The notes under the pieces: model-generated
The model's input: the letters and a program-made list of their open reading frames with translations, nothing else
Databases searched by the model: none
What the model was told of the DNA's origin: nothing
Made by a program: the position numbers and the translations under genes
Shown: positions 1 to 64,000 of the stretch, piece after piece
Position numbering within the stretch: position 1 is the first letter of the stretch
How the letters are laid out: every line of letters begins with the position of its first letter
DNA from: Lysobacter helvus
GTDB taxonomy: Bacteria; Pseudomonadota; Gammaproteobacteria; Xanthomonadales; Xanthomonadaceae
Reading direction: 5' to 3'
Length of the DNA: 64,000 bases
Assembly (NCBI RefSeq): GCF_018406645.1
Contig: NZ_AP024546.1
Coordinates: 1,860,001 to 1,924,000 of the forward strand

Positions 1-433
1 CGCGCAACTCGCTCGTGGTGCCGAGCACCTGCGTGCCGTTGACGCTGGTGATGCGATCGCCGGTCTTCAGGCCGGCCTTCGCCGCGCCGCTGTCGGGCGT
101 GACGCCGGCGACGCGCACGCCACCCTGCGCGTCGGGCGCGAGCACCACGCCGATGACGGGCTTGAGCACCATGCGCTGGTCGATGACCTGCACGCGTCCG
201 TTGTCGCGGCCGAGCTGGCGGTTGAGGGCGGCGACGCGGCGCGCGGCCTGTTCGAGGTCCTTCTGCGCGGCGGCGAGCTGCGCTTCGGTGGCGGGATCGG
301 CGACGCGGACCTTGGTGGCGGGCGCGGCTGCGACGCGCGCCTTCGGTGCCGGCGTCTGCGCGGCGGCCAGGCCGCCGGCGAGCGCGAGCGCCACGGCCAG
401 GCCCAGCAGGGAACGGGTGCGGATGGGTTGCAT
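1..433 (-). CDS. PDZ-domain secreted protein (3' end outside window)
   Basis: The reading frame starts at 433 and runs off the left edge with about 144 codons visible. Residues 1-25 form a Sec signal peptide (MQPIRTRSLLGLAVALALAG, then an Ala-rich cleavage region). Residues about 45-75 are Ala/Gln/Leu-rich and look helical or coiled. A PDZ fold begins near residue 82, with GVRVAGVTPDSGAAKAGLKT and GDRITSVNG as the peptide-binding landmarks. An AAGAGG ribosome site precedes the ATG. It lies 65 bases downstream of the anti-sigma-like gene on the same strand, so it is probably the third gene of that operon. A periplasmic role in envelope stress sensing is plausible, but no protease domain is visible in this part. 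Confidence 0.8.
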   Translation of the reverse strand, partial: MQPIRTRSLLGLAVALALAGGLAAAQTPAPKARVAAAPATKVRVADPATEAQLAAAQKDLEQAARRVAALNRQLGRDNGRVQVIDQRMVLKPVIGVVLAPDAQGGVRVAGVTPDSGAAKAGLKTGDRITSVNGTQVLGTTSELR

Positions 434-498
434 GCAAACCTCTTGGTCGGGATTCGATGGCATGGATGCGGCGCGGGAAGAAAGCGTCGCAGTGGTGT

Positions 499-1062
499 TC
501 AGTCGACGCGCACCAGCGCGCCGTCGTAGCGTTCGCCCTGCGCGACCAGCCAGCGGCGCGTGCTCTCGAAGCCGACGGATTCGCGCAGCGTGTCCACGCG
601 TGCCTGCCACAGCGTGAGCTGGCGGTCGCGCGGAAGATCGGACCGGGCGAGGGCGGCATCGATGCGGGCGAGCTGGCGATCCAGGTCGACCGCGACTTCG
701 GCGGCGGCGCCGCTGGACACGCGATCGTCGCGCGCCACGTCGAGCAGGCGTTCGAGTTGCGCGGATTCGGACTGGAGCGCGACGAGCGGATCGGCGGGCG
801 TCGTGGCGGTGGCGGTCGTGGCGACCACGTTCGGCGCAACCGCGGGCATCGGGCCGAGCAACCGCAACGGCACGATCAGCACGAGGACGAGCGCGGCGGC
901 GATCGCCAGGCGCACCGGCCACTGCGGACGCGCGCGCACGCGCAGGCGCGGCGCGATGTCGGGCCATGCATCGCGGTCGGGACGTTCGAGCGGCAACGCG
1001 GCGAACGCGGCGCCCCAATCGGCGGGCGCGCCTCCCTGGGTGGAGCGGATGTCGTCAGGCAT
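499..1062 (-). CDS. Anti-sigma-factor-like single-pass membrane protein
   Basis: This 187-residue protein has a cytoplasmic N-terminus of about 48 residues, one transmembrane helix (about 49-69, WPVRLAIAAALVLVLIVPLR) and a periplasmic tail of about 115 residues. Its start overlaps the end of the upstream sigma factor gene by 8 bases, which implies translational coupling. Topology and position are those of an anti-sigma factor holding the ECF sigma at the membrane. The usual zinc anti-sigma motif (HxxxCxxC) is absent, since no cysteine is present in the N-terminal part. The function therefore rests on context rather than on a recognised domain. Confidence 0.65.
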   Translation of the reverse strand: MPDDIRSTQGGAPADWGAAFAALPLERPDRDAWPDIAPRLRVRARPQWPVRLAIAAALVLVLIVPLRLLGPMPAVAPNVVATTATATTPADPLVALQSESAQLERLLDVARDDRVSSGAAAEVAVDLDRQLARIDAALARSDLPRDRQLTLWQARVDTLRESVGFESTRRWLVAQGERYDGALVRVD

Positions 1063-1633
1063 GTGCAGCCTCCGGGACCTGGAGCACTGCGCGCAGCTTC
1101 TTCGTGCCGCGCGCGAGTTGTGACTTGGAAAAACTGGGCGTGCGCTGCATCAGCGCCGCGATTTCGTCGTGCGTGTAGCCCTCGCCGTGGTACAGCCACA
1201 GCACGCTGCGCGTGGCCGTCGGCAACGTCGCCAGCGCGCGCTGCAGCAGCGCCGCATCGGCGGCGGCCGGCGGCAGCGGCGCGAGGTCCTCGGCGTATTC
1301 GGACGGATCGTCGACGCCGATTTCCTGCGCGAGCCGCTTGTCGCGACGCAGGCGCATCAGCGCCTCGTTCACCGCGATCTGGCGCAACCAGCCCCAGAAC
1401 GGACTGCCGTCGCCGCGGAACTCGCCGATCCGGCCCAGCACCTTGAGCATCGTTTCCTGCAGCACGTCCTGTGCCTCCTCGCGGTTGCCGGCGATGCGCA
1501 GCGCCAGGGTGAACACCGGGCGCTCGAACCACCGGTAGAGCTGCTCGAACGCCGCGCGATCCCCGGCCCGTGCGCGGGCGAGGAGGGCGTCGGGGACATC
1601 GATGGCGAAGCTCGAATGACCGGTCATGTGCAT
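1055..1633 (-). CDS. ECF-type RNA polymerase sigma factor
   Basis: At 192 residues this is the normal ECF sigma length. Region 2 spans about residues 15-85, with FEQLYRWFERPVFTLALRIA and EEAQDVLQETMLKVL for core binding and -10 recognition. Region 4 spans about 115-180 and carries a helix-turn-helix around GYTHDEIAALMQRTPSFSKS. It is followed directly by the anti-sigma-like gene and the PDZ gene, an arrangement like rpoE-rseA-protease loci. ATG codons at 1633 and 1627 are both possible starts and neither has a strong Shine-Dalgarno site. The target regulon cannot be read from this window. Confidence 0.9.
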   Translation of the reverse strand: MHMTGHSSFAIDVPDALLARARAGDRAAFEQLYRWFERPVFTLALRIAGNREEAQDVLQETMLKVLGRIGEFRGDGSPFWGWLRQIAVNEALMRLRRDKRLAQEIGVDDPSEYAEDLAPLPPAAADAALLQRALATLPTATRSVLWLYHGEGYTHDEIAALMQRTPSFSKSQLARGTKKLRAVLQVPEAAHA

Positions 1634-1680
1634 GGCTGGATGCCCGAGGGGGCGAAACCGTCGCAGGCCCCCGGCAACCC

Positions 1681-1686
1681 TATACT
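1681..1686 (+). promoter_or_regulatory. Candidate -10 element upstream of qmcA
   Basis: TATACT lies about 30 bases before the chosen qmcA ATG, in the 83-base divergent gap shared with the sigma factor gene. The -35 position, about 17 bases further upstream, is a poor match to TTGACA, so this is only a partial promoter call. Confidence 0.35.
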
Positions 1687-1716
1687 CCGGCCGACCTGAG
1701 CATGGGGAGTGTGGCT

Positions 1717-2688
1717 ATGTCGTTGAGCTGGATCCTGACCGCGGTCGTCGTCTTCTTCGCCATCGTGCTCGTGTCCAAGGCGGTGCGGATGGTGCCGCAG
1801 GGCTTCGAGTGGACCGTCGAGCGCTTCGGGCGCTACACCCACACGCTGAGCCCGGGCCTGCACTTCCTCGTGCCGATCTACCAGCGCATCGGGCGCAAGA
1901 TCAACATGATGGAACAGGTGATGGACGTGCCCAGCCAGGACGTCATCACCAAGGACAACGCCGTGGTGAAGGTGGACGGCATCGTCTTCTTCCAGGTGCT
2001 CGACGCGGCCAAGGCCGCCTACGAGGTCGCGCAGCTGGAGGTCGCCATCCTCAACCTGGTGATGACCAACATCCGTACCTCGATCGGTTCGATGGACCTG
2101 GACGAGTCGCTCTCCAAGCGCGACGAGATCAACGCGAAGGTGCTGGTGGCGGTGGACGCGGCGACGCATCCGTGGGGCCTGAAGGTCAACCGCATCGAAC
2201 TGAAGGACATCCAGCCGCCGCGCGACCTCATCGATTCGATGGCGCGGCAGATGAAGGCCGAACGCGAGAAGCGCGCCAACATCCTGGAAGCCGAGGGCCA
2301 CCGCGCCGCGGCCATCCTGCGCGCCGAAGGCGAGAAGCAGGCCGCGATCCTGGAAGCCGAAGGCCATCGCGAAGCCTCGTTCCGCCAGGCCGAAGCGCGC
2401 GAGCGCCTGGCCGAAGCGGAAGCGAAGGCGACGCAGGTCGTGTCCGATGCCATCGCCGGCGGCAACGTCAACGCCATCAATTACTTCGTCGCGCAGAAAT
2501 ACATCGAGGCCTTCAAGTCGCTGGCCGAGGCGCCGAACCAGAAGTTCGTGCTGATGCCGATGGAATCCTCCGGCGTGCTCGGTTCGCTCGGCGGCATCGC
2601 GGAACTGGCGCGCGAAGCGCTCGGTGCACCGCGCATGGCCGCCAAGCCGATCGCGCCGCCGCCCACGCCGCGCCCGGCCGGGAGCTGA
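1717..2688 (+). CDS. qmcA: SPFH/band-7 membrane protein QmcA family
   Basis: This 323-residue protein has an N-terminal membrane anchor (about 3-21), an SPFH/band-7 domain (about 22-185) and a long charged coiled coil (about 185-260) with repeated AEGHRxA and AEGEKQAAILEAEGHREA-type units. Such proteins form large oligomeric assemblies at the inner membrane and are tied to membrane-protein quality control. I chose the ATG at 1717 because GGGGAG precedes it by 7 bases; earlier in-frame ATGs would remove the N-terminal anchor position typical of the family. The NfeD-like partner follows 3 bases downstream, the standard pairing for this family. Confidence 0.9.
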   Translation: MSLSWILTAVVVFFAIVLVSKAVRMVPQGFEWTVERFGRYTHTLSPGLHFLVPIYQRIGRKINMMEQVMDVPSQDVITKDNAVVKVDGIVFFQVLDAAKAAYEVAQLEVAILNLVMTNIRTSIGSMDLDESLSKRDEINAKVLVAVDAATHPWGLKVNRIELKDIQPPRDLIDSMARQMKAEREKRANILEAEGHRAAAILRAEGEKQAAILEAEGHREASFRQAEARERLAEAEAKATQVVSDAIAGGNVNAINYFVAQKYIEAFKSLAEAPNQKFVLMPMESSGVLGSLGGIAELAREALGAPRMAAKPIAPPPTPRPAGS

Positions 2689-2691
2689 CCC

Positions 2692-3126
2692 ATGCGCATG
2701 GATGTCTTCGCGTGGGCCGCCATCGCGCTGCTGCTGTGCGCGGCGGAGATGATCGCGCCGGGCGCCTTCCTGTTGTGGCTCGGGTTCGCCGCGGCCGCGG
2801 TGTTCTTCGTCGTGCTACTGGTACCCGGGATCTCGGTGCTGTCGCAGGCCGTGCTGTTCGGCGTGCTGGGCGTGCTGTCGATCCTCGCGTGGCGGCGCTG
2901 GGCGCGCGGTCGCGGGCGCGCCAGCGACGACCCGGTGCTCAACAAGCGCACCGCCGCGCTGATCGGGCGCGTGGTCCCGCTGGAGCGCGGGATCGTCAAC
3001 GGACACGGGCGCGTGCAGATCGCCGATGCGTTCTGGGACGTGGTCGGGCCGGAGTTGCCGGCCGGCACGCCGGTGCGCGTGCTCTCGGCCGAAGGCATGA
3101 CGTTGCGGGTGGAAGCGGCCGGCTGA
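2692..3126 (+). CDS. NfeD-like membrane protein
   Basis: This 144-residue protein has an N-terminal hydrophobic half with two or three membrane helices (about 5-75) and a C-terminal OB-like domain (about 90-142, with LIGRVVPLERGIVNGHGRVQ). NfeD proteins associate with SPFH proteins, and this gene starts 3 bases after qmcA, so the two almost certainly form one operon and complex. It is the short form without the ClpP-like protease domain. The equivalent in E. coli is ybbJ beside qmcA. Confidence 0.88.
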   Translation: MRMDVFAWAAIALLLCAAEMIAPGAFLLWLGFAAAAVFFVVLLVPGISVLSQAVLFGVLGVLSILAWRRWARGRGRASDDPVLNKRTAALIGRVVPLERGIVNGHGRVQIADAFWDVVGPELPAGTPVRVLSAEGMTLRVEAAG

Positions 3127-3156
3127 GCTTGCCGGCGATGCGATAATCCGGCGCTT

Positions 3157-3176
3157 CGGCCGCCGCCTTGCGGCCG
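3157..3176 (+). other. GC inverted repeat in the gcvT leader
   Basis: A 7-bp perfect stem (CGGCCGC/GCGGCCG) with a 6-base loop sits between nfeD and gcvT. It has no following T run, and nothing here resembles the paired glycine aptamers found upstream of gcv genes in some bacteria. It may be a structured leader or a chance GC hairpin. Confidence 0.35.
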
Positions 3177-3195
3177 CCCCCCACGGAGCCGGTGC

Positions 3196-4296
3196 ATGAC
3201 GCGCAAGACCATCCTCAACGACACCCATCGTTCGCTCGGCGCGAAGATGGTGGACTTCGGCGGCTGGGACATGCCGCTGCACTACGGTTCCCAGGTGGAC
3301 GAGCACCACCTCGTCCGCAGCGACGCGGGCATGTTCGACGTCTCGCACATGACGGTGGTGGACCTGCGCGGCGCGCGCGTGCGCGAGTTCCTGCGCAAGC
3401 TGGTCGCCAACTCCGTCGACAAGCTGAAGGTGCCGGGCAAGGCGTTCTACACCGCGATGCTCGATCCGCAGGGCGGCGTGATCGACGACCTGATCGTGTA
3501 CTTCATGGGCGAGGAATGGTTCCGCCTGGTGGTCAACGCCGCCACGCGCGACAAGGACCTGGCGTGGATCACGGGCGAGGCGAAGGCCTTTGACGTGTCG
3601 GTGAGCGAACGCCCGGAGTTCGGCATGGTCGCCGTGCAGGGACCGACCGCGCGCGAACGCGTGGTCGGCCTGCTCGACGCGGCGAGCGCGCCGGTCGTGC
3701 AGAAGCTCGCGCGCTTCGCCGCGGTGGAGGCCACCTCGCGCGACGGCGTGCCGCTGTTCGTGGCGCGCACGGGCTACACCGGTGAAGACGGTTTCGAAAT
3801 CATCGTCCCCGAAGCGCAGGCGCCCGCATTCTGGAACGCGCTGCTCGCCGCCGGCGTCAAACCCGCCGGCCTGGGCGCGCGCGACACGCTGCGCCTGGAA
3901 GCCGGCATGAACCTCTACGGCCAGGACATGGACGAGACCACCACGCCGTACGAGGCGGGCATGGCATGGACCGTCGCGCTCGATGAAGGCCGCGACTTCA
4001 CCGGCCGTGCCGCGCTCGAAGCGCAGCGCGCCGCCGGCGTACCGCGCCAGATGATCGGCCTGGTGATGGACGAGAAGGGCGTGCTGCGCCACGGGCAGAA
4101 GGTGCTCACCGACAACGGCGACGGCGAGATCCTGTCGGGCACGTTCTCCCCGACGCTCGGCAAGGCGATCGCGTTCGCGCGCGTGCCGTCGGGCGAACCG
4201 GGCCAGGTGCGCGTGGACATCCGCGGGCGCGAAGTGCCGGTGCGGGTGGTGAAGTTCCCGTTCGTGCGCGAAGGCAAGGCGCAACCCGGCATCTGA
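3196..4296 (+). CDS. gcvT: Glycine cleavage system T protein (aminomethyltransferase)
   Basis: GcvT transfers the methylene carbon from aminomethyl-lipoyl GcvH to tetrahydrofolate and releases ammonia. The product is 366 residues, close to the E. coli protein. Landmarks are the DVSHM motif (residues 48-52), [16 protein letters not shown] in the middle domain, [18 protein letters not shown], and the C-terminal barrel containing [16 protein letters not shown]. The partner gcvH follows 91 bases downstream. The P protein gene is not in the window. Confidence 0.96.
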
Positions 4297-4315
4297 CCAA
4301 AGGCATGCGGCGCGC

Positions 4316-4346
4316 TTGATTTCGCGCCGGTGCCCTTCGCTACACT
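4316..4346 (+). promoter_or_regulatory. Possible separate promoter for gcvH
   Basis: TTGATT (4316-4321) and TACACT (4341-4346) are separated by 19 bases in the short gcvT-gcvH gap. The long spacer makes this a modest candidate; read-through from gcvT is equally possible. Confidence 0.35.
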
Positions 4347-4387
4347 ACGACCCACCCCCCGACGACGTAGAGCACGGAGCAACGCGA

Positions 4388-4783
4388 ATGAACGAGATCC
4401 CCGGCGACCTGAAGTTCATGAAGTCCCATGAGTGGGCGCGCGTCGAAGGCGACGGCAAGGTCACCATCGGCATCTCCGACCACGCGCAGGGCCTGCTCGG
4501 CGACCTGGTGTACGTCGAGCTGCCGAACGTCGGCGACCGCGTCGAACAGGGCACGGCGAGCGCCGTGGTGGAGTCGGTCAAGGCGGCGTCCGATGTGTAT
4601 TCGCCCGTCACGGGCAAGGTCGTCGCGGTCAACACCGCGCTGGCCGACAAGCCGGAAACGATCAACGAAGACGCCTACGGCGAAGGCTGGATCTTCGTCG
4701 TCGAAGCCGAAGAGCCGGAGCAACTCAACGATCTCCTCGGCCCCGACGACTACGCCGAACTGCTCGAAGCCGAAGACCACTGA
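4388..4783 (+). CDS. gcvH: Glycine cleavage system H protein (lipoyl carrier)
   Basis: GcvH carries the aminomethyl group on a lipoyl-lysine arm between the P, T and L proteins. The product is 131 residues. The lipoylation site is Lys65 in [14 protein letters not shown], in the usual hairpin, and [16 protein letters not shown] and [11 protein letters not shown] are family signatures. I start at the ATG at 4388, which has GGAG 8 bases upstream; the frame opens earlier, but that extension reads through the putative promoter region. A hairpin that could terminate the transcript lies 42 bases after the stop. Confidence 0.96.
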
Positions 4784-4824
4784 CGCGCGTTCCGAACACG
4801 GTCGCGCACGTCGCGACACACCCG

Positions 4825-4849
4825 ATCCGGCCGCCTCGCGCGGCCGGAT
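4825..4849 (+). terminator. Putative terminator after gcvH
   Basis: A perfect 10-bp stem (ATCCGGCCGC/GCGGCCGGAT) with a 5-base loop is followed by TCGTTT. The hairpin is strong but the T tract is poor, so it may end or merely pause transcription from gcvTH. Confidence 0.55.
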
Positions 4850-5175
4850 TCGTTTCCGGTGTTCGCGCAGTTCCGCGCAAATCGGGTGTTGCGACGCGCC
4901 ATCGCGAAAACTTTTTTGCGGCCGACAAACGGTCGCGAACTTGCCCGCGCGGGCAACGCCGAACGGCGTCGTCGACGATCGCGCGCGGCATGCGCGACGG
5001 TCGCGATCCGCGTTCGCGTTTTTGTTGCAGTGCTGAAATCAAGATGTTTTTTGCAAGCGATGTCGCGACGGCGCGCCGCGCGCGACCGCGCACCCCTCGC
5101 CGCGCACGCACCGCCGACCCGCGCGCGCGGCGCCCGACGCGGCCCCCCGCGGGAGAAAAAAATCAAGGGGGGTTG

Positions 5176-5204
5176 TTGACATCGCAAAAAAGCCTAATTA
5201 GGTT
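5176..5204 (+). promoter_or_regulatory. Sigma-70-like promoter with internal palindrome
   Basis: A perfect -35 (TTGACA, 5176-5181) is followed after 17 bases by a -10-like TAGGTT (5199-5204). The 10-bp perfect palindrome CCTAATTAGG (5193-5202) overlaps the end of the spacer and the -10 element and is a good operator candidate. The predicted start near 5210-5211 would drive the candidate small RNA, or the leader of the histone gene if the terminator at 5351 is bypassed. Confidence 0.6.
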
Positions 5205-5209
5205 TCGCC

Positions 5210-5384
5210 GCATCTGCCGCCCGTGCGGAAAAGAGTGAGTCTGAAAAACACGACAACGCGCACCACGAAACGGACCTCCGCCCGGACACAACACACGGTG
5301 GATGCAGGCCCCGTTTCCTTCGCGAAATCGCACAGGCACCAAATCCATCAAACCCGCGACGCTCGGCGTGGCGGGTTTTTTATT
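5210..5384 (+). ncRNA. Candidate small RNA or attenuated leader upstream of the histone gene
   Basis: This is a roughly 175-base interval with its own promoter and a strong intrinsic terminator and no credible reading frame. The 5' end, GCATCTGCC (5210-5218), can pair with GGTGGATGC (5297-5305) to give a 9-bp closing helix with two G-U pairs. That leaves a single-stranded tail of about 45 bases before the terminator stem. I do not recognise a known family; it does not resemble 6S RNA or a glycine riboswitch. The alternative is a leader that attenuates transcription into the histone gene 143 bases downstream. Confidence 0.45.
5351..5384 (+). terminator. Intrinsic terminator of the candidate small RNA
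   Basis: AACCCGCGACGC pairs with GCGTGGCGGGTT with one mismatch around a TCG loop, and the stem is followed by a run of Ts (TTTTTTATT counting the stem end). It lies between a promoter and the histone start, so it must end something other than gcvH, whose own hairpin is about 500 bases upstream. Confidence 0.75.
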
Positions 5385-5526
5385 GCCGCGGCCCTGCCGT
5401 CGCGGTGCACCGAATCCGTCCCGGCGCGCCTGGCGCGTCGGCGGTTGGCCGCGGGTCCGACTCCCGCGGCGTCGCTTCGAACTGGGCAGTTCTAGCCAAG
5501 CAAGTCCACTGACGAGGAGCCATCCC

Positions 5527-5988
5527 ATGGCCATGAAGAAAGCTGCGAAGAAGTCCGCCAAGAAGGCGACGAAGAAGACCGCCCGTAAATCGGCGGCCAA
5601 GAAGACCGTCCGCAAGGCCGGTGCCAAGAAGGCTGCGAAGAAGACGGCGAAGAAGGCCGTCCGCAAGACCGCGAAGAAGACGGCGAAGAAGGCCGTCCGC
5701 AAGACCGCCAAGAAGGCTGTCCGCAAGACTGCGAAGAAGGCCGCGAAGAAGGCCGTCCGCAAGACCGCGAAGAAGGCTGCGAAGAAGACCGCCCGCAAGG
5801 GTGCAGCCAAGAAGACCGCCCGCAAGTCGGCCGCCAAGAAGACCGTCCGCAAGGCCGGCGCCAAGAAGGCGACCAAGAAGCGCGCTGCGAAGAAGGCCGC
5901 CAAGAAGCCTGCAGCCAAGAAGGCCCGCAAGGCCTCGCGCAAGTCGGCACCGGTGAACATGCCGGCGCCCGTCATGCCGATGATGTAA
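5527..5988 (+). CDS. Lysine/alanine-rich histone H1-like DNA-binding protein
   Basis: The product is 153 residues, almost entirely Ala, Lys, Arg, Thr and Val, in imperfect units such as KKTARKSAAKKTVRKAGAKK. It ends in a non-basic tail, APVNMPAPVMPMM-like. This is the pattern of bacterial H1/AlgP-like nucleoid proteins, which bind and compact DNA through charge. The ATG at 5527 has GAGGAG 7 bases upstream; the frame continues further upstream, but that extension crosses the terminator at 5351. The repetitive AAGAAG-rich coding DNA is prone to unit gain or loss, so length is likely to vary among strains. A strong terminator follows. Confidence 0.88.
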   Translation: MAMKKAAKKSAKKATKKTARKSAAKKTVRKAGAKKAAKKTAKKAVRKTAKKTAKKAVRKTAKKAVRKTAKKAAKKAVRKTAKKAAKKTARKGAAKKTARKSAAKKTVRKAGAKKATKKRAAKKAAKKPAAKKARKASRKSAPVNMPAPVMPMM

Positions 5989-6012
5989 GCAAGACCCGAA
6001 GCCGTAATCGAG

Positions 6013-6054
6013 ACCCCATCCCGCGTTTGCCCAGGCGGGGTGGGGTTTTCTTTT
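6013..6054 (+). terminator. Intrinsic terminator of the histone gene
   Basis: ACCCCATCCCGC (6013-6024) pairs with GCGGGGTGGGGT (6035-6046), 12 bp including one G-U pair, and is followed by TTTCTTTT. Confidence 0.85.
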
Positions 6055-6071
6055 GGGGTGACGAAAACAGG

Positions 6072-6094
6072 AACGCCGGCGCGAGGCCGGCGTT
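6072..6094 (-). terminator. Terminator of the serine hydrolase gene
   Basis: A perfect 9-bp stem (AACGCCGGC/GCCGGCGTT) with a 5-base loop lies 22 bases past the minus-strand stop. On the minus strand it is followed by CCTGTTTTCG. It may work in both directions, since a short T run also lies on the plus side. Confidence 0.6.
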
Positions 6095-6115
6095 TTGCGT
6101 TCCAGCCGAAGCGGA

Positions 6116-7492
6116 TTACTTCGGCGAGGCGGTGGACGTGTTGGCGTCGGCGCCGGCCTGCGTGGCCGGGGTGCGGCCCTCGGCATACAGCAGGTCGTCG
6201 GACGGTTCGACATCGAGCCAGCGCTGCGCGGGCATGCCGATCGCGCGGTCGATGATCGTGGGCAACAGGCCCGACGGCAGCGAGCTTTCGCTGTTCCAGA
6301 GGATGGCGACGCCGAGGTCGCGTTCCGGCAGCAGCGCGACCAGGCCGCGATAGCCCTGCACCGCACCGCCGTGGAAGACAAGCTGGTGGCCCGCGTAGTC
6401 GTACACGCGCCAGCCGATCGCATAGCTCGCGGCGGACAGGCGCGCGCGGCGCCACGACGACCCGCGCACTTCGCCCGGCGTGGACACCAGCGGTGCATGC
6501 AACGTGGCGAGCAGCGGCGCGGGCAGCACGTCGGGGCGATGGCCGCCCTGCGCGATGAGCCACTGCGCCATGTCGGAGATGCTGGCGTTGACGCCGGCGG
6601 CCGGGGCCACCTGGTAGTAGTTCGGCTTCGGCGTGATCGACACCCAGCCACCGCGACCGTGCACGTGCGGCTTGGCCCAGCGCGGGCTCGCTTCGATGCC
6701 TTCCAGGCCGTAGCTCGCATCGTTCATGCCCAGCGGCTTGAAGATGCGGCGCTCGACTTCCTGGCTGTAGAAGCTGCCGGTGGCGGCGAACACCACGTCG
6801 CCGATCAGGCTGAAGGCGATGTTCTGGTAGCCGTAGCAATCGCCGGGCAGGCACGCGGCCGGCGCGTACGCGAGCTTCTGCGTGAGCGAGCGGTAGTCGA
6901 CGTTGCCCTCGAGGTCGCGGTCGTAGGTGTTGTGCACCAGGCCCACGCGATGGCTGAGGACGTCGGCCACCGTGAGGCGCTGCGTGGCGTACGCATCGCG
7001 CAGGTGGAAGTCGGGCAGGAAGTCGGTGACGCGGCTGTCCCACCGCAGCTGCCCGTCGTTGACGAGCAGGCCGGTCATCGTGCCGGCGAAGGCCTTGGAC
7101 AACGACGCGAGGCGGAAGACGGTGTGCGTGTCGACCGGCTCGGCCGCGCGCGTATCGGTGATGCCGTAGCCGCGAAGCGAGACGATGCGCCCGTTCTGCA
7201 CGATGGCCATCGCCATGCCCGGGATGCGCTGGTCCACGACCAGTTGCTGGGCGATGTCCTCGAACATGCGGACGTTGAAGCCGTCGGCGACCGGGAGCGG
7301 GTGGGGCACCAGGCCCGTGGGGCTGATGACGGGCGCGGCGGACGCGACCTGCACCGGCGTGCGGACCACCGGCGCCGAAGGCGCGGGCGTGTCCCAACGA
7401 AGCGGCGTCTGGGCCGCGGAACCGACGGCGAGCGGAAGGAGCAGGCCGGCGATGGCCCCCCTTGCGATTGCCCGAATTGAAGCGCCTTTCAT
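6116..7492 (-). CDS. Exported serine beta-lactamase-family hydrolase (S12 / class C-like)
   Basis: The product is 458 residues with a signal peptide (about 1-28). Catalytic landmarks of the beta-lactamase/penicillin-binding-protein fold are SxxK (Ser130-Lys133 in LASLSK), YxN (Tyr222-Asn224 in YGYQN) and a C-terminal HGG triad equivalent (FHGGAVQGY). This family covers esterases, D-aminopeptidases and carboxypeptidases as well as beta-lactamases, so resistance should not be assumed. I start at 7492, where AGGGGGAT precedes the ATG; a 26-residue upstream extension in the frame lacks signal character. It diverges from lemA. Confidence 0.85.
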   Translation of the reverse strand: MKGASIRAIARGAIAGLLLPLAVGSAAQTPLRWDTPAPSAPVVRTPVQVASAAPVISPTGLVPHPLPVADGFNVRMFEDIAQQLVVDQRIPGMAMAIVQNGRIVSLRGYGITDTRAAEPVDTHTVFRLASLSKAFAGTMTGLLVNDGQLRWDSRVTDFLPDFHLRDAYATQRLTVADVLSHRVGLVHNTYDRDLEGNVDYRSLTQKLAYAPAACLPGDCYGYQNIAFSLIGDVVFAATGSFYSQEVERRIFKPLGMNDASYGLEGIEASPRWAKPHVHGRGGWVSITPKPNYYQVAPAAGVNASISDMAQWLIAQGGHRPDVLPAPLLATLHAPLVSTPGEVRGSSWRRARLSAASYAIGWRVYDYAGHQLVFHGGAVQGYRGLVALLPERDLGVAILWNSESSLPSGLLPTIIDRAIGMPAQRWLDVEPSDDLLYAEGRTPATQAGADANTSTASPK

Positions 7493-7590
7493 CGGGCGAT
7501 CCCCCTGCGTATGCTGCGATTGCTGGCGGATCATAGCGCCACGCCCACGGTTTGCATGAACGCGCGTCAATAAAACAAGGGGAAGTTCTG

Positions 7591-8187
7591 ATGATCGGCT
7601 TGTTGATCCTGCTTGCGCTTGTCGTCGTCGTCGGCTTCTGGGTCATGGGGATGTACAACGGGCTGGTCACCGCCCGGAACGCCTTCAAGAATGCGTTCGC
7701 GCAGATCGACGTGCAGCTGCAGCGCCGCTTCGACCTCATCCCGAACCTGGTCGAGACCGTGAAGGGCTACATGGCGCACGAGCGCGGCACGCTGGAAGAG
7801 GTGATCGCCGCGCGCGGCGCCGCGATGGCGGGCCTGTCCGCCGCGAAGGCCAGCCCGGGCGATCCGTCCGCGATGGCCGAGCTGGCCAACTCGCAGGGCG
7901 TCCTGAATGGCGCACTGGGTCGCCTGATGGCGGTGGCCGAGGCCTATCCGGACCTCAAGGCCAACCAGAACATGATGCAGCTCACCGAGGAGCTGACGTC
8001 CACCGAAAACAAGGTGGCGTTCGCGCGCCAGGCCTTCAACGATTCGGTGATGACGTACAACAACCGGCGCGAGACCTTCCCGTCCTCCATCTTCGCGGGC
8101 ATGTTCAATTTCCTGCCGGCCGCCTTGCTCGAGATCCCGGCGGAGCAGCAGGCGCAGGTGCGCGCCGCGCCGAAAGTGCAGTTCTGA
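7591..8187 (+). CDS. lemA: LemA family membrane protein
   Basis: The product is 198 residues with an N-terminal anchor (about 2-24) and the LemA coiled domain. The signature runs through FKNAFAQIDVQLQRRFDLIP and NLVETVKGYMAHERGTLEEV. The ATG at 7591 has AAGGGGAAG upstream. LemA genes are commonly paired with an M48/HtpX-like protease or TPM-domain genes, and here the M48 gene follows 55 bases downstream. The biochemical role of LemA is poorly defined; a link to envelope proteostasis is inferred from the pairing. Confidence 0.92.
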   Translation: MIGLLILLALVVVVGFWVMGMYNGLVTARNAFKNAFAQIDVQLQRRFDLIPNLVETVKGYMAHERGTLEEVIAARGAAMAGLSAAKASPGDPSAMAELANSQGVLNGALGRLMAVAEAYPDLKANQNMMQLTEELTSTENKVAFARQAFNDSVMTYNNRRETFPSSIFAGMFNFLPAALLEIPAEQQAQVRAAPKVQF

Positions 8188-8242
8188 TCGAACGACGCCG
8201 CGCCCGGCGTGAGGCCGGGCGCGCGCCGATGGGGACCTTCGC

Positions 8243-10168
8243 ATGAATTTCTTCGAACGCCAGGCAGCCGCGCGGCGGAGTTCCTCGCGCCTCGTGCTCC
8301 TGTTCGCGCTGGCGGTGGCCGGCATGGTGCTCGCGGTGGATGGCGCGGCGTGGCTCGTGTTCGGCAGCAGCGGCGCCGATCCGGGCGAGACCGGCGCGTT
8401 GCTCGCGTTCACCACGCTGCTCACGATCGGCATCGTCGGGCTGGGATCGCTGTACCGCATCGCCTCGCTGCGCGGCGGCGGCGAACCGGTCGCGCAGCAG
8501 ATGGGCGGCACGCCCGTCGCGGCCGACACCACCGACTTCAGCATGCGCCGCCTGCGCAACGTGGTCGAGGAAATCGCGATCGCCTCCGGCGTGCCGGTGC
8601 CGAAGATCTACGTGCTCGAAGAAGAGTCGGCGATCAACGCGTTCGCCGCGGGTTATTCGCCGTCGGACGCGGTCATCGCGGTCACGCGCGGCGCGCTCGA
8701 CAAGTTGAACCGCGACGAGTTGCAGGGTGTCATCGCGCACGAGTTCAGCCACATCCTCAACGGCGACATGCGGCTGAACATCCGCCTGATGGGTGTGCTG
8801 TTCGGCATCCTGATGATGGGGATCATCGGCCGGAAGATCCTGGTGAACGCGCGCTACGGCGGGCGCAACAACAAGGGCGCGGGCGTGATCATGATCGCGG
8901 CGCTCATCGCGATCGTGGTGGGCTACGTCGGCGTGTTCTTCGGCCGCATGATCAAGGCCGGCGTCGCGCGCCAGCGCGAAACGCTGGCCGACGCGTCGGC
9001 GGTGCAGTTCACGCGGCAGACCACCGGCCTGGCCGGCGCGCTGAAGAAGATCGGCGGGCTCGATGAAGGCTCGCGCCTCACCGCCAGCCAGAACACGGAA
9101 GAAGTGAGCCACATGCTGTTCGGCGAAGGCCTCGACTTCTCGGGCCTGTTCGCCACGCATCCGCCGCTGCTCGAACGCATCCAGGCGCTGGAGCCGCAGT
9201 TCCGCGCCGACCAGCTGGAGGCGCTGCAACGCAAGTGGCTCGACACGCCGCCGGACGGGCTGGAAGAAGACGTGCAGCTCGGCCTCGTGTCGCCGAAGGA
9301 CGGCACGTTGCCATCGCCCACCGCGCAATTCGCGGTGACGCCACCGATGGTGGTCGCGCAGGTCGCGCAGCCGTCGCCGGACGACTACAAGCGCGCCGAT
9401 GCGATCGCCGAACGCATCCCCGACGCCGTGCGCACGCTGGCCGGGCAACGCGATGCGGTGATGCCGTTGCTGCTCGGCTTGCTGCTCGACGAAGACCAGC
9501 AGGTGGCGTCGCTGCAGCGCGAGGAGATCGCCGCGCGCCTCGGCATGGCGATGTCGGAACATGCGCGCCAGTTGCGCAACGACCACCTGGCGACGCTGCA
9601 CCCGGCGCTGCGCCTGCCCTTGGCTTCCATCGCATTCCCCGTGCTGCGCCTGCGCCCGCGCCCGGAACTCGACACCTTCCTCGACACGGTGCACGCGATC
9701 GTCCACGCAGACGGCCGCGTGTCGTTGTTCGAATACTGCCTCGGCCGCCTGCTGCAGGTGCAGGTACGCGAATCGCTCGATCCCTCGCGCCATGCGCGCT
9801 TCGGCCGCACGCCGCTCGCGCTGGTGCGCAGCGAGATTTCCACGCTGCTGTGCGTCGTCGCGCAGTGCGGGCACGAAGACCCGGAGATGGCCAAGCGCGC
9901 CTACCTCACCGGCATCCAGCGCGTGTTGCCCAGCGACCACCTGCCGTACCTGGCGCGGCCGCAGGGCGCGCTGGCGCTGGAGGAAACGTGGGGGCCGCTC
10001 GACGGGCTGGATCCGCTCGCCAAGCAATCGCTGGTGGAAGGCATCACCGCGACGATCGGCCACGACAACCAGGTGACGGTGGGCGAGGCGGAACTGCTGC
10101 GCACGATCTGCGCCGCCCTGCATTGCCCGTTGCCGCCGATGCTGGAAACCGCGCCCCGCGCGCGCTGA
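8243..10168 (+). CDS. M48 (HtpX-like) membrane metalloprotease with a C-terminal TerB-like extension
   Basis: This 641-residue protein is about twice the length of HtpX. The N-terminal half has two membrane helices (about 16-38 and 50-71), the zinc site HEFSH (166-170), two further helices (about 183-235) and a downstream Glu in RQRETLADASA. The C-terminal half (about 330-641) is soluble and helical. It contains two acidic segments resembling TerB-like repeats: VHAIVHADGRVSLFEY and TIGHDNQVTVGEAELLRTIC. The domain call for the extension is by eye only. The gene lies 55 bases after lemA, so LemA is the likely partner. The probable role is cleavage of misfolded or regulatory inner-membrane proteins. 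Confidence 0.85.
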   Translation: MNFFERQAAARRSSSRLVLLFALAVAGMVLAVDGAAWLVFGSSGADPGETGALLAFTTLLTIGIVGLGSLYRIASLRGGGEPVAQQMGGTPVAADTTDFSMRRLRNVVEEIAIASGVPVPKIYVLEEESAINAFAAGYSPSDAVIAVTRGALDKLNRDELQGVIAHEFSHILNGDMRLNIRLMGVLFGILMMGIIGRKILVNARYGGRNNKGAGVIMIAALIAIVVGYVGVFFGRMIKAGVARQRETLADASAVQFTRQTTGLAGALKKIGGLDEGSRLTASQNTEEVSHMLFGEGLDFSGLFATHPPLLERIQALEPQFRADQLEALQRKWLDTPPDGLEEDVQLGLVSPKDGTLPSPTAQFAVTPPMVVAQVAQPSPDDYKRADAIAERIPDAVRTLAGQRDAVMPLLLGLLLDEDQQVASLQREEIAARLGMAMSEHARQLRNDHLATLHPALRLPLASIAFPVLRLRPRPELDTFLDTVHAIVHADGRVSLFEYCLGRLLQVQVRESLDPSRHARFGRTPLALVRSEISTLLCVVAQCGHEDPEMAKRAYLTGIQRVLPSDHLPYLARPQGALALEETWGPLDGLDPLAKQSLVEGITATIGHDNQVTVGEAELLRTICAALHCPLPPMLETAPRAR

Positions 10169-10183
10169 CCCGGCGGCCGCGGA

Positions 10184-11770
10184 TCAGCGTCCGCGGATCA
10201 GGTCGGATGCGCGCTCGGCGATCATCATCGTCGGCGCGTTGGTGTTGCCGCCGATCAGCGTGGGCATCACCGAGGCATCGATCACGCGCAGGCCTTCGAC
10301 GCCACGCACGCGCAGGTCGTTGTCGACCACCGACGCCGCGTCGCTGCCCATCCGGCACGTGCCGACCGGGTGGTACACGGTCTCGGCCTTCGCGCGGATG
10401 AAGTCCGCGAGTTCGGCGTCCGACAGGTCGTTGCGCGCGGGGAAGATCGGCGCGCCGCGATAGGGATCGAAGGCCTTCTGCGCGAACAGCGTGCGCGAGA
10501 CTTTCGCGCACTCCACCATCATCCGCAGGTCGAAGCCTTCCGCGTCGCTCAGGTAATTCGCTTCGATGCGCGGCTTGTCGCCGGCGCGGTTGCTGGCGAG
10601 CGCGATGCGGCCGCGGCTCCGCGGGCGCAGGAAGCAGGCGTGCAGCGTGTAGCCGTCGCCGCGCAGGCGATGGCGGCCGTGGTCGTCGAGCATCGCGGGG
10701 ACGAAGTGGAACTGGATGTCGGGGCGATCGTCCGGCGCGAGCGCCGAGCGCACGAACCCGCCGCCCTCGGCGATGTTGCTGCTGCCGGGGCCGCTGTGGC
10801 CGCGCAGGTAGTAGTCGAACGCGATCTTGAGGTCGCCCACGCGGTCGTAGGTGATCGGCTGCGTGGAATGCTGCAGCGAGCAGATGTCGAGATGGTCCTG
10901 CAGGTTCGCGCCGACGTTGGGTGCATCGTGCACGACGTCGATCTTGAGGCGACGCAACGCATCCGCCGGCCCGACGCCCGACAACATCAGCAGTTGCGGC
11001 GAATTGATCGCACCGCCGCTCAGCAACACCTCCCGCGTCGCCTCGTAATGGAACGCCTGCCCGCGCACGACGCAGGTCACGCCGTCGGCGCGCCCCTTGT
11101 CGAAGGTGATGCGGCTGACCATCGCATCGGTGCGCACGACGAGGTTGGGCCGCGAGCGTGCGGGATTGAGGTAGGCCACCGACGCCGAACACCGCGCGCC
11201 GTCCTTCTGCGTCACCTGGTACAGGCCGACGCCTTCCTGGCGCGGGCCGTTGAAATCGTCGTTGCGCGCATAGCCCGCCTGCACGCCCGCTTCGATGAAC
11301 GCTTCGGACAGCGGGTTCACGTAACGCAGGTCCGACACCGACAACGGACCATCGCCGCCATGCAAAGCATCCGCGCCGCGCGTGTTGCCTTCGTTGCGCC
11401 GGAAGTAGGGCAGCACCGCGTCCCACGACCAGCCGGTCGCGCCCTGCGCGGCCCAGTCGTCGTAGTCGCGCGCATGGCCGCGGATGTAGCACATCGCGTT
11501 GATCGAACTGGAGCCGCCGAGCACCTTGCCGCGCGGCCACCACAGGGTGCGGTTGTCGAGGTGTGGTTCCGGCGCGGTGTCGTAGTCCCAGTTCACGCCC
11601 TTCTTGCCGACCAGCTTGGCCAGGCCCGCGGGCATGTGGATGAAGGGATGCCAGTCGCGCGGGCCGGCTTCGAGCAACAGCACGCGCACGTGCGGGTCTT
11701 CGGAAAGGCGGTTGGCGAGCACGCAGCCGGCGGAGCCGGCGCCGATGATGATGTAGTCGAACGCGTGCAC
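10184..11770 (-). CDS. GMC-family FAD oxidoreductase (choline dehydrogenase-like)
   Basis: The product is 528 residues. An N-terminal FAD-binding Rossmann motif (DYIIIGAGSAGCVLANRL, about 4-21), a GMC signature around GKVLGGSSSINAMCYIRG, the catalytic His region YHPVGTCRMG, and the C-terminal GNTNAPTMMIAERASDLI define the family. Members oxidise primary alcohols, including choline, aromatic and aliphatic alcohols; the substrate here cannot be read from sequence. I use the GTG at 11770, where the FAD motif begins immediately. No betaine aldehyde dehydrogenase is adjacent, which argues against a dedicated betA assignment. It diverges from the MFS gene. Confidence 0.85.
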   Translation of the reverse strand: MHAFDYIIIGAGSAGCVLANRLSEDPHVRVLLLEAGPRDWHPFIHMPAGLAKLVGKKGVNWDYDTAPEPHLDNRTLWWPRGKVLGGSSSINAMCYIRGHARDYDDWAAQGATGWSWDAVLPYFRRNEGNTRGADALHGGDGPLSVSDLRYVNPLSEAFIEAGVQAGYARNDDFNGPRQEGVGLYQVTQKDGARCSASVAYLNPARSRPNLVVRTDAMVSRITFDKGRADGVTCVVRGQAFHYEATREVLLSGGAINSPQLLMLSGVGPADALRRLKIDVVHDAPNVGANLQDHLDICSLQHSTQPITYDRVGDLKIAFDYYLRGHSGPGSSNIAEGGGFVRSALAPDDRPDIQFHFVPAMLDDHGRHRLRGDGYTLHACFLRPRSRGRIALASNRAGDKPRIEANYLSDAEGFDLRMMVECAKVSRTLFAQKAFDPYRGAPIFPARNDLSDAELADFIRAKAETVYHPVGTCRMGSDAASVVDNDLRVRGVEGLRVIDASVMPTLIGGNTNAPTMMIAERASDLIRGR

Positions 11771-11899
11771 GGTGGATCCCGGGACAAGGCTGCGCGACGG
11801 TAGGCCGCGGGGATGGAGCAAGTACTCCAGGCATGGTAGCCATCCCCGCGACCTTTGGGCTAACGTGCCCCGGCACCCGCGCAGCCCCCACGGAAACCC

Positions 11900-13282
11900 A
11901 TGGCGCCAACGGATCCCCGCGAAACGGATGGCGGCGCGCGCGCGTCGCGCGTCCGGGTGCGCCTGGTGGACCAGCCCGCGGCGCTGTGGTGGTCGCTGCT
12001 CTACTTCTTCAGCCTGCTGTGCGGCTACTACGTGCTGCGCCCCGTGCGCGATGCGATGGGCTCGTCGGGCGATGCGCTCACCGTGTTCCCGCGTTCGTGG
12101 GTGGCCTGGGCCACCGCGCGCGGCTGGGACATCACCGACTTCACGCTGCAGATCCTGTTCACGGGCACCTTCCTCGGGATGCTGTTGCTGCAGCCGTTGT
12201 ACGGCGCGCTCGTGGCGCGCTTCCCGCGGCGCGTGTTCCTGCCGGTGGTGTACCTGGTCTTCATCGCGTGCCTGCTCACGTTCTACGTCGCGTTCCACCA
12301 GGCGTGGCCGGGGCGGGGCGTGGCGTTCTTCGTGTGGACGGCGGTGTTCAACCTGTTCGCGGTGAGCGTGTTCTGGAGCTTCATGGCGGACGTGTTCGAC
12401 GATGCGCACGCCAAGCAGGTGTACGGCTACATCGGCGCGGGCGGCACGATCGGCGCGCTGGTGGGCCCGGTCATCACGCTGCACCTGGCGCAGCGCATCG
12501 GCGTGGGCAACCTGCTGCTCGTGTCGGCCGGGTTCCTGTGCGTGTGCCTGCTGTGCATCCTGCAGCTGCGTCCGTGGGCGATCCTGCGCGAACGCGCGCG
12601 CGGCGAAGCGAGCGGCGAACAGGCGATGGGCGGCTCGATCTGGGCGGGCCTGCGCCTGGTCGCGCGCGAACCGCTGCTGCGCGCACTTGCCATCCTGATG
12701 TTCTTCGGCGTCGGCGTGGGCACGCTGCTCTACAACGAGCAGGCCGCGATCACGCGCCATGCCTTCACGGACGATGCGGCGCGCACGGCGTTCTACGCCA
12801 ACATCGACCTGGCCATCAACGGCCTGGCGATCGTCATCCAGTTGTTCGTCACGCGGTGGCTGTTGCGCACGCACGGCGTGGCGCCGGCGTTGCTGATTCC
12901 CGCGTTCGCGGTGCTGGCGGGGTTCTCGATCCTGGCGGCCTCGCCGTTCCCGATGATGGTCGCGATCGTGCAGGTGGTCACCCGCGCGGGCGAGTTCTCG
13001 CTGGGCAAGCCGGCGCGCGAGACGATCTACACGCGCGTGCCCCGCGAATGGCGTTACAAAGGCAAGGCCGTGATCGACACGTTCGTGTACCGCGGCGGCG
13101 ACCTCAGCTTTGCGTGGGTGCACAAGGGGCTGTCGCTGTTCGGTTCGCACATCGTGTTCCTGGGCGGCGTCGGCATCGCCGGCGCCATGACCTTCGGCGC
13201 ATGGCGCGTCATCCGCGCCCAGCGCACGCTGCCTGGCGACGCGTCGCGCGCCGGCCCCACCACCGGAGATCCCGCCGCATGA
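11900..13282 (+). CDS. MFS transporter of the NTP/NDP-exchanger-like group
   Basis: The 460-residue protein has about 12 hydrophobic segments. The first helix region, LYFFSLLCGYYVLRPVRDAM, is typical of proteins annotated as NTP/NDP exchange transporter-like MFS members, a group related to plastid and parasite ATP/ADP carriers but widespread in free-living bacteria. GYIGAGGTIGALVGPVITLH lies mid-protein. The actual substrate is unknown in free-living hosts. The stop overlaps the ATG of the epimerase gene (ATGA), so the two are translationally coupled. Confidence 0.75.
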   Translation: MAPTDPRETDGGARASRVRVRLVDQPAALWWSLLYFFSLLCGYYVLRPVRDAMGSSGDALTVFPRSWVAWATARGWDITDFTLQILFTGTFLGMLLLQPLYGALVARFPRRVFLPVVYLVFIACLLTFYVAFHQAWPGRGVAFFVWTAVFNLFAVSVFWSFMADVFDDAHAKQVYGYIGAGGTIGALVGPVITLHLAQRIGVGNLLLVSAGFLCVCLLCILQLRPWAILRERARGEASGEQAMGGSIWAGLRLVAREPLLRALAILMFFGVGVGTLLYNEQAAITRHAFTDDAARTAFYANIDLAINGLAIVIQLFVTRWLLRTHGVAPALLIPAFAVLAGFSILAASPFPMMVAIVQVVTRAGEFSLGKPARETIYTRVPREWRYKGKAVIDTFVYRGGDLSFAWVHKGLSLFGSHIVFLGGVGIAGAMTFGAWRVIRAQRTLPGDASRAGPTTGDPAA

Positions 13283-14499
13283 CCAACCGCCGCGCATTCC
13301 TCAAAGCCTCGCTCGCCACCGCCGGCCTCGCCGCGCTGCCCGCGTTCGCACGCAAGCCGAAGGCGCCGGAGCCGCGCAAGCCCGGCGATCCGATGACCAT
13401 CCTCGTCATGGGCGGCACGGGTTTCCTCGGCCCGCACTTCGTCGAAGCCGCGCGCGCGAAGGGCCACAAGCTCACGCTGTTCAACCGCGGCAAGACCAAT
13501 CCCACGCGCTTCAGCGGCGAGGAATTCAAGGACATCGAACAACTGCACGGCGACCGCAAGACCGACATGAAAGCCTTGTCGGGCCGGCGCAAGTGGGATG
13601 CGGTGCTGGACACGTCCGCGTACCTGCCCGCCGATGTCACGCGTTCGACGCAGCTGCTGGGCAAGCGCGTCGACCAGTACCTGCTGGTGTCGACGGTGTC
13701 GGTGTACGCGAAGATGGACACGCCGAACCAGGACGAAACCGCGCCGCTCGCGGTGCTCGCCAATCCGAACGTCACCGAAGTCACGGGCGACACGTATGGC
13801 GGTTTGAAGGCGCTGTGCGAGCAGGCCGCCAACAAGGAAATGCCCGGGCGCGTGACCATCGTGCGGCCCGGCCTGATCGTCGGGCCCGGCGACAACACGG
13901 ATCGCTTCACGTACTGGCCGGCGCGCGCGGACCGCGGCGGCGAAATCCTCGGGCCCGGCAGCGCGTCGGACCCGACGCAGTTCATCGATGTTCGCGACCT
14001 CGCCGCGTTCCTGCTCAAGGCGCTGGAAGACCAACGCTTCGGCACGTTCAACGCCGATGCGCCCGCGGGCAAGCTGACGATGGGCGAAGTCATCGCCACG
14101 GCGCAGCGCGTGTCCGGCAAGCCGTCGAAGGTGACGTGGGTGCCGGCGGACTTCCTCGACCAGCAACACGTCAGCGCGTGGCAGGACATGCCGGTGTGGA
14201 TCCCGCCGGTCGGGGAATACGCGGGCTTCGGGCGCGTGAGCAGCGCGAAGGCGCAGGCGGCGGGGCTCACGTACCGGCCGCTCGAGACGACCACCGCCGA
14301 CACGCTGGCGTACTGGCACACGTTGCCGGAAGACCGCCGCGCCGCACCGAAGGCGGGGCTGTCGATGGTGCGCGAAGCCGAAGTGCTGCAGGCGTGGCAC
14401 AAATCGCAGGCGCCGGCGCCGGTGAAGAAGGCGAAGCCCAAGGCGCCGGCGAAGAAGGGATCGTCGAAGAAGTCGTCGTCCAAGAAAAAGAAGCACTGA
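13279..14499 (+). CDS. Tat-exported NAD-dependent epimerase/dehydratase-like protein
   Basis: The product is 406 residues. The N-terminus, MTNRRAFLKASLATAGLAAL, is a textbook twin-arginine signal (RRAFLK). After it comes a Rossmann fold with TILVMGGTGFLG near residue 40, then VSTVSVYAKM and DTYGGLKALCEQA (a Y-x-x-x-K-like site, YGGLK). GPGSASDPTQFIDVRDLA is also family-like. The last 30 residues are lysine-rich (KKAKPKAPAKKGSSKKSSSK). A cofactor-dependent fold carrying a Tat signal suggests it is folded with its nucleotide before export. Its start overlaps the transporter stop by 4 bases. Confidence 0.82.
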   Translation: MTNRRAFLKASLATAGLAALPAFARKPKAPEPRKPGDPMTILVMGGTGFLGPHFVEAARAKGHKLTLFNRGKTNPTRFSGEEFKDIEQLHGDRKTDMKALSGRRKWDAVLDTSAYLPADVTRSTQLLGKRVDQYLLVSTVSVYAKMDTPNQDETAPLAVLANPNVTEVTGDTYGGLKALCEQAANKEMPGRVTIVRPGLIVGPGDNTDRFTYWPARADRGGEILGPGSASDPTQFIDVRDLAAFLLKALEDQRFGTFNADAPAGKLTMGEVIATAQRVSGKPSKVTWVPADFLDQQHVSAWQDMPVWIPPVGEYAGFGRVSSAKAQAAGLTYRPLETTTADTLAYWHTLPEDRRAAPKAGLSMVREAEVLQAWHKSQAPAPVKKAKPKAPAKKGSSKKSSSKKKKH

Positions 14500-14500
14500 C

Positions 14501-14851
14501 ATGTCGCTGCCCGCCATGGTCGTCGTCGCGCTCGTCGCGCTGCTGCACGGATGGTTCCTCGTGCTCGAGATGTTCCTGTGGACGAAGCCGGCGGGGTTGA
14601 AGACGTTCCGGCTCACGCCGGAATTCGCCGCGCAGTCGCGCACGCTGGCCGCGAACCAGGGGCTCTACAACGGCTTCCTCGCGGCGGGGCTGGTCTACGG
14701 ACTGGCGATGCAGTCGCGCGAGATCGTGCTGCTGTTCCTGGTGTTCGTCATCGTGGCCGGTGCCTACGGCGCCGCGACGGTGAACAAGCGCATCTTCTTC
14801 GTCCAGGCCTTCCCCGCGATCATCGCGTCGGTGCTGGTCGGCTGGCGCTAG
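14501..14851 (+). CDS. DUF1304 small membrane protein
   Basis: The product is 116 residues with four hydrophobic helices. HGWFLVLEMFLWTKP near the N-terminus and NQGLYNGFLAAGLVYGL are the conserved DUF1304 landmarks. The function is unknown for the family. It starts 1 base after the epimerase stop and belongs to the same operon. Its stop overlaps the convergent DUF4442 stop by 4 bases. Confidence 0.85.
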   Translation: MSLPAMVVVALVALLHGWFLVLEMFLWTKPAGLKTFRLTPEFAAQSRTLAANQGLYNGFLAAGLVYGLAMQSREIVLLFLVFVIVAGAYGAATVNKRIFFVQAFPAIIASVLVGWR

Positions 14852-15309
14852 CGCTTCGGCGATACCCACATGGCGATGCGTGCGCGGAAGACGTCCGCGC
14901 CCTGCGGATCGCGCACCGACACGGTGACCGGCAGGTCGTAGCCCTGCGTGGATTCGACGGCGGCGATGTCCGGCGTGGCGACGGCGTGCATCGTGCCGTT
15001 CGCCTTGCCCAGGTACTCGACCTGCATGCCCTTCGGGATCCAGCGCATCGAGGCGGGGATCGTCGCGTCGGTCATCAGGCCACCCGCGAATTCGGCGAGG
15101 TTGCACAACGCGATCGCATGCACCGTGCCGATGTGGTTGGTCACCTTGCGGCGATGCGCGATCGACGCTTCGCAACGGCCCGGTCCGAGCACCGTGATGC
15201 GCGGTGCGATGCTGGCGAAGTAGGGCGCGCGCCAGCACACGGCGCGCGCGAACATCCAGTGGCCGCCAGGCCAGCGCGTGATCCGGCGGTAGAGTTGCAG
15301 CACCGACAT
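14848..15309 (-). CDS. DUF4442 hotdog-fold (thioesterase-like) protein
   Basis: The product is 153 residues from the ATG at 15309. The sequence GTVHAIALCNLAEFAGGLMT is the hotdog-fold helix region of PaaI/DUF4442 proteins, and the family is related to acyl-CoA thioesterases. It begins 4 bases after the fadE stop on the same strand, so co-expression with fatty-acid oxidation is very likely and an acyl-CoA-related role is a fair inference. Catalytic residues are not certain by eye. Confidence 0.8.
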   Translation of the reverse strand: MSVLQLYRRITRWPGGHWMFARAVCWRAPYFASIAPRITVLGPGRCEASIAHRRKVTNHIGTVHAIALCNLAEFAGGLMTDATIPASMRWIPKGMQVEYLGKANGTMHAVATPDIAAVESTQGYDLPVTVSVRDPQGADVFRARIAMWVSPKR

Positions 15310-15313
15310 GCGG

Positions 15314-17788
15314 TCAGGCCGCGGCGCGCGAATCGCCGACGCCGGCCAGGCGGTCGAACGACGCCGCGCGCAGTTCCCACGCTTCGAAGTCGTCGACGGT
15401 GATCGCATCGAGCGTCATCGCGCGCAGTTCTTCCAGCTGCTTGCGTTCGTCGGCGGTGATCCAGCCTTCGCGCACGCCTTCGTCCAGCTGCGCGTCGAAC
15501 TCGAGCGCTTCGATGTCGCTGTTCTTCAGCGCCTTGAGGAACTTGCGTTCCACCGGTTCGGCCAGGATCACCTTAGGCAAGTAGCTGTCGATGCGGCCCG
15601 CCGGATTGTTGGCCGTCGGCGCGAGGAACACGCCGTCGCCCATCCGCTGGCGCGCGTCGCACGGCGTCATCAGCAGCGATGCGGCGCGATGGCCAAGCTG
15701 GTCGCTCGGCGCCTGGGCGCGGCGGCCCCACGGGAAGATCAGCATCCACAATACGTAGCCGATCGGGCGGATCGGGAAGTTGCGCAATGCACCGGACAAC
15801 GCGGTTTCGATCTTGTTGATCGCATCGTGGAACGCCCACGCGAGCAGCGGACGATCGCCGGCCGGGCGGCCTTCGTCTTCGTAGCGCTTGAGCATGCTGC
15901 TGCAGATGTACAACTGGCTGAGTACGTCGCCGAGGCGGCCGGACAGCGATTCCTTGAACTTCAGCTTGCCGCCGAGCAGCAGCATCGACGTATCGGCCAT
16001 CAGCGCGAGCGCGGCCGAATAGCGATCGAGCTTGCGGTAGAAGCGGCGCGTGTAGTCGTCGCCCGGCGCCTTGCCGATGCGCGCGCTGGTCAGGCCGAAC
16101 CACAGGCTGCGCACGGCATTGGAAAACGCGAAGCCGATGTGGCCGAACAGCGCGTCGTCGAACTGGTCGATGCGCGCGACCGGATCCTCCAGCTGCGCCG
16201 ACTTCATTTCCTTCATCACCCACGGGTGGCACAGGATCGCGCCCTGGCCGAAGATCATCAGCGAGCGCGTCATGATGTTCGCGCCTTCCACCGTGATGCT
16301 GATCGGCGTGGCCTGCCACGCGCGGCCGAGGTAATTGCGCGGTCCGAGGATGATGCCCTTGCCGCCATGGACGTCCATCGCATCGATGACGACTTCGCGG
16401 CCCATCTGCGTGCAGTGGTACTTGGCGATGGTGGAAGGCACGGCGGGGTTTTCGCCGCGCGCCACGGCAGCCGCCGTCGCCTGCGACAAGGCACTGATCG
16501 CGTACGCCTTGCCGGCGATGCGCGCGAGCGCCTCTTCGACGCCTTCGAAACGCCCGACGGACAAGCCGAACTGCTTGCGGATGCGCGCGTACGCACCGGT
16601 GACGACGGCCGCGAGCTTCGCGCCGCCGCTGGCGGTGGAGGGCAGGGTGATCGAACGCCCGATCGACAGGCATTCCATCAGCATCTGCCAGCCCTTGCCG
16701 GCGTAGTCCTCGCCGCCGATCAGCTGCGACAGCGGGACGAAGATGTCCTTGCCGTGGATCGGGCCGTTCTGGAACGGCGAATTGAGCGGGAAGTGGCGGC
16801 GGCCGATGTCGAGCCCGGGCGTGTCGCGCGGCACGAGTGCGAGCGAGATGCCGATGTCCTTCTTGTCGCCGAGCAATCCGTCCGGGTCGTACATGCGGAA
16901 CGCCACGCCGATCAGCGTGGCCACCGGCGCGAGCGTGATGTAGCGCTTGTTGAGCGTGAGGCGGAAGCCGAGCACGTTGGCGCCGTTCCAGTCGCCCATG
17001 CACACGATGCCGTAGTCGGGGATCGAGGTTGCATCGGAACCGGCGAACGGGCCGGTGAGCGCGAAGCACGGCACTTCGCGGCCGTCGGCCAGGCGCGGGA
17101 GGTACTCGGATTTCTGTTCGTCGGTGCCGTAGTGCATCAGCAGTTCGGCCGGGCCCAGCGAGTTGGGCACGCCGACGGTGGAACTGACGACGGTGGAAAT
17201 CGACGCGAGCTTCTGGATGACCTTGTGGTTCATCAGTGCCGAGAAGCCCAGGCCGCCGTATTCCTTCGGAATGTTGAGGCCGAAGAACTTGTGCTCCTTG
17301 ACGAATTCCCACAGCTCCGGCGGCAGGTCCGCGCGCACGTGGGTGATGTCCCAGTCGTTGGTCATGCGGCACAGCTGTTCGCACGGGCCGTCGAGGAAGG
17401 CCTGTTCTTCCGCGGTGAGTTCGGGCTTGGGCAGCGAGAGCAACTTGTCCCAGTCCGGCTTGCCCGAGAACAGCTCGCCTTCGAAGCCGACGGTGCCGGC
17501 TTCCAGCGCGGTGCGTTCGGTGTCCGACAGCGGGGGCAGCAGTCGCGTGTAGAACTTCAGCAAGGGCGTGGTGATGCGCGGCTTGCGGAACTGCGGGACG
17601 AGGAGCGGGATGGCGATGGCGGCGACGATCAGGGCGGCGACGATGGTGGCGACGCCGTTGGCGCCGAGCAGCCAGGCCACCACGAGCAGCGAAGCGGTCA
17701 TCGCGGCCCAGTACGCCAGCCGCATGCGGTGGTAGGAGGCGAACATCGCGGCGAGCAACAACAAGAGGAAAGGAACGGCGACGCTCAT
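15314..17788 (-). CDS. fadE: Membrane-associated acyl-CoA dehydrogenase FadE
   Basis: FadE catalyses the first step of fatty-acid beta-oxidation, acyl-CoA to trans-2-enoyl-CoA. The product is 824 residues, close to E. coli FadE (814). It starts with two hydrophobic helices (about 3-60). The acyl-CoA dehydrogenase core carries ALTGPFAGSDATSIPDYGIV, LNKRYITLAPVATLIG and GGKGIILGPRNYLGRAWQ, and a long C-terminal domain follows. I start at 17788, where GGAG lies 6 bases upstream; the longer frame lacks a site. It is divergent from the TetR gene across a 149-base gap holding a palindromic operator candidate. Confidence 0.95.
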   Translation of the reverse strand: MSVAVPFLLLLLAAMFASYHRMRLAYWAAMTASLLVVAWLLGANGVATIVAALIVAAIAIPLLVPQFRKPRITTPLLKFYTRLLPPLSDTERTALEAGTVGFEGELFSGKPDWDKLLSLPKPELTAEEQAFLDGPCEQLCRMTNDWDITHVRADLPPELWEFVKEHKFFGLNIPKEYGGLGFSALMNHKVIQKLASISTVVSSTVGVPNSLGPAELLMHYGTDEQKSEYLPRLADGREVPCFALTGPFAGSDATSIPDYGIVCMGDWNGANVLGFRLTLNKRYITLAPVATLIGVAFRMYDPDGLLGDKKDIGISLALVPRDTPGLDIGRRHFPLNSPFQNGPIHGKDIFVPLSQLIGGEDYAGKGWQMLMECLSIGRSITLPSTASGGAKLAAVVTGAYARIRKQFGLSVGRFEGVEEALARIAGKAYAISALSQATAAAVARGENPAVPSTIAKYHCTQMGREVVIDAMDVHGGKGIILGPRNYLGRAWQATPISITVEGANIMTRSLMIFGQGAILCHPWVMKEMKSAQLEDPVARIDQFDDALFGHIGFAFSNAVRSLWFGLTSARIGKAPGDDYTRRFYRKLDRYSAALALMADTSMLLLGGKLKFKESLSGRLGDVLSQLYICSSMLKRYEDEGRPAGDRPLLAWAFHDAINKIETALSGALRNFPIRPIGYVLWMLIFPWGRRAQAPSDQLGHRAASLLMTPCDARQRMGDGVFLAPTANNPAGRIDSYLPKVILAEPVERKFLKALKNSDIEALEFDAQLDEGVREGWITADERKQLEELRAMTLDAITVDDFEAWELRAASFDRLAGVGDSRAAA

Positions 17789-17916
17789 CGGAAGCTCCGG
17801 TTGATTCGATCGGTGCGCGGGGGCACCATACGCCCAAGTATGGGTAGCCCTTCCGAAGCCTGTCAACGCATCGGAGGCGTGCCACGTATCACGCGCTGCA
17901 TACTCTTGCCATAACA

Positions 17917-17926
17917 ACCGTACGGT
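17917..17926 (+). promoter_or_regulatory. Palindromic operator candidate between fadE and tetR
   Basis: ACCGTACGGT is a perfect 10-bp palindrome 11 bases before the TetR ATG and about 130 bases upstream of fadE. Position and symmetry fit a TetR-dimer operator controlling its own gene and perhaps fadE. Binding is inferred only. Confidence 0.5.
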
Positions 17927-17937
17927 AAACTTCCGCC

Positions 17938-18531
17938 ATGACCGAAGCCGCCGCCCGCCAGGAACGCAATGCGCGATTGAGCGCCGAGGATTGGGCGCAG
18001 GCCGCGCTGGACCAGATCGCCGAACAAGGCGTGGCCTCGGTGGCGGTGGAACCGCTGGCCCGCAGGCTGGGCGTCACCAAGGGCAGCTTCTACTGGCATT
18101 TCCCGTCGCGCGAGGCCTTGCTGGTCGCCGCGCTGGAGCGCTGGGAGAAGGTGGAACAGGAAACGGTGTTCGGTTCGCTCGAACCCATCCCGGACCCCCG
18201 CGAACGCCTCCGCGCCCTGTTCCAGCTGGTGGCGCACGAGGCCAAGTCCCACATCATCTATTCCGAGCTGCTCAAGGTCATGGACCATCCCGCCGTGCAG
18301 CCGGTGATCGTGCGCGTCTCCGAGCGCCGCCTGGACTACCTCACCGCGTCCTTCCGCCAGGCCGGCCTGAGCCGCACCGACGCGCAGCATCGCGCGCGGC
18401 TGCTCTATTCGGCCTACGTCGGTTTCCTGCAGCTCAACCTGCAGCTGCACCAGATGAACATGCAGCACGAAGAATTCGAAGCCTATGTCGAACACATGAT
18501 GTCGACGCTGATCCCCGAGGCTTCTCCCTGA
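17938..18531 (+). CDS. TetR/AcrR-family transcriptional regulator
   Basis: The product is 197 residues. The N-terminal DNA-binding domain contains the helix-turn-helix VAVEPLARRLGVTKGSFYWH (about 38-57), the strongest TetR signature, and the C-terminal part is a helical ligand domain. It is divergent from fadE and upstream of pckG in the same direction (44-base gap). It is a likely local repressor of fatty-acid oxidation genes with an acyl-CoA or fatty-acid ligand, but the ligand is inference from neighbours. Confidence 0.92.
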   Translation: MTEAAARQERNARLSAEDWAQAALDQIAEQGVASVAVEPLARRLGVTKGSFYWHFPSREALLVAALERWEKVEQETVFGSLEPIPDPRERLRALFQLVAHEAKSHIIYSELLKVMDHPAVQPVIVRVSERRLDYLTASFRQAGLSRTDAQHRARLLYSAYVGFLQLNLQLHQMNMQHEEFEAYVEHMMSTLIPEASP

Positions 18532-18574
18532 CCGATTTTCGCCCCCTTTCCCGCACGCCTGACAGAGGACCGCC

Positions 18575-20374
18575 ATGGCCGCGCAATTTTCCCCCCTTGA
18601 AGTCGAGACCACCGCGATGGGCAGCCAGTTGGACGCGTTGAACCAGTGGGTCATGGACGTGGCACTGCTCACGCAACCCGATCGCATCCAGTGGTGCGAT
18701 GGCAGCGACAGCGAGTTCGCCGAACTGATCGCGCAGATGGAAGGCGACGGCACGCTGTTGCCGCTCAACCAGGAAACGCATCCGCGCAGCTGGCTGCATC
18801 GTTCGCACCCCGACGACGTGGCGCGCGTGGAGCACCTGACGTTTGTGTGCACCACCGACCGCGACGACGCCGGCCCCAACAACCACTGGATGGCGCCCAC
18901 CGAAGCGCACGCGAAGATGGATGCGCTGTTCGCCGGCTGCATGCGCGGGCGCACGATGTACGTGATCCCGTACTGCATGGGCCCGATCGATTCGCCGCTG
19001 TCGCGTTGCGGCGTGGAAATCACCGACTCGCCGTACGTCGTGGCCAACATGCGCATCATGACCCGCATGGGCGCGGCGGCGCTGGCGCGCATCGAGCGCG
19101 AAGGGCAGTTCGTGCGCGGCCTGCATTCCATCGGCGAGCTCGATCCCGAACGCCGTTTCATCATGCATTTCCCGGAAGAACTGACGATCCAGTCGTACGG
19201 CTCCGGCTACGGCGGCAACGCGCTGCTCGGCAAGAAGTGCCATGCGTTGCGCATCGCTTCGCACCAGGCGCGCAGCGAAGGCTGGCTCGCCGAACACATG
19301 CTGATCCTCGGCGTGGAGAATCCGCAGGGCCGCACGCATTACATCGCGGCCGCGTTCCCGTCGGCGTGCGGCAAGACCAACCTCGCGATGCTGATTCCGC
19401 CGGAGGGCTATCGCACCGAAGGCTGGAAGGTGTGGACCGTGGGCGACGACATCTGCTGGATGCGCCCGGGCGCCGATGGCCGCCTGTATGCGATCAATCC
19501 GGAAGCGGGCTTCTTCGGCGTCGCGCCGGGCACGTCGGAAGCGTCGAACCCCAATGCACTCGCCACCGTGCAGCGCGACACCATTTTCACCAACGTCGGC
19601 CTGACCCAGGACAACCAGCCCTGGTGGGAGGGACTCGACAAACGCGTGCCCGCCTTTGATTGGCGTGGCGATGCATACGATTGCAATGCCGGCAAACCCG
19701 CCGCGCACCCGAACGCGCGCTTCACCGTGAGCGCGCGCCAGTGCCCGAGCTGGTCGCCGAAGGCCGAGGATGCGCAGGGCGTGCCGATCTCCGCGATCGT
19801 GTTCGGCGGGCGCCGCGCATCGCTGGTGCCGCTGGTGTTCGAAGCGCGCGACTGGACGCACGGCGTGCTCGTGGGCGCGGCGATGGGCTCGGAGACCACC
19901 GCGGCCGCCACCGGCGCGGTGGGCGTGATGCGCCGCGACCCGATGGCGATGAAGCCGTTCTGCGGCTACAACTTCGCCGACTACTTCGCGCACTGGTTGT
20001 CGTTCGACCAGCCCGGCGCGCAGTTGCCGAAGGTCTTCCACGTCAACTGGTTCCGCAAGGGCAGCGATGGCAAGTTCCTGTGGCCGGGCTTCGGCGACAA
20101 CCTGCGCGTGCTCGAGTGGATGCTCGGCCGCGTCGAAGGCCAGGCCGATGCCGAAGCCACCCCGATTGGTGCAGTGCCGCGCGCCGAGGACGTCCGCCTG
20201 GACGGCCTGGCCCTGACGGACGAAGCCCGCAGCGTGCTCTTCGGCTTCGATCGCGACGGCTGGAATGCCGAGTTCGCCGCGCTCGAAGGCTTCCTGGATG
20301 AGTTTGGCGATCGCATGCCGGACGCGCTGCGCGAGGAGCGCAACCGGATCGCCGCGGAACTCTCCGCAGGCTGA
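18575..20374 (+). CDS. pckG: Phosphoenolpyruvate carboxykinase (GTP)
   Basis: PckG converts oxaloacetate and GTP to PEP, the entry to gluconeogenesis. The product is 599 residues, normal for the GTP-dependent class. The kinase-1a loop FPSACGKTNLAML and the GTP-class motif NNHWMAPTEAHAKMDALFAG are visible, as are YVIPYCMGPIDSPLSRCGVE and NFADYFAHWLSF. AGAGGA precedes the ATG. Placement beside fadE and its regulator suits growth on fatty acids or acetate, where PEP must be made from TCA intermediates. A strong hairpin follows the gene. Confidence 0.97.
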   Translation: MAAQFSPLEVETTAMGSQLDALNQWVMDVALLTQPDRIQWCDGSDSEFAELIAQMEGDGTLLPLNQETHPRSWLHRSHPDDVARVEHLTFVCTTDRDDAGPNNHWMAPTEAHAKMDALFAGCMRGRTMYVIPYCMGPIDSPLSRCGVEITDSPYVVANMRIMTRMGAAALARIEREGQFVRGLHSIGELDPERRFIMHFPEELTIQSYGSGYGGNALLGKKCHALRIASHQARSEGWLAEHMLILGVENPQGRTHYIAAAFPSACGKTNLAMLIPPEGYRTEGWKVWTVGDDICWMRPGADGRLYAINPEAGFFGVAPGTSEASNPNALATVQRDTIFTNVGLTQDNQPWWEGLDKRVPAFDWRGDAYDCNAGKPAAHPNARFTVSARQCPSWSPKAEDAQGVPISAIVFGGRRASLVPLVFEARDWTHGVLVGAAMGSETTAAATGAVGVMRRDPMAMKPFCGYNFADYFAHWLSFDQPGAQLPKVFHVNWFRKGSDGKFLWPGFGDNLRVLEWMLGRVEGQADAEATPIGAVPRAEDVRLDGLALTDEARSVLFGFDRDGWNAEFAALEGFLDEFGDRMPDALREERNRIAAELSAG

Positions 20375-20426
20375 TTTGCGTTAGGGCCGCGTGAAGGCCC
20401 CGGCTGAAAACAGAGTGAAACAAACC

Positions 20427-20458
20427 TCGGCCCCGTGCTCCCCCCAGCACGGGGCCGA
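20427..20458 (+). terminator. Terminator after pckG
   Basis: A perfect 13-bp stem (TCGGCCCCGTGCT/AGCACGGGGCCGA) with a C6 loop is followed by TAACTTTGTG. The hairpin is very stable, with a weak T tract. Confidence 0.75.
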
Positions 20459-20476
20459 TAACTTTGTGTGTGATGG

Positions 20477-20506
20477 TTGTTAAAAAATCCTGAGTTCCCC
20501 TATATT
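20477..20506 (+). promoter_or_regulatory. Promoter of TonB receptor 1
   Basis: TTGTTA (20477-20482) and TATATT (20501-20506) are spaced by 18 bases. The same TTGTTA/TGGTTA -35 type occurs before the other two receptors and the outer-membrane gene at 33694. The predicted leader is about 60 bases and contains GGCTGTGAC (20529-20537), shared with receptor 3. Confidence 0.65.
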
Positions 20507-20574
20507 CGGGTGGTCCGACCGAATTGTCGGCTGTGACATTTCGATTTTTCTCACTTACCCGTGGGGGGTATCAC

Positions 20575-23500
20575 ATGGCTTCCAAGCACCTTTCCAAGGG
20601 CCTGAAGCGAAGCGCACTGACCGTTGCACTCGGTCTCTGCTTCGCGGCGGGCGTCCAGGCGCAGAGCTCCGTCGGTTCCATCAATGGCGACGCCACCGCT
20701 GGATCCACGGTCCGCATCGAAAACATCGATACGGGCGTTTCCCGCGAGATCACGTCGGATTCGTCGGGCCGCTTCACGTTTCCGCAGCTGTCGCCGGGCC
20801 GCTACAAGGTCACTTCGAACGGTGTGACCAAGGATGTGCAGGTCAAGGTCGGCACGGGTAGCACGGTGAGCTTCTCCGCCCCCGCCAACGGGACCGAATT
20901 CGGCGCCGTCACCGTCGTGGGCAGCGGTGGCGCGTTCAACCCGATCGACGTCTCGTCGGTCGAGTCGACCTCGGTGTTCACCGCCGAGCAGATCGACGAA
21001 CTCCCCGTTTCGCGCGACGTCACCAACGTGGCGCTGCTCGCCCCGGGCACCGTCCGCGGCGACACCGGCTTCGGCAACCTCGCCTCGTTCGGCGGCGCGT
21101 CGGTGGCCGAGAACGGCTACTACATCAACGGCTTCGACGTTACCAACATCCGCAACTTCGTGTCGTTCGCCGACATGCCGTTCGATGCCATCGCCGAGCA
21201 GCAGGTCAAGACCGGCGGCTACGGCGCCGAGTACGGCCGTTCGCTGGGTGGCGTGATCAGCATCGTGACCAAGCGCGGCACCAACGAGTGGAAGGCGGGC
21301 GCGAGCGTGTACTGGGCGCCGGAATGGGGCCAGGAAAGCGGCAAGGACGTGTACTCGCGCGACCCCGACCTGATTGGCACGGTGGATGACCGCTTCGTGT
21401 ATCGCTCCTCCAACACGAGCGACGAGCTGCTCTACAACATCTACGGCGGCGGTCCGCTCATCAAGGACAAGCTGTTCTTCTTCGGCCTCGTGCAGGGCCA
21501 GGACAACAACGTCGATCGCTACAACGCGGTGGACAGCACCAACGTCAACCACAACGATCCGAGCGGCCTGATCAAGCTGGACTGGAACATCACCGACGAC
21601 CACATCATCGAAGTCACCGGCATCTGGAACAAGGATGTCGCCGAGACGACGACGTATCGCCCGGTCGGCGTGCCCTATGCCACGCAACACCTCGGCGCGA
21701 GCAGCGTGTCCACGCTGGAGAACGGCGGCGAGGTGTACATCGGCAAGTACACCGGTTACCTCACCGACAACTTCACCATCGCGGCGCAGTACGGTTACCT
21801 GCGCAACGTCAACAACTTCCAGGAAGAACTGCCCGGCGGCAATTGCCCGGCGATCTACGACAGCCGCGACGCCAACCTGACCCTGCGCCCGATCGGTTGC
21901 TGGAACCCGGACCAGTTCCAGGTCCGCGACGCCGCGTTCGACGGCCCGGACGAAGACTTCCGCCGCGCATGGCGCCTCGATGCCGAATGGCAGCTGGCGT
22001 CGCACAAGCTGCGCTTCGGTGTCGACCACGAGGCGTTCGAGTCGACCCATGCCGGCCTGCAGTATTCGGGCGGCCAGTACTTCCGCTACTTCCGCGCCGG
22101 CGACGTGTTCGGCCCGGACTACGCGTTCCTCGGCGACATCGTGCGTCGCCGCACGAACTTCACGCAGAGCGGCGCGTACGAAGTCACCAACCAGGCGGCC
22201 TACATCGAGGACAGCTGGCAGGCGACCGACAACCTGCTGCTGTACGGCGGCCTGCGCGCGGAAACCTTCGAGAACAAGAACGCCGACGGCGCCACGTTCA
22301 TCAAGTCCGACACGCTGTTCGCCCCCCGCGTCGGTTTCTCGTGGGACGTCAACGGCGACTCCACGTTCAAGGTGTTCGGCAACGCGGGTCGCTACTACAT
22401 CCCGGTGTCGTCGAACACGAGCATCCGTGGCTCGGGCTTCGAGTACAGCGATGAAACGTGGTTCTTCCTCGACGGCGTGAACCCGGACGGCACCCCGATC
22501 ATCGGCGACGTCCTCATCCCGACCGCGGTGAACGGTTCGTTCGTCGCGCCGGATCCGCGCACGCTGGCGGCGACCAACCTCGACCCGATGTACCAGGACG
22601 AATACATCCTGGGCATGCAGATGCAGCTCAACACCAACTGGCAGTTGGGCATGCGCGCCATCCACCGCGACGTCAAGGCGGGCATGGACGACACCTGCAC
22701 GCACAACGGGTTCGACCAGTGGGCGGCCGACAACGGCTTCGTGGACGGCTTCTCGCAGGACGGCGTCGGCATCGACATGCCGACCTGCTACACGGTCAAC
22801 CCCGGCAAGGACGTCACGATCGCGCTGGATCCGACCAACACCAATACGCTGGCCGAGTACACCGTGCCTGCCCGCTACCTGGGCCTGCCGGAATACCAGC
22901 GCACGTACAACGCGGTCGAGTTCTTCTGGGAACGCGCGAAGTCCGACAACTGGTACCTGCAGGGTTCGTACACGTTCGCCAAGAGCAAGGGCAACGTCGA
23001 GGGCTACGTGAACTCCACGCTGGAACAGGACGACGCGGGCGCCACGCAGGACTTCGACTTCGCCGCGTTCGAAGATGGTTCGTACGGCTACCTGCCGAAC
23101 GATCGTCGCCACACGCTGAAGCTGTTCGGCGCCTACGACATCACGGACGAATGGTCGGTCTCGGCCAACATGCTCGTGCAGTCGGGTCGCCCGGTGAACT
23201 GCAACGGCTTCATCCCGCTCGTGGACGTGGGCATCGACCCGTCTTCGCCGGACGGCGGCAGCCTCGGCAACTACAGCGGTTCGAGCTTCTACTGCCTCGA
23301 TCCGAACGGGTCGATCGGCGGGCGGCCGCTTCCCGGCCCGGATGGCATCTCGGGCACGGCGGACGACACGACGTCGGCGCGCTACAGGCTGCACAACCGT
23401 GGCGATGAAGGCCGCACGCCGTGGACCCACACGTTCGACGTGGGCCTGACCTACCAGCCGCAGTGGCTGGAAGGCCTGACGTTGCAGATGAAGGTCTTCA

Positions 23501-23646
23501 ACGTGCTCAACTCGCAGACGGTGACCGAGTACAACGAGTCGTCGCAGTCCCAGCGGACCAACCTGGTCACCGATCCGGACTACCTCAACGACTTCAACTA
23601 CCAGGCACCGCGTTACGTGCGTTTCACCGCCCGTTACGAGTTCTGA
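20575..23646 (+). CDS. Oar-like TonB-dependent receptor, paralogue 1
   Basis: This 1023-residue outer-membrane transporter has a signal peptide (about 1-24, ending GVQAQ), a carboxypeptidase-regulatory-like beta domain (about 25-105, with SREITSDSSGRFTFPQLSPG), a plug domain (about 115-240, with FGGASVAENGYYINGFDVTN and GGYGAEYGRSLGGVISIVTK) and a long beta-barrel ending in an aromatic residue (RFTARYEF). Such receptors take up large substrates (peptides, glycans, chelates) using TonB energy; the substrate is unknown. The start at 20575 follows GGGGGG; an earlier in-frame ATG at 20524 would disrupt the signal peptide. It has its own promoter and terminator. Paralogues 2 and 3 follow in tandem. 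Confidence 0.93.
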   Translation: MASKHLSKGLKRSALTVALGLCFAAGVQAQSSVGSINGDATAGSTVRIENIDTGVSREITSDSSGRFTFPQLSPGRYKVTSNGVTKDVQVKVGTGSTVSFSAPANGTEFGAVTVVGSGGAFNPIDVSSVESTSVFTAEQIDELPVSRDVTNVALLAPGTVRGDTGFGNLASFGGASVAENGYYINGFDVTNIRNFVSFADMPFDAIAEQQVKTGGYGAEYGRSLGGVISIVTKRGTNEWKAGASVYWAPEWGQESGKDVYSRDPDLIGTVDDRFVYRSSNTSDELLYNIYGGGPLIKDKLFFFGLVQGQDNNVDRYNAVDSTNVNHNDPSGLIKLDWNITDDHIIEVTGIWNKDVAETTTYRPVGVPYATQHLGASSVSTLENGGEVYIGKYTGYLTDNFTIAAQYGYLRNVNNFQEELPGGNCPAIYDSRDANLTLRPIGCWNPDQFQVRDAAFDGPDEDFRRAWRLDAEWQLASHKLRFGVDHEAFESTHAGLQYSGGQYFRYFRAGDVFGPDYAFLGDIVRRRTNFTQSGAYEVTNQAAYIEDSWQATDNLLLYGGLRAETFENKNADGATFIKSDTLFAPRVGFSWDVNGDSTFKVFGNAGRYYIPVSSNTSIRGSGFEYSDETWFFLDGVNPDGTPIIGDVLIPTAVNGSFVAPDPRTLAATNLDPMYQDEYILGMQMQLNTNWQLGMRAIHRDVKAGMDDTCTHNGFDQWAADNGFVDGFSQDGVGIDMPTCYTVNPGKDVTIALDPTNTNTLAEYTVPARYLGLPEYQRTYNAVEFFWERAKSDNWYLQGSYTFAKSKGNVEGYVNSTLEQDDAGATQDFDFAAFEDGSYGYLPNDRRHTLKLFGAYDITDEWSVSANMLVQSGRPVNCNGFIPLVDVGIDPSSPDGGSLGNYSGSSFYCLDPNGSIGGRPLPGPDGISGTADDTTSARYRLHNRGDEGRTPWTHTFDVGLTYQPQWLEGLTLQMKVFNVLNSQTVTEYNESSQSQRTNLVTDPDYLNDFNYQAPRYVRFTARYEF

Positions 23647-23670
23647 TAGCCCTGCAGTCGCGTGACACGA

Positions 23671-23699
23671 GCCGCCGGCGCAAGCCGGCGGCTTTTTTT
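23671..23699 (+). terminator. Terminator of receptor 1
   Basis: A perfect 9-bp stem (GCCGCCGGC/GCCGGCGGC) with a GCAA tetraloop is followed by seven Ts. It is preceded by AGTCGCGTGACA (23656-23667), which recurs before the receptor 3 terminator. Confidence 0.92.
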
Positions 23700-23790
23700 G
23701 TGCGCACGGATGAGCTTCGGGCCGGGCATGCGGCCCCGGCACACGACCGTTCGTCGGCGCGCCGGGGGCGTCGAAATGTGACAGTCGTTC

Positions 23791-23811
23791 CGGAATTTCC
23801 AGCAAATTCCG
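23791..23811 (+). promoter_or_regulatory. Inverted repeat upstream of receptor 2 promoter
   Basis: CGGAATTT and AAATTCCG are perfect inverted arms around 5 bases, 64 bases upstream of the receptor 2 -35 element. It is symmetric like a dimer operator; the regulator is unknown. Confidence 0.4.
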
Positions 23812-23875
23812 ACACTTGCCGACACGGAACCCGCGATCCCCCGGTTGGACCCTTCGTGACTAGTTCGTGCGGGAC

Positions 23876-23904
23876 TGGTTAAGGAATCGTTGGCCCTCTA
23901 AGTT
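23876..23904 (+). promoter_or_regulatory. Promoter of TonB receptor 2
   Basis: TGGTTA (23876-23881) and TAAGTT (23899-23904) are spaced by 17 bases. GGTTAAGGA matches the receptor 3 element (TGTTAAGGA) over the -35 flank. Confidence 0.55.
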
Positions 23905-23973
23905 CCGCGCCATCGGGCCCCCCACCGGCCCTCGCACTTTCTTCTCTGGGTCCAACTGCAGGAGGGAATTGCC

Positions 23974-26900
23974 ATGGCGAACCAAGCAATCGCAAGGCGC
24001 TTCAAGCGCAGCACGCTCGCGGCCGCACTCGGCCTGTGCTTCATCGGCGGAGTGCAGGCACAGACCAACACGGCCGGCGCCGTGGGTGGCCAGGCCACGG
24101 CCGGCGACAGCATCACCATCGCCAACCCCGCGACGGGGTTCTCGCGCACCATCACCGTCGGCTCCGACGGCACCTACCGTTTCGCGCAGTTGCCCATCGG
24201 CCAGTACACCGTCACGCGCAACGGCGGCACGCCGCGCAACGTCACCGTCAACGTCGGTACCTCGGCGAACGTCGACTTCGTCTCCAGCGCCGCCACCGGC
24301 GCGCAGGACCTGGGCACCGTCACCGTCGTCGGCAACGCGGTGAATCCCATCGACGTGGCCTCGGTGGAATCGACCACCATCCTCACTGCGGAACAGATCG
24401 CGAAGATCCCGGTCCCGCGCGACACCACCAGCGTCGCGCTGCTCGCGCCCGGCACGGTGCGCGGCGACGCGGCCTTCGGCAACCTCGCGTCGTTCGGCGG
24501 CGCGTCGGTCGCTGAGAACGCGTACTTCATCAACGGCTTCAACATCACCAACTCGTTCCGCAACCTCAACTTCGCGCAGGTGCCGTTCGAGGCCATCGCC
24601 GAACAGCAGATCAAGACCGGCGGCTACGGCGCCGAGTTCGGCCGTTCGCTCGGCGGCGTGGTCAACCAGATCACCAAGCGCGGCACGAACGATTTCCACG
24701 CGGGCGGCAACGTGTTCTGGGCGCCCGACAGCCTGCGCTCGGAGGTCAAGAGCGCCTACCTCGCCAACCCGCTCACGCCGGGCGCGTTCGGTTCGTTGCG
24801 TTCGGACAACCACGAGGATTCGTTCGAAGAGTGGCGCGCGAACGTCTGGGCCAGCGGCGCGCTGATCAAGGATCGCCTGTTCGCGTACGGCCTGCTGTCG
24901 TACGGCCACCAGGACGCGGACACCTGGGGCAACGTGACGTCGACGCAGAACAGCAGCGACAGCATCAAGATCCCGACCTGGCTGCTGAAGCTGGACTGGA
25001 ACATCACCGACAGCCACATCCTCGAGTTCACCGCGTTCTCGGACAAGATCAAGACCGACAGCGACGTCTACGCCAACCGTCCCGGCGTGGTCGAGCGCCT
25101 CAACCTGATCGGCACCGACTTCCGCGAGCAGGGTGGCGACAACTACATCCTCAAGTACACCGGCTACCTCACCGACAGCTTCACGCTGTCGGCGCTGGCC
25201 GGCTACGGCAAGTTCGCGCGCAGCCAGCACCTGCGCACGGCGGCCGGGCTGCCGGTGGAGTACACCGGCGACATCAACAGCATCGCCACCGGTTGCCCGC
25301 TGATCACCGACGCGCGCCCCGAATACCGCCGCAACATCACCGGCGTGTATTCGAGCACCTGCAACATCACGGGCAGTTCCGCCACCGGCGGCACGATCGA
25401 GCGCACCGACTCGGGCGATACGCGCAAGCAGTTCCGCCTCGACGCCGAATGGCAACTGGGCGACCACCTGCTGCGCTTCGGCTACGACCGCGACGACTTC
25501 ACCTCGAAGGCGGGCGTGGCGTTCGAAGGCGGCTTCCAGTGGCGCTACACGACGACCGATCCGGACGGCATCGAGAACACGGGCGACGAGTTCGACATCG
25601 TGCGCCAACAGTTCTTCCAGCAGGGCGCGACGGTCGAGGTGAAGCAGCACGCGTACTACATCCAGGACAGCTGGAACGTCACGGACAACTTCATCGCCTA
25701 CCTCGGCGGACGTTGGGACACGTTCGAGAACCTCAACGGCGCCGGCGAAAGCTACGTCAAGATCAACAACCAGTTCGGCCCGCGCCTGGGCTTCTCGTGG
25801 GATGTGTTCGGCGACTCGACGTTCAAGGTGTTCGGCAACGCCGGCCGCTACGCGTTGCCGCTCACGCCCAGCGTCGCCGTGCGCGGCGCGAGCGCATCGC
25901 TCTTCAGCCGCGAGCTGTTCGACTTCGACCAGACGGTGGATCCGGTCACCGGCGCACCGATCAACCCGGTGGCGCAGCCTGGTACGTTCCGCTACCTCAA
26001 CAGCGAAGACGGCCGCGGCAAGAACCCGCTGACGATCGCCTCGCAGAACCTCGATCCGATGTACCAGGACGAGTACATCCTGGGCTTCCAGAAAGCCATC
26101 AACGAGCACTTCTCGCTCGGCGTGCGCGGCATCTTCCGCGACCTGAAGCAGGCGATCGACGACAACTGCGACTACACCGCGATCTACGAGCAGGCGGTGG
26201 CGCAGGGACTCACGCCGCTGCTGCCGAACCCCGGCTTCCCGTATTGCCGCATGTTCAACCCGGGCAAGGACGCGGTGTTCGTCACCGACGTGGAAGGCGA
26301 CGGCGTGCTGCGCACGTACAACGTGCCGGGCGCGCGGTTGTCGCCGCAGGCCAAGCGCACGTATTCGGCGATCGAGTTCTTCGCCGACGGCAACTGGGAC
26401 AAGTTCTTCCTGCAGGGGTCGTACACCTACGCCAAGAGCAAGGGCAACACCGAAGGCGGCGTGAAGTCCGACATCGGGCAGAACGACACCAGCGTGACGC
26501 AGGACTTCGACTACCTCGAACTGACGACCGATACGTACGGCTACCTGCCGAACGATCGTCGCCACACGCTGAAGCTGTTCGGCAACTACCAGTTCACGGA
26601 CGAGTGGTCGGTGGGTGCGAACCTGCTCGTGCAGTCGGGCCGTCCGCTCAACTGCATCGGCGTGCTCGATCGCGATCCCACGCGCGCGCCGGGCGCACCG
26701 CCGAACGTCGATACGTACGATCCGCATCCGTACGACGCGGCGTTCATGCGCTGCAACAACCTGCCGGTGCCACGCGGTACGCGCGGCCGCCTGCCCTGGA
26801 CGACGAACATCGACCTCAACCTGGCCTACAAGCCGGGCTGGGCGCCTGGCCTGCAGCTCAAGATGGACGTCTTCAACGTCATGAACTCGCAGAAGGTGAC

Positions 26901-27018
26901 GTCGGTGATCGAACAGGCCGAAGTGCCCGAGTCGGGCCTGCCCTCGGAGCTCTACCTGCTGCCCGCCAGCTTCCAGGCACCGCGGACGGTGCGCTTCATG
27001 GTGCAGTACGACTTCTGA
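23974..27018 (+). CDS. Oar-like TonB-dependent receptor, paralogue 2
   Basis: This 1014-residue protein has the same architecture as its neighbours: signal peptide (about 1-30, ending GGVQAQ), carboxypeptidase-regulatory-like domain (about 30-105), plug (about 115-240, NAYFINGFNITN and GGYGAEFGRSLGGVVNQITK) and a barrel ending RFMVQYDF. The ATG at 23974 is preceded by GGAGGG. Protein similarity is highest to receptor 3, yet a 50-base stretch of coding DNA (26534-26583) is identical to receptor 1 (23081-23130). Barrel loops differ most, as expected if the paralogues bind different ligands or are under immune or phage selection. Substrate unknown. Confidence 0.93.
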   Translation: MANQAIARRFKRSTLAAALGLCFIGGVQAQTNTAGAVGGQATAGDSITIANPATGFSRTITVGSDGTYRFAQLPIGQYTVTRNGGTPRNVTVNVGTSANVDFVSSAATGAQDLGTVTVVGNAVNPIDVASVESTTILTAEQIAKIPVPRDTTSVALLAPGTVRGDAAFGNLASFGGASVAENAYFINGFNITNSFRNLNFAQVPFEAIAEQQIKTGGYGAEFGRSLGGVVNQITKRGTNDFHAGGNVFWAPDSLRSEVKSAYLANPLTPGAFGSLRSDNHEDSFEEWRANVWASGALIKDRLFAYGLLSYGHQDADTWGNVTSTQNSSDSIKIPTWLLKLDWNITDSHILEFTAFSDKIKTDSDVYANRPGVVERLNLIGTDFREQGGDNYILKYTGYLTDSFTLSALAGYGKFARSQHLRTAAGLPVEYTGDINSIATGCPLITDARPEYRRNITGVYSSTCNITGSSATGGTIERTDSGDTRKQFRLDAEWQLGDHLLRFGYDRDDFTSKAGVAFEGGFQWRYTTTDPDGIENTGDEFDIVRQQFFQQGATVEVKQHAYYIQDSWNVTDNFIAYLGGRWDTFENLNGAGESYVKINNQFGPRLGFSWDVFGDSTFKVFGNAGRYALPLTPSVAVRGASASLFSRELFDFDQTVDPVTGAPINPVAQPGTFRYLNSEDGRGKNPLTIASQNLDPMYQDEYILGFQKAINEHFSLGVRGIFRDLKQAIDDNCDYTAIYEQAVAQGLTPLLPNPGFPYCRMFNPGKDAVFVTDVEGDGVLRTYNVPGARLSPQAKRTYSAIEFFADGNWDKFFLQGSYTYAKSKGNTEGGVKSDIGQNDTSVTQDFDYLELTTDTYGYLPNDRRHTLKLFGNYQFTDEWSVGANLLVQSGRPLNCIGVLDRDPTRAPGAPPNVDTYDPHPYDAAFMRCNNLPVPRGTRGRLPWTTNIDLNLAYKPGWAPGLQLKMDVFNVMNSQKVTSVIEQAEVPESGLPSELYLLPASFQAPRTVRFMVQYDF

Positions 27019-27043
27019 GCGATCCGACGAACGGAGTTGGGAA

Positions 27044-27076
27044 AAGATGGCCGCCGCGAGGCGGCCATCTTCTTTA
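27044..27076 (+). terminator. Terminator of receptor 2
   Basis: A perfect 12-bp stem (AAGATGGCCGCC/GGCGGCCATCTT) with a GCGA loop is followed by CTTTAA. Confidence 0.8.
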
Positions 27077-27172
27077 ATGCGGCCATCACGGCCAATTAAC
27101 GCTTCCTTCCGATGAAAAATTCCCCCGGATGCGGTTGCGTTCCCTTGGGGATCAACAAGTTAGCAATTCCGC

Positions 27173-27197
27173 AATGCAGCACGGATTTCTCTGCATT
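27173..27197 (+). promoter_or_regulatory. Inverted repeat upstream of receptor 3 promoter
   Basis: AATGCAG and CTGCATT form perfect 7-bp arms around 11 bases, immediately upstream of the receptor 3 promoter. The geometry suits an activator or repressor dimer; the protein is unknown. Confidence 0.4.
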
Positions 27198-27214
27198 AAA
27201 CGCGGATCAGGTAC

Positions 27215-27243
27215 TTGTTAAGGATTTGTTCTATCTCTATAGT
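27215..27243 (+). promoter_or_regulatory. Promoter of TonB receptor 3
   Basis: TTGTTA (27215-27220) and TATAGT (27238-27243) are spaced by exactly 17 bases. This is the best sigma-70-like match of the three receptor promoters. The leader shares GGCTGTGAC (27262-27270) and the TGGGGGGT ribosome-site context with receptor 1. Confidence 0.7.
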
Positions 27244-27320
27244 CGGCCAGTCGAGCCTTCTGGCTGTGACGTACGCGTACTCATTCGATCCACAAAATTC
27301 CCTATGGGGGGTTCTACTCA

Positions 27321-30300
27321 ATGGCTTCCATGTCCAATGGCTTGAAGCGAAGCGCGCTGACCGTTGCCCTCGGTCTGTGCTTCGTTGGCGGCGTCTCGGC
27401 CCAGACCAACACCGCGGGTTCGGTGTCCGGTTCGGCGGCTGCGGGCGACACCATCACCGTCACCAATCCGTCCACCGGCTTCTCGCGCACGATCACGGTC
27501 GGCGCCGACGGCCAGTACCGCTTCTCCTCGCTGCCGATCGGTCAGTACACCGTGACCCGTAACGGCGGCAGCCCGCGCACCGCCAACGTCAGCGTCGGCA
27601 CGTCCGCGAACGTCGACTTCGTCTCGTCCGCTGCCACCGGCACGCAGGACCTCGGCACCGTCGAAGTCATCGGCTCCGGCGCGGTCAACCCGATCGACGT
27701 CTCGTCGGTCGAGTCCACCACCATCCTGACCTCCGAGCAGATCGCGAAGATCCCGGTCGCCCGCGACACCACCAGCGTCGCGCTGCTGGCCCCGGGTACC
27801 GTCCGCGGCGACGCGGCGTTCGGCAACCTGGCTTCGTTCGGCGGTTCGTCCGTCGCCGAAAACCAGTACTACGTCAACGGCTTCAACATCACCAACTCGT
27901 TCCGCAGCCTGAACTTCTCGAACGTTCCGTTCGAAGCGATCCAGGAACAGCAGATCAAGACCGGTGGTTACGGCGCCGAATTCGGCCGTTCGCTCGGTGG
28001 CGTGGTCAACCAGATCACCAAGCGCGGTACGAACGACTTCCACGCCGGCGGCAGCATCTTCTACACGCCCGAATCGCTGACCGAAGACGTCAAGAACACC
28101 TATTACTCCAACCCGCTCGCGTGCGGTTCCAACGGCCTTGGCTGCTCGATCGGTCGCCTGCGCCAGGACAACACGCGTGACTCGGCGTGGAACGCCGTCG
28201 CCTCCGTGTGGGCCAGCGGTGCGCTGATCAAGGACAAGCTGTTCGCCTACGGCCTCGTGTCCTTCCGCCGCCAGGAAGCCGACACCTGGGGCAGCGTGGT
28301 CGCCAACACCAACACCAGCGCCACGACGGACACCCCGGCCTGGTTGTTGAAGATGGACTGGAACATCACGGATGCGCACATCCTTGAGTTCACCGCGTTC
28401 TCCGACAAGCAGGAAACCGACACCGACGTGTACCGCAACACGGTGTACACGAACGTGGCCGACCAGCGCATCGGCAACCTCGATCGCCTGAACCTGATCG
28501 GCACGAACTTCACCGAGCAGGGCGGCGACAACTACGTCCTGAAGTACACCGGCTACCTGACCGACAACTTCACCCTGTCGGCCCTCGCCGGCCACGGTGT
28601 GTTCTCGCGCGCGCAGCACCTGCGTACGGCGGCCGGCCAGGAAGTGTCCTACGGCGGCAACCTCGCCGTTCCGGCCTCGGGCTGCCCGGTCATCGTCGAC
28701 GCGCGTCCGGCCCTGCGCCAGTCGCAGACCGGCACGATCACCAGCTCGTGCAACATCACCGGCGCCGCGATCTCGCGTTCGGACTCCGAAGACACCCGCG
28801 ACCAGTACCGCATCGACGCCGAATGGCAGCTGGGCGACCACCTGCTCCGCTTCGGTTACGACGTGGACAACTTCGAGTCCGTGGCCGGTACGTCGACCGA
28901 AGGTGGTCGTACGTGGCGCTACTCGACGCTCGCTTCGGGCCAGGACATCGTCCGTGAGCAGATCGTCAACCAGGGCTCGACCAACGCCGTCGACCAGACC
29001 GCGTTCTACATCCAGGACTCCTGGAACGTCACCGACAACTTCATCGCCTACCTCGGCGCCCGCTGGGATACGTTCGAGAACAAGAACGGCTTCGGCGAGA
29101 CCTACGTCAAGATCGACAACCAGTTCGGTCCGCGCCTGGGCTTCTCGTGGGACGTCAACGGCGACTCGACGTTCAAGGTGTTCGGTAACGCCGGTCGCTA
29201 CGCGCTGCCGCTGACCTCCGACGTCGCCACCCGCGGCGCCTCGGCTTCGGTCTTCACCCGCCAGAACTTCAACTTCACGAGCATCGATCCGGTCACGGGC
29301 GCCCCGCAGGGCCTGACGGCGCGCGGCCCGCTGACGTTCATCAACGGCGAGTTCGGCTCGGCGAAGACGGCGCAGACGATCGCGTCGCAGAACCTCGACC
29401 CGATGTACCAGGACGAGTACATCCTGGGCATGCAGATGGCGCTCAACGAGCACTTCTCGCTCGGCGTTCGCGGCATCTTCCGTGACCTGAAGGCGGCCAT
29501 CGACGACAACTGCGACTACTCGCCGATCTACAACGCGGCCGTGGCGCAGGGCCTGTCCCCGGTCATCCCGAACCCGGGCTTCCCGTACTGCCGCATCTTC
29601 AACCCGGGCTCCGACGCGGTTTACATCACCGACGTTGAAGGCGACGGCATCCTGCGTTCGTTCACGATCCCCGGCGACCAGCTGTCGCCGAAGGCCAAGC
29701 GTACGTACTCGGCGATGGAGTTCTTCTTCGACGGCAACTGGGACAAGTTCTTCCTCCAGGGTTCGTACACCTACGCCAAGTCGAAGGGCAACACCGAAGG
29801 CGGCGTGAAGTCCGACATCGGCCAGCAGAACACCAACACCACGCAGGACTTCGACTACAAGGAACTGACGGTCGACACGTACGGCTACCTGCCGAACGAT
29901 CGCCGCCACACCTTGAAGCTGTTCGGCAACTACGAGATCACCGACCAGTGGTCCGTGGGCGCGAACCTGCTGGTGCAGTCGGGCCGTCCGCTCAACTGCT
30001 TCGGTACGCTCGACCTGAACCCGCTGCCGCCGGTCCTCGTTCCGGCCACGCCGGCGACCCCGTCGGCCGACGGCCAGAACGTGCAGACGCCGAACTTCAC
30101 GCCGCACCCGTACGGCTCGTCGTTCATGCGTTGCGGCACGACGTTCCGCGGTGGCACGGTCGACAACACCGTCGTCCGTCGCCCGCGTGGTACGGCTGGT
30201 CGCCTGCCGTGGACCACCAACCTCGACCTCAACGTTGCATGGCGTCCGGCGTTCGCCGAAGGCCTGCAGTTCAAGGTCGACGTGTTCAACGTGATGAACT

Positions 30301-30431
30301 CGCAGAAGGTCACCTCGGTCATCGAGACCGCGGAAGACCCGACCACGGGCCTGCCGGCCGACAACTACCTGTTGCCGGCTTCGTTCCAGGCGCCGCGTTC
30401 GCTGCGCTTCATGGTCCAGTACGACTTCTAA
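27321..30431 (+). CDS. Oar-like TonB-dependent receptor, paralogue 3
   Basis: This 1036-residue protein has a signal peptide (about 1-26, ending GVSAQ), carboxypeptidase-regulatory-like domain (about 27-105, TITVGADGQYRFSSLPIGQY), plug (about 115-240, NQYYVNGFNITNSF and GGYGAEFGRSLGGVVNQITK) and a barrel ending RFMVQYDF. GGGGGG precedes the ATG. Compared with receptor 2 it uses noticeably more GGT and CGT codons, a pattern often seen in highly expressed genes, so it may be the dominant paralogue. It is followed by a strong terminator and then, after 63 bases, by two sulfotransferase genes. Substrate unknown. Confidence 0.93.
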   Translation: MASMSNGLKRSALTVALGLCFVGGVSAQTNTAGSVSGSAAAGDTITVTNPSTGFSRTITVGADGQYRFSSLPIGQYTVTRNGGSPRTANVSVGTSANVDFVSSAATGTQDLGTVEVIGSGAVNPIDVSSVESTTILTSEQIAKIPVARDTTSVALLAPGTVRGDAAFGNLASFGGSSVAENQYYVNGFNITNSFRSLNFSNVPFEAIQEQQIKTGGYGAEFGRSLGGVVNQITKRGTNDFHAGGSIFYTPESLTEDVKNTYYSNPLACGSNGLGCSIGRLRQDNTRDSAWNAVASVWASGALIKDKLFAYGLVSFRRQEADTWGSVVANTNTSATTDTPAWLLKMDWNITDAHILEFTAFSDKQETDTDVYRNTVYTNVADQRIGNLDRLNLIGTNFTEQGGDNYVLKYTGYLTDNFTLSALAGHGVFSRAQHLRTAAGQEVSYGGNLAVPASGCPVIVDARPALRQSQTGTITSSCNITGAAISRSDSEDTRDQYRIDAEWQLGDHLLRFGYDVDNFESVAGTSTEGGRTWRYSTLASGQDIVREQIVNQGSTNAVDQTAFYIQDSWNVTDNFIAYLGARWDTFENKNGFGETYVKIDNQFGPRLGFSWDVNGDSTFKVFGNAGRYALPLTSDVATRGASASVFTRQNFNFTSIDPVTGAPQGLTARGPLTFINGEFGSAKTAQTIASQNLDPMYQDEYILGMQMALNEHFSLGVRGIFRDLKAAIDDNCDYSPIYNAAVAQGLSPVIPNPGFPYCRIFNPGSDAVYITDVEGDGILRSFTIPGDQLSPKAKRTYSAMEFFFDGNWDKFFLQGSYTYAKSKGNTEGGVKSDIGQQNTNTTQDFDYKELTVDTYGYLPNDRRHTLKLFGNYEITDQWSVGANLLVQSGRPLNCFGTLDLNPLPPVLVPATPATPSADGQNVQTPNFTPHPYGSSFMRCGTTFRGGTVDNTVVRRPRGTAGRLPWTTNLDLNVAWRPAFAEGLQFKVDVFNVMNSQKVTSVIETAEDPTTGLPADNYLLPASFQAPRSLRFMVQYDF

Positions 30432-30457
30432 GCAACACCGAAGTCGCGTGACAGATC

Positions 30458-30490
30458 GACGGCCGCCCCTCGGGGCGGCCGTCTTTTTTT
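30458..30490 (+). terminator. Terminator of receptor 3
   Basis: GACGGCCGCCCC pairs perfectly with GGGGCGGCCGTC around a very short loop (the innermost pair or pairs probably open), followed by seven Ts. AGTCGCGTGACA (30442-30453) precedes it, as at receptor 1. Confidence 0.92.
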
Positions 30491-30553
30491 GCGCGCTTGG
30501 AACCCGCTGCGCTCGGCTATGCTGGCGCCCCCTTTCGCGGCACGGGCTGGCGG

Positions 30554-32116
30554 ATGCAGCAGGAACTGGAGCGCCGATGGCAGCGCGCGCAGGCCGACGA
30601 GGCCCGCGGCGACCTGGCCGCCGCGCGCGCGGAATACACCGGGATCCTCGCGATCGCGCCGCGCCAGCCGATGGTGCGCCTGCGCCTGTCCGACATCGCC
30701 GAACGCGAAGGCCGCTATCGCGATGCACGCGACGAGGCCATCGCCGCCGCCCAACTGGTCCGCGACACGCGTCGCTTCGAACTGCTGCCGTTCGCCACGC
30801 TGCGCCTGCTCGGGTTCGACGAACGCGACCTGGTGCGTGACCTCATCCTCGGCGCCGACTGGTCGCAGCCTGCCGTGCTCGCGCAATCGGCCGTGCTCTC
30901 GCAACACCTGTGGCTGGTGGAAGACGCCGATTCGGCGCTCCGCCTGCTCGCCGCGGCGATGCCGCGCACGCAGCCGCATCCGTTGCTGCATTACTCGCGC
31001 GCCAATGCGTTGCGCCATGCCGGCCGTCTCGATGAAGCCACGGCGGAGTTCGAGCGCACGCTCGCCTTGTCGCCCGACGATCCCTACGCGCACTGGTCGC
31101 TGGCCTACCACGCGAAGGCCGTGCCGCCCGGCAGCCGCGTCGCGCGCGTGCGCAAGGCGCTCGGGCACGCACGCGAGCCCTTCGCGCAGGCCAACCTCCA
31201 GTACGCCCTGTTCAAGGAACTCGACGACGCCGGCGACACCGACGCGGCGTGGGAGGCATTGACCGCCGGCGCGCGCGCGATGCGTGGCCTGCTGCAGTAC
31301 GACGATGCTCGGGATGCCGCCGGCATCGCCGCGCTGCAGACCCTCGAGGCGGTGCCTGCGCCGGCATCGGAAGCCGCCACGCGCACGCCGATCTTCATCG
31401 TCGGCATGCCGCGCACCGGCACCACGGTGCTCGAACGCATCCTCGGCAACCACAGCCACGTGGCGAGCGCGGGCGAACTCAATGCGTTCCAGCATGCGTT
31501 GTCCGTCGCCGCGGACCGCTTCGTCGCCACGCCGCAAACGCGCGAAGACGTTGAGGCGTTGCGCACGATCGACTTCGACGTCGCCGGCGCCGAGTACCTG
31601 CGTCGCACGCAACGCCTCTACGGCGAACGCACGCACCTGGTCGACAAGAACCCGCTGAACGTCTTCAACGCCGCTTGGATCGCACGGGCGTTGCCGCAGG
31701 CGCGCATCGTGTGCCTGGTGCGCGATCCGATGGACGCGTGCTTCTCCAACCTAAAGGAACTGTTCTCCGGCGACACCTACGGCTACAGCTACGACCTGCG
31801 CGAACTGGCGGCCCATGCGCTGCGGTTCCGCGCGCTCGTCGCGCACTGGGAGCGCACGTTGCCGGGCCGCTTCCTGGCGGTGCCGTACGAAGCGCTGGTG
31901 GCGGAGCCGGACGCGACGAGCGCCGCGGTGCTGCGCTTCTGCGGACTGGATGCGGAAGACGGCGTCGCCGACATCACGCGCAACACCACGACGTCCTCGA
32001 CCGCCAGCAGTTCGCAGGTGCGCGAGCCGATCCACGCGCGCGGCATCGGCGCGTGGCGACGCTACGAACGCCAGCTGGCCCCGCTGGCCGATGCGCTGGG
32101 CGAGGGCAGGGCATGA
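30554..32116 (+). CDS. TPR-containing sulfotransferase 1
   Basis: The product is 520 residues. The N-terminal half (about 1-265) is helical with TPR-like repeats (ALRHAGRLDEATAEFERTLA, about 152-171). The C-terminal half is a PAPS-dependent sulfotransferase, with the 5'-phosphosulfate loop IFIVGMPRTGTT (280-291), the conserved DKNPLNVF, and the 3'-phosphate-site region ARIVCLVRDPMDACFSN. It transfers sulfate to an unknown acceptor. The ATG at 30554 has only a weak ribosome site; a TATGCT -10-like element lies at 30518. Its stop overlaps the next gene by 4 bases (ATGA). No signal peptide is present, so it is presumably cytoplasmic. Confidence 0.88.
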   Translation: MQQELERRWQRAQADEARGDLAAARAEYTGILAIAPRQPMVRLRLSDIAEREGRYRDARDEAIAAAQLVRDTRRFELLPFATLRLLGFDERDLVRDLILGADWSQPAVLAQSAVLSQHLWLVEDADSALRLLAAAMPRTQPHPLLHYSRANALRHAGRLDEATAEFERTLALSPDDPYAHWSLAYHAKAVPPGSRVARVRKALGHAREPFAQANLQYALFKELDDAGDTDAAWEALTAGARAMRGLLQYDDARDAAGIAALQTLEAVPAPASEAATRTPIFIVGMPRTGTTVLERILGNHSHVASAGELNAFQHALSVAADRFVATPQTREDVEALRTIDFDVAGAEYLRRTQRLYGERTHLVDKNPLNVFNAAWIARALPQARIVCLVRDPMDACFSNLKELFSGDTYGYSYDLRELAAHALRFRALVAHWERTLPGRFLAVPYEALVAEPDATSAAVLRFCGLDAEDGVADITRNTTTSSTASSSQVREPIHARGIGAWRRYERQLAPLADALGEGRA

Positions 32117-33672
32117 GCGCGAACCTCCAGGCCGATCCGCTCTGGCGGCAGGCGGAACTGCACGCCAGCCGGCGCGAATGGCCGCAGGCGATCGCGCACT
32201 TCGAAGCGTTGCTCGCGCGTGCGCCCAACGATGCGCGCGTGCTCGTGCAACTGTCGTACGTCGAATCGCTCGCCGGCCACTATCGCGCCGCGCGCGCGTA
32301 CGCGCTGCGTGCGAACGACGCCGGGCCGCGTGATCCTGCGATCGTGCGCGAACTGGTCGCGCGCCTGCGCACCTTCAATGCGGCCCAGGCCCTGCATGCC
32401 TGCGTGCAGCGCCTCGGCCCCGCGGACCGCGTGCCGATCCCGCTGCTGCTCGCGTGCGCGGCGCAGTACAGCTACCTCAACGAACAGGAGCGCGCGCTTG
32501 CGCTACTGGACGAAGCGAAGCGCGGCGATCCCGACTTCCCGCCCACGCTGCTCGCGCGATCGCAGGTGCTGATGTACCTGGGCCGGTTCGACGAAGCGCA
32601 GGCCGACGCATTGCGCGGAACGCAGCGCGCGCCGGAAATCCCGCAGGGGTGGTGGCTGCTCTCGCGCCTGCGCAAGCAGACGCCGGACGACAACTGCGTC
32701 GATCCGATCCGCCGCGAGCTGCGGCATCCCGCGCGCAAGCCGGCGGAGATCGCCACGCTCGCCGAAGCGCTGCACAAGACGCTCGACGACCTCGGCGACC
32801 ACGCCGGCGCCTGGGCCGCGCTCGAACAGATGTGCAAGGCCAAGCGCGCCACGCTCGACTATCGCGCGCAGGACTCGCGCGACCTCGTCGATGCGCTCAT
32901 CGCCATGCCGGCCTCGCCGTGGCCGCTCGATGTGCAGGCGCAAGGCCGCACGCCGATCTTCATCGTCGGCATGCATCGCTCGGGCACCACGCTGCTCGAG
33001 CATCTGCTGGACGGCCATCCGGAGGTACGCGGCGTCGGCGAGCTGTACGACTTCACCAGCCAGATGCGCTACGCCACCGACCACCATTGCCGCGGCGTCA
33101 TCGATCGCACGATCGTCGAGCGCGCGCCGGGCACGGCGTTCGAAAGCGTCGGCGCCGGCTACCTGCGCGAGATGGAATGGCGGTTGGGCACGGAGCGCTG
33201 CTTCACCGACAAGCTGCCGTCCAACTTCCTCAACATCGGCTTCATCTGCCGCGCGTTGCCGCACGCGCGCATCCTGCACATGGTGCGGGACCCGATGGAG
33301 ACGTGTTTTTCGAACCTGCGCGAATTGTTCTCCGACGCCAACCCGTATTCGTACGACCAGCGCGAGCTCGCGGACTTCCACCACCAGTACCGGCGCCTCA
33401 TGGCGCATTGGCACGCCGCGCATCCCGGCCGGATCTGCGACGTCGACTACGCGCGCCTGACGCGCGAGCCCGATGCGGTGCTGCGCGAAGTGACGGCGTT
33501 CTGCGGACTGGAGTTCGATCCGGGGATGCTGGCGCTCGGCCAGCGCAAGCGCGGCGTGGCCACCGCGAGCGCGGTGCAGGTGCGACAGAAAGTCGAAGCG
33601 CGCGAGGTGCCGAAATGGGCGCCGTATGCGCAGTGGCTGGGACCGTTGCGGGAAGCGCTCGCCGTCGGATGA
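32113..33672 (+). CDS. TPR-containing sulfotransferase 2
   Basis: The product is 519 residues and is a diverged paralogue of the preceding protein. TPR-like helices fill about 1-270. The sulfotransferase domain has the PAPS loop IFIVGMHRSGTT (282-293), DKLPSNFLNIG and ARILHMVRDPMETCFSNLRE. The ATG overlaps the stop of sulfotransferase 1, so the two are made together and may work as a pair on one substrate. N-terminal TPRs usually bind a protein partner, which favours a protein or protein-bound acceptor over a small molecule, but this is inference. Confidence 0.88.
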   Translation: MSANLQADPLWRQAELHASRREWPQAIAHFEALLARAPNDARVLVQLSYVESLAGHYRAARAYALRANDAGPRDPAIVRELVARLRTFNAAQALHACVQRLGPADRVPIPLLLACAAQYSYLNEQERALALLDEAKRGDPDFPPTLLARSQVLMYLGRFDEAQADALRGTQRAPEIPQGWWLLSRLRKQTPDDNCVDPIRRELRHPARKPAEIATLAEALHKTLDDLGDHAGAWAALEQMCKAKRATLDYRAQDSRDLVDALIAMPASPWPLDVQAQGRTPIFIVGMHRSGTTLLEHLLDGHPEVRGVGELYDFTSQMRYATDHHCRGVIDRTIVERAPGTAFESVGAGYLREMEWRLGTERCFTDKLPSNFLNIGFICRALPHARILHMVRDPMETCFSNLRELFSDANPYSYDQRELADFHHQYRRLMAHWHAAHPGRICDVDYARLTREPDAVLREVTAFCGLEFDPGMLALGQRKRGVATASAVQVRQKVEAREVPKWAPYAQWLGPLREALAVG

Positions 33673-33693
33673 CGCGGCGCGGTGCAGGGACGC

Positions 33694-34542
33694 TTAGAGG
33701 TCCTGCTCGTACCGGACGTACGGGATGGTGCCTTGCTCGTCGGACGTCGCCGGCGCCGCGAACGGATTCTTGCCGCGCGTGACCACGTTGTCCGCGCCGA
33801 CCGTGAGCTGTCCGCTCCACGGCGTGCGCCAGGTGAAGCCGAGGCCGAGGCCCTGCCACTGGCCGCCCGGTGCACCCGGCACGTCGATGACGCGACCGAT
33901 GATGTTGCCGCTGAAGTGGCCGTAGCCGCCGCCGAGCGTGACGCTGTGCGTGTTCCAGCGATCGGCGAGTTCCGGCACGTCGGCCGCGGACACGATGCGT
34001 GCCTTGGCGACGGTGCCGCCGATGGTGACGAAGCCTTCGCGACCGATGGTCTTTTCGCCGGAGACGGTGACGTCGTGTTGTTCGACCCTGCCGCGCGCGG
34101 GGCTGAGCCAGGCCGGCAGCGTTTCCTGCGAAGCACCGACCGTCAGGCCGACGCGGCCGCCATTGCGGCTGAAGCCGGTGGTGGCGTTGATGCGGTGGTT
34201 GTCCGACGACGCGGCGTCATCGCCCATCGATGCGAGCAGGCAATGATTGGCGAGGTTGCCGATCGCACTCGACACACCCGACTTGCGATCGCACAGCAGG
34301 CCGAGCGAATCGCCGGCACCGAGACCGAACGCGGCATCGAGCGCGCCTTCGCTGAAGCGGCGGCGCACGCCGACCGAAGCGTCCGCGGGTTCGAGCAACA
34401 GCACCGCTTCGACCTTGCCGCTTGCCTGGTTCCAGATCGGCAGCTGCATGGTGTCGTCTTTCTTCGCCTGCGCATGCACGCCCGCCGACATCGCGAGGGC
34501 GAGGAATGCAGTGAAAAGGCGGAGGCGGGACGGCTGTCGCAT
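33694..34542 (-). CDS. Predicted outer-membrane beta-barrel protein, function unknown
   Basis: The product is 282 residues with a signal peptide (about 1-24, ending GVHAQ). The rest alternates polar and hydrophobic residues with Gly-rich turns (GGRVGLTVGASQ, THSVTLGGGYGHFSGNIIGR) and ends in VRYEQDL, all consistent with an outer-membrane barrel. I recognise no named family; it resembles hypothetical proteins conserved in xanthomonads. The start at 34542 is the point where the signal peptide begins. A TTGTTA-N17-TAGGAT promoter precedes it. It is convergent with the sulfotransferase operon. Confidence 0.75.
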   Translation of the reverse strand: MRQPSRLRLFTAFLALAMSAGVHAQAKKDDTMQLPIWNQASGKVEAVLLLEPADASVGVRRRFSEGALDAAFGLGAGDSLGLLCDRKSGVSSAIGNLANHCLLASMGDDAASSDNHRINATTGFSRNGGRVGLTVGASQETLPAWLSPARGRVEQHDVTVSGEKTIGREGFVTIGGTVAKARIVSAADVPELADRWNTHSVTLGGGYGHFSGNIIGRVIDVPGAPGGQWQGLGLGFTWRTPWSGQLTVGADNVVTRGKNPFAAPATSDEQGTIPYVRYEQDL

Positions 34543-34597
34543 GGCGCGTGTCTGACCCGGTACCCCGGGCGAAGTTCCTTTTTCGGTCTTGGTGGGA

Positions 34598-34626
34598 ATC
34601 CTATTCCGTTTATGTTTCTTTAACAA
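34598..34626 (-). promoter_or_regulatory. Promoter of the outer-membrane gene
   Basis: On the minus strand, TTGTTA (34621-34626) and TAGGAT (34598-34603) are spaced by 17 bases, giving a leader of about 50 bases. The -35, including the following AA, matches those of the TonB receptors. Confidence 0.6.
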
Positions 34627-34639
34627 TCGCCCCACGGTG

Positions 34640-34673
34640 AAAAAACATCCCGGGACCCGCGATCCGGGTCCCG
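34640..34673 (-). terminator. Terminator of hslO
   Basis: A perfect 9-bp stem (CGGGACCCG/CGGGTCCCG) with a 5-base loop is immediately downstream of the hslO stop. On the minus strand it is followed by GGATG and six Ts. Confidence 0.8.
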
Positions 34674-35609
34674 TTATTGCAGCCGGTCGGGGGCCGGCAT
34701 CGGCTCGGAGGCCGCGGGTTCGAACAGCCCCGCGATGTCCTGCCCCGAGAACGAATACCCCTGCCCACAGAACTCGCAACGCACGTGGGCGTGCCCGTCG
34801 GCCACGGCCGCTTCGGCTTCTTCCCGGCCGAGGGACTGGAGCATCGCCTCCACCCGGCCGCGGGAGCACGAGCACCCGAAGGCGAGGTCCTTCCCGGCCA
34901 GCACCTCCGGCGCCTCCTCGTGGAACAGGCGGTGCAGCAGGACCGGCCCGGGCACCGCCAGCAGCTCGTCCTGCCCGAGGGTGTCGAACAGGGCCGAGGC
35001 GCGCGTCCAGCCGTCCGCGTCGCCCTCGTCGCCCGGAAGCTTCTGCAGCATCAGGCCGGCCGTCCGCTCGCCGTTGGCCGCCAGCAGGAGGCGGGTGGGC
35101 AACTGCTCGGACTGGACGAAGTAGTGCTCGAACGCGGAGGCCAGGTCGTCCCCCACCAGAGGGACCAGCCCCTGGTAGCGCTGGGGGTCGCGCCCGTGGG
35201 GGGAGGGGTTCTCGATCGTGATGGCCAGGATCGGCTCCGGTCCCAGGTCGGCCAGGCCCTGCGGCGGCGGGGCGTCTTCCTGCAGCTGCGCGATCCCGCG
35301 CAGCGTGCCGGCCGCGGTGCATTCGGCGAACAGGGTGCGCAGCGTGCCCGTGCCGCGCAGCTGCACCGACAGGCGTCCTTCGACCTTCGCGTGGCCGGTG
35401 AACAGCGCCGAGGCCGCGCTCGCCTCGCCCAGCAGGCGCGCGATGGACTCCGGGTAGTCCGCCCGCGAACGGATCTGCTTCCACGTCTCGTCCAGGTGCA
35501 CCAGCACGCCGCGGACGCCCGCCTCGGGCAGGAGGAAGCGCGTGAGGTGGTCGTCGCGGCCAACGCGGGCGTCGGCCTGGGCGGGAGCGTGCGTCATGGA
35601 TTCGATCAT
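34674..35609 (-). CDS. hslO: Redox-regulated chaperone Hsp33
   Basis: Hsp33 is activated by oxidative unfolding and prevents protein aggregation. The product is 311 residues, slightly longer than E. coli Hsp33. The C-terminal redox switch has four zinc cysteines in the order CSCSRG then CEFCGQGY, with about 30 residues between. The N-terminal core includes GVRGVLVHLDETWKQI and AIARLLGEASAASALF-like helices. I start at the ATG at 35609 (MIESMTHAPAQ); a second ATG at 35597 is possible. Divergent from mtgA. Confidence 0.93.
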   Translation of the reverse strand: MIESMTHAPAQADARVGRDDHLTRFLLPEAGVRGVLVHLDETWKQIRSRADYPESIARLLGEASAASALFTGHAKVEGRLSVQLRGTGTLRTLFAECTAAGTLRGIAQLQEDAPPPQGLADLGPEPILAITIENPSPHGRDPQRYQGLVPLVGDDLASAFEHYFVQSEQLPTRLLLAANGERTAGLMLQKLPGDEGDADGWTRASALFDTLGQDELLAVPGPVLLHRLFHEEAPEVLAGKDLAFGCSCSRGRVEAMLQSLGREEAEAAVADGHAHVRCEFCGQGYSFSGQDIAGLFEPAASEPMPAPDRLQ

Positions 35610-35703
35610 GGAAGACCCGTCGTGAAATGCGGATGCGTGGGCGCGCCAGTGGATAATGCGCGCCGCCCGCGCCGCGGGAAAACATCGGAAGAAGGACAAC
35701 GCC

Positions 35704-36477
35704 GTGCGAAATGGGGACGCCCGCCCGCCGAAGCAAGCGCGCACGCGCAAGCGGCGCCTCCTGCGCTGGATGCTCCTGCTGCCGGTGTGCTTCGTGGTAC
35801 TGACGACCCTGCAGGTGCTGCTGCTGCGCTTCATCGACCCGCCCTTCAGCGCCTTCATGGTCGCGCGGCAGTTCGAAGCGATCGGGCAGGGCGACTTCGG
35901 CTATCGCATGGGTCATCGCTGGGAGGACCTCGAGGACATGTCGCCCTCGATCCCCGTCGCGCTGGTGGCGGCGGAAGACCAGAACTTCGCGAGCCACCAT
36001 GGCTTCGATTTCCTGGCGATCGAAAAAGCGCGCGCGCACAACCAGAAGATGGCCGAGCGCGCCGAACAGCGCGGCACGCCCGTCAAGCGATTGCGCGGGG
36101 CGAGCACCATTTCGCAGCAGACCGCCAAGAACCTGTTCCTCTGGAGCGGCCGCAGTTACGTGCGCAAGGGCCTGGAGGCCTGGTACACGGTGCTGATCGA
36201 AGCGCTGTGGCCCAAGCGCCGCATCCTGGAGGTGTACGCGAACATCGCCGAGTTCGGCGACGGCACCTACGGCGCGCAGGCCGCGGCCGTGCGCTTCTTC
36301 AACAAGGACGCTGCGCGCCTGTCGCCCGCGGAGGCCTCGCGCCTGGCCGCGGTGCTGCCCAACCCGCGCCGCTACGACGCCGGCCGCCCGGGGCCCTACA
36401 TCCAGCGCCGCAGCAACGCCATCCAGCGCCAGATGCGCCAGCTCGGCGGCGGCGCGTGGGTGCGCACGCTGGACTAA
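35704..36477 (+). CDS. mtgA: Monofunctional peptidoglycan transglycosylase
   Basis: MtgA polymerises lipid II into glycan strands at the inner membrane. The product is 257 residues from the GTG at 35704. A basic N-terminus and one membrane helix (about 22-44) precede the glycosyltransferase-51 domain. Motif 1 is [18 protein letters not shown], with the catalytic Glu in [22 protein letters not shown] and [20 protein letters not shown] are motifs 2 and 3. The GTG is chosen because AGAAGGA lies just upstream; an ATG at 35656 in frame has no ribosome site. Confidence 0.94.
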
Positions 36478-36487
36478 CATTGCCGGC

Positions 36488-37543
36488 ATGGATGCCCATC
36501 TCCCCACGGACGACGCCCGCCGCGATCCGCGATTGACCGTCGTGGTCGCCGCCTTCGACGAAGCCGACGCCCTGCCGCTGCTGCAGCCGCGCATCGCCGC
36601 GGTGCTCGACGCGCTTGCGCACGACGCCGGCATCGTCGGGCGCGTGCTCTACATCGACGACGGCAGCCGCGACGCGACGTGGCAGGTGCTGCAACGCCTC
36701 GCCGCGCAGGATCCGCGCATCGCATTGCTGCGGCTGTCGCGCAACTTCGGCAAGGAAGCCGCGCTCACCGCGGGCCTGGACCACATCGAATCGGGCGCGG
36801 CGATGATCCTGGATGCCGACGGCCAGGATCCGCCGGAACTCATCCCGCAGTTCGTCGCCAAGTGGCGCGAAGGCTTCGACGACGTCCACGGCACGCGCAT
36901 GGCGCGCGAAGGCGAAAGCCTCGCCAAGCGCGCCACCGCCCACATGTTCTATCGCGTGATCGGCCGCCTCTCGCGCACGCCCATCCCGGCCGACACCGGC
37001 GACTTCCGCCTCCTGTCGCCGCGCGCGCTGTCCGCGCTGCGGCAACTGCGCGAACGCAACCGTTTCATGAAAGGCCTGTTCGGCTGGGTCGGGTTCCGCC
37101 AGGCCTCGATTCCCTACCAGCGCCAGGCGCGCGCCGCCGGCGGCAGCAAGTTCAATTTCTGGAAGCTGTGGAACCTCGCGATCGAGGGCATCACCGGCTT
37201 CTCCACCGCGCCCCTGCGCGTGGCCACGTACGTGGGCCTGGCCACCGCGTTGCTGGCCTTCCTCTACGGCGCCTGGATCGTCGTGAAGGCGATGCTCTGG
37301 GGCGACCCGGTCGCGGGCTGGCCCACGATGATGGCGGTGATCCTGTTCCTCGGCGGCATGCAGCTGATCGCGCTGGGGACGCTGGGCGAATACCTCGGCC
37401 GGTTGTACGAAGAGGCCAAGCAGCGCCCGCTCTACCTCGTCGACGCCTGGCGGCCGGCCGCGGGAGTATCCTCGGCCCAGCCGCCGACGGAGGGACACGA
37501 CGATGCGCACGGTCCGCCACCTGCTCGAATCGAAAACGCCTGA
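36488..37543 (+). CDS. GtrB/DPM-like family 2 glycosyltransferase
   Basis: The product is 351 residues. The GT-A domain (about 15-240) has VVVAAFDEADALPLL, the DxD-type IDDGSRDATW and LDADGQDPPELIP, and GNFGKEAALTAGLDH-like sequence typical of polyprenyl-phosphate glycosyltransferases. Two C-terminal helices (about 235-260 and 275-300) anchor it, with LGTLGEYLGRLYEEAKQRPLY after the last helix. It likely loads a sugar onto undecaprenyl phosphate for later transfer to a surface glycan; acceptor and sugar are unknown. Its 3' end overlaps the CBS gene by 41 bases. Confidence 0.87.
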   Translation: MDAHLPTDDARRDPRLTVVVAAFDEADALPLLQPRIAAVLDALAHDAGIVGRVLYIDDGSRDATWQVLQRLAAQDPRIALLRLSRNFGKEAALTAGLDHIESGAAMILDADGQDPPELIPQFVAKWREGFDDVHGTRMAREGESLAKRATAHMFYRVIGRLSRTPIPADTGDFRLLSPRALSALRQLRERNRFMKGLFGWVGFRQASIPYQRQARAAGGSKFNFWKLWNLAIEGITGFSTAPLRVATYVGLATALLAFLYGAWIVVKAMLWGDPVAGWPTMMAVILFLGGMQLIALGTLGEYLGRLYEEAKQRPLYLVDAWRPAAGVSSAQPPTEGHDDAHGPPPARIENA

Positions 37544-37931
37544 GGTCTACGCCATCGGGCCCGACCAGCCGGTCCTCGAAGCGATCAAGCTGATGGCGGA
37601 AAAACGCATCGGCGCACTGCTGGTGATCCAGGGCGGCCGCCTCGTCGGCATCGTCTCCGAGCGCGATTACGCGCGGAAGGTCGTGCTGCAGGGCCGCGCG
37701 TCGTCCGATACGCCGGTGCGCGACATCATGTCGTCCGACGTCGTGCGCGTGGGCCTGTCCGACACCACCGCGCATTGCATGCAACTGGTCACCGACAAGC
37801 GCATCCGCCACTTGCCCGTCGTCGACGGCGATGCGGTGCTGGGCGTGGTGTCGATCGGCGACCTGGTGAAAGCCGTGATCGAAGACCAGCAGGTCGAGAT
37901 CGACCAGTTGCAGCGCTACATCGCGAGCTGA
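37503..37931 (+). CDS. Two-CBS-domain protein
   Basis: The product is 142 residues, essentially a tandem CBS pair (about 8-65 and 75-130). VLEAIKLMAEKRIGALLVI and KRIRHLPVVDGDAVLGVVSI are the repeated CBS signatures. Stand-alone CBS pairs bind adenine nucleotides or other ligands and often act as regulators. GGAGGG precedes the ATG inside the 3' end of the glycosyltransferase gene, and the two genes overlap by 41 bases in different frames, suggesting coupled expression. Confidence 0.9.
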   Translation: MRTVRHLLESKTPEVYAIGPDQPVLEAIKLMAEKRIGALLVIQGGRLVGIVSERDYARKVVLQGRASSDTPVRDIMSSDVVRVGLSDTTAHCMQLVTDKRIRHLPVVDGDAVLGVVSIGDLVKAVIEDQQVEIDQLQRYIAS

Positions 37932-37961
37932 CGTCCGAAGCGCGGGCTTGGCGGGCGCGAC

Positions 37962-39971
37962 CTACTTCGCGTACTTCCCGCCGCACTGCACGTCCTTGCC
38001 CGGCCCGAGTTCGATCGTTGCCAGCAGCGCCGCCGGCGGCGTGATCGTGGCCAGCGACAATGCGATCGCGCCACGCAGTCCCACGCGCTTGAGGTCCGGA
38101 CGGAACGAGGGATCCTTGAAGGTGCCGCCCACGAGCAGCGGCGAGCGGAACGCGAACAGGCTGCGATCCTTCGGCCGCGGCCGCAGGTGCAGGTCGAGCG
38201 TTTCGTCGCGCAGGTTGACGCTGCCCTCGCCGACGATGAGCGTGTCGGTCGTGTCGAAGGCCAGCGACTGCGTCGTCATCACGCCGTTCCTGACCTCGAA
38301 GTCCGCGAACGCGCAGCGGATCGGGATGCGCCGGTCGCCTTCGACGAGGAACTTCAACGCTTCGGCGATATCGATGCCCGCGTATTCCATCAGCAGGTTG
38401 CTGATCTGGCCGTGGCCCATGCCGAGTTGCGCGGTGCCGTTCGCCGAACCGAGCATCTTCGCGATCGAGTTGCCCGTGCCGGTGATGTGGATGTCGCCGC
38501 CGACGCGGCCGACCGCTTCGCGCATCACGTCCGATTCCGGCAGCAACTGCGGCAGGCTGAGGCCGCGCACCTGCATGTCGGCGCGCGTGTGGATCGGCGA
38601 TTCGCGCGCATCCATGCGGATCGTCGAACGGATGTCGCCGCCGGCCACGCCGAAGTTCAGCGGATCCAGGCGCAGCAGGCCCGCATCGATCAACAGGTGC
38701 GCATCCATGTCGTCGAGCGGCAGCTTCGGTGCGTTGATGCGATGCGCCTTCCAGCGCACGTCCGCATCCATCGCGCGGAGTTTGTCGAGTTCGTAGGGCT
38801 TGTCGGGCAGCACGCGCGTCTTCGCGCGTTCCTGCGCCGCCTTCGCCGCTTGTTCCGCCGTCGCGGTTTCGCCCGCGCCCGCGGCGGGCGGCTTGCCGAC
38901 GAAGCCCGCGAGGTCATCGAAGTCCAGGCGCTTGGAGACGAGCGTCGCCTTGAGGATCGGACGCTTGCGGCCGGTTTCGAAACTCGCGTCGCCGCCGAGG
39001 TCGCTGTCGCCGAGCTTCCCGGTGAAATCGTCGTAGTGCCAGATGTTGCCGGTGTCCTTCGTGCCCGTGCGGCTGGTGGGCGTCTGTTCGCGCGTGAAGC
39101 GGCCATCGAACGAATACGGCGGTGAATCCGGCGCGGCGATGCCGAGCAGCGGATACAGGTCGGCGAGGTTCTGCCCGGCCAGCGCGAGCTTGAGGTTGAA
39201 GCCGCGCAGGCGGAACGGGTCGAGCAACGTGCCGCGCGCATGCGCCCGCGTCGTGCCGGCGGTGACGTGCACGTCGATGCGATACGGGTGCGTGGTTTCG
39301 CGCAAGGCGAGCGGCGTTTCCGCGCGCCCGTCGAGCTTGAACTTGCGGCCTTCCCAACGCCCGCCACCATCGGCCAGCACCGGCGGCGCCTTCGACGACG
39401 GATCGCGCAGGTCGCTGTGCACGGCGACATCGATGTCCGTGTTGCGCGACGCATCGAGGAAGCGCAGGCGTCCATCGTCGATCCACAGTGCGCCGTATTG
39501 CGTCGTGTCCGTCGACGCTTCGCCGAACACCCAGTTGCCCGTGTGGCCGGGGCCGTATTCCAGGCGCATGCGCGGCTTGCGCAGGCGGATCTCGGGCAGG
39601 CGATATTCGCGATGGAAGAGCAGCGGCTTCAGTTCGATCGCGAACTGCAGGCAATCGGCCGACACCATCGTCGGCTCCTTCGACCAACTGGCATTGCCGA
39701 ACGTGAAGGCGCCGACCTGCACCAGCGGCGTCCATCCGAAGCGATCGACATCGAGGTTGCCGATGATGTGGAACTTGCGCCCCGTGCGCGCTTCCACCTG
39801 GCGTTCGACCAGCGGCTTGAACCAGTTCCAGTCCCAGAACGCGAGCAGCAACGCGATGCCCACCGCCAGCACGCCGAGCACCGTGAGGAACGGATGCCGC
39901 GCGAGCGGGGCGAGCGGGCCGCCGCGCGCGAGGGGGCGGGGCGCGTCGGGATCGGACTTGGGGGTGGCCAT
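37962..39971 (-). CDS. AsmA-family envelope protein
   Basis: The product is 669 residues. It has a cytoplasmic leader, one membrane helix (about 27-46) and a long periplasmic part with the AsmA N-terminal region (GRKFHIIGNLDVDRFGWTPL) and C-terminal AsmA_2-like domain (MGHGQISNLLMEYAGIDIAE). AsmA-like proteins are thought to bridge inner and outer membranes and move phospholipids or help outer-membrane protein assembly. It is monocistronic here. Start is the ATG at 39971. Confidence 0.88.
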   Translation of the reverse strand: MATPKSDPDAPRPLARGGPLAPLARHPFLTVLGVLAVGIALLLAFWDWNWFKPLVERQVEARTGRKFHIIGNLDVDRFGWTPLVQVGAFTFGNASWSKEPTMVSADCLQFAIELKPLLFHREYRLPEIRLRKPRMRLEYGPGHTGNWVFGEASTDTTQYGALWIDDGRLRFLDASRNTDIDVAVHSDLRDPSSKAPPVLADGGGRWEGRKFKLDGRAETPLALRETTHPYRIDVHVTAGTTRAHARGTLLDPFRLRGFNLKLALAGQNLADLYPLLGIAAPDSPPYSFDGRFTREQTPTSRTGTKDTGNIWHYDDFTGKLGDSDLGGDASFETGRKRPILKATLVSKRLDFDDLAGFVGKPPAAGAGETATAEQAAKAAQERAKTRVLPDKPYELDKLRAMDADVRWKAHRINAPKLPLDDMDAHLLIDAGLLRLDPLNFGVAGGDIRSTIRMDARESPIHTRADMQVRGLSLPQLLPESDVMREAVGRVGGDIHITGTGNSIAKMLGSANGTAQLGMGHGQISNLLMEYAGIDIAEALKFLVEGDRRIPIRCAFADFEVRNGVMTTQSLAFDTTDTLIVGEGSVNLRDETLDLHLRPRPKDRSLFAFRSPLLVGGTFKDPSFRPDLKRVGLRGAIALSLATITPPAALLATIELGPGKDVQCGGKYAK

Positions 39972-40046
39972 CCGTGCGCGGTTCTCCGGGGGAACCCCAC
40001 CATCCGCAGGGCGCGGTCGAAGCCCGGTGAATGCGTTGCGCCGCGT

Positions 40047-40712
40047 TCAGTCCCGCGGCCACACCTGCGCGAGCACCGCGATGTAGTGGCACACGGTGCC
40101 GGCCACGACGAACAGGTGCCACACCGCGTGCGAATAGCGCATCGACGGCCGGTGGTAGAACACCGTGCCCAGCGTGTAGGCCACGCCGCCGGCGATCAGC
40201 CAGCCGAAGGTCCAGCCATCCAGCGCCGCCATCACCGGGCGGATGGCCAGCAGCACGAGCCAGCCCATCGCGACGTACACGGCGGTGGACAGCAACCGGA
40301 AGCGCCCGGTGAAGAAGAACTTGAACACGATGCCCGCCGCGGCCAGCGACCAGATCGCGATGAAGAGGTTGCGGCCCACGTCGCCGCGCAGGCCCACGAG
40401 CGTGAAGGGCGTGTACGTGCCGGCGATCAGCAGGTAGATCGCGCAATGGTCGAACACCTTCAGCGCGGACTTGGCGCGTGGCGAGGCCATCGCGTGGTAC
40501 AGCGTGGAGGCCACGTACAGCAGCAGCATCGACAGCGAGAACACGATCGCCGACGCGAGCTGCCAGCCATCGCCGTGCAGCGCGGCCAGCGTGACCATCA
40601 CGATGCCGCCGGCCAGCGCCGCGAGCGCCCCGAACCCATGGGTCACCGCGCTGGCGAATTCCTCCCGCAAGGCGAGCGGGGACAGGGGCGCGTCGGTCGA
40701 GGGGCGGTCCAT
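40047..40712 (-). CDS. trhA: TrhA/hemolysin III-family membrane protein
   Basis: The product is 221 residues with seven membrane helices of the PAQR/hemolysin III type. Conserved residues are visible in EEFASAVTHGFGALAA, VASTLYHAM, FDHCAIYLLIAGTYTPF and YSHAVWHLFVV, which hold the family's His and Asp metal ligands. E. coli YqfA/TrhA has been linked to membrane energetics and lipid homeostasis rather than to haemolysis. Confidence 0.9.
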   Translation of the reverse strand: MDRPSTDAPLSPLALREEFASAVTHGFGALAALAGGIVMVTLAALHGDGWQLASAIVFSLSMLLLYVASTLYHAMASPRAKSALKVFDHCAIYLLIAGTYTPFTLVGLRGDVGRNLFIAIWSLAAAGIVFKFFFTGRFRLLSTAVYVAMGWLVLLAIRPVMAALDGWTFGWLIAGGVAYTLGTVFYHRPSMRYSHAVWHLFVVAGTVCHYIAVLAQVWPRD

Positions 40713-40785
40713 GCGCCGAGCCTGCGCCCGCGGGGCTGGAGCTTTTGCTCCTGGCGCCGCCCGGGCTCGCTAGACTTGCCCCCGC

Positions 40786-41409
40786 ATGATCATTTCCCAC
40801 CAGCACCGTTTCATCTTCGCCGCCGTGCCGAAGACCGGCACCCACTCGGTCCGCCAGGCCCTGCGCGAACACACCGGGCCCGACGACATCGAGCAGGTCG
40901 GCCTGTTCGTCGACAAGCGCTTCCCGTGGTCGGACCTGGCCGCATTGCGCCACGGGCACATCAGCCTGCGCCAGGTGCGGCCCTACCTCGGCGACGAGGC
41001 CTTCGCGCGGTATTTCAAGTTCGCGTTCGTGCGCAATCCGTTCGACCGCTTCGTCTCGTACTGCGCCTTCATGACGCGCAACGACGATCGCTTCGCGCGC
41101 GAACCGCAGGCGGTGATGCGCCAGGTGCTGTTCGACCTGCGGCCGCTCGAACACGTGCTGTTCCAGCCGCAGCACACCGTGCTGGTCGACGATGCCGGCG
41201 CGCTGCTCACCGATTACGTCGGCCGCGTGGAAGACATGCAGGCGTCCTACGACACCATCTGCGACCGCATCGGCATCCCGTCGCGCACGCTCGAACAGGT
41301 GAACAGCTCGCGCCGCGGCGACTACCGCCAGTACTACGACCGCGCGCTCATCGATGGCGTCGCCGCGCTGTATCGCCGCGACCTGGAGTTGTTCGGCTAT
41401 GCCTTCTGA
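40786..41409 (+). CDS. Sulfotransferase family 2-like protein
   Basis: The product is 207 residues. The PAPS 5' loop is FIFAAVPKTGTHSVRQAL (about 9-26) and the 3'-phosphate-site motif is FAFVRNPFDRFVSYC. This is the compact carbohydrate/protein-type sulfotransferase fold and differs from the TPR proteins at 30554-33672. No signal peptide is present. The gene overlaps the hydroxylase-like gene by 11 bases, so the two are translationally coupled. The acceptor is unknown. Confidence 0.85.
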   Translation: MIISHQHRFIFAAVPKTGTHSVRQALREHTGPDDIEQVGLFVDKRFPWSDLAALRHGHISLRQVRPYLGDEAFARYFKFAFVRNPFDRFVSYCAFMTRNDDRFAREPQAVMRQVLFDLRPLEHVLFQPQHTVLVDDAGALLTDYVGRVEDMQASYDTICDRIGIPSRTLEQVNSSRRGDYRQYYDRALIDGVAALYRRDLELFGYAF

Positions 41410-41997
41410 CGCGCGCATGGTGCCCGGCAATCCGCGCAAGACGCTGTCGGTGCGCGACCTCGGCACCGTCGACATCACCGCGTTGCGCGACGCCGTGCTC
41501 GCCATCCCGGATGCCTTGTGGGATGCGGAAAACGCGAGCAAGCCCAACAAGTTCGAAGCGCTCGACCGCACGCGCCACATCGTGTTCCGCTTCGTCGACA
41601 GCGTGCGCGACTGGCGCGGCTCGCACGACCGGCCGCTGTGGGCCGACTGGCGCGCGCTGCTGCAGCCGGTGATGGACGCAGCGACCAAGCCCTATGGCTA
41701 TGCGCGCGCCACGTTCCCGCGCGTGATGCTGGCGCGCATGGCGCCGGGCGGCATCATCCATCCGCACGTCGACGCCAATCCCGCCGCGAGCTGGCCGCAC
41801 AAGATCCACGTGCCGCTGCTCACCAACCCGCAGGTCGGGTTCCTCATCGGCGAGCGCGTGTACCACTTCCCAGAAGGCCGCGCGGTGGAGGTCAACAACC
41901 TCGGCCGCCACGCCGTGCGCAACGACGGCACGACCGATCGCATCCACCTGATCTTCGAATACTTCGACGAAGACCAGCCGGCGCCGCCGCCCATCGC

Positions 41998-42001
<4 letters not shown>
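41399..42001 (+). CDS. Aspartyl/asparaginyl beta-hydroxylase-like 2OG-Fe(II) enzyme
   Basis: The product is 200 residues. The iron site is suggested by H123-x-D125 in IIHPHVDAN and His171 in [11 protein letters not shown], followed by [10 protein letters not shown], a pattern of the Asp/Asn beta-hydroxylase fold that also includes LpxO. It would use 2-oxoglutarate and oxygen to hydroxylate a protein Asp/Asn or another acceptor. The ATG at 41399 lies inside the 3' end of the sulfotransferase and has GGAG 11 bases upstream; an ATG at 41417 is an alternative. The stop overlaps the convergent prfC stop. Confidence 0.82.
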
Positions 42002-43602
<1,601 letters not shown>

Positions 43603-43650
43603 GGTCGGGGGGCGCGGGGCGCGCGCAGGGCACAGCGGGGAAGGGCGCGG

Positions 43651-43656
43651 ATTATA
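43651..43656 (-). promoter_or_regulatory. -10 element of prfC
   Basis: A perfect TATAAT on the minus strand lies 49 bases before the prfC ATG. The -35 would fall inside the 3' end of the upstream M23 gene and is not a good TTGACA match. Confidence 0.5.
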
Positions 43657-43665
43657 GCGTTCGCG

Positions 43666-44580
43666 TCAGTGCGCGCCGGTCGACACGCCATCCATGCGGA
43701 AGGGGATCGCGATCAGCTGCATGCCCCGGTTCACCTGCACGGCGAAGTGCAGGTGCGGGCCGGTGGTGAAGCCGGTGTTGCCGGACAGCCCGATGCGCTG
43801 GCCCGCCTTCACGCGCTGGCCCACGCGCACGTAGACGCCCTCGGGCTTGAGGTGCGCATACAGGCCCATCGTGCCGTCGTCGTGGAGGATGCGGACGTAG
43901 TTGGCGCGGCCGCCGTATTTCTCCAGGTCCAGGCCGGCCTTGTCGAAGTCCGATTCCACCTGCATCACCACGCCGCCGCGCGCGGCGGTGATCGTGGTGC
44001 CCTGCTTCACGCCGAAGTCGATGGCGTAGCGGTTCTGCGGATCGGTGTGGCTGAACGTGCCGCCGAAGCCCTGGTCGATGCGCATCGCCGCGCGCGGCAG
44101 CGGCAGGGCGTACTCGACATCGCGCGGCTTCGCGTTCGGATCGCCGGGGATGGCCTGCAGGCCCACCACGAATTCCGACGCGCCGCTGCCGACGATCTGC
44201 AACCGCGACACCAGCGCGCTGCCGTGCGCGGGCACCGTGGCGCGCGCGGGCAGTTCGGGTTCGCCGCGGATGTTGGTCGCCTTGTCGAAGGACAGCATCA
44301 CCTCGACGGGGCCATCGAGCAGGTTGTCGGCGAAAGCGAGGTAATGGCCGCCTTCGTTCTCCACGCGCAGGCGCGCCATCGCACCGGGTTCGGCGCGCAC
44401 GGGAATGATGCGGACTTGCCGGCCGGCCGCCTGCGGTTCCGCGGGCGGGCGATCGCCGTAATGCACGATGCCGTTCTTGTCGACCCAGCGATACACCTTG
44501 TTGGCCGCGCCGGCGTCGCGCGCCAGCGGGCCCGCGAACATCGCGAGCGCCACGGCCAGCGCGAGCGGCCACGCGCGCAT
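43666..44580 (-). CDS. Secreted M23 metallopeptidase with DUF4124 N-domain
   Basis: The product is 304 residues. A signal peptide (about 1-27) is followed by a DUF4124-like segment (NKVYRWVDKNGIVHYGDRPP, about 29-48), a beta-rich middle, and a LytM/M23 domain with FSHTDPQNRYAIDFGVKQGT and TGFTTGPHLHFAVQV (the HxH motif). M23 enzymes cut peptidoglycan cross-links or activate amidases. The first catalytic H-x(n)-D pair is changed to NRYAIDFG (Asn where His is usual), so activity may be altered. It starts 2 bases after the phytase-like gene stop, in an operon. Confidence 0.85.
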   Translation of the reverse strand: MRAWPLALAVALAMFAGPLARDAGAANKVYRWVDKNGIVHYGDRPPAEPQAAGRQVRIIPVRAEPGAMARLRVENEGGHYLAFADNLLDGPVEVMLSFDKATNIRGEPELPARATVPAHGSALVSRLQIVGSGASEFVVGLQAIPGDPNAKPRDVEYALPLPRAAMRIDQGFGGTFSHTDPQNRYAIDFGVKQGTTITAARGGVVMQVESDFDKAGLDLEKYGGRANYVRILHDDGTMGLYAHLKPEGVYVRVGQRVKAGQRIGLSGNTGFTTGPHLHFAVQVNRGMQLIAIPFRMDGVSTGAH

Positions 44581-44582
44581 CG

Positions 44583-45716
44583 TCAGTCCACGCAATCCCG
44601 CGCCAGGCCCAGCGCCGTGGCGACGTCGCGCAGGTCGAACGCGGTGACGGCCTTGTCGTCGTGCACCGCGAACAGCGCGCCGCCGGGGAAGTGCGGCATC
44701 GACGCGGCATGCAAGGCAACGCCGTCGGTGTGCGACGTCGTGTTGCCCTGGAACGTGCCGCGCGGTTGCAGCGTCACGCGATCGAAGACATGGAACAGCG
44801 TGAGCGGCGCGAGCTGGTCCACCGCGATCCAGTACCCGCCGCCATCCGGGCACGTCCACAGCGCAACGCCTTCGGCTTCGGCGCCGAAGCTGTCCTGCGG
44901 CAGGCTGCGGCCGGTGTACTTGCCGGAGAAGGTGTATTCGCGCAGCGTCGATTCGTGGCGCTGGTCTTCATCGGCGACGAGCAGGCGGTCGTTCGCGCGA
45001 TCGCCGGCGATGGATTCCACCATGCGCAGCGCGTAGGCCTCGCGCGTGTCGCCGAACGCGCCACCGTAGTTCGCACGCAGGCGGCCGGCCTGGTCGAACT
45101 GCACGCGATAGCGGCGCACGCGCTGGTCCAGTTCCGCGAACGGCGGCACTTCGTCGAACTTCTTGCCGTACATGAAGCTGTCGGTGACGTAGACCTCCAG
45201 CTCGCCCGGCTCGGTCTCGTTGACCCACAGGCCGTACGGGCTGCGCAGTTCCTTCTCGCCGAAGAAACCGACGAACTTGAAGTCGGGGAGCTGCAGCACC
45301 TGCACGCGATGGTTGTCGCGTTCGACCACGAACACGTAGTCGGCGTACACCGCGATGCCGTTCGGGCGGTCGAACTGGCCGGGCCCGGTGCCTTCGCTGC
45401 CGAACGTGCGCAGGCGCGTGCCGTCCTCGGCATCGAAGATCACGAGGTTGTGCCCCGACTTGCCCGTGGCGATGAGCCAGTTGAGGCCATCGGCGCCGGG
45501 CCAGGTCGCCAGCGAATCGAGTTCTTCTTCGGGCATCTCGGCCGAAACATACGCCTCGGGCACGGTTACCGGTTGCGGCGGGGCGACGAGGGCGGGCTTC
45601 GGCGCCGGGGCTTCCGGCGCGGGCGTGGACGTGGTCGCGCAGGCGCCGAGCAGGGCGATGGCGAGGGTGAGCGCAAGGAGGCGGGGGGCGGAATTCGCCC
45701 GATGTCGGATAGGCAT
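44583..45716 (-). CDS. Phytase-like beta-propeller lipoprotein
   Basis: The product is 377 residues with a lipoprotein signal ending in LLGAC (Cys at about 26) and a Pro/Ala-rich linker (about 30-50). The remainder is a beta-propeller: ATWPGADGLNWLIATGKSG, FDRPNGIAVYADYVFVVERD, LRSPYGLWVNETEPGELEVY. The closest recognisable group is 3-phytase-type propellers, but NHL-like scaffolds look similar and the calcium/phosphate ligands were not verified, so phosphatase activity is uncertain. Divergent from the riboswitch-controlled met operon. Confidence 0.7.
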   Translation of the reverse strand: MPIRHRANSAPRLLALTLAIALLGACATTSTPAPEAPAPKPALVAPPQPVTVPEAYVSAEMPEEELDSLATWPGADGLNWLIATGKSGHNLVIFDAEDGTRLRTFGSEGTGPGQFDRPNGIAVYADYVFVVERDNHRVQVLQLPDFKFVGFFGEKELRSPYGLWVNETEPGELEVYVTDSFMYGKKFDEVPPFAELDQRVRRYRVQFDQAGRLRANYGGAFGDTREAYALRMVESIAGDRANDRLLVADEDQRHESTLREYTFSGKYTGRSLPQDSFGAEAEGVALWTCPDGGGYWIAVDQLAPLTLFHVFDRVTLQPRGTFQGNTTSHTDGVALHAASMPHFPGGALFAVHDDKAVTAFDLRDVATALGLARDCVD

Positions 45717-45807
45717 GCGCAAAGTATGCGGGAGCAAGCGGCCGATGTATTCGGGGGCAAATCGTCTTGCCGCCGATGCGACGGCCGCGGCCCGGATCCG
45801 ACCATTC

Positions 45808-45831
45808 ATCGCTTCATCGCAATGAAGCGAT
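45808..45831 (+). promoter_or_regulatory. Inverted repeat overlapping the met operon -35
   Basis: ATCGCTTCAT and ATGAAGCGAT are perfect 10-bp arms around CGCA, and the last base is the first T of the TTGACA -35 element. This is a strong operator candidate between the divergent phytase-like and met transcripts. It does not match the MetJ box (AGACGTCT), and the TTCA/TGAA order is opposite to the E. coli MetR site. Confidence 0.5.
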
Positions 45832-45860
45832 TGACAGATGCGGAAAGGCTCCGGCATCCT
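45831..45860 (+). promoter_or_regulatory. Promoter of the riboswitch-met operon
   Basis: A perfect TTGACA (45831-45836) is followed after 18 bases by a weak -10 (CATCCT, 45855-45860). Transcription would begin just before the SAM aptamer. Confidence 0.5.
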
Positions 45861-45867
45861 GCGCGCC

Positions 45868-45983
45868 ATCCATCGAGACCGGCTGAGGGACAGGCCCGAA
45901 GAAGCCGGGGCAACCGCATGGCGCGCAAGCGGCGTGTTGGTGCCAAATCCTGCGGGGACGCTTGCGTCCGCCGGCAGATGGAT
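45868..45983 (+). promoter_or_regulatory. SAM-I (S-box) riboswitch
   Basis: Conserved S-box blocks appear in order: GAGGGA (45885-45890), GGCCC (45893-45897), GGCAACC (45909-45915) and GGTGCCAAATCC (45939-45950). P1 can form from ATCCATC (45868-45874) and GATGGAT (45977-45983). P2 uses CCGGC with GCCGG, and a P4-like hairpin GGGGACGC-TT-GCGTCC lies at 45953-45968. SAM binding should lower expression of the methionine genes downstream. No T-run terminator is visible before the metX ribosome site (AAGGAG), so control may act on translation. Confidence 0.88.
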
Positions 45984-46067
45984 CGATCGCGCGCTGTCGC
46001 CGCGCCTCGATTCTTCGTCGTACCCGCGGACCTCGGTGGTGGCTTGTCCACCTTCAAGGAGCGTCCG

Positions 46068-47087
46068 ATGACTGCCGCGATCGCGTTGTCCCCCTCGTCC
46101 CCCGTCGCGCCCGCCTTCGCGGTTCCGCGCGCCCCGTTGCCGGATGCCCGCCGCGGCGCCTTCGATGCCGTCCTCGACCTGCGCCACGCCGGCCTGCGCT
46201 GCGTGCGCCTGCAGTGGGAAGTGCGCGGCGACCGCGCGCGACCGGCCGTGGCGGTGCTCGGTGGGATTTCCGCCGATGCGCACGTCGCCTCCAGCGCGCA
46301 CCTGCCGGCGCCGGGCTGGTGGGAATCGCAGCGCGAAACGTTCGCCGACCACTGTTGCGTGTCCTTCGACTGGATCGGCGCCGACGGCACCCTCGATGCG
46401 CCCATCGACACCGCCGACCAGGCGCGCGCGCTGGCGCTGGTGCTCGATCACCTCGGGATCGCGCGACTCGACGCGTTGGTGGGCTGTTCGTACGGGGCGA
46501 TGGTGGGGCTCGCGTTCGCGACGGCGTTCCCCGAGCGCGTGGGACGCCTCGTCGCGATCGCCGGCGCACACCGGCCGCATCCCTTCGCGAGCGCATGGCG
46601 CGCCTTGCAGCGCAACGTGGTCGCGCTCGGCCAGCTGCAGTGCGACGAAACCCACGGCCTCTCGCTCGCGCGCCAGCTCGCACTGCTGAGCTATCGCACG
46701 CCGGAGGAATTCGACGAACGTTTCGATGCGCCCGCCACGTTGCAGGCCGGCGCCGCACGGTGTGCGTCGGAAGACTGGCTCGCGCACCACGGCGCCGAGT
46801 ACGCGCACCGCACGCCGACGACTGCGTTCCTGCGCCTGTCCGAATCCATCGACCTGCATCGCCTCGATCCCGCCGACGTGCGCGTGCCCACCACGCTCGT
46901 CGCCTTCGCCGAAGACCGCCTCGTGCCGATCGACGACGTGCGCGCGCTCGCCGCCGGCATCGCCGCGCCGGTGCGCCTGCACGCGCTGCATTCGCGCTAC
47001 GGGCACGACGCGTTCCTGAAGGAACCCGATGCGATCGCCGCGTGCCTGCGCCTGGCGTTCGACGCCCCGCGCGAGGTGTGCGCATGA
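46068..47087 (+). CDS. metX: Homoserine O-acyltransferase, MetX type
   Basis: The enzyme acylates homoserine, the first committed step to methionine. The product is 339 residues with an alpha/beta-hydrolase fold. The nucleophile elbow is VGCSYGAMVGLAF, the acid is in AEDRLVPIDD and the base is in SRYGHDAFLKE, the conserved MetX triad order. Whether acetyl-CoA or succinyl-CoA is used cannot be decided by eye; xanthomonad MetX enzymes are often annotated as succinyltransferases. AAGGAG precedes the ATG by 6 bases. It lies 84 bases after the SAM riboswitch and overlaps metB by 4 bases. Confidence 0.88.
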   Translation: MTAAIALSPSSPVAPAFAVPRAPLPDARRGAFDAVLDLRHAGLRCVRLQWEVRGDRARPAVAVLGGISADAHVASSAHLPAPGWWESQRETFADHCCVSFDWIGADGTLDAPIDTADQARALALVLDHLGIARLDALVGCSYGAMVGLAFATAFPERVGRLVAIAGAHRPHPFASAWRALQRNVVALGQLQCDETHGLSLARQLALLSYRTPEEFDERFDAPATLQAGAARCASEDWLAHHGAEYAHRTPTTAFLRLSESIDLHRLDPADVRVPTTLVAFAEDRLVPIDDVRALAAGIAAPVRLHALHSRYGHDAFLKEPDAIAACLRLAFDAPREVCA

Positions 47088-48277
47088 GCGCCTTCCATCC
47101 TGCGACTGCCGCGGTGCGCGCGGGCATCGATCGCGACGAGGCCTTCGGTGCAGTGACGCCACCGCTGGTGCTGTCGTCCAACTTCAGCTTCGAAGGATTC
47201 GACTGCAAGCGCCGCTACGACTACACGCGCAGCGGCAATCCCACGCGGGACCTGCTCGCCGACGCGCTTGCCGAACTCGAAGGCGGCGCCGGCGGCGTGG
47301 TCACCTCGACGGGCATGTCGGCGATCGCGCTGGTGCTCAACGCCTTCCTGCAGCCGGGCGACGTGCTGGTGGCCACGCACGATGCGTACGGCGGCAGCTG
47401 GCGCCTGTTCGATGCGCTGGCGCGCAAGGGACATTTCGAACTCGTGCTCGCCGATCTCGCCGACCCGCGTGCGCTGGCCGCCGCGCTCGCGCGCGCGCCG
47501 GCGCTGGTGTGGGTGGAGACGCCGTCCAATCCGCTGCTGCGCATCACCGACGTGCGCTTCGTGTGCGAAGCCGCCCACGCGGCCGGCGCGCGCGTGGTCG
47601 TCGACAACACCTTCCTTTCGCCCGCGTTGCAGCGCCCGATCGCGCTCGGCGCGGACGTCGTCGTGCATTCCACGACGAAGTACATCAACGGTCACAGCGA
47701 TGTCGTCGGTGGCGCGGTCGTCGCGCGCAGCCCGGAAGACCACGCGCAGCTCACGTGGTGGGCCAACGCGCTCGGCGTGACCGGCGCGCCGTTCGACAGC
47801 TTCCTCACGCTGCGCGGCCTGCGCACGCTGGATGCGCGCCTGCGCGTGCACCAGGAGAACACGCAGGTGATCGCGGCGCTGCTCGACGAACATCCCGCGG
47901 TGTGCGCCGTGCATTGGCCGGGCCTCGCGCGGCATCCGGGGCACGCACTCGCCAAACGCCAGCAATCCGGTTTCGGCGCGATGCTGTCGTTCGAACTCGA
48001 CGGCGGCGTGCCGGCGGTGCGCGCGTTCCTCGACGGACTGCGCTGCATCACGCTCGCCGAATCGCTCGGGGGCGTGGAAAGCCTGGTGGCGCATCCGGCG
48101 ACGATGACGCACGCGGCGATGTCGGCCGAGGCGCGCGCAGTCGCGGGGATCGGTGAAGGCTTGCTGCGCTTGTCGGTCGGCATCGAACACGCGGAGGACT
48201 TGCTCGCCGATCTGTCCGATGCGCTGGAACGCGCGCATGCCGTCGCCCGAGCCGCCCGCCGCGAGACCGCGACGTGA
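47084..48277 (+). CDS. metB: Cystathionine gamma-synthase (trans-sulfuration enzyme)
   Basis: The product is 397 residues and is a PLP enzyme of the Cys/Met metabolism family. Landmarks are YDYTRSGNPTRDLLADALAE, the PLP-lysine motif VVHSTTKYINGHSDVVGG, and ESLGGVESLVAHPATMTHAA. It joins O-acyl-homoserine and cysteine; an O-acylhomoserine sulfhydrylase activity cannot be excluded. ATGA overlaps with metX upstream and GTGA with hom downstream indicate one operon under the SAM riboswitch. Confidence 0.92.
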   Translation: MSAFHPATAAVRAGIDRDEAFGAVTPPLVLSSNFSFEGFDCKRRYDYTRSGNPTRDLLADALAELEGGAGGVVTSTGMSAIALVLNAFLQPGDVLVATHDAYGGSWRLFDALARKGHFELVLADLADPRALAAALARAPALVWVETPSNPLLRITDVRFVCEAAHAAGARVVVDNTFLSPALQRPIALGADVVVHSTTKYINGHSDVVGGAVVARSPEDHAQLTWWANALGVTGAPFDSFLTLRGLRTLDARLRVHQENTQVIAALLDEHPAVCAVHWPGLARHPGHALAKRQQSGFGAMLSFELDGGVPAVRAFLDGLRCITLAESLGGVESLVAHPATMTHAAMSAEARAVAGIGEGLLRLSVGIEHAEDLLADLSDALERAHAVARAARRETAT

Positions 48278-49293
48278 GCCTGCGCATCGCCTTGCTCGGC
48301 ACCGGGCAGGTGGGCCGCGCGCTGCTGGCGCGGCTGGACGCGCGCACGGATCTCGCGCTCGTGCACGTCGCCAACACGCGCTGGACGCAGGGCGCATTCG
48401 AAGACGCGACGGTCGTGATCGATGCGACCGCGAGCGACGCGGTCGCCGCACGCCATGCGGACTGGCTCGGCCGCGGATTGCACGTCGTCACCGCGAACAA
48501 GCTCGGGCAGGGCGCAGACCTCGCGCGCTGGCAAGCGATCGAAGCGGCATGCAGCGCCAGCGGTGCGCGTTACGGCGACAGCGCGACCGTCGGCGCAGGG
48601 CTGCCGCTGTTGCGTTCCTTGCGCGCGCTGCGCGACGGCGGCGATGCGATCCATGGCGTCGCTGGCGTCCTGTCGGGTTCGCTCGCGTGGTTGCTCGGCG
48701 CCTACGACGGGGAACAACCGTTCTCCGCGCTGGTGCGTCGTGCGCAGGCGGCGGGCTTCATGGAACCGGATCCGCGCGTGGACCTGTCGGGCGAAGACGT
48801 GCGCCGCAAGCTGCTGATCCTCGTGCGTGCGGCGGGCATCGCGCTCGAGGCGAACGAGGTCGCGCTGGAAGGCGTCACCACGCCGCGCCTGCTCGCGGCC
48901 ACGACGCCCGGCGACATCGAACACGCCTTGCCGTCCCTCGATGCCGGGATGCGCGATCGCTTCCACGCCGCGCAGGCGCGCAACACGCGCCTGCACCTCG
49001 TCGCGCGCTGGGATGCCAGCGGCGCGCGCGTCGGACTCGAAGCGCTGTCGAACGACGACCCGCTCGCCGGCGGCCAGGGCACCGACAACCGCGTCGCGCT
49101 GCACTCGGCGCGCTACGCGTTGCGTCCGCTCGTGATCCAGGGGCCGGGCGCCGGCGCGGACATCACCGCGGCCGCGCTGCTCGACGATGTATTGACGATC
49201 CGCAACACCACCGCGCTTCAGCGCAGCGCGTCGATCCGCGCGGGCGCCTCGGAGAAGAAACTCTCGATCGACTGCGGGCGCCTGATCGCGTAA
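48274..49293 (+). CDS. hom: Homoserine dehydrogenase, short form
   Basis: The enzyme reduces aspartate semialdehyde to homoserine. The product is 339 residues, shorter than the usual form of about 430 because no C-terminal ACT domain is present. The N-terminal Rossmann motif is ALLGTGQVGRALL, the conserved VTANKLGQG lies near residue 75, and YGDSATVGAGLPLL and GSLAWLLGAYD-type catalytic sequence follow. The start is a GTG overlapping the metB stop. Absence of ACT suggests no threonine feedback and control mainly by the riboswitch. The last 76 bases overlap the convergent EAL gene. Confidence 0.9.
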   Translation: MSLRIALLGTGQVGRALLARLDARTDLALVHVANTRWTQGAFEDATVVIDATASDAVAARHADWLGRGLHVVTANKLGQGADLARWQAIEAACSASGARYGDSATVGAGLPLLRSLRALRDGGDAIHGVAGVLSGSLAWLLGAYDGEQPFSALVRRAQAAGFMEPDPRVDLSGEDVRRKLLILVRAAGIALEANEVALEGVTTPRLLAATTPGDIEHALPSLDAGMRDRFHAAQARNTRLHLVARWDASGARVGLEALSNDDPLAGGQGTDNRVALHSARYALRPLVIQGPGAGADITAAALLDDVLTIRNTTALQRSASIRAGASEKKLSIDCGRLIA

Positions 49294-51428
49294 CCCTGCG
49301 CGTAATCCACGCCCATCCCGCGCAGCACGTCCAGCTGCTCGACCGTTTCGGCCTGCTCGGCGACCGTGCGCTTGTCGAGCACGTGCGCGATCTGCGTGAT
49401 CGACCGCACCACCGCGTTCGCGAGCTCGGACTGCCCGAGGTCGCGCACGAAGCTGCCGTCGATCTTCAGGTAATCGACATCGAGATGCTGCAGGTAACCG
49501 AACGAACAGAAGCCCGTGCCGAAGTCGTCCAGCGCGAACCGGCAGCCGAGGTCGCGCATGCGGGCGATGAACCGCTGCGCGCGCGCACGATCGCGCACGA
49601 CGCTGGTCTCGGTGATTTCCAGGCACAGCTTTTCCGCCGGCACCGAACTGCGCCGCAGCCGCGCGGCGAAGTAATCGCTGAACTCCTCGTCCACCAGCGT
49701 GCCGCCGCCGAGGTTGATGCCGCAGTGGTGGATCATCGCGGCCTGGTCGGGACGCGCTTCCAGCCATTCGAGCACCGCATCCACCACGTAACGATCCAGG
49801 CGCGGCCCGAGGCGATAGCGTTCGGCCGCGGCGATCAGTTCGGCGGGCGCGCGCGGGGCGCCGGTGGCGTCGGTCCAGCGCAGCAGCACTTCGAAGTTGC
49901 GCAGGTGCGAGGCCGCCGCGGGATCCAGCGGCACGATCGGCTGCGCGAACAAGGTGAAACGCCGCTGGTCCAGCGCCTCGCGCACCTGCAGCGCGGACCG
50001 CATCGACGCGGTGCGCACCGCGAGCTCGTCGCCTTCGCGCGAGGCCGCGACCAAACGGTTGCCGCCGTATTCCTTCGCCGCGAAGCACGCCGCATCCGCG
50101 TGCGACAGCAACCCATCGAAGTCCACGTGCGGCGTGGCGCTGTGCGCGATGCCGATGCTGGCCGCGGCGGTGAGCATCTGGTCCTGCCAGTCGATGCGCA
50201 GGCCGTCGATCGCGGCCAGCACGCGCCGGCCGCAGGCGATCGCCGCGGATTCGGTGATGGGCACGAGCACCGCGAATTCATCGCCGCCGGTGCGCGCCAC
50301 GAGCGCGCTGTCGCCGAATTCGCCCGACACCACGCCGGCCACCGAGCGGATCATGTCGTCGCCCGCGACGTGGCTGGCCGAATCGTTGACCAGCTTGAAA
50401 TGGTCGAGGTCCAGGTACAGCAGGCTGAGGTCGGGTTCGGCGCCGGCGAGGCGTTCGCGCGCGCGTTCCTCGAACGTGGCGCGGTTGAGCAGGCCCGTGA
50501 GCTGGTCGCGCGTGGCGCGCTGGTACAGCGCCGCCGCGGTGTGGCGTTGTTCGTACGTCGCCACCGCCAGCATCACCGGGATCACCGAGATCAGCACCAG
50601 CAGCAACATCAGCACCGACGCATCGAGCAGCGTGAGCGGACGCGTGAAGCCGCCCAGCCCCAGGCCCGTCAGCAGGCTGATGAACGTGACGACGAGGATC
50701 GTGCCCACCATCGTGGTGAGCGGCGAGAAGCGCACGGCCGCCCACAGCAGCAGCGCCAGCGGCAGGCTCACCAGGCCGAGCGCGTAGAGGTTGCCGCTCT
50801 GGCCCGCGCTGACGATGGCGGCCATCGAGGCGACCAGCGCGAACGTCCATACCGTTTGCTCGCGCTTGTCGACGCGGTCCTTCCACAGGCTTTCGCGCAG
50901 GCCGCCTTCGCCGAGCACCACCGACAACGCGGGCGCCATCGTCGTGATCCCGAGCAGGTCGCCCAGCGTCCACAGCAACCAGGCGCGACCCGATTCGATC
51001 GGCGGGACCATCCCCGAATAGACCAGGCCGATGGTCCCGATCGTCGCGCCGGCCACGCCGAGCAGGATGCCGCCGCGCAACAGCATCAGCCCGTCGGACG
51101 TGCGCAGGTGCAGGCCGTCGTTGCGGCGGTGGCGCAGCACGTACCAGCCGGCCGCGAGCGTGGACAGGGTGTTGGCCGCGACGGAGTAGGGCACGAACGC
51201 GTCGGGGACCGGGTCGACCGTGAGGTGCAGCAGGAGGAGCGCGGCGGGCACGATCACCGCCCAGCGCAAGCCGTAGCGCACGACCACCGCGAAGCCCACG
51301 CCGGCGCTCGGCCAGAACAGGGTGATGTCGTCGGGGGTGCGCAGGTAAAAAGACGCGAGCACCGCCCCGGCGTAATACAGGCCGGTCAGCAGCAGGAAGC
51401 GTTTCAGCGTCCCCAAGGCATGCCCCAT
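49218..51428 (-). CDS. MASE1-type GGDEF-EAL cyclic-di-GMP enzyme
   Basis: The product is 736 residues. A MASE1-like membrane sensor with about 8-9 helices (about 10-292) is followed by a GGDEF domain with intact GGDEF at 381-385 and no RxxD inhibitory site just upstream. An EAL domain occupies about 480-730. EAL catalytic positions look complete: Glu513 (in EVL), Asn572, Glu604, Asp634-Asp635, Lys655, Glu691, Glu694 and Gln711. It may therefore make and degrade c-di-GMP, with the membrane part sensing an unknown cue. Its 3' end overlaps hom by 76 bases on the opposite strand. Confidence 0.92.
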   Translation of the reverse strand: MGHALGTLKRFLLLTGLYYAGAVLASFYLRTPDDITLFWPSAGVGFAVVVRYGLRWAVIVPAALLLLHLTVDPVPDAFVPYSVAANTLSTLAAGWYVLRHRRNDGLHLRTSDGLMLLRGGILLGVAGATIGTIGLVYSGMVPPIESGRAWLLWTLGDLLGITTMAPALSVVLGEGGLRESLWKDRVDKREQTVWTFALVASMAAIVSAGQSGNLYALGLVSLPLALLLWAAVRFSPLTTMVGTILVVTFISLLTGLGLGGFTRPLTLLDASVLMLLLVLISVIPVMLAVATYEQRHTAAALYQRATRDQLTGLLNRATFEERARERLAGAEPDLSLLYLDLDHFKLVNDSASHVAGDDMIRSVAGVVSGEFGDSALVARTGGDEFAVLVPITESAAIACGRRVLAAIDGLRIDWQDQMLTAAASIGIAHSATPHVDFDGLLSHADAACFAAKEYGGNRLVAASREGDELAVRTASMRSALQVREALDQRRFTLFAQPIVPLDPAAASHLRNFEVLLRWTDATGAPRAPAELIAAAERYRLGPRLDRYVVDAVLEWLEARPDQAAMIHHCGINLGGGTLVDEEFSDYFAARLRRSSVPAEKLCLEITETSVVRDRARAQRFIARMRDLGCRFALDDFGTGFCSFGYLQHLDVDYLKIDGSFVRDLGQSELANAVVRSITQIAHVLDKRTVAEQAETVEQLDVLRGMGVDYAQGYAIRRPQSIESFFSEAPARIDALR

Positions 51429-51500
51429 GCCGCCGAGTGTATGCCGAAAGCGGCGGCGGGCAGGGGCGCCGACCGACGCGCGCCGGTCAGCGCGCGACGA

Positions 51501-52883
51501 TCAGCACTCGATGACGTTGACCGCGAGGCCGCCGCGCGAGGTTTCCTTGTACTTGTCCTGCATGTCGCGGCCCGTGTCGCGCATGGTCTTGATGACCTTG
51601 TCCAGCGACACCTTGTGCTTGCCGTCGCCGCGCAGGGCCATGCGCGAGGCGTTGATCGCCTTCACCGCGCCCATCGCGTTGCGTTCGATGCAGGGGATCT
51701 GGACCAGGCCGCCGATGGGATCGCAGGTCAGGCCGAGGTTGTGTTCCATGCCGATCTCGGCCGCGTTCTCGATCTGTCCGGGCGTGCCGCCCAGGGCCGC
51801 AGTCAGGCCGGCGGCCGCCATCGAGCACGCCACGCCCACTTCGCCCTGGCAGCCGACTTCCGCGCCGCTGATCGACGCGTTTTCCTTGTAGAGGATGCCC
51901 ACCGCCGCGGCGGTCAGCAGGAAATCGAAGATGCCCTGTTCGTTCGCGCCCGGGCAGAAGCGATCGTAATAATGCAGCACCGACGGGATGATGCCCGCCG
52001 CGCCGTTGGTGGGCGCCGTCACCACGCGGCCGCCGGCGGCGTTCTCTTCGTTCACGGCGAGCGCATACAGGTTCACCCAGTCGAGCACGGTGAGCGGGTC
52101 GCGCATCGCGGCTTCGGGGCGCACGTTCAATTCGTTGAACAGGGCCGGCGCGCGGCGCTGCACGTGCAGGCCGCCGGGCAGCGTGCCGCTTTCGCGGATG
52201 CCGCGCTGCACGCACGACTGCATGGCCAGCCACAGTTCGCGCAGGCCTTCGCGGATGCCCTCGTCGTCGCGCCAGGCATGTTCGTTGGCGAACATCAGTT
52301 GCGCGAACGTCAGCCCGGTGCGTTCGGCCTGGGCCAGCAGGTCGGCACCGCTGTGGAAGGGATAGGCGAGTTCGGTGGTGTCGGCCACGATGCGGTCTTC
52401 CGCCGCTTCGTCCTGGTTGACCACGAAGCCGCCGCCGACGGAGTAGTAATCGCGCGTCGCGATTTCCGCGCCCGCCGCGTCGAACGCCGTGAAGCGCATG
52501 CCGTTCGTGTGGAACGGCAGCTTCTGGCGCTTGTTCATGATCATGTCCCGCTTCTCGTCGAAGGGGATCTCGTGCTTGCCCAGGATGTTGATGCGCCCCG
52601 TCCCGCGGATGCGTTCGAGCGAAGCGGGGATCACGTCCGGGTCGATCAGGTTCGGCAGGTGGCCTTCCAGCCCCATCAGCACGGCCTTGTCGGTACCGTG
52701 GCCGCGCCCGGTGAGCGCGAGCGAACCGAAGACTTCCGCACGCACGCGCGCCACCTGGCCAAGCCGCCCGCTCTCCTCGAGCCACTTCTGCGCGAACCGG
52801 CACGCGGCGCGCATCGGCCCCACGGTGTGCGAGGAGCTCGGCCCGACGCCGATCTTGAACAGGTCGAAGGTGCTGACGGCCAT
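51501..52883 (-). CDS. sdaA: L-serine ammonia-lyase (iron-sulfur type)
   Basis: The enzyme converts L-serine to pyruvate and ammonia. The product is 460 residues. [19 protein letters not shown] marks the N-terminal beta domain. Cysteines for the catalytic [4Fe-4S] cluster lie in [20 protein letters not shown] and [18 protein letters not shown] of the alpha domain. A TAGAAT -10 element lies upstream on the minus strand (52913-52918). Divergent from the small glutaredoxin-like gene. Confidence 0.96.
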
Positions 52884-52912
52884 GGGGGACTACGTGGGGA
52901 CGGAGGGCGCCT

Positions 52913-52918
52913 ATTCTA
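52913..52918 (-). promoter_or_regulatory. -10 element of sdaA
   Basis: TAGAAT on the minus strand lies 29 bases before the sdaA ATG, in the 74-base divergent gap. The same few bases read TATTCT/TATGCC on the plus strand, so the promoters of the two genes may overlap. Confidence 0.4.
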
Positions 52919-52957
52919 TGCCCCGGCGATTTTCGCCGCCCCCGAAAGGATCCCGGA

Positions 52958-53182
52958 GTGCGCCTGCGGCTCTACCAGCGCGACGACTGCCCCTTGTGCG
53001 ACGCCGCGCTGGCCGTGCTGGCCGAAGCGCGGACGCCGGACTTCGAACCAGTCTGGATCGACGACGACGCGGCCCTGGAGGCGCGCTTCGGCGAACGCGT
53101 GCCGGTGCTGCGGGACGAGGATCGCGACATCGAGCTCGACTGGCCGTTCGACGCCGACGCGATCCGCGCCTTTCTGCGCTGA
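52958..53182 (+). CDS. Small glutaredoxin-like protein
   Basis: The product is 74 residues from a GTG start with AAAGGA 7 bases upstream. The fold is a compact thioredoxin-like unit with the redox pair CPLC (residues 11-14) and RVPVLRDEDRDIELDWPFD containing the cis-Pro. It matches glutaredoxin-2-like/DUF836 proteins. Partner unknown. Confidence 0.85.
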   Translation: MRLRLYQRDDCPLCDAALAVLAEARTPDFEPVWIDDDAALEARFGERVPVLRDEDRDIELDWPFDADAIRAFLR

Positions 53183-53184
53183 CC

Positions 53185-53745
53185 TCAGCGCTTCGGCGTG
53201 AAGACCACTTTCGTGGTGATCGCGACTTCGTTCGGCACGAGGTCGGTCTGTTTCCAGTCGCCGCCGCCGACGCCGAAATCCAGGCGCTTCACCGTCGCCG
53301 TGCCGGACAGCACCGGCTTCGCACCGGCTGTCCACGTGAACACGAGCGTGACCGGCTTGCTCGCGCCATGCAGCGACAGCGTGCCGTCGGCCGCGTAGCG
53401 GTTGCCGCCGAGCGCGCGGAACTTCGTCGCCGTGTAACGCGCCTGCGGGAAGCGCTGGCTTTCGAAGAACGTGCCCGTGAGTTCCGGGTCGTAGTCCTCG
53501 TTGCCCGTCGTCGCGCTGGCGAGCGGGATCGTCACGTCGAGGCGCGCATCGGCGAGGTGTTGCGGATCGAAGCGCAGCGTCGTCGTGAAGCCGGGGAACC
53601 GGCCGGGGACGGGGTCGCCCTGGTAGCGCGCGGTGAACTGCAGCGTCGAACCGGCGGCCTGCACGTAATCGGCCGCGTGCGCGAACGCGGTGCAGGACAG
53701 CAGCGCGCAGGCGAGCGCGAAGCGGCGAAGGCGGTCAGCGGACAT
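53185..53745 (-). CDS. YceI-family periplasmic protein A
   Basis: The product is 186 residues with a signal peptide (about 1-24). The YceI lipocalin-like beta-barrel has STLQFTARYQGDPVPGRFPG, FDPQHLADARLDVTIPLASA and GTLSLHGASKPVTLVF. YceI barrels bind polyisoprenoid lipids such as quinones. I start at 53745 with GAGGAA upstream; the frame extends 15 codons further without signal features. The gene overlaps the cytochrome b561 gene by 11 bases and ends the operon. Confidence 0.9.
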   Translation of the reverse strand: MSADRLRRFALACALLSCTAFAHAADYVQAAGSTLQFTARYQGDPVPGRFPGFTTTLRFDPQHLADARLDVTIPLASATTGNEDYDPELTGTFFESQRFPQARYTATKFRALGGNRYAADGTLSLHGASKPVTLVFTWTAGAKPVLSGTATVKRLDFGVGGGDWKQTDLVPNEVAITTKVVFTPKR

Positions 53746-54340
53746 CGCGGGGTTCCTCGTGGGTCGGGTCGGGCACGCGCAGCCAGCCATTGGGCAGCAT
53801 GCGGGCGAGCGTGGCGTCGCGCGCGAACAGGTGGTGCCAGATCGCGATCGCGGCGTGGCCCAGCGCCACGACGATCAACGTCCAGAACAACACCTCATGC
53901 GTGGTCTCGAACAGTTCGTGCATGGCGTGGTCGCGCGCGGTCAGCGCGGGCACGCGCACGAGGCCGAACCAGCGCAGCGGGAAGCCCGCCGCCGAATTCA
54001 TGATCCAGCCGCTGATCGGCACCGCGAACAGCAACGCGTACAGGCCCACATGCGTGGTCGACGCGGCGCGGCGTTGCCACAAGGGCCCTTGCAGCGGTCG
54101 CGGCGCACCCGCCCACGCACGCCACAGCACGCGCAGCGTCACCAGCGCCAGGATCGTCAGGCCGATCGACTTGTGCAGGTTGTAGATGCGGATCTTGTCC
54201 GGCCCGTTGTGCATGTCCGTCATGGTCAGGCCGAGGTAGGCCATGACCAGGATCAGCACGACGATGGTCCAGTGCAGCAACTGGCTCACCGGACCCCAGC
54301 GGTCGATGTTGGCGAAGCGGCGCGAGGTCGATGCAGTCAT
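53735..54340 (-). CDS. Cytochrome b561-family membrane protein
   Basis: The product is 201 residues with four membrane helices and histidines suitable for two b haems (LLHWTIVVLIL, YNLHKSIGLTILALV, AMHELFETTHEVLFW and ALGHAAIAIWHHLFARD). It moves electrons between the quinone pool and a periplasmic acceptor. It sits between two YceI genes with overlaps at both ends (11 and 4 bases), so the three proteins probably act together in quinone-linked electron transfer or quinone handling. Confidence 0.9.
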   Translation of the reverse strand: MTASTSRRFANIDRWGPVSQLLHWTIVVLILVMAYLGLTMTDMHNGPDKIRIYNLHKSIGLTILALVTLRVLWRAWAGAPRPLQGPLWQRRAASTTHVGLYALLFAVPISGWIMNSAAGFPLRWFGLVRVPALTARDHAMHELFETTHEVLFWTLIVVALGHAAIAIWHHLFARDATLARMLPNGWLRVPDPTHEEPRDVR

Positions 54341-55014
54341 GGGGTCGTCGTGGTGGCAGGGGCGGGTTCGGCCGACGGCGCGGGCGTCGTGGTCGCATCG
54401 GTGGCAGGCATCGCATCGTCGGCGTCCGCGCGCGAACGCGTGGCTTCGGCTTCGATGCGCAGTTCCACTTCATCGCCCACCACGCTGGGCCACGCCGTCA
54501 TCGTGAACAGCTTGCGGCTGAACGTCGTGGTGGCGGAAAACCCGGCGGTGCGGCGGAAGGGCGGCAGCGGATGGCGCTTGAGCTGGTGGAACGTGGCGTC
54601 CAGGCGCACTTCGCGCGTCACGCCGCGCAGCGTGAGGTTGCCGACCACGGTGGCGTGCGTGGCGTCGATCGGTTCGATGCGCGTGGAGACGAAATGCGCG
54701 ACGGGATGCGCGTCGGCGTCGAGGAAATTCCTGGCGAGGACCGCGGCGTTCCACTTCGCGTCGCCGAGGTCGAGGCGCTTCAGCGGCACTTCCACGTCGA
54801 CGCGCGCGGACTCCCAGTCGTCCGGATCGAACACCAGCGTGCCGGTCGACCCGGAGAACGTGCCCAGCGCATTGGAGAACCCCGCGTGGCTCACCGCGAA
54901 CATCACGCGCGTGTGGACCGGGTCGATCGCGTACGTCGCTTCGGCGGCGCGGCCCGCGACGGGCGCCAGGGCGGCGAACAACAACACGACGGCGGCGATC
55001 GGGCGATGCGGCAT
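54337..55014 (-). CDS. YceI-family periplasmic protein B
   Basis: The product is 225 residues with a signal peptide (about 1-24), a YceI domain (YAIDPVHTRVMFAVSHAGFS, VEVPLKRLDLGDAKWNAAVL, NLTLRGVTREVRLDATFHQL) and an unusual Thr/Ala/Pro-rich tail (about 200-225, ATTTPAPSAEPAPATTTTP). It is the first gene of the YceI-cytochrome b561-YceI operon. I start at the ATG at 55014; a TTG at 55050 is an alternative. Confidence 0.88.
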   Translation of the reverse strand: MPHRPIAAVVLLFAALAPVAGRAAEATYAIDPVHTRVMFAVSHAGFSNALGTFSGSTGTLVFDPDDWESARVDVEVPLKRLDLGDAKWNAAVLARNFLDADAHPVAHFVSTRIEPIDATHATVVGNLTLRGVTREVRLDATFHQLKRHPLPPFRRTAGFSATTTFSRKLFTMTAWPSVVGDEVELRIEAEATRSRADADDAMPATDATTTPAPSAEPAPATTTTP

Positions 55015-55175
55015 GTGGGGTCGATGTCCTGTCGCGCCGTGGGGGTTCAAGGCCCGTGGATTCTAGGCCGGCCACGTGAACGGGAGCGCGTGGCGGACGG
55101 AATGCACCGTCGCGCCGCAACCGGGTCGGCCGCCGGCGTATCCCTCCCGGCAACCGCCGCCGTCCGGAACCCGCA

Positions 55176-56279
55176 ATGCGCCCGTCCTTCCTGTTGCCGC
55201 TGCTGCTCGCCTTCGCCACCCCGTTCCCGGCCACGGCCGTTGTGACGGTGCAACCCTTACCAGCGCAGCCGCTGGTCGAACGCACGCGCGATGCGCAGCA
55301 TCTCAACTTCGACCTGGTGTTCGACAACCCCGGCGACACCGCGCTGGAGCTGACGGGCCTGGAAGTCACCCTGTTCGATCGCGACGGCCACTTCTGGTCG
55401 CAACGCCGGCTGGACCGCAACGGCGATGCGACGACGATGAGCCTCGCCACGTTGCCCAATCGCACGCTGCCCGCGAAGGGCCGCCTGGTCGTCTTCAATC
55501 CGTTCGCGGCGTTTCCGTCACAGGCGTGGCTCGGCGACCTGCGTTACGTCGCGACGTTCGTGCCCGCAGGCGTGGAGGACGGTGCGGAATCGCGCGTCGC
55601 ATTGCGCGTGGCCCCGCGCGCGTTCGCACCGCGCACGGCGCTGCGCTTCCCGCTGCGCGGCGAAGTCTTCGTGCACGACGGCCACGACCTGCTCGCGCAC
55701 CATCGGCGCCTGGACATCACCGGCGGCATGACGACGCACTTCGGCATCACCGCCAACTTCATGCGTTACGCGCACGACTTCACGATCGCCGATGCGCAAG
55801 GGAAGTTGTTCCGCACCGATGGCGCGAAGCCGGAAGACTGGTACGGCTACGGCGCACCCGTGTTCGCGACGGGCGACGGCGTGGTGGTCGAAGCCACCGA
55901 CGGCATGCGCGACAACGTGAAGGGCGGGCCGCCGCCGTTCACGCAGGAACAGATCATGCAGAACCTGAAACTGTTCCTCGGCAACCACGTCGTGATCGAC
56001 CACGGCAACGGCGAATACAGCCTGTTCGCGCACCTCAGGCAAGGCAGCGTGCGCGTGAAGCCGGGCCAGCGCATCGCCGCCGGCGCGCAGCTCGGCGGGA
56101 TGGGCATGTCGGGCGACGCCTTCCTCGTGCACCTGCATTACCAGCTGCAGTCGGGCCCCGGGTTCGAGGAAGGCTTGCCGGCGTACTTCGGCCAGTTGCG
56201 CGCGAAGACCGGCGCCGGCTGGAGCCCGGTGTTCACCGGGCCCGTGGACAGCGGCGACGTGGTCGAAGCGGTGGAGTGA
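55176..56279 (+). CDS. Secreted M23 metallopeptidase-like protein
   Basis: The product is 367 residues with a signal peptide (about 1-21). A beta-rich N-domain (about 25-170) precedes a LytM-like domain with ITANFMRYAHDFTIAD near the first metal region, GYGAPVFATGDGVVVEATDG, NHVVIDHGNGEYSLFAHLRQ and FLVHLHYQLQ (HxH). The first His-x(n)-Asp appears as RYAHDF, close to the family. It likely acts on cell-wall peptides. It abuts the convergent hemE stop with no gap. Confidence 0.82.
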   Translation: MRPSFLLPLLLAFATPFPATAVVTVQPLPAQPLVERTRDAQHLNFDLVFDNPGDTALELTGLEVTLFDRDGHFWSQRRLDRNGDATTMSLATLPNRTLPAKGRLVVFNPFAAFPSQAWLGDLRYVATFVPAGVEDGAESRVALRVAPRAFAPRTALRFPLRGEVFVHDGHDLLAHHRRLDITGGMTTHFGITANFMRYAHDFTIADAQGKLFRTDGAKPEDWYGYGAPVFATGDGVVVEATDGMRDNVKGGPPPFTQEQIMQNLKLFLGNHVVIDHGNGEYSLFAHLRQGSVRVKPGQRIAAGAQLGGMGMSGDAFLVHLHYQLQSGPGFEEGLPAYFGQLRAKTGAGWSPVFTGPVDSGDVVEAVE

Positions 56280-57341
56280 TCAGCGCGCGGAGTGCGCGTG
56301 CACTTCGTCGACCAGCGCGCCGACGTGTTCCGGATTCATGTCGGGCGACAGGCCGTGGCCGAGGTTGAACACGTGGCCCTCGCGCGAGCCGTTGTTGCCG
56401 GCAGCAAAGCTGTCGAGGGCCTCGCGCACGCGCATCCGCACGCTGTCCGGCGAGCCGTACAACATCGCCGGATCGAGGTTGCCCTGCAGCGCCACCTTGC
56501 CCTGCGTGCGGCTGGCGGCTTCCGACAACTCGATCAACCAGTCCACGCCGACGCCTTCCGCGCCGCTGGCCGCGAGCTCTTCGAGATACGGCGCATTGCC
56601 CTTGCCGAACAGGATCAGCGGCGCGTCGTCGCGCTTCAGCTCACGCGCGATGCGCGTGAGGTACGGCAGCGAGAACTCGCGGTACATCGACGGCGACAGC
56701 ACGCCACCCCAGGTATCGAACACCTGCAGCGCCTGCGCGCCGGCTTCGTACTGCGCGCGCAGGTAGGCGATGACGGCGTCGGTGTTGATCGACAACAACT
56801 GGTGCATCGCCTTCGGATCGTCGAGCGCCAGGCGCTTCACCTTGGAGAAGTTGTCGCTGCCGCCGCCTTCCACCATGTAGCAGGCCAGCGTCCACGGGCT
56901 GCCGGAGAAACCGATCAGCGGCACGCGGCCATCGAGTTCGCGGCGGATCACCGACACCGCGTCCATCACGTAGCGCAGTTCGGTGCCCATGTCGGGCACG
57001 CCGAGCTTCGCGATGTCGGCGGCGGTGCGCACGGGACGCTCGAACTTCGGCCCTTCGCCTTCGACGAAATACAGGCCCAGGCCCATCGCATCGGGCACGG
57101 TGAGGATGTCGGAGAACAGGATCGCGGCGTCCAGGTCGAAGCGCGCCAGCGGCTGCAGCGTGACTTCGCAGGCGAGGTCGGGGTTCTTCGCCATCGCCAG
57201 GAAGCTGCCGGCCTTCGCGCGCGTGGCGCGGTATTCCGGCAGGTAGCGGCCGGCCTGGCGCATCAGCCAGACGGGGGTGCGGTCGACGGGTTCGCGGCGC
57301 AGCGCGCGGAGCAGGCGATCGTTCTTCAGGGTGGCGGGCAC
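56280..57341 (-). CDS. hemE: Uroporphyrinogen decarboxylase
   Basis: HemE removes four carboxyl groups from uroporphyrinogen III to give coproporphyrinogen III in haem synthesis. The product is 353 residues, as in E. coli. [14 protein letters not shown] near the N-terminus is the diagnostic motif. [40 protein letters not shown] and [20 protein letters not shown] are further conserved blocks. Confidence 0.97.
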
Positions 57342-57372
57342 GGGGGGTCTCGGAAAAAAACGGGGGAATGCG

Positions 57373-57630
57373 TCAGGCGCGCGGGGCGTCGGCGCCCTGC
57401 ACGAACATCAGCTGGAAGCCTTTCTTCAATTGCGCATCGCGGGCGTGTTCGAACGCGGCCTGCGCGCTGCCCTGGTCCAGGTACTGCTCGCGCTTGAGCG
57501 AACTGCGCCCGCCGATCTGGCCGGTCTCGCGCACGAGCGTCCAGCCACCGAGCAGGTCGGCCTCGAGTTGCAGCTGGACGAAGCGCGGGGCCTCGCGCCC
57601 GTTGGGGCGTTCTTGCAGGAGCATGCGCAT
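57373..57630 (-). CDS. WGR-domain protein
   Basis: The product is 85 residues, almost entirely one WGR-like domain: [35 protein letters not shown] and a helical end with [21 protein letters not shown] domains bind nucleic acid ends in PARP-type proteins; stand-alone bacterial versions have no defined role. Two ATGs (57630 and 57624) are possible starts, both with weak ribosome sites. It lies between aroB and hemE on the same strand, with 38 and 31-base gaps. Confidence 0.8.
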
Positions 57631-57668
57631 GGGGGCGCGATTGTAACTGGCGCGCAGTCGCCGGGCGT

Positions 57669-58748
57669 TTACCCGAGGGCTGCCAACGCCTCGGCTTCGG
57701 CCACGTCCGGTACCACCTGCGCCGCGCCGGCGCCGGACCACAGCACGAACCGCAGCCGCCCGGCGATGGCTTTCTTGTCCAGCCGCATGTGGGCGACCAG
57801 GGCCGCGGGGTCGAGGCCGGCCGGCACGTCGACGGGCAGCCCGAGGCGGCGAAGCAGGGCGGCCAGCCGCTGCGTGTCGTCCGCCACCGCCATCCCCAGG
57901 CGCGCCGACAACCGCGCCGCGCAGACCATGCCGACCGCGACCGCTTCGCCATGGTTGAGGCCGCCGTAGCCCTGTTCGGTCTCGATGGCGTGCGCGAAGG
58001 TGTGGCCGAAGTTGAGCAGCGCGCGCTCGCCGCGTTCGAACGGATCGCGTTCGACGATCGCGGCCTTGTGCGCGCAACTGCGGGCGATGGCCTCGGCGAG
58101 CGTGTCGGCATCGCGGGCGAGCAGGGCGTCCGCGTGCGTTTCGATCCAGTCGAGGAAGGCGGCATCGCGGATCGCGCCGTACTTCACCACTTCCGCCAGG
58201 CCAGCGCGCAGTTCGCGATCGGGCAGCGTACGCAGCGTGGCGGTGTCGGCGAAGACGGCGCGCGGCAGATGGAACGCGCCGACGAGGTTCTTGCCTTGCG
58301 GCAGGTCGACGGCGGTCTTGCCGCCGACGGACGAATCGACCATGGCCAGCAACGTGGTGGGCAACTGCACGCAATCGATGCCGCGCATCCAGCACGCGGC
58401 GGCGAATCCCGCGAGGTCGCCGACCACGCCGCCGCCCAGCGCGAACACGCACGCATCGCGCGTGGCGCCGAAGTCGGCGAGTTCGCGCAGCAGTTCGGCG
58501 AAACGATCGAGCGACTTGGCCGATTCCCCGGCCGGGATGCAGGTGACCATGCAGCGCAGGCCGGGATTCGCAGCCTGCAACGCGTCGGCGACACCACGCG
58601 CATACAACGGCGTGACGTGCGCATCGCTGACGATCATCGCGTGGCGGCCGCGCACGTGCGATGCAAGTGCGGCGCCGTCGGACAGCAACCCGTCGCCGAT
58701 GGCGATGCGATACGGCGCGTGGCCGCCGACGTCGACGATGCGCGTCAT
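57669..58748 (-). CDS. aroB: 3-dehydroquinate synthase
   Basis: AroB makes 3-dehydroquinate from DAHP, the second step of the shikimate pathway. The product is 359 residues. The NAD and metal region is clear: [52 protein letters not shown] and [16 protein letters not shown]. It starts inside the aroK stop (4-base overlap), the standard aroKB arrangement. Confidence 0.97.
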
Positions 58749-59287
58749 GCCGCCACCTCCGTGCGTTGCCAGCGATCGTGCAGGAAGCGGGCGAGGGCGA
58801 CGGCGGCTTCGTCGGGCGTCATGCCATCGGTGGCGAACGTGCAGTCGGCGACGTCCGCGTACAGCGGTGCGCGTTCCTCCGCGAGGCGTTGCAGCACCGC
58901 GGCGCGGTCCGGCGTCTGCAGCAACGGCCGCGTGCGATCGCGCGCCAGGCGATGCAGCTGGGCGTCGGTGCCGACTTGCAGGTGCACGACGAACGCGCCG
59001 TCGCGCAGCAGCGCGCGGTTCTCCGCCGAGACCACCACGCCCCCGCCGGTGGCGAGCACGCCCGGCGGCCCGGCCAGCAATTCGGCCAGCAACGCGCGTT
59101 CGCGCACCCGGAAGCCCGCCTCGCCTTCCACGTCGAAGATCGCCGATACGGCGGCACCGGCGCGGGCTTCGATCGCGTGGTCGGCGTCCGTGAAGGGCAG
59201 CCCCAGCCGGTCGGCGAGGCGCCGGCCGATCGAGGTCTTGCCGGCGCCCATCGGGCCCACCAGGACGAGGTGCGATGCGGGATTCAT
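58745..59287 (-). CDS. aroK: Shikimate kinase
   Basis: The product is 180 residues. Walker A is [20 protein letters not shown] (about 7-26), the shikimate-binding Asp is in [13 protein letters not shown], the GGG motif is [18 protein letters not shown], and the lid Arg is in [11 protein letters not shown]. The ATG at 59287 starts the conserved region; the longer reading frame upstream is a GC shadow. First gene of aroKB. Confidence 0.96.
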
Positions 59288-59310
59288 GCCCGCGATCTTA
59301 ATGCGCGAGA

Positions 59311-59931
59311 ATGCCGGCCATGCACCCGACCCCGCACACGCCGCTGCCGCAGGCCGTCCTGGACGCGTTCGACGCCCTGTTCGACGAGGCGGCGGTCGCC
59401 GGCGAACCCGACCGCACGGCGATGACCGTCGCCACCGCCACGCCCGACGGCGCGCCCTCCGCGCGCACGGTCCTGTTGAAGGCGCACGACGCGCGCGGTT
59501 TCGTCTTCTACACGCACCTGGACGGCCGCAAGGGCCGCGACCTGCAGGCCAACCCGCGCGCGGCGCTGCTGTTCCACTGGCCGCGCGTGCGGCACGGGGT
59601 GCAGGTGCGCATCGAGGGCGACGTGGTGGTGGTCGACGATGCGGAAGCCGACGCGTACTTCGCGTCGCGTCCGCGCGGAAGCCAGATCGGCGCGTGGGCG
59701 TCGTTGCAATCGGAAACGCTGCACGCGCGCGCCACGTTCGAAGCGCGCCTCGACGAAGCCGAACATCGCTTCGCCGGACGGGACGTGCCGCGTCCGCCGC
59801 GCTGGACCGGGTTCCGCGTGGTGCCGCACGCGGTCGAGTTCTGGTACGGCGCCGAATTCCGGTTGCACGAGCGCCAGCTGTTCGAACGCGGCGCGGATGG
59901 GCAGTGGTCGCAGCGCATGTTGTATCCGTGA
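59311..59931 (+). CDS. pdxH: Pyridoxamine 5'-phosphate oxidase
   Basis: PdxH oxidises pyridoxine- or pyridoxamine-phosphate to PLP using FMN. The product is 206 residues. [53 protein letters not shown] and the C-terminal [20 protein letters not shown] are family signatures. ATGs at 59311 and 59320 are both possible. The last stop bases (TGATG) overlap the BtuF-like start, so the two genes are coupled. Confidence 0.95.
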
Positions 59932-60722
59932 TGGGTCCGACGCGAATCGTCTGCCTCACCGAGGAACCGACCGAAACGCTGTACGCGCTCGGCGAGCAGG
60001 ACCGCATCGTCGGCATCAGCGGCTTCACCGTGCGCCCGTCGATCGCGCGACGCGAGAAGCCCAAGGTCAGCGCGTTCACGAGCGCGAAGATCGAGGCAAT
60101 CCTCGCGCTGCAACCGGACTTCGCGATCGGCTTCTCCGACATCCAGGCCGACATCGCCGCCGAACTCGTGCGCCGCGGCGTGGAGGTGTGGATCTCCAAC
60201 CATCGCAGCGTCGACGGGATCCTCGATTACATCCGCCGCCTCGGTGCACTGGTGGGCGCGGGCGATCGCGCGGCGCGCTACGCGGATGACTTGCAACGGG
60301 GCCTCGACGCGATCGCCGCGGACGCCGCGAAACTGCCGCAACGCCCGCGCGTGTATTTCGAAGAGTGGGACGACCCGCAGATCACCGGCATCCGCTGGGT
60401 GGCCGAACTCGTGCGCATCGCCGGCGGCGACGACGTGTTCCCCGAGCGCGCGATGGAATCGCTGGCGAAGCAGCGCATCCTGGAAGATCCCGACGAAGTG
60501 ATCCGCCGCGCGCCCGACATCATCCTGGGCTCGTGGTGCGGCAAGCGCTTCCGCCCGGAACGCGTGGCGGCGCGCAGGGGCTGGGACGCGATCCCCGCGG
60601 TGCGCGACGGACAACTGCACGAGATCAAGTCGCCGATCATCCTGCAGCCGGGACCGGCGGCGCTGACCGATGGCGTGAGCGAAATCGCGCGGATCATCCG
60701 CGCGTGGGCGAACGGCCGCTGA
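59931..60722 (+). CDS. BtuF-like cobalamin/metal-chelate binding protein without a signal peptide
   Basis: The product is 263 residues. The fold is the class III periplasmic binding type: RIVCLTEEPTETLYALGEQD, KVSAFTSAKIEAILALQPDF, YFEEWDDPQITGIRWVAELV, and PIILQPGPAALTDGVSEIAR at the C-terminus. These resemble BtuF-family proteins. The N-terminus ([15 protein letters not shown]) enters the fold directly, with no Sec, Tat or lipoprotein signal, and the start is fixed by overlap with the pdxH stop. It may act in the cytoplasm, or cooperate with B12-related PLP metabolism; no ABC permease is nearby. Confidence 0.82.
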   Translation: MGPTRIVCLTEEPTETLYALGEQDRIVGISGFTVRPSIARREKPKVSAFTSAKIEAILALQPDFAIGFSDIQADIAAELVRRGVEVWISNHRSVDGILDYIRRLGALVGAGDRAARYADDLQRGLDAIAADAAKLPQRPRVYFEEWDDPQITGIRWVAELVRIAGGDDVFPERAMESLAKQRILEDPDEVIRRAPDIILGSWCGKRFRPERVAARRGWDAIPAVRDGQLHEIKSPIILQPGPAALTDGVSEIARIIRAWANGR

Positions 60723-60725
60723 TCG

Positions 60726-61202
60726 CTACTTGGAGATCTCGCGCGTGAATTCCAGCGTCGCCGGCGCCGCACCCTGCGGCATCACGCGCACGCTGAACTG
60801 CAACGTGTCCGGCGGCGTGATCGCGAACGTGCCGACGTTGTCGACGTAATCCTCGGCCGTCGGAATTTCGCGCATCGGGATGTCGATGGTGCGGCCCTGC
60901 AGGTCGCGCGCCCGCGCTTCCACGGTCGCGGACACGGCCTTCTCCGCGCCTTCCGGGCCGCGACGCACCGTCACCAGCAGCAACCACGTCTGCTCGCCGC
61001 GCGCGATGCCGTAGCTTTTCGTCACGCTCGTCGGCAGCGAATTGGTTTCGACCGCGGTGGCGATGATGCGCAGGTCGCCGACGCGCAGTTCCGCCGGCGG
61101 TGGCGCGGCCTGCGCGGGTTGCGGCGCGCTGCCGCCGCCGCACGCAGCGAGCGCCAGGCACGCCGTGATCGCGAAGAGACGGAGGCCGTCAGTCGTTCGC
61201 AT
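60726..61202 (-). CDS. DUF4426 lipoprotein
   Basis: The product is 158 residues with a lipoprotein signal ending in LALAACGGG (Cys at about 21) and an Ala/Pro linker. The rest (about 40-158) fits the DUF4426 beta-sandwich, with DLRIIATAVETNSLPTSVTK, SYGIARGEQTWLLLVTVRRG and TPPDTLQFSVRVMP. Function unknown. It overlaps the 3' end of proC by 14 bases on the same strand. Confidence 0.85.
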   Translation of the reverse strand: MRTTDGLRLFAITACLALAACGGGSAPQPAQAAPPPAELRVGDLRIIATAVETNSLPTSVTKSYGIARGEQTWLLLVTVRRGPEGAEKAVSATVEARARDLQGRTIDIPMREIPTAEDYVDNVGTFAITPPDTLQFSVRVMPQGAAPATLEFTREISK

Positions 61203-62019
61203 CGGACAGTTCCTTGCCGCGCACGGCGGCGGCATGCACGGCGCGCGCCACGAGGGCGCGGAAACCGCCGGCTTCGAAGGTTTCGATCGCGGCGTGCGTG
61301 GTGCCGTTCGGAGACGTGACGCGACGACGCAGTTCCGCGGCATCGACGTCGCTCTCGGTGAGCATGCGGCCCGCGCCGAGGATCGTCTGCAACGCGAGCG
61401 TGCGCGCGGCCTCGGGCGGCAGGCCTTCGGCTTCGCCCGCGGCCTGCAGGGCTTCGGCGAGCAGGAAGACATACGCGGGCCCGCTGCCGGAGACGGCGGT
61501 CACCGCATCCATTCGCGCTTCGTCGTCGAGCCACACCGTGGGACCGGCGGCCGACAACAACGTGGCGGTGCGCGTGCGGCCTTCCGCATCGACGCGTGCG
61601 TTCGCGAACAGGCCGGTCACGCCTGCACCCAGCAGCGCGGGCGTGTTCGGCATCGTGCGCACGACGGCCAGGTCGCCGCCGAGCCAGCGTGCGAGTTGCG
61701 CCGTGGTGATGCCCGCGGCGATCGACACGATCAACGGACGCGAAGACTGCGCCACCGGCGCCAGCGCTTCGCACACCGTGCGCATCACCTGCGGTTTCAC
61801 CGCGAACACCCAGGTGCCCGCACCGGCGACGGCGTCCGCGTTGTCCGGGAACACGGCGACGCCGAAGTCGTTCGCGAGTCCCTCGCGCAAGGCGTCCACG
61901 GGTTCGGCGACGCGGATTGCCGACGCGGGCGTCCCGCGCGCGACGAGTCCGCCGATGAGGCTGCGCGCCATGTTGCCGCCGCCGATGAACGCCAAAGTGT
62001 CGTGCGTGTCGTGTGCCAT
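61189..62019 (-). CDS. proC: Pyrroline-5-carboxylate reductase
   Basis: ProC catalyses the last step of proline synthesis. The product is 276 residues. The NADPH motif is LAFIGGGNMARSLIGGLVAR near the N-terminus, with VVRTMPNTPALLGAGVTGLF and the family signature SGSGPAYVFLLAEALQAAGE. Followed by the DUF4426 lipoprotein and preceded by yggS, the order usual in this bacterial group. Confidence 0.96.
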   Translation of the reverse strand: MAHDTHDTLAFIGGGNMARSLIGGLVARGTPASAIRVAEPVDALREGLANDFGVAVFPDNADAVAGAGTWVFAVKPQVMRTVCEALAPVAQSSRPLIVSIAAGITTAQLARWLGGDLAVVRTMPNTPALLGAGVTGLFANARVDAEGRTRTATLLSAAGPTVWLDDEARMDAVTAVSGSGPAYVFLLAEALQAAGEAEGLPPEAARTLALQTILGAGRMLTESDVDAAELRRRVTSPNGTTHAAIETFEAGGFRALVARAVHAAAVRGKELSDAND

Positions 62020-62029
62020 GGCCGCGAGT

Positions 62030-62722
62030 CTATGCCTTCGGCGGTCGCGCGCCGAACAACGCCGTGCCCACGCGCACCAGCGTCGCGCCTTCGGCGATGG
62101 CGAGTTCGAAATCGTCGCTCATGCCCATCGACAGGGTGTCCACGCCCGGATGCCGCGCGGCGATCGCATCGAACAACGCGCGCATGCGGGCGAAGGCGGC
62201 ACGGCGCGCGGCCGGATCTTCCGCCGGCGCCGGGATTGCCATCAGCCCGCGCAACGCGAGCCGCGGTTGCGCGGCCACCAGGTCGGCCAGGGCCGCCGCG
62301 TCCTCCGGGCGACAGCCGTGCTTGCTCGCTTCGTCGTCGATGTTGACCTGCACCAGCACGTTCAGCGGCGGCCGGTCGGCGGGGCGCGCGGCGGCGAGCA
62401 GGGGCACGAGTTTGGCCCGGTCGACGGTCTGCACCCAGTCGAACAACGTCGCGGCGAGCGCGGCCTTGTTGGATTGCAGGGCGCCGATGAGATGCCACGC
62501 CAGGCCCTGCGCGCGCGGGTCGCCCGAGAGGGCCACCTGCCGGGCCTGCGCTTCCTGGACATAGTTGTCGCCGAAGTCCCGCTGGCCGGCGGCGGCCAGT
62601 GCGGCGACCGCCTCCGCGGGCTGGCCCTTGCAGACCGCAAGCAGCACGGGCCGTGGCCGACCCGACTGCCGGGCCGCGTTATCAAGACGTTGAACGAGCA
62701 CGTTCAGGGCAGAACCAAGCAC
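62030..62722 (-). CDS. yggS: PLP homeostasis protein YggS
   Basis: The product is 230 residues with an alanine-racemase-like TIM barrel that binds PLP. The PLP lysine lies in LLAVCKGQPAEAVAAL, and GQRDFGDNYVQEAQ, WHLIGALQSNKAAL and LSMGMSDDFELAIAEGATLV are conserved. The start is a GTG at 62722. YggS/PLPBP proteins keep free PLP and related amino-acid pools in balance. Divergent from pilT. Confidence 0.94.
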   Translation of the reverse strand: MLGSALNVLVQRLDNAARQSGRPRPVLLAVCKGQPAEAVAALAAAGQRDFGDNYVQEAQARQVALSGDPRAQGLAWHLIGALQSNKAALAATLFDWVQTVDRAKLVPLLAAARPADRPPLNVLVQVNIDDEASKHGCRPEDAAALADLVAAQPRLALRGLMAIPAPAEDPAARRAAFARMRALFDAIAARHPGVDTLSMGMSDDFELAIAEGATLVRVGTALFGARPPKA

Positions 62723-62758
62723 TTCGTCTCAACCTCGTGGCCGCGCTGGGAATCGCGG

Positions 62759-62789
62759 TTGACACCGCGGGTGGGGCGGCGCCCATACT
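62759..62789 (+). promoter_or_regulatory. Candidate promoter of pilT
   Basis: A perfect TTGACA (62759-62764) and CATACT (62784-62789) are spaced by 19 bases in the yggS-pilT divergent gap, 64 bases before the pilT ATG. The spacer is long for sigma-70, so the -10 is uncertain. Confidence 0.45.
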
Positions 62790-62853
62790 GCCCGCCGGGG
62801 GGTGCCCGGCACCAGTCGTACATCGTTTCAACTCGTGCGGGGGAGCACGTTCA

Positions 62854-63891
62854 ATGGATATCGCCGAACTCCTGGCGTTCTCGGTCAAGAACAAAGCGTC
62901 CGACCTGCACCTGTCCGCAGGCCTGCCGCCGATGATCCGCGTGGACGGCGACGTCCGGCGCATCAACATCCCCGCGCTCGACCACAAGCAGGTCCACGCG
63001 CTCGTCTACGACATCATGTCGGACAAGCAGCGGCGCGATTACGAAGAATTCCTCGAGGTCGACTTCTCCTTCGAGATCCCGGGCCTGGCGCGCTTCCGCG
63101 TGAACGCGTTCAACCAGAACCGCGGCGCCGGTGCGGTGTTCCGCACGGTGCCCTCGGAGGTGCTGACGCTCGAAGACCTCGGCTGCCCGCGCATCTTCAA
63201 GGAACTCATCGACCAGCCGCAGGGCCTGATCCTGGTGACCGGCCCCACTGGCTCGGGCAAGTCCACCACGCTGGCGGCGATGCTCGACCACGTCAACAAG
63301 AGCGAGTACGCGCACATCCTCTCGGTGGAAGACCCGATCGAGTTCGTGCACACCTCGCAGAAGTGCCTGATCAACCAGCGCGAAGTGCACCGCGACACGC
63401 ACGGCTTCAACGAAGCCCTGCGTTCGGCACTGCGCGAAGACCCCGACTACATCCTGGTCGGCGAAATGCGCGACATCGAAACCATCCGCCTGGCGCTCAC
63501 CGCCGCGGAAACCGGCCACCTCGTGTTCGCGACGCTGCACACCTCGTCGGCCGCCAAGACCATCGACCGCATCATCGACGTGTTCCCCGCCGGCGAGAAG
63601 CCGATGGTGCGCTCGATGCTGTCGGAGTCGCTGCGCGCGGTGATCTCGCAGGCGCTGCTGAAGAAAGTGGGCGGCGGTCGTACCGCGGCGTGGGAAATCA
63701 TGGTCGGCATCCCGGCCATCCGTAACCTGATCCGCGAGGACAAGGTCGCGCAGATGTATTCGGCGATCCAGACCGGCGGCGCGCACGGGATGATGACCCT
63801 CGACCAGCACCTGCAGGACCTCGTGAAGCGCAGCATGGTCACGCGCCAGCACGCCAAGGAATACGCGAAGGACAAGCGGCTGTTCGAGTGA
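62854..63891 (+). CDS. pilT: Type IV pilus retraction ATPase PilT
   Basis: PilT is the hexameric ATPase that depolymerises pilin and retracts type IV pili for twitching. The product is 345 residues. Walker A is ILVTGPTGSGKSTTLAAML, the Asp box ILSVEDPIEFVH, Walker B DPDYILVGEMRDIETIRLAL, the His box GHLVFATLHTSSAAKTIDRI, and the PilT-specific AIRNLIRE motif lies near the C-terminus. GGGGGAG precedes the ATG at 62854. pilU follows 16 bases downstream. Confidence 0.97.
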   Translation: MDIAELLAFSVKNKASDLHLSAGLPPMIRVDGDVRRINIPALDHKQVHALVYDIMSDKQRRDYEEFLEVDFSFEIPGLARFRVNAFNQNRGAGAVFRTVPSEVLTLEDLGCPRIFKELIDQPQGLILVTGPTGSGKSTTLAAMLDHVNKSEYAHILSVEDPIEFVHTSQKCLINQREVHRDTHGFNEALRSALREDPDYILVGEMRDIETIRLALTAAETGHLVFATLHTSSAAKTIDRIIDVFPAGEKPMVRSMLSESLRAVISQALLKKVGGGRTAAWEIMVGIPAIRNLIREDKVAQMYSAIQTGGAHGMMTLDQHLQDLVKRSMVTRQHAKEYAKDKRLFE

Positions 63892-63907
63892 CAGCCTGGA
63901 GCACACC

Positions 63908-64000
63908 ATGAGCAGCATCGATTTCACCTCGTTCCTCAAGCTGATGGCGCACCAGAAGGCGTCGGACTTGTTCATCACGGCCGGCATGCCGCCGTCGATG
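63908..64000 (+). CDS. pilU: PilT-like ATPase PilU, N-terminal fragment at window edge
   Basis: Only the first 31 codons are in the window: MSSIDFTSFLKLMAHQKASD, then LFITAGMPPSM. This matches the N-terminus of PilU, the accessory retraction ATPase, with the same KASDLFIT-type motif as PilT. GGAG lies 9 bases upstream. It continues beyond the right edge. Confidence 0.85.
   Translation, partial: MSSIDFTSFLKLMAHQKASDLFITAGMPPSM

Follow-up and report, generated by a model that had tools for sequence, protein, structure and literature searches.

Recurrent pairing of TonB-dependent receptors with TPR-containing, TPST-like sulfotransferases in Lysobacter helvus and other proteobacteria

Genes for TonB-dependent receptors (TBDTs) and for sulfotransferases that carry a TPR part are neighbors in Lysobacter helvus and recurrently so in other genomes, and chance is excluded as the cause of this adjacency. 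The case analyzed here lies in a 64,000-nucleotide stretch of the L. helvus genome (the window), where two such enzymes, ST1 and ST2, are encoded downstream of three Oar-like receptors. The data establish both the gene-level partnership and the catalytic/TPR architecture of the enzymes. We tentatively favor a reading in which ST1 and ST2 would be receptor-dedicated cytoplasmic sulfotransferases, with the receptor precursor as their most likely substrate.

The three receptors have the domains of Oar-like TBDTs (PF25183 large barrel, plug, and CarboxypepD_reg) and are encoded on the forward strand. OarA (20575–23646, or from a TTG at 20524) matches PF25183 (1.6e-24), CarboxypepD_reg, and Plug; OarB (23974–27018) matches PF25183 (2.6e-20) and PF00593 (1.4e-12); and OarC (27330–30431, alternative start 27321), the closest of the three to ST1, matches PF25183 (3e-23). 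A separate Plug match was obtained for OarA only, and the CarboxypepD_reg matches of OarB and OarC fall slightly below the Pfam cut-off. The predicted model of OarC shows an N-terminal β region and many long strands; with a mean pLDDT of only 67, it was too weak for placing the loops, and this was dropped. ST1 (30554–32116) and ST2 (32113–33672), on the same strand, overlap by four bases and match PF13469 (E values of 3.9e-47 and 2e-46) plus TPRs. Pfam confirms the genes named in the preliminary description, namely two TPR-sulfotransferases downstream of three TonB receptors. The left flank holds a TetR regulator (17938–18531) and a GTP-type PEP carboxykinase (PEPCK; 18617–20374), both on the forward strand and assigned by Pfam and synteny, and the right flank, on the reverse strand, holds an exported protein without a Pfam family (33694–34491) and an Hsp33-like gene (34674–35609). 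Between PEPCK and the Hsp33-like gene there are solely the three receptors, ST1, ST2, and the exported protein. The labels Hsp33/hslO, mtgA, GT2, CBS, AsmA, hlyIII, and prfC are our own presumptive assignments. An APS kinase is encoded, which provides for PAPS supply.

ST1 had been placed 63 bases after the third receptor. The gap is indeed short, but from the OarC stop it is 122 bases to the ATG of ST1 and 65 to an alternative TTG, and a strong intrinsic terminator (30458–30483, forward strand; 11-bp stem, 4-base loop, T7 tail) intervenes. Given this terminator, a single transcript cannot be assumed from the small gap. At the equivalent position, 10 of 11 cassettes examined have a hairpin with a T-run behind it, and this conservation speaks against a simple OarC–ST1–ST2 operon.

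Among proteins of solved structure, the catalytic domain is closest in sequence to TPSTs (E values of 4e-21 to 1e-17), represented by human TPST1/2 and tick TPST (PDB 3ap1, 5wri, 8w5z), with weaker matches to CurM (5e-12), heparan 3-O-ST (8e-5), and SULT (3e-3). The AlphaFold2 model of ST2 (pLDDT 95, pTM 0.93) comprises a helical TPR part (residues 1–263) and a sulfotransferase domain (about 279–519). The best Foldseek match is TPST-2; the top matches include 3ap1, 5wri, and 9wwe (probability 1.00), and the TPST chains listed have TM-scores by target length of 0.55–0.66. O-GlcNAc transferase (OGT) and SPINDLY also rank high, and the TPR part has them among its best matches by both fold and profile. 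Arg289, Glu310, Lys367, and Arg392 are invariant across 57 sequences and align with TPST positions, Arg289 and Arg392 lying in the 5'-PSB and 3'-PB PAPS motifs. Glu310, between these motifs, aligns with a Glu of the TPST "GEET" stretch, one that we take to be the catalytic base of TPST2. Unlike TPSTs, ST1/ST2 are bacterial, have no signal peptide by eye, and carry an N-terminal TPR part of about 260 residues. A TPR superhelix ahead of a transferase domain is the layout of OGT and SPINDLY, whose own transferase domain, which transfers glycosyl rather than sulfuryl groups, is unrelated. Because the catalytic domain is nearest to TPST and the TPR part resembles OGT, sequence and modeling indicate that the substrate of ST1/ST2 is likely a protein or peptide. 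The same combination backs the earlier suggestion that TPR domains favor a protein partner.

The preliminary description had also held that only position ties the enzymes to the receptors. This no longer holds: the receptor–TPR-sulfotransferase neighborhood, which it had proposed to look for in related genomes, is kept there and recurs at different genomic places. Of 80 regions, many of them orthologous, from the top of the similarity ranking among the matches listed, 50 had TBDT and TPR-sulfotransferase frames no more than 200 bp apart, whereas of 38 random control regions 1 had a TBDT no farther than 500 bp from the center (Fisher p = 6e-11); the receptor and oxygenase profiles had been iterated on the tested loci, which biases them toward matches there. 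Seven receptors were checked by Pfam. Distances are between stop-to-stop reading frames and hence slightly shorter than gene-to-gene distances. To make up the 80 regions, the window was added to sets of 20 and 60 taken in rank order from the listed matches, and L123, in which no TPR-sulfotransferase was present, was left out; two of the regions, L093 and L094, overlap. Two of 40 control regions (L153 and L177) each held a TPR-sulfotransferase and were removed, and four of the rest overlap, as two pairs. The PF00593 matches in whole genomes (19 in L. helvus, 71 in G010) put the estimated frequency of chance adjacency, at a limit of 500 bp, at roughly 4–7%.

When 204 TPR-sulfotransferases were clustered by single linkage at 50% identity, 35 of the resulting 69 clusters had at least one member with a TBDT no more than 500 bp away and 28 had a majority of such members; the corresponding numbers were 64 and 60 of 134 at 60% identity and 3 and 2 of 9 at 40%, where one giant cluster formed. 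A TBDT was also found within 500 bp in 44 of 79 named loci (the best 79 of 533 relatives), a set that is biased to near kin, includes some short contigs, and repeats genomes of the first set in at least three loci (L192, L210, and L246). The genera with paired loci are ones we place, on our own assumption, in Lysobacterales, Alteromonadales, Halieaceae, Caulobacterales, Sphingomonadales, and Kordiimonadales; pairing was also seen in Steroidobacter and a Marinimicrobia MAG. Among the matches listed, 10 of 59 relatives have an ST2 ortholog, with best matches of 53% identity or higher (42% in the next genome), and the same 10 are those with an OarC-clade receptor, their best OarC matches reaching at least 60% (next genome, 45%). 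The OarC–ST1–ST2 unit occurs at other genome places in G030 and G014, as does Oar–ST2 in G022; the conserved moving unit is the receptor and the sulfotransferase alone. Orientation varies (convergent in 23 and divergent in 10 of 98 pairs), and the linked receptors belong to more than one receptor family. No TBDT was present in the fetched stretch of 18 of the 80 regions and 28 of the 79 named loci, and none lies near two of the five TPR-sulfotransferases of L. helvus or at any of the five Mesorhizobium loci. The recurrent pairing across proteobacteria suggests that the enzymes serve receptors. None of the literature search results listed describes TBDT/TPR-sulfotransferase pairing.

Candidate acceptor residues were sought in the receptors. 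The 23 cassette receptors examined form one clade of the Oar-like tree, in which six unlinked receptors also sit. OarC Tyr928, invariant in one set of 15 receptors, is kept in a fresh alignment by 35 of the 37 cassette receptors (38 rows less control L151; L192 and L047 are identical in sequence). As the unlinked rows also had Tyr in 12 of 46 (6 outside the clade; Phe in 19, gap in 15; four duplicate fragments included), it was dropped as a clade-specific acceptor. Another set of values for this residue, 96% versus 0 of 14 in the sister group, came from an alignment found to be wrong and was discarded. Acidic tyrosines are in slight excess in the ST clade (3.5 versus 2.4–2.5 per 1000 residues). 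Among Oar receptors, 22 of 26 linked and 7 of 46 unlinked ones have a tyrosine loop bracketed by Cys; the counts are 15 of 47 for receptors at a greater distance from an ST within the fetched regions and 0 of 30 for generic receptors, a poorly matched control of highest PF00593 scorers that includes an ST-linked receptor of L. helvus (L325). In other families only 5 of 72 linked receptors have it, and the loop was rejected as a motif common to ST-linked receptors.

Under the reading that we favor, ST1 and ST2 would be cytoplasmic, PAPS-dependent enzymes dedicated to the adjacent Oar-like receptor clade. The OGT-like TPR superhelix would grip an unfolded protein or peptide and offer it to the TPST-like active site, where the 5'-PSB Arg, the catalytic Glu, and the 3'-PB Arg would act in sulfating a hydroxyl side chain, most plausibly that of tyrosine, before export. 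If the substrate is the receptor precursor, the mature extracellular loops would carry sulfate, which could make them bind or exclude particular ligands.

A compact sulfotransferase (40786–41409, forward strand; PF03567, E value of 5e-17, 63.3 bits against a curated cut-off of 22) and a compact Asp/Asn β-hydroxylase-like 2OG oxygenase (41417–42001, forward strand; PF05118, 1.2e-10, 41.9 bits against 22.6) lie further downstream, the oxygenase about 11 kb from OarC. The sulfotransferase was correctly described as unrelated to ST1/ST2 (PF03567 versus PF13469). The adjacency of the two genes also stands, but their reported overlap would require a hydroxylase start upstream of 41409; the called start, 41417, lies 8 bp past the sulfotransferase stop, and alignments with relatives begin at residue 4 or 5 counted from 41417, 41354 and 41399 being other possible starts. 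A PDB search with the compact enzymes gave nothing useful. The two probably hydroxylate and sulfate one common substrate.

That this pair and ST1/ST2 form one system acting jointly on the receptors, as the preliminary description had it, appears unlikely. The part concerning TPR-sulfotransferases and receptors fits the pairing above, and enzymes like those of the pair do approach such loci elsewhere: in other genera compact PF05118 enzymes directly adjoin a TPR-sulfotransferase, in a Halieaceae MAG (L263) one lies within 0.1 kb of a TBDT, and the compact sulfotransferase is found 228 bp from a TPR-sulfotransferase in G046 and near another PF05118-like gene and a TBDT in G048. TPR-sulfotransferases occur in all seven of the 60 genomes with a close compact pair, but also in 53 of the 60 overall (L. 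helvus included, among the matches listed). In this family, hlyIII and prfC flank the pair, which is about 7 kb from ST1–ST2, and the seven intervening genes keep their order in relatives without it. It is cleanly missing in G002 and G003, which retain the full receptor cassette, and a close match is absent from all four genus mates (G001–G004) in which the receptors and ST2 are retained. On sequence evidence, the pair appears to be a module independent of the receptor cassette. The idea of hydroxylation nevertheless gains some general support from oxygenases beside TPR-sulfotransferases in other genera: a 2OG/PF05118 oxygenase lies within 5 kb in 14 of the 80 regions (among the matches listed) versus 0 of the 38 controls, with examples checked by Pfam.

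Three further explanations concern the enzymes' substrate or the adjacency itself. ST1/ST2 might act on the receptor's ligand, a secreted or surface-held peptide or small molecule that would receive its sulfate in the cytoplasm and, after export, be captured again by the TBDT; we consider this somewhat unlikely. It has parallels, in that the authors of the CciT/CciO work propose a self-made iron-binding substrate, possibly a siderophore tethered outside the cell (PMC11870441), and sulfotransferases and an aspartyl β-hydroxylase seem to sit in a ribosomal-peptide cluster in Table 2 of PMC10040529. However, in a census of 31 neighbor clusters seen in at least five genomes (gene caller trained on the window, read by eye), oxygenases were the only non-housekeeping families recognized, and no biosynthetic, precursor, or export families were recognized. 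The cassette gaps (106–411 bp; L. helvus and G002–G004) gave short matches in several frames and on both strands with no clear gene for a peptide precursor; these matches resemble those of conserved DNA, although a very short precursor may still be present. The moving unit, moreover, is receptor and sulfotransferase only. By gene list, homology, and eye, no RiPP/lasso B/C maturation genes lie beside ST1/ST2 or the compact pair.

Quite unlikely, in our view, is a surface glycan, lipid A, or other envelope component as substrate, with receptor proximity reflecting clustering or co-regulation of envelope genes. Many TPR-sulfotransferases have no TBDT neighbor, and bacterial sulfotransferases such as NodH modify sugars. 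Against this, the adjacency is tight, centered on one Oar clade, and survives relocation; glycan sulfotransferases match the catalytic domain far more weakly than TPST; and no recurrent glycosyltransferase or lipid A neighbors were recognized by eye except the GT2 of the hslO synteny block. For the glycan precursors suggested as substrates in the preliminary description, no evidence was seen. Inherited synteny of a single lineage, without function, could draw on the many orthologous regions beside a common hslO block, but it is largely refuted by the relocated units, the different receptor families, and the wide taxonomic spread after clustering, and is very improbable.

To our knowledge, RaxST has no TPRs. 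In PMC6637879, this Xanthomonas enzyme is a tyrosylprotein sulfotransferase, modeled on TPST2, that sulfates the RaxX precursor before processing and secretion. Our proposal for ST1/ST2 likewise involves a bacterial TPST-like enzyme acting on a precursor; here, however, the partner is a TBDT, a TPR part is present, no RaxX-like precursor gene was recognized alongside, and the PEPCK-to-Hsp33-like gene list holds no RaxAB-type export genes. The Caulobacter TBDT CciT requires the adjacent cytoplasmic 2OG dioxygenase CciO, and CciT/CciO and PiuA/PiuC pairs are widely co-conserved in Proteobacteria, according to PMC11870441, in which the substrate of CciO is itself unknown. Our cassette shares the adjacent, co-conserved TBDT and enzyme genes; the enzyme, though, belongs to PF13469 rather than the 2OG/Fe(II) dioxygenases, and oxygenases join in some genera only. 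Table 2 of PMC10040529 lists for Pontixanthobacter/Allopontixanthobacter nearly consecutive clusters of lasso-peptide B2, PqqD, Asn synthase, two sulfotransferases, and aspartyl β-hydroxylase. This apparent lasso cluster resembles the compact pair in its adjoining sulfotransferase and Asp-hydroxylase genes; lasso genes are absent from the window cassette, and none were recognized among the recurrent neighbors.

Bacterial tyrosine sulfation is established in RaxST/RaxX, the sole case cited here (PMC6637879). It is possible, if doubtful, that many Alpha- and Gammaproteobacteria use dedicated TPR-guided TPST-like enzymes, encoded next to their TBDTs, to sulfate these receptors, probably at tyrosine, with some genera also hydroxylating them through neighboring 2OG oxygenases; this would be an undescribed class of pre-export modification of bacterial outer-membrane receptors. 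If true, it would be a second, chemically different coupling of a receptor to a cytoplasmic enzyme and would bear on the unexplained CciT/CciO and PiuA/PiuC pairs; the receptor–sulfotransferase gene pair lends itself to simple genetics. TonB-dependent uptake receptors also give phages, bacteriocins, and siderophore drugs a way into the cell. If TPR-sulfotransferases act on the neighboring receptors, sulfation would be a common proteobacterial means of tuning uptake receptors.

The 3.27-Mb genome is a single contig, of which the window covers 1860001–1924000. Based on Pfam and gene calls, three Oar-like TonB-dependent receptors (TBDTs), OarA (20575–23646), OarB (23974–27018), and OarC (27330–30431), are followed on the same (+) strand by two TPR-sulfotransferases of family PF13469, ST1 (30554–32116) and ST2 (32113–33672), whose reading frames share 4 bases. 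About 7 kb downstream, also on the + strand, lie a compact sulfotransferase (PF03567; 40786–41409, Pfam) and a PF05118 hydroxylase (likely 41417–42001, Pfam and gene caller). These assignments confirm the arrangement reported in the preliminary description. The receptors and ST1/ST2 are flanked by TetR/PEP carboxykinase (PEPCK) genes on one side and by the gene of an exported protein, and then an Hsp33-like gene (hslO), on the other. The exported protein (33694–34491; 265 residues, no Pfam family) is encoded convergently with ST2. In 23 genomes or loci, relatives of it are encoded close to TPR-sulfotransferases, a recurrence that probably reflects mostly shared synteny.

A Pfam profile search found five PF13469 matches in this genome, two of which are ST1 and ST2. 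The third, at 365.6 kb, directly adjoins another TBDT (PF00593, 1e-34); at this locus (L038:6845–11446, about 365 kb) the TPR-sulfotransferase directly precedes, on the same strand, the TBDT (826 residues). For the other two, at 70.4 kb (L037) and 1391 kb (L036), searching the fetched 20 kb with receptor profiles gave no TBDT, and these enzymes may have a different substrate. The next gene in L036 encodes a POR/DUF6537 protein.

At the level of genes, receptor and sulfotransferase are strongly associated. Regions around TPR-sulfotransferases were sampled from this genome and 59 relatives, with random regions of the same genomes as controls. Receptor profiles placed a TBDT frame no more than 200 bp from the TPR-sulfotransferase frame in 50 of the 80 regions and no more than 5 kb away in 62; the fetched stretch of the other 18 yielded none. 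Among the controls, a TBDT occurred anywhere in 3/38 and within 500 bp of the centre in 1/38. Clustering of 204 TPR-sulfotransferases at 50% identity gave 69 clusters; in 35 of these at least one member, and in 28 the majority of members, has a TBDT no more than 500 bp away. At 60% identity the corresponding numbers were 64 and 60 of 134 clusters, and at 40%, where nearly everything merged, 3 and 2 of 9. Among 79 named loci from GTDB genomes, a TBDT lay within 200 bp in 36, within 500 bp in 44, and within 5 kb in 51; the available stretch of 28 loci, including all five from Mesorhizobium, contained none. Loci with a TBDT no farther than 500 bp away come from, among other genera, Xanthomonas, Lysobacter, Steroidobacter, Pseudidiomarina, Salinimonas, Glaciecola, Paraglaciecola, Haliea, Caulobacter, Phenylobacterium, Kordiimonas, and Stakelama. 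Two observations speak against receptor-dedicated sulfation: many TPR-sulfotransferases lack a neighboring receptor, and adjacent pairs are convergent or divergent in a third of cases (33/98).

This link is more than inherited gene order, and the unit that moves is the receptor together with the sulfotransferase. In seven relatives (G002–G004, G001, G012, G020, and G027), receptors and ST1/ST2-type enzymes adjoin the exported-protein/hslO genes; in G001, G012, and G027, where the fetched stretch extends that far, PEPCK lies at the other end. OarC–ST1–ST2 occupies another genomic place in G030 and G014, as does Oar–ST2 in G022. At the TetR/PEPCK–hslO site, G009, G017, G019, G022, and G025 instead carry a TPR-sulfotransferase together with a receptor from a different family and 2OG-Fe(II) oxygenases of the PF13640 and/or PF13759 type (some assigned by Pfam, the rest by profiles; no PEPCK was called in G022, and the hslO side of G019 falls outside the stretch). 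Loci at this site with a different receptor family, a TPR-sulfotransferase, and one or two oxygenase families are L049, L050, L051, L052, L055, and L097; L050 additionally carries an ECF sigma factor. In a separate clade of 14 loci, including the 365.6-kb locus, the sulfotransferase lies upstream on the same strand, 0–17 bp from the L038-type TBDT frame. For 10 of the 59 relatives the best match to ST2 has 53% identity or more (next genome, 42%), and it is these 10 again whose best match to OarC has 60% or more (next genome, 45%). A tree of 69 Oar-like receptor entries groups the 23 cassette receptors in a single clade that also contains 6 unlinked members; the remaining 40 entries are unlinked receptors.

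A strong intrinsic terminator (30458–30483) separates OarC from ST1, which speaks against a plain OarC–ST1–ST2 operon. The terminator between receptor and first sulfotransferase is conserved: 10 of the 11 cassettes have one, with stems that differ in sequence (the cassette in the window, L040–L043, L045, L046, L048, L188, and L205); L189, the exception, has the hairpin but no run of four T. Such a terminator would fit an abundant receptor and a scarce enzyme.

The nearest solved chains to the catalytic domain of ST2 alone are tyrosylprotein sulfotransferases (TPSTs; 8w5z, 4e-21; 5wrj, 1.5e-18; 3ap1, 8.5e-18). Clearly weaker are the matches to CurM (5e-12), heparan 3-O-sulfotransferase (8e-5), and cytosolic SULTs (3e-3). 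A structure search with an AlphaFold2 model of ST2 (pLDDT 95, pTM 0.93) has TPST-2 as its top fold match, and the TPRs of SPINDLY and OGT are likewise near the top. Arg289, Glu310, Lys367, and Arg392 are invariant in an alignment of 57 relatives and align with the PAPS-binding and catalytic positions of TPST. By eye, no signal peptide was seen in the sulfotransferase N-termini, and the genome encodes an APS kinase. Because of this TPST-like domain and fold, the invariant residues, the lack of a visible signal peptide, and the APS kinase, the enzyme looks active, cytoplasmic, and directed at a protein or peptide.

The compact pair is a module separate from the receptor cassette. Close relatives of both genes (69–74% identity) co-occur in 7 of 60 genomes (this one and six relatives), and across the 60 genomes searched the close hydroxylase is present only where the close compact sulfotransferase is. 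Wherever it was mapped, the pair is flanked by hlyIII and prfC, and some genomes have one or two small additional genes in this interval; the G027 copy escaped the gene caller and was located there by a search. In G002 and G003, hlyIII directly adjoins prfC with no pair, and the receptor cassette is kept. The preliminary description had proposed a system that sulfates and hydroxylates surface proteins or surface-glycan precursors. This interpretation is partly supported: receptors and TPR-sulfotransferases share a conserved neighborhood, but a single system that includes the compact pair is not supported.

Hydroxylase and sulfotransferase have been brought together several times, which suggests that one substrate is both hydroxylated and sulfated. 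In G048 (L355:6616–13053), a compact sulfotransferase (56%) is divergent from another PF05118-like gene (identified by sequence search only), and a TBDT begins roughly 1.6 kb past the latter; in G046 (L354:4626–7297), a 60% relative of the compact PF03567 sulfotransferase adjoins a TPR-sulfotransferase. Both genomes are distant order-mates. Compact PF05118 enzymes adjoin TPR-sulfotransferases in L258, L263, L236, and L192. PF05118 hydroxylases fused to TPR repeats occur near TPR-sulfotransferases and TBDTs at L053:11775–12956 and L120:11475–12923. Table 2 of PMC10040529 (gene clusters 1738–1748) places two sulfotransferases and an aspartyl beta-hydroxylase in an apparent lasso-peptide cluster.

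No acceptor residue was identified among the receptors aligned. Tyr928 of OarC seemed specific to linked receptors in one alignment and among 15 receptors in a separate comparison; it was discarded upon a fuller alignment, in which 12 of 46 unlinked rows have Tyr too. No tyrosine loop common to sulfotransferase-linked receptors of other families was found.

The full-text literature searched, which mostly excludes subscription journals, gave no description of TPR-sulfotransferases paired with TBDTs among the matches listed, and a text search of two TBDT surveys (PMC7142613 and PMC3400609) did not return the word “sulfotransferase.” CciT/CciO, in which a TBDT depends on an adjacent cytoplasmic enzyme, is a precedent for the receptor–enzyme pairing seen here; according to PMC11870441, CciT reaches the membrane without CciO, yet does not support iron uptake. 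RaxST/RaxX, as presented in PMC6637879, is a precedent for sulfation ahead of secretion.

A census of neighboring genes up to 4.5 kb away yielded 31 clusters with representatives in 5 or more genomes, of which those other than oxygenases look, as read by eye, like synteny or housekeeping genes. An oxygenase and a TPR-sulfotransferase are no more than 5 kb apart in 14/80 regions and 9/79 named loci, against 0/38 controls (Fisher p 0.0045 for 14/80 versus 0/38), as counted with profiles built on the same loci. Because receptor and sulfotransferase are what relocates together, because the other recurrent neighbors apart from oxygenases look like synteny or housekeeping genes, and because no clear short gene was found in the cassette gaps of this genome and G002–G004, we favor the receptor precursor as the most likely substrate of the receptor-linked sulfotransferases: the TPR superhelix would hold the precursor while it is sulfated, and the receptor would be exported thereafter.
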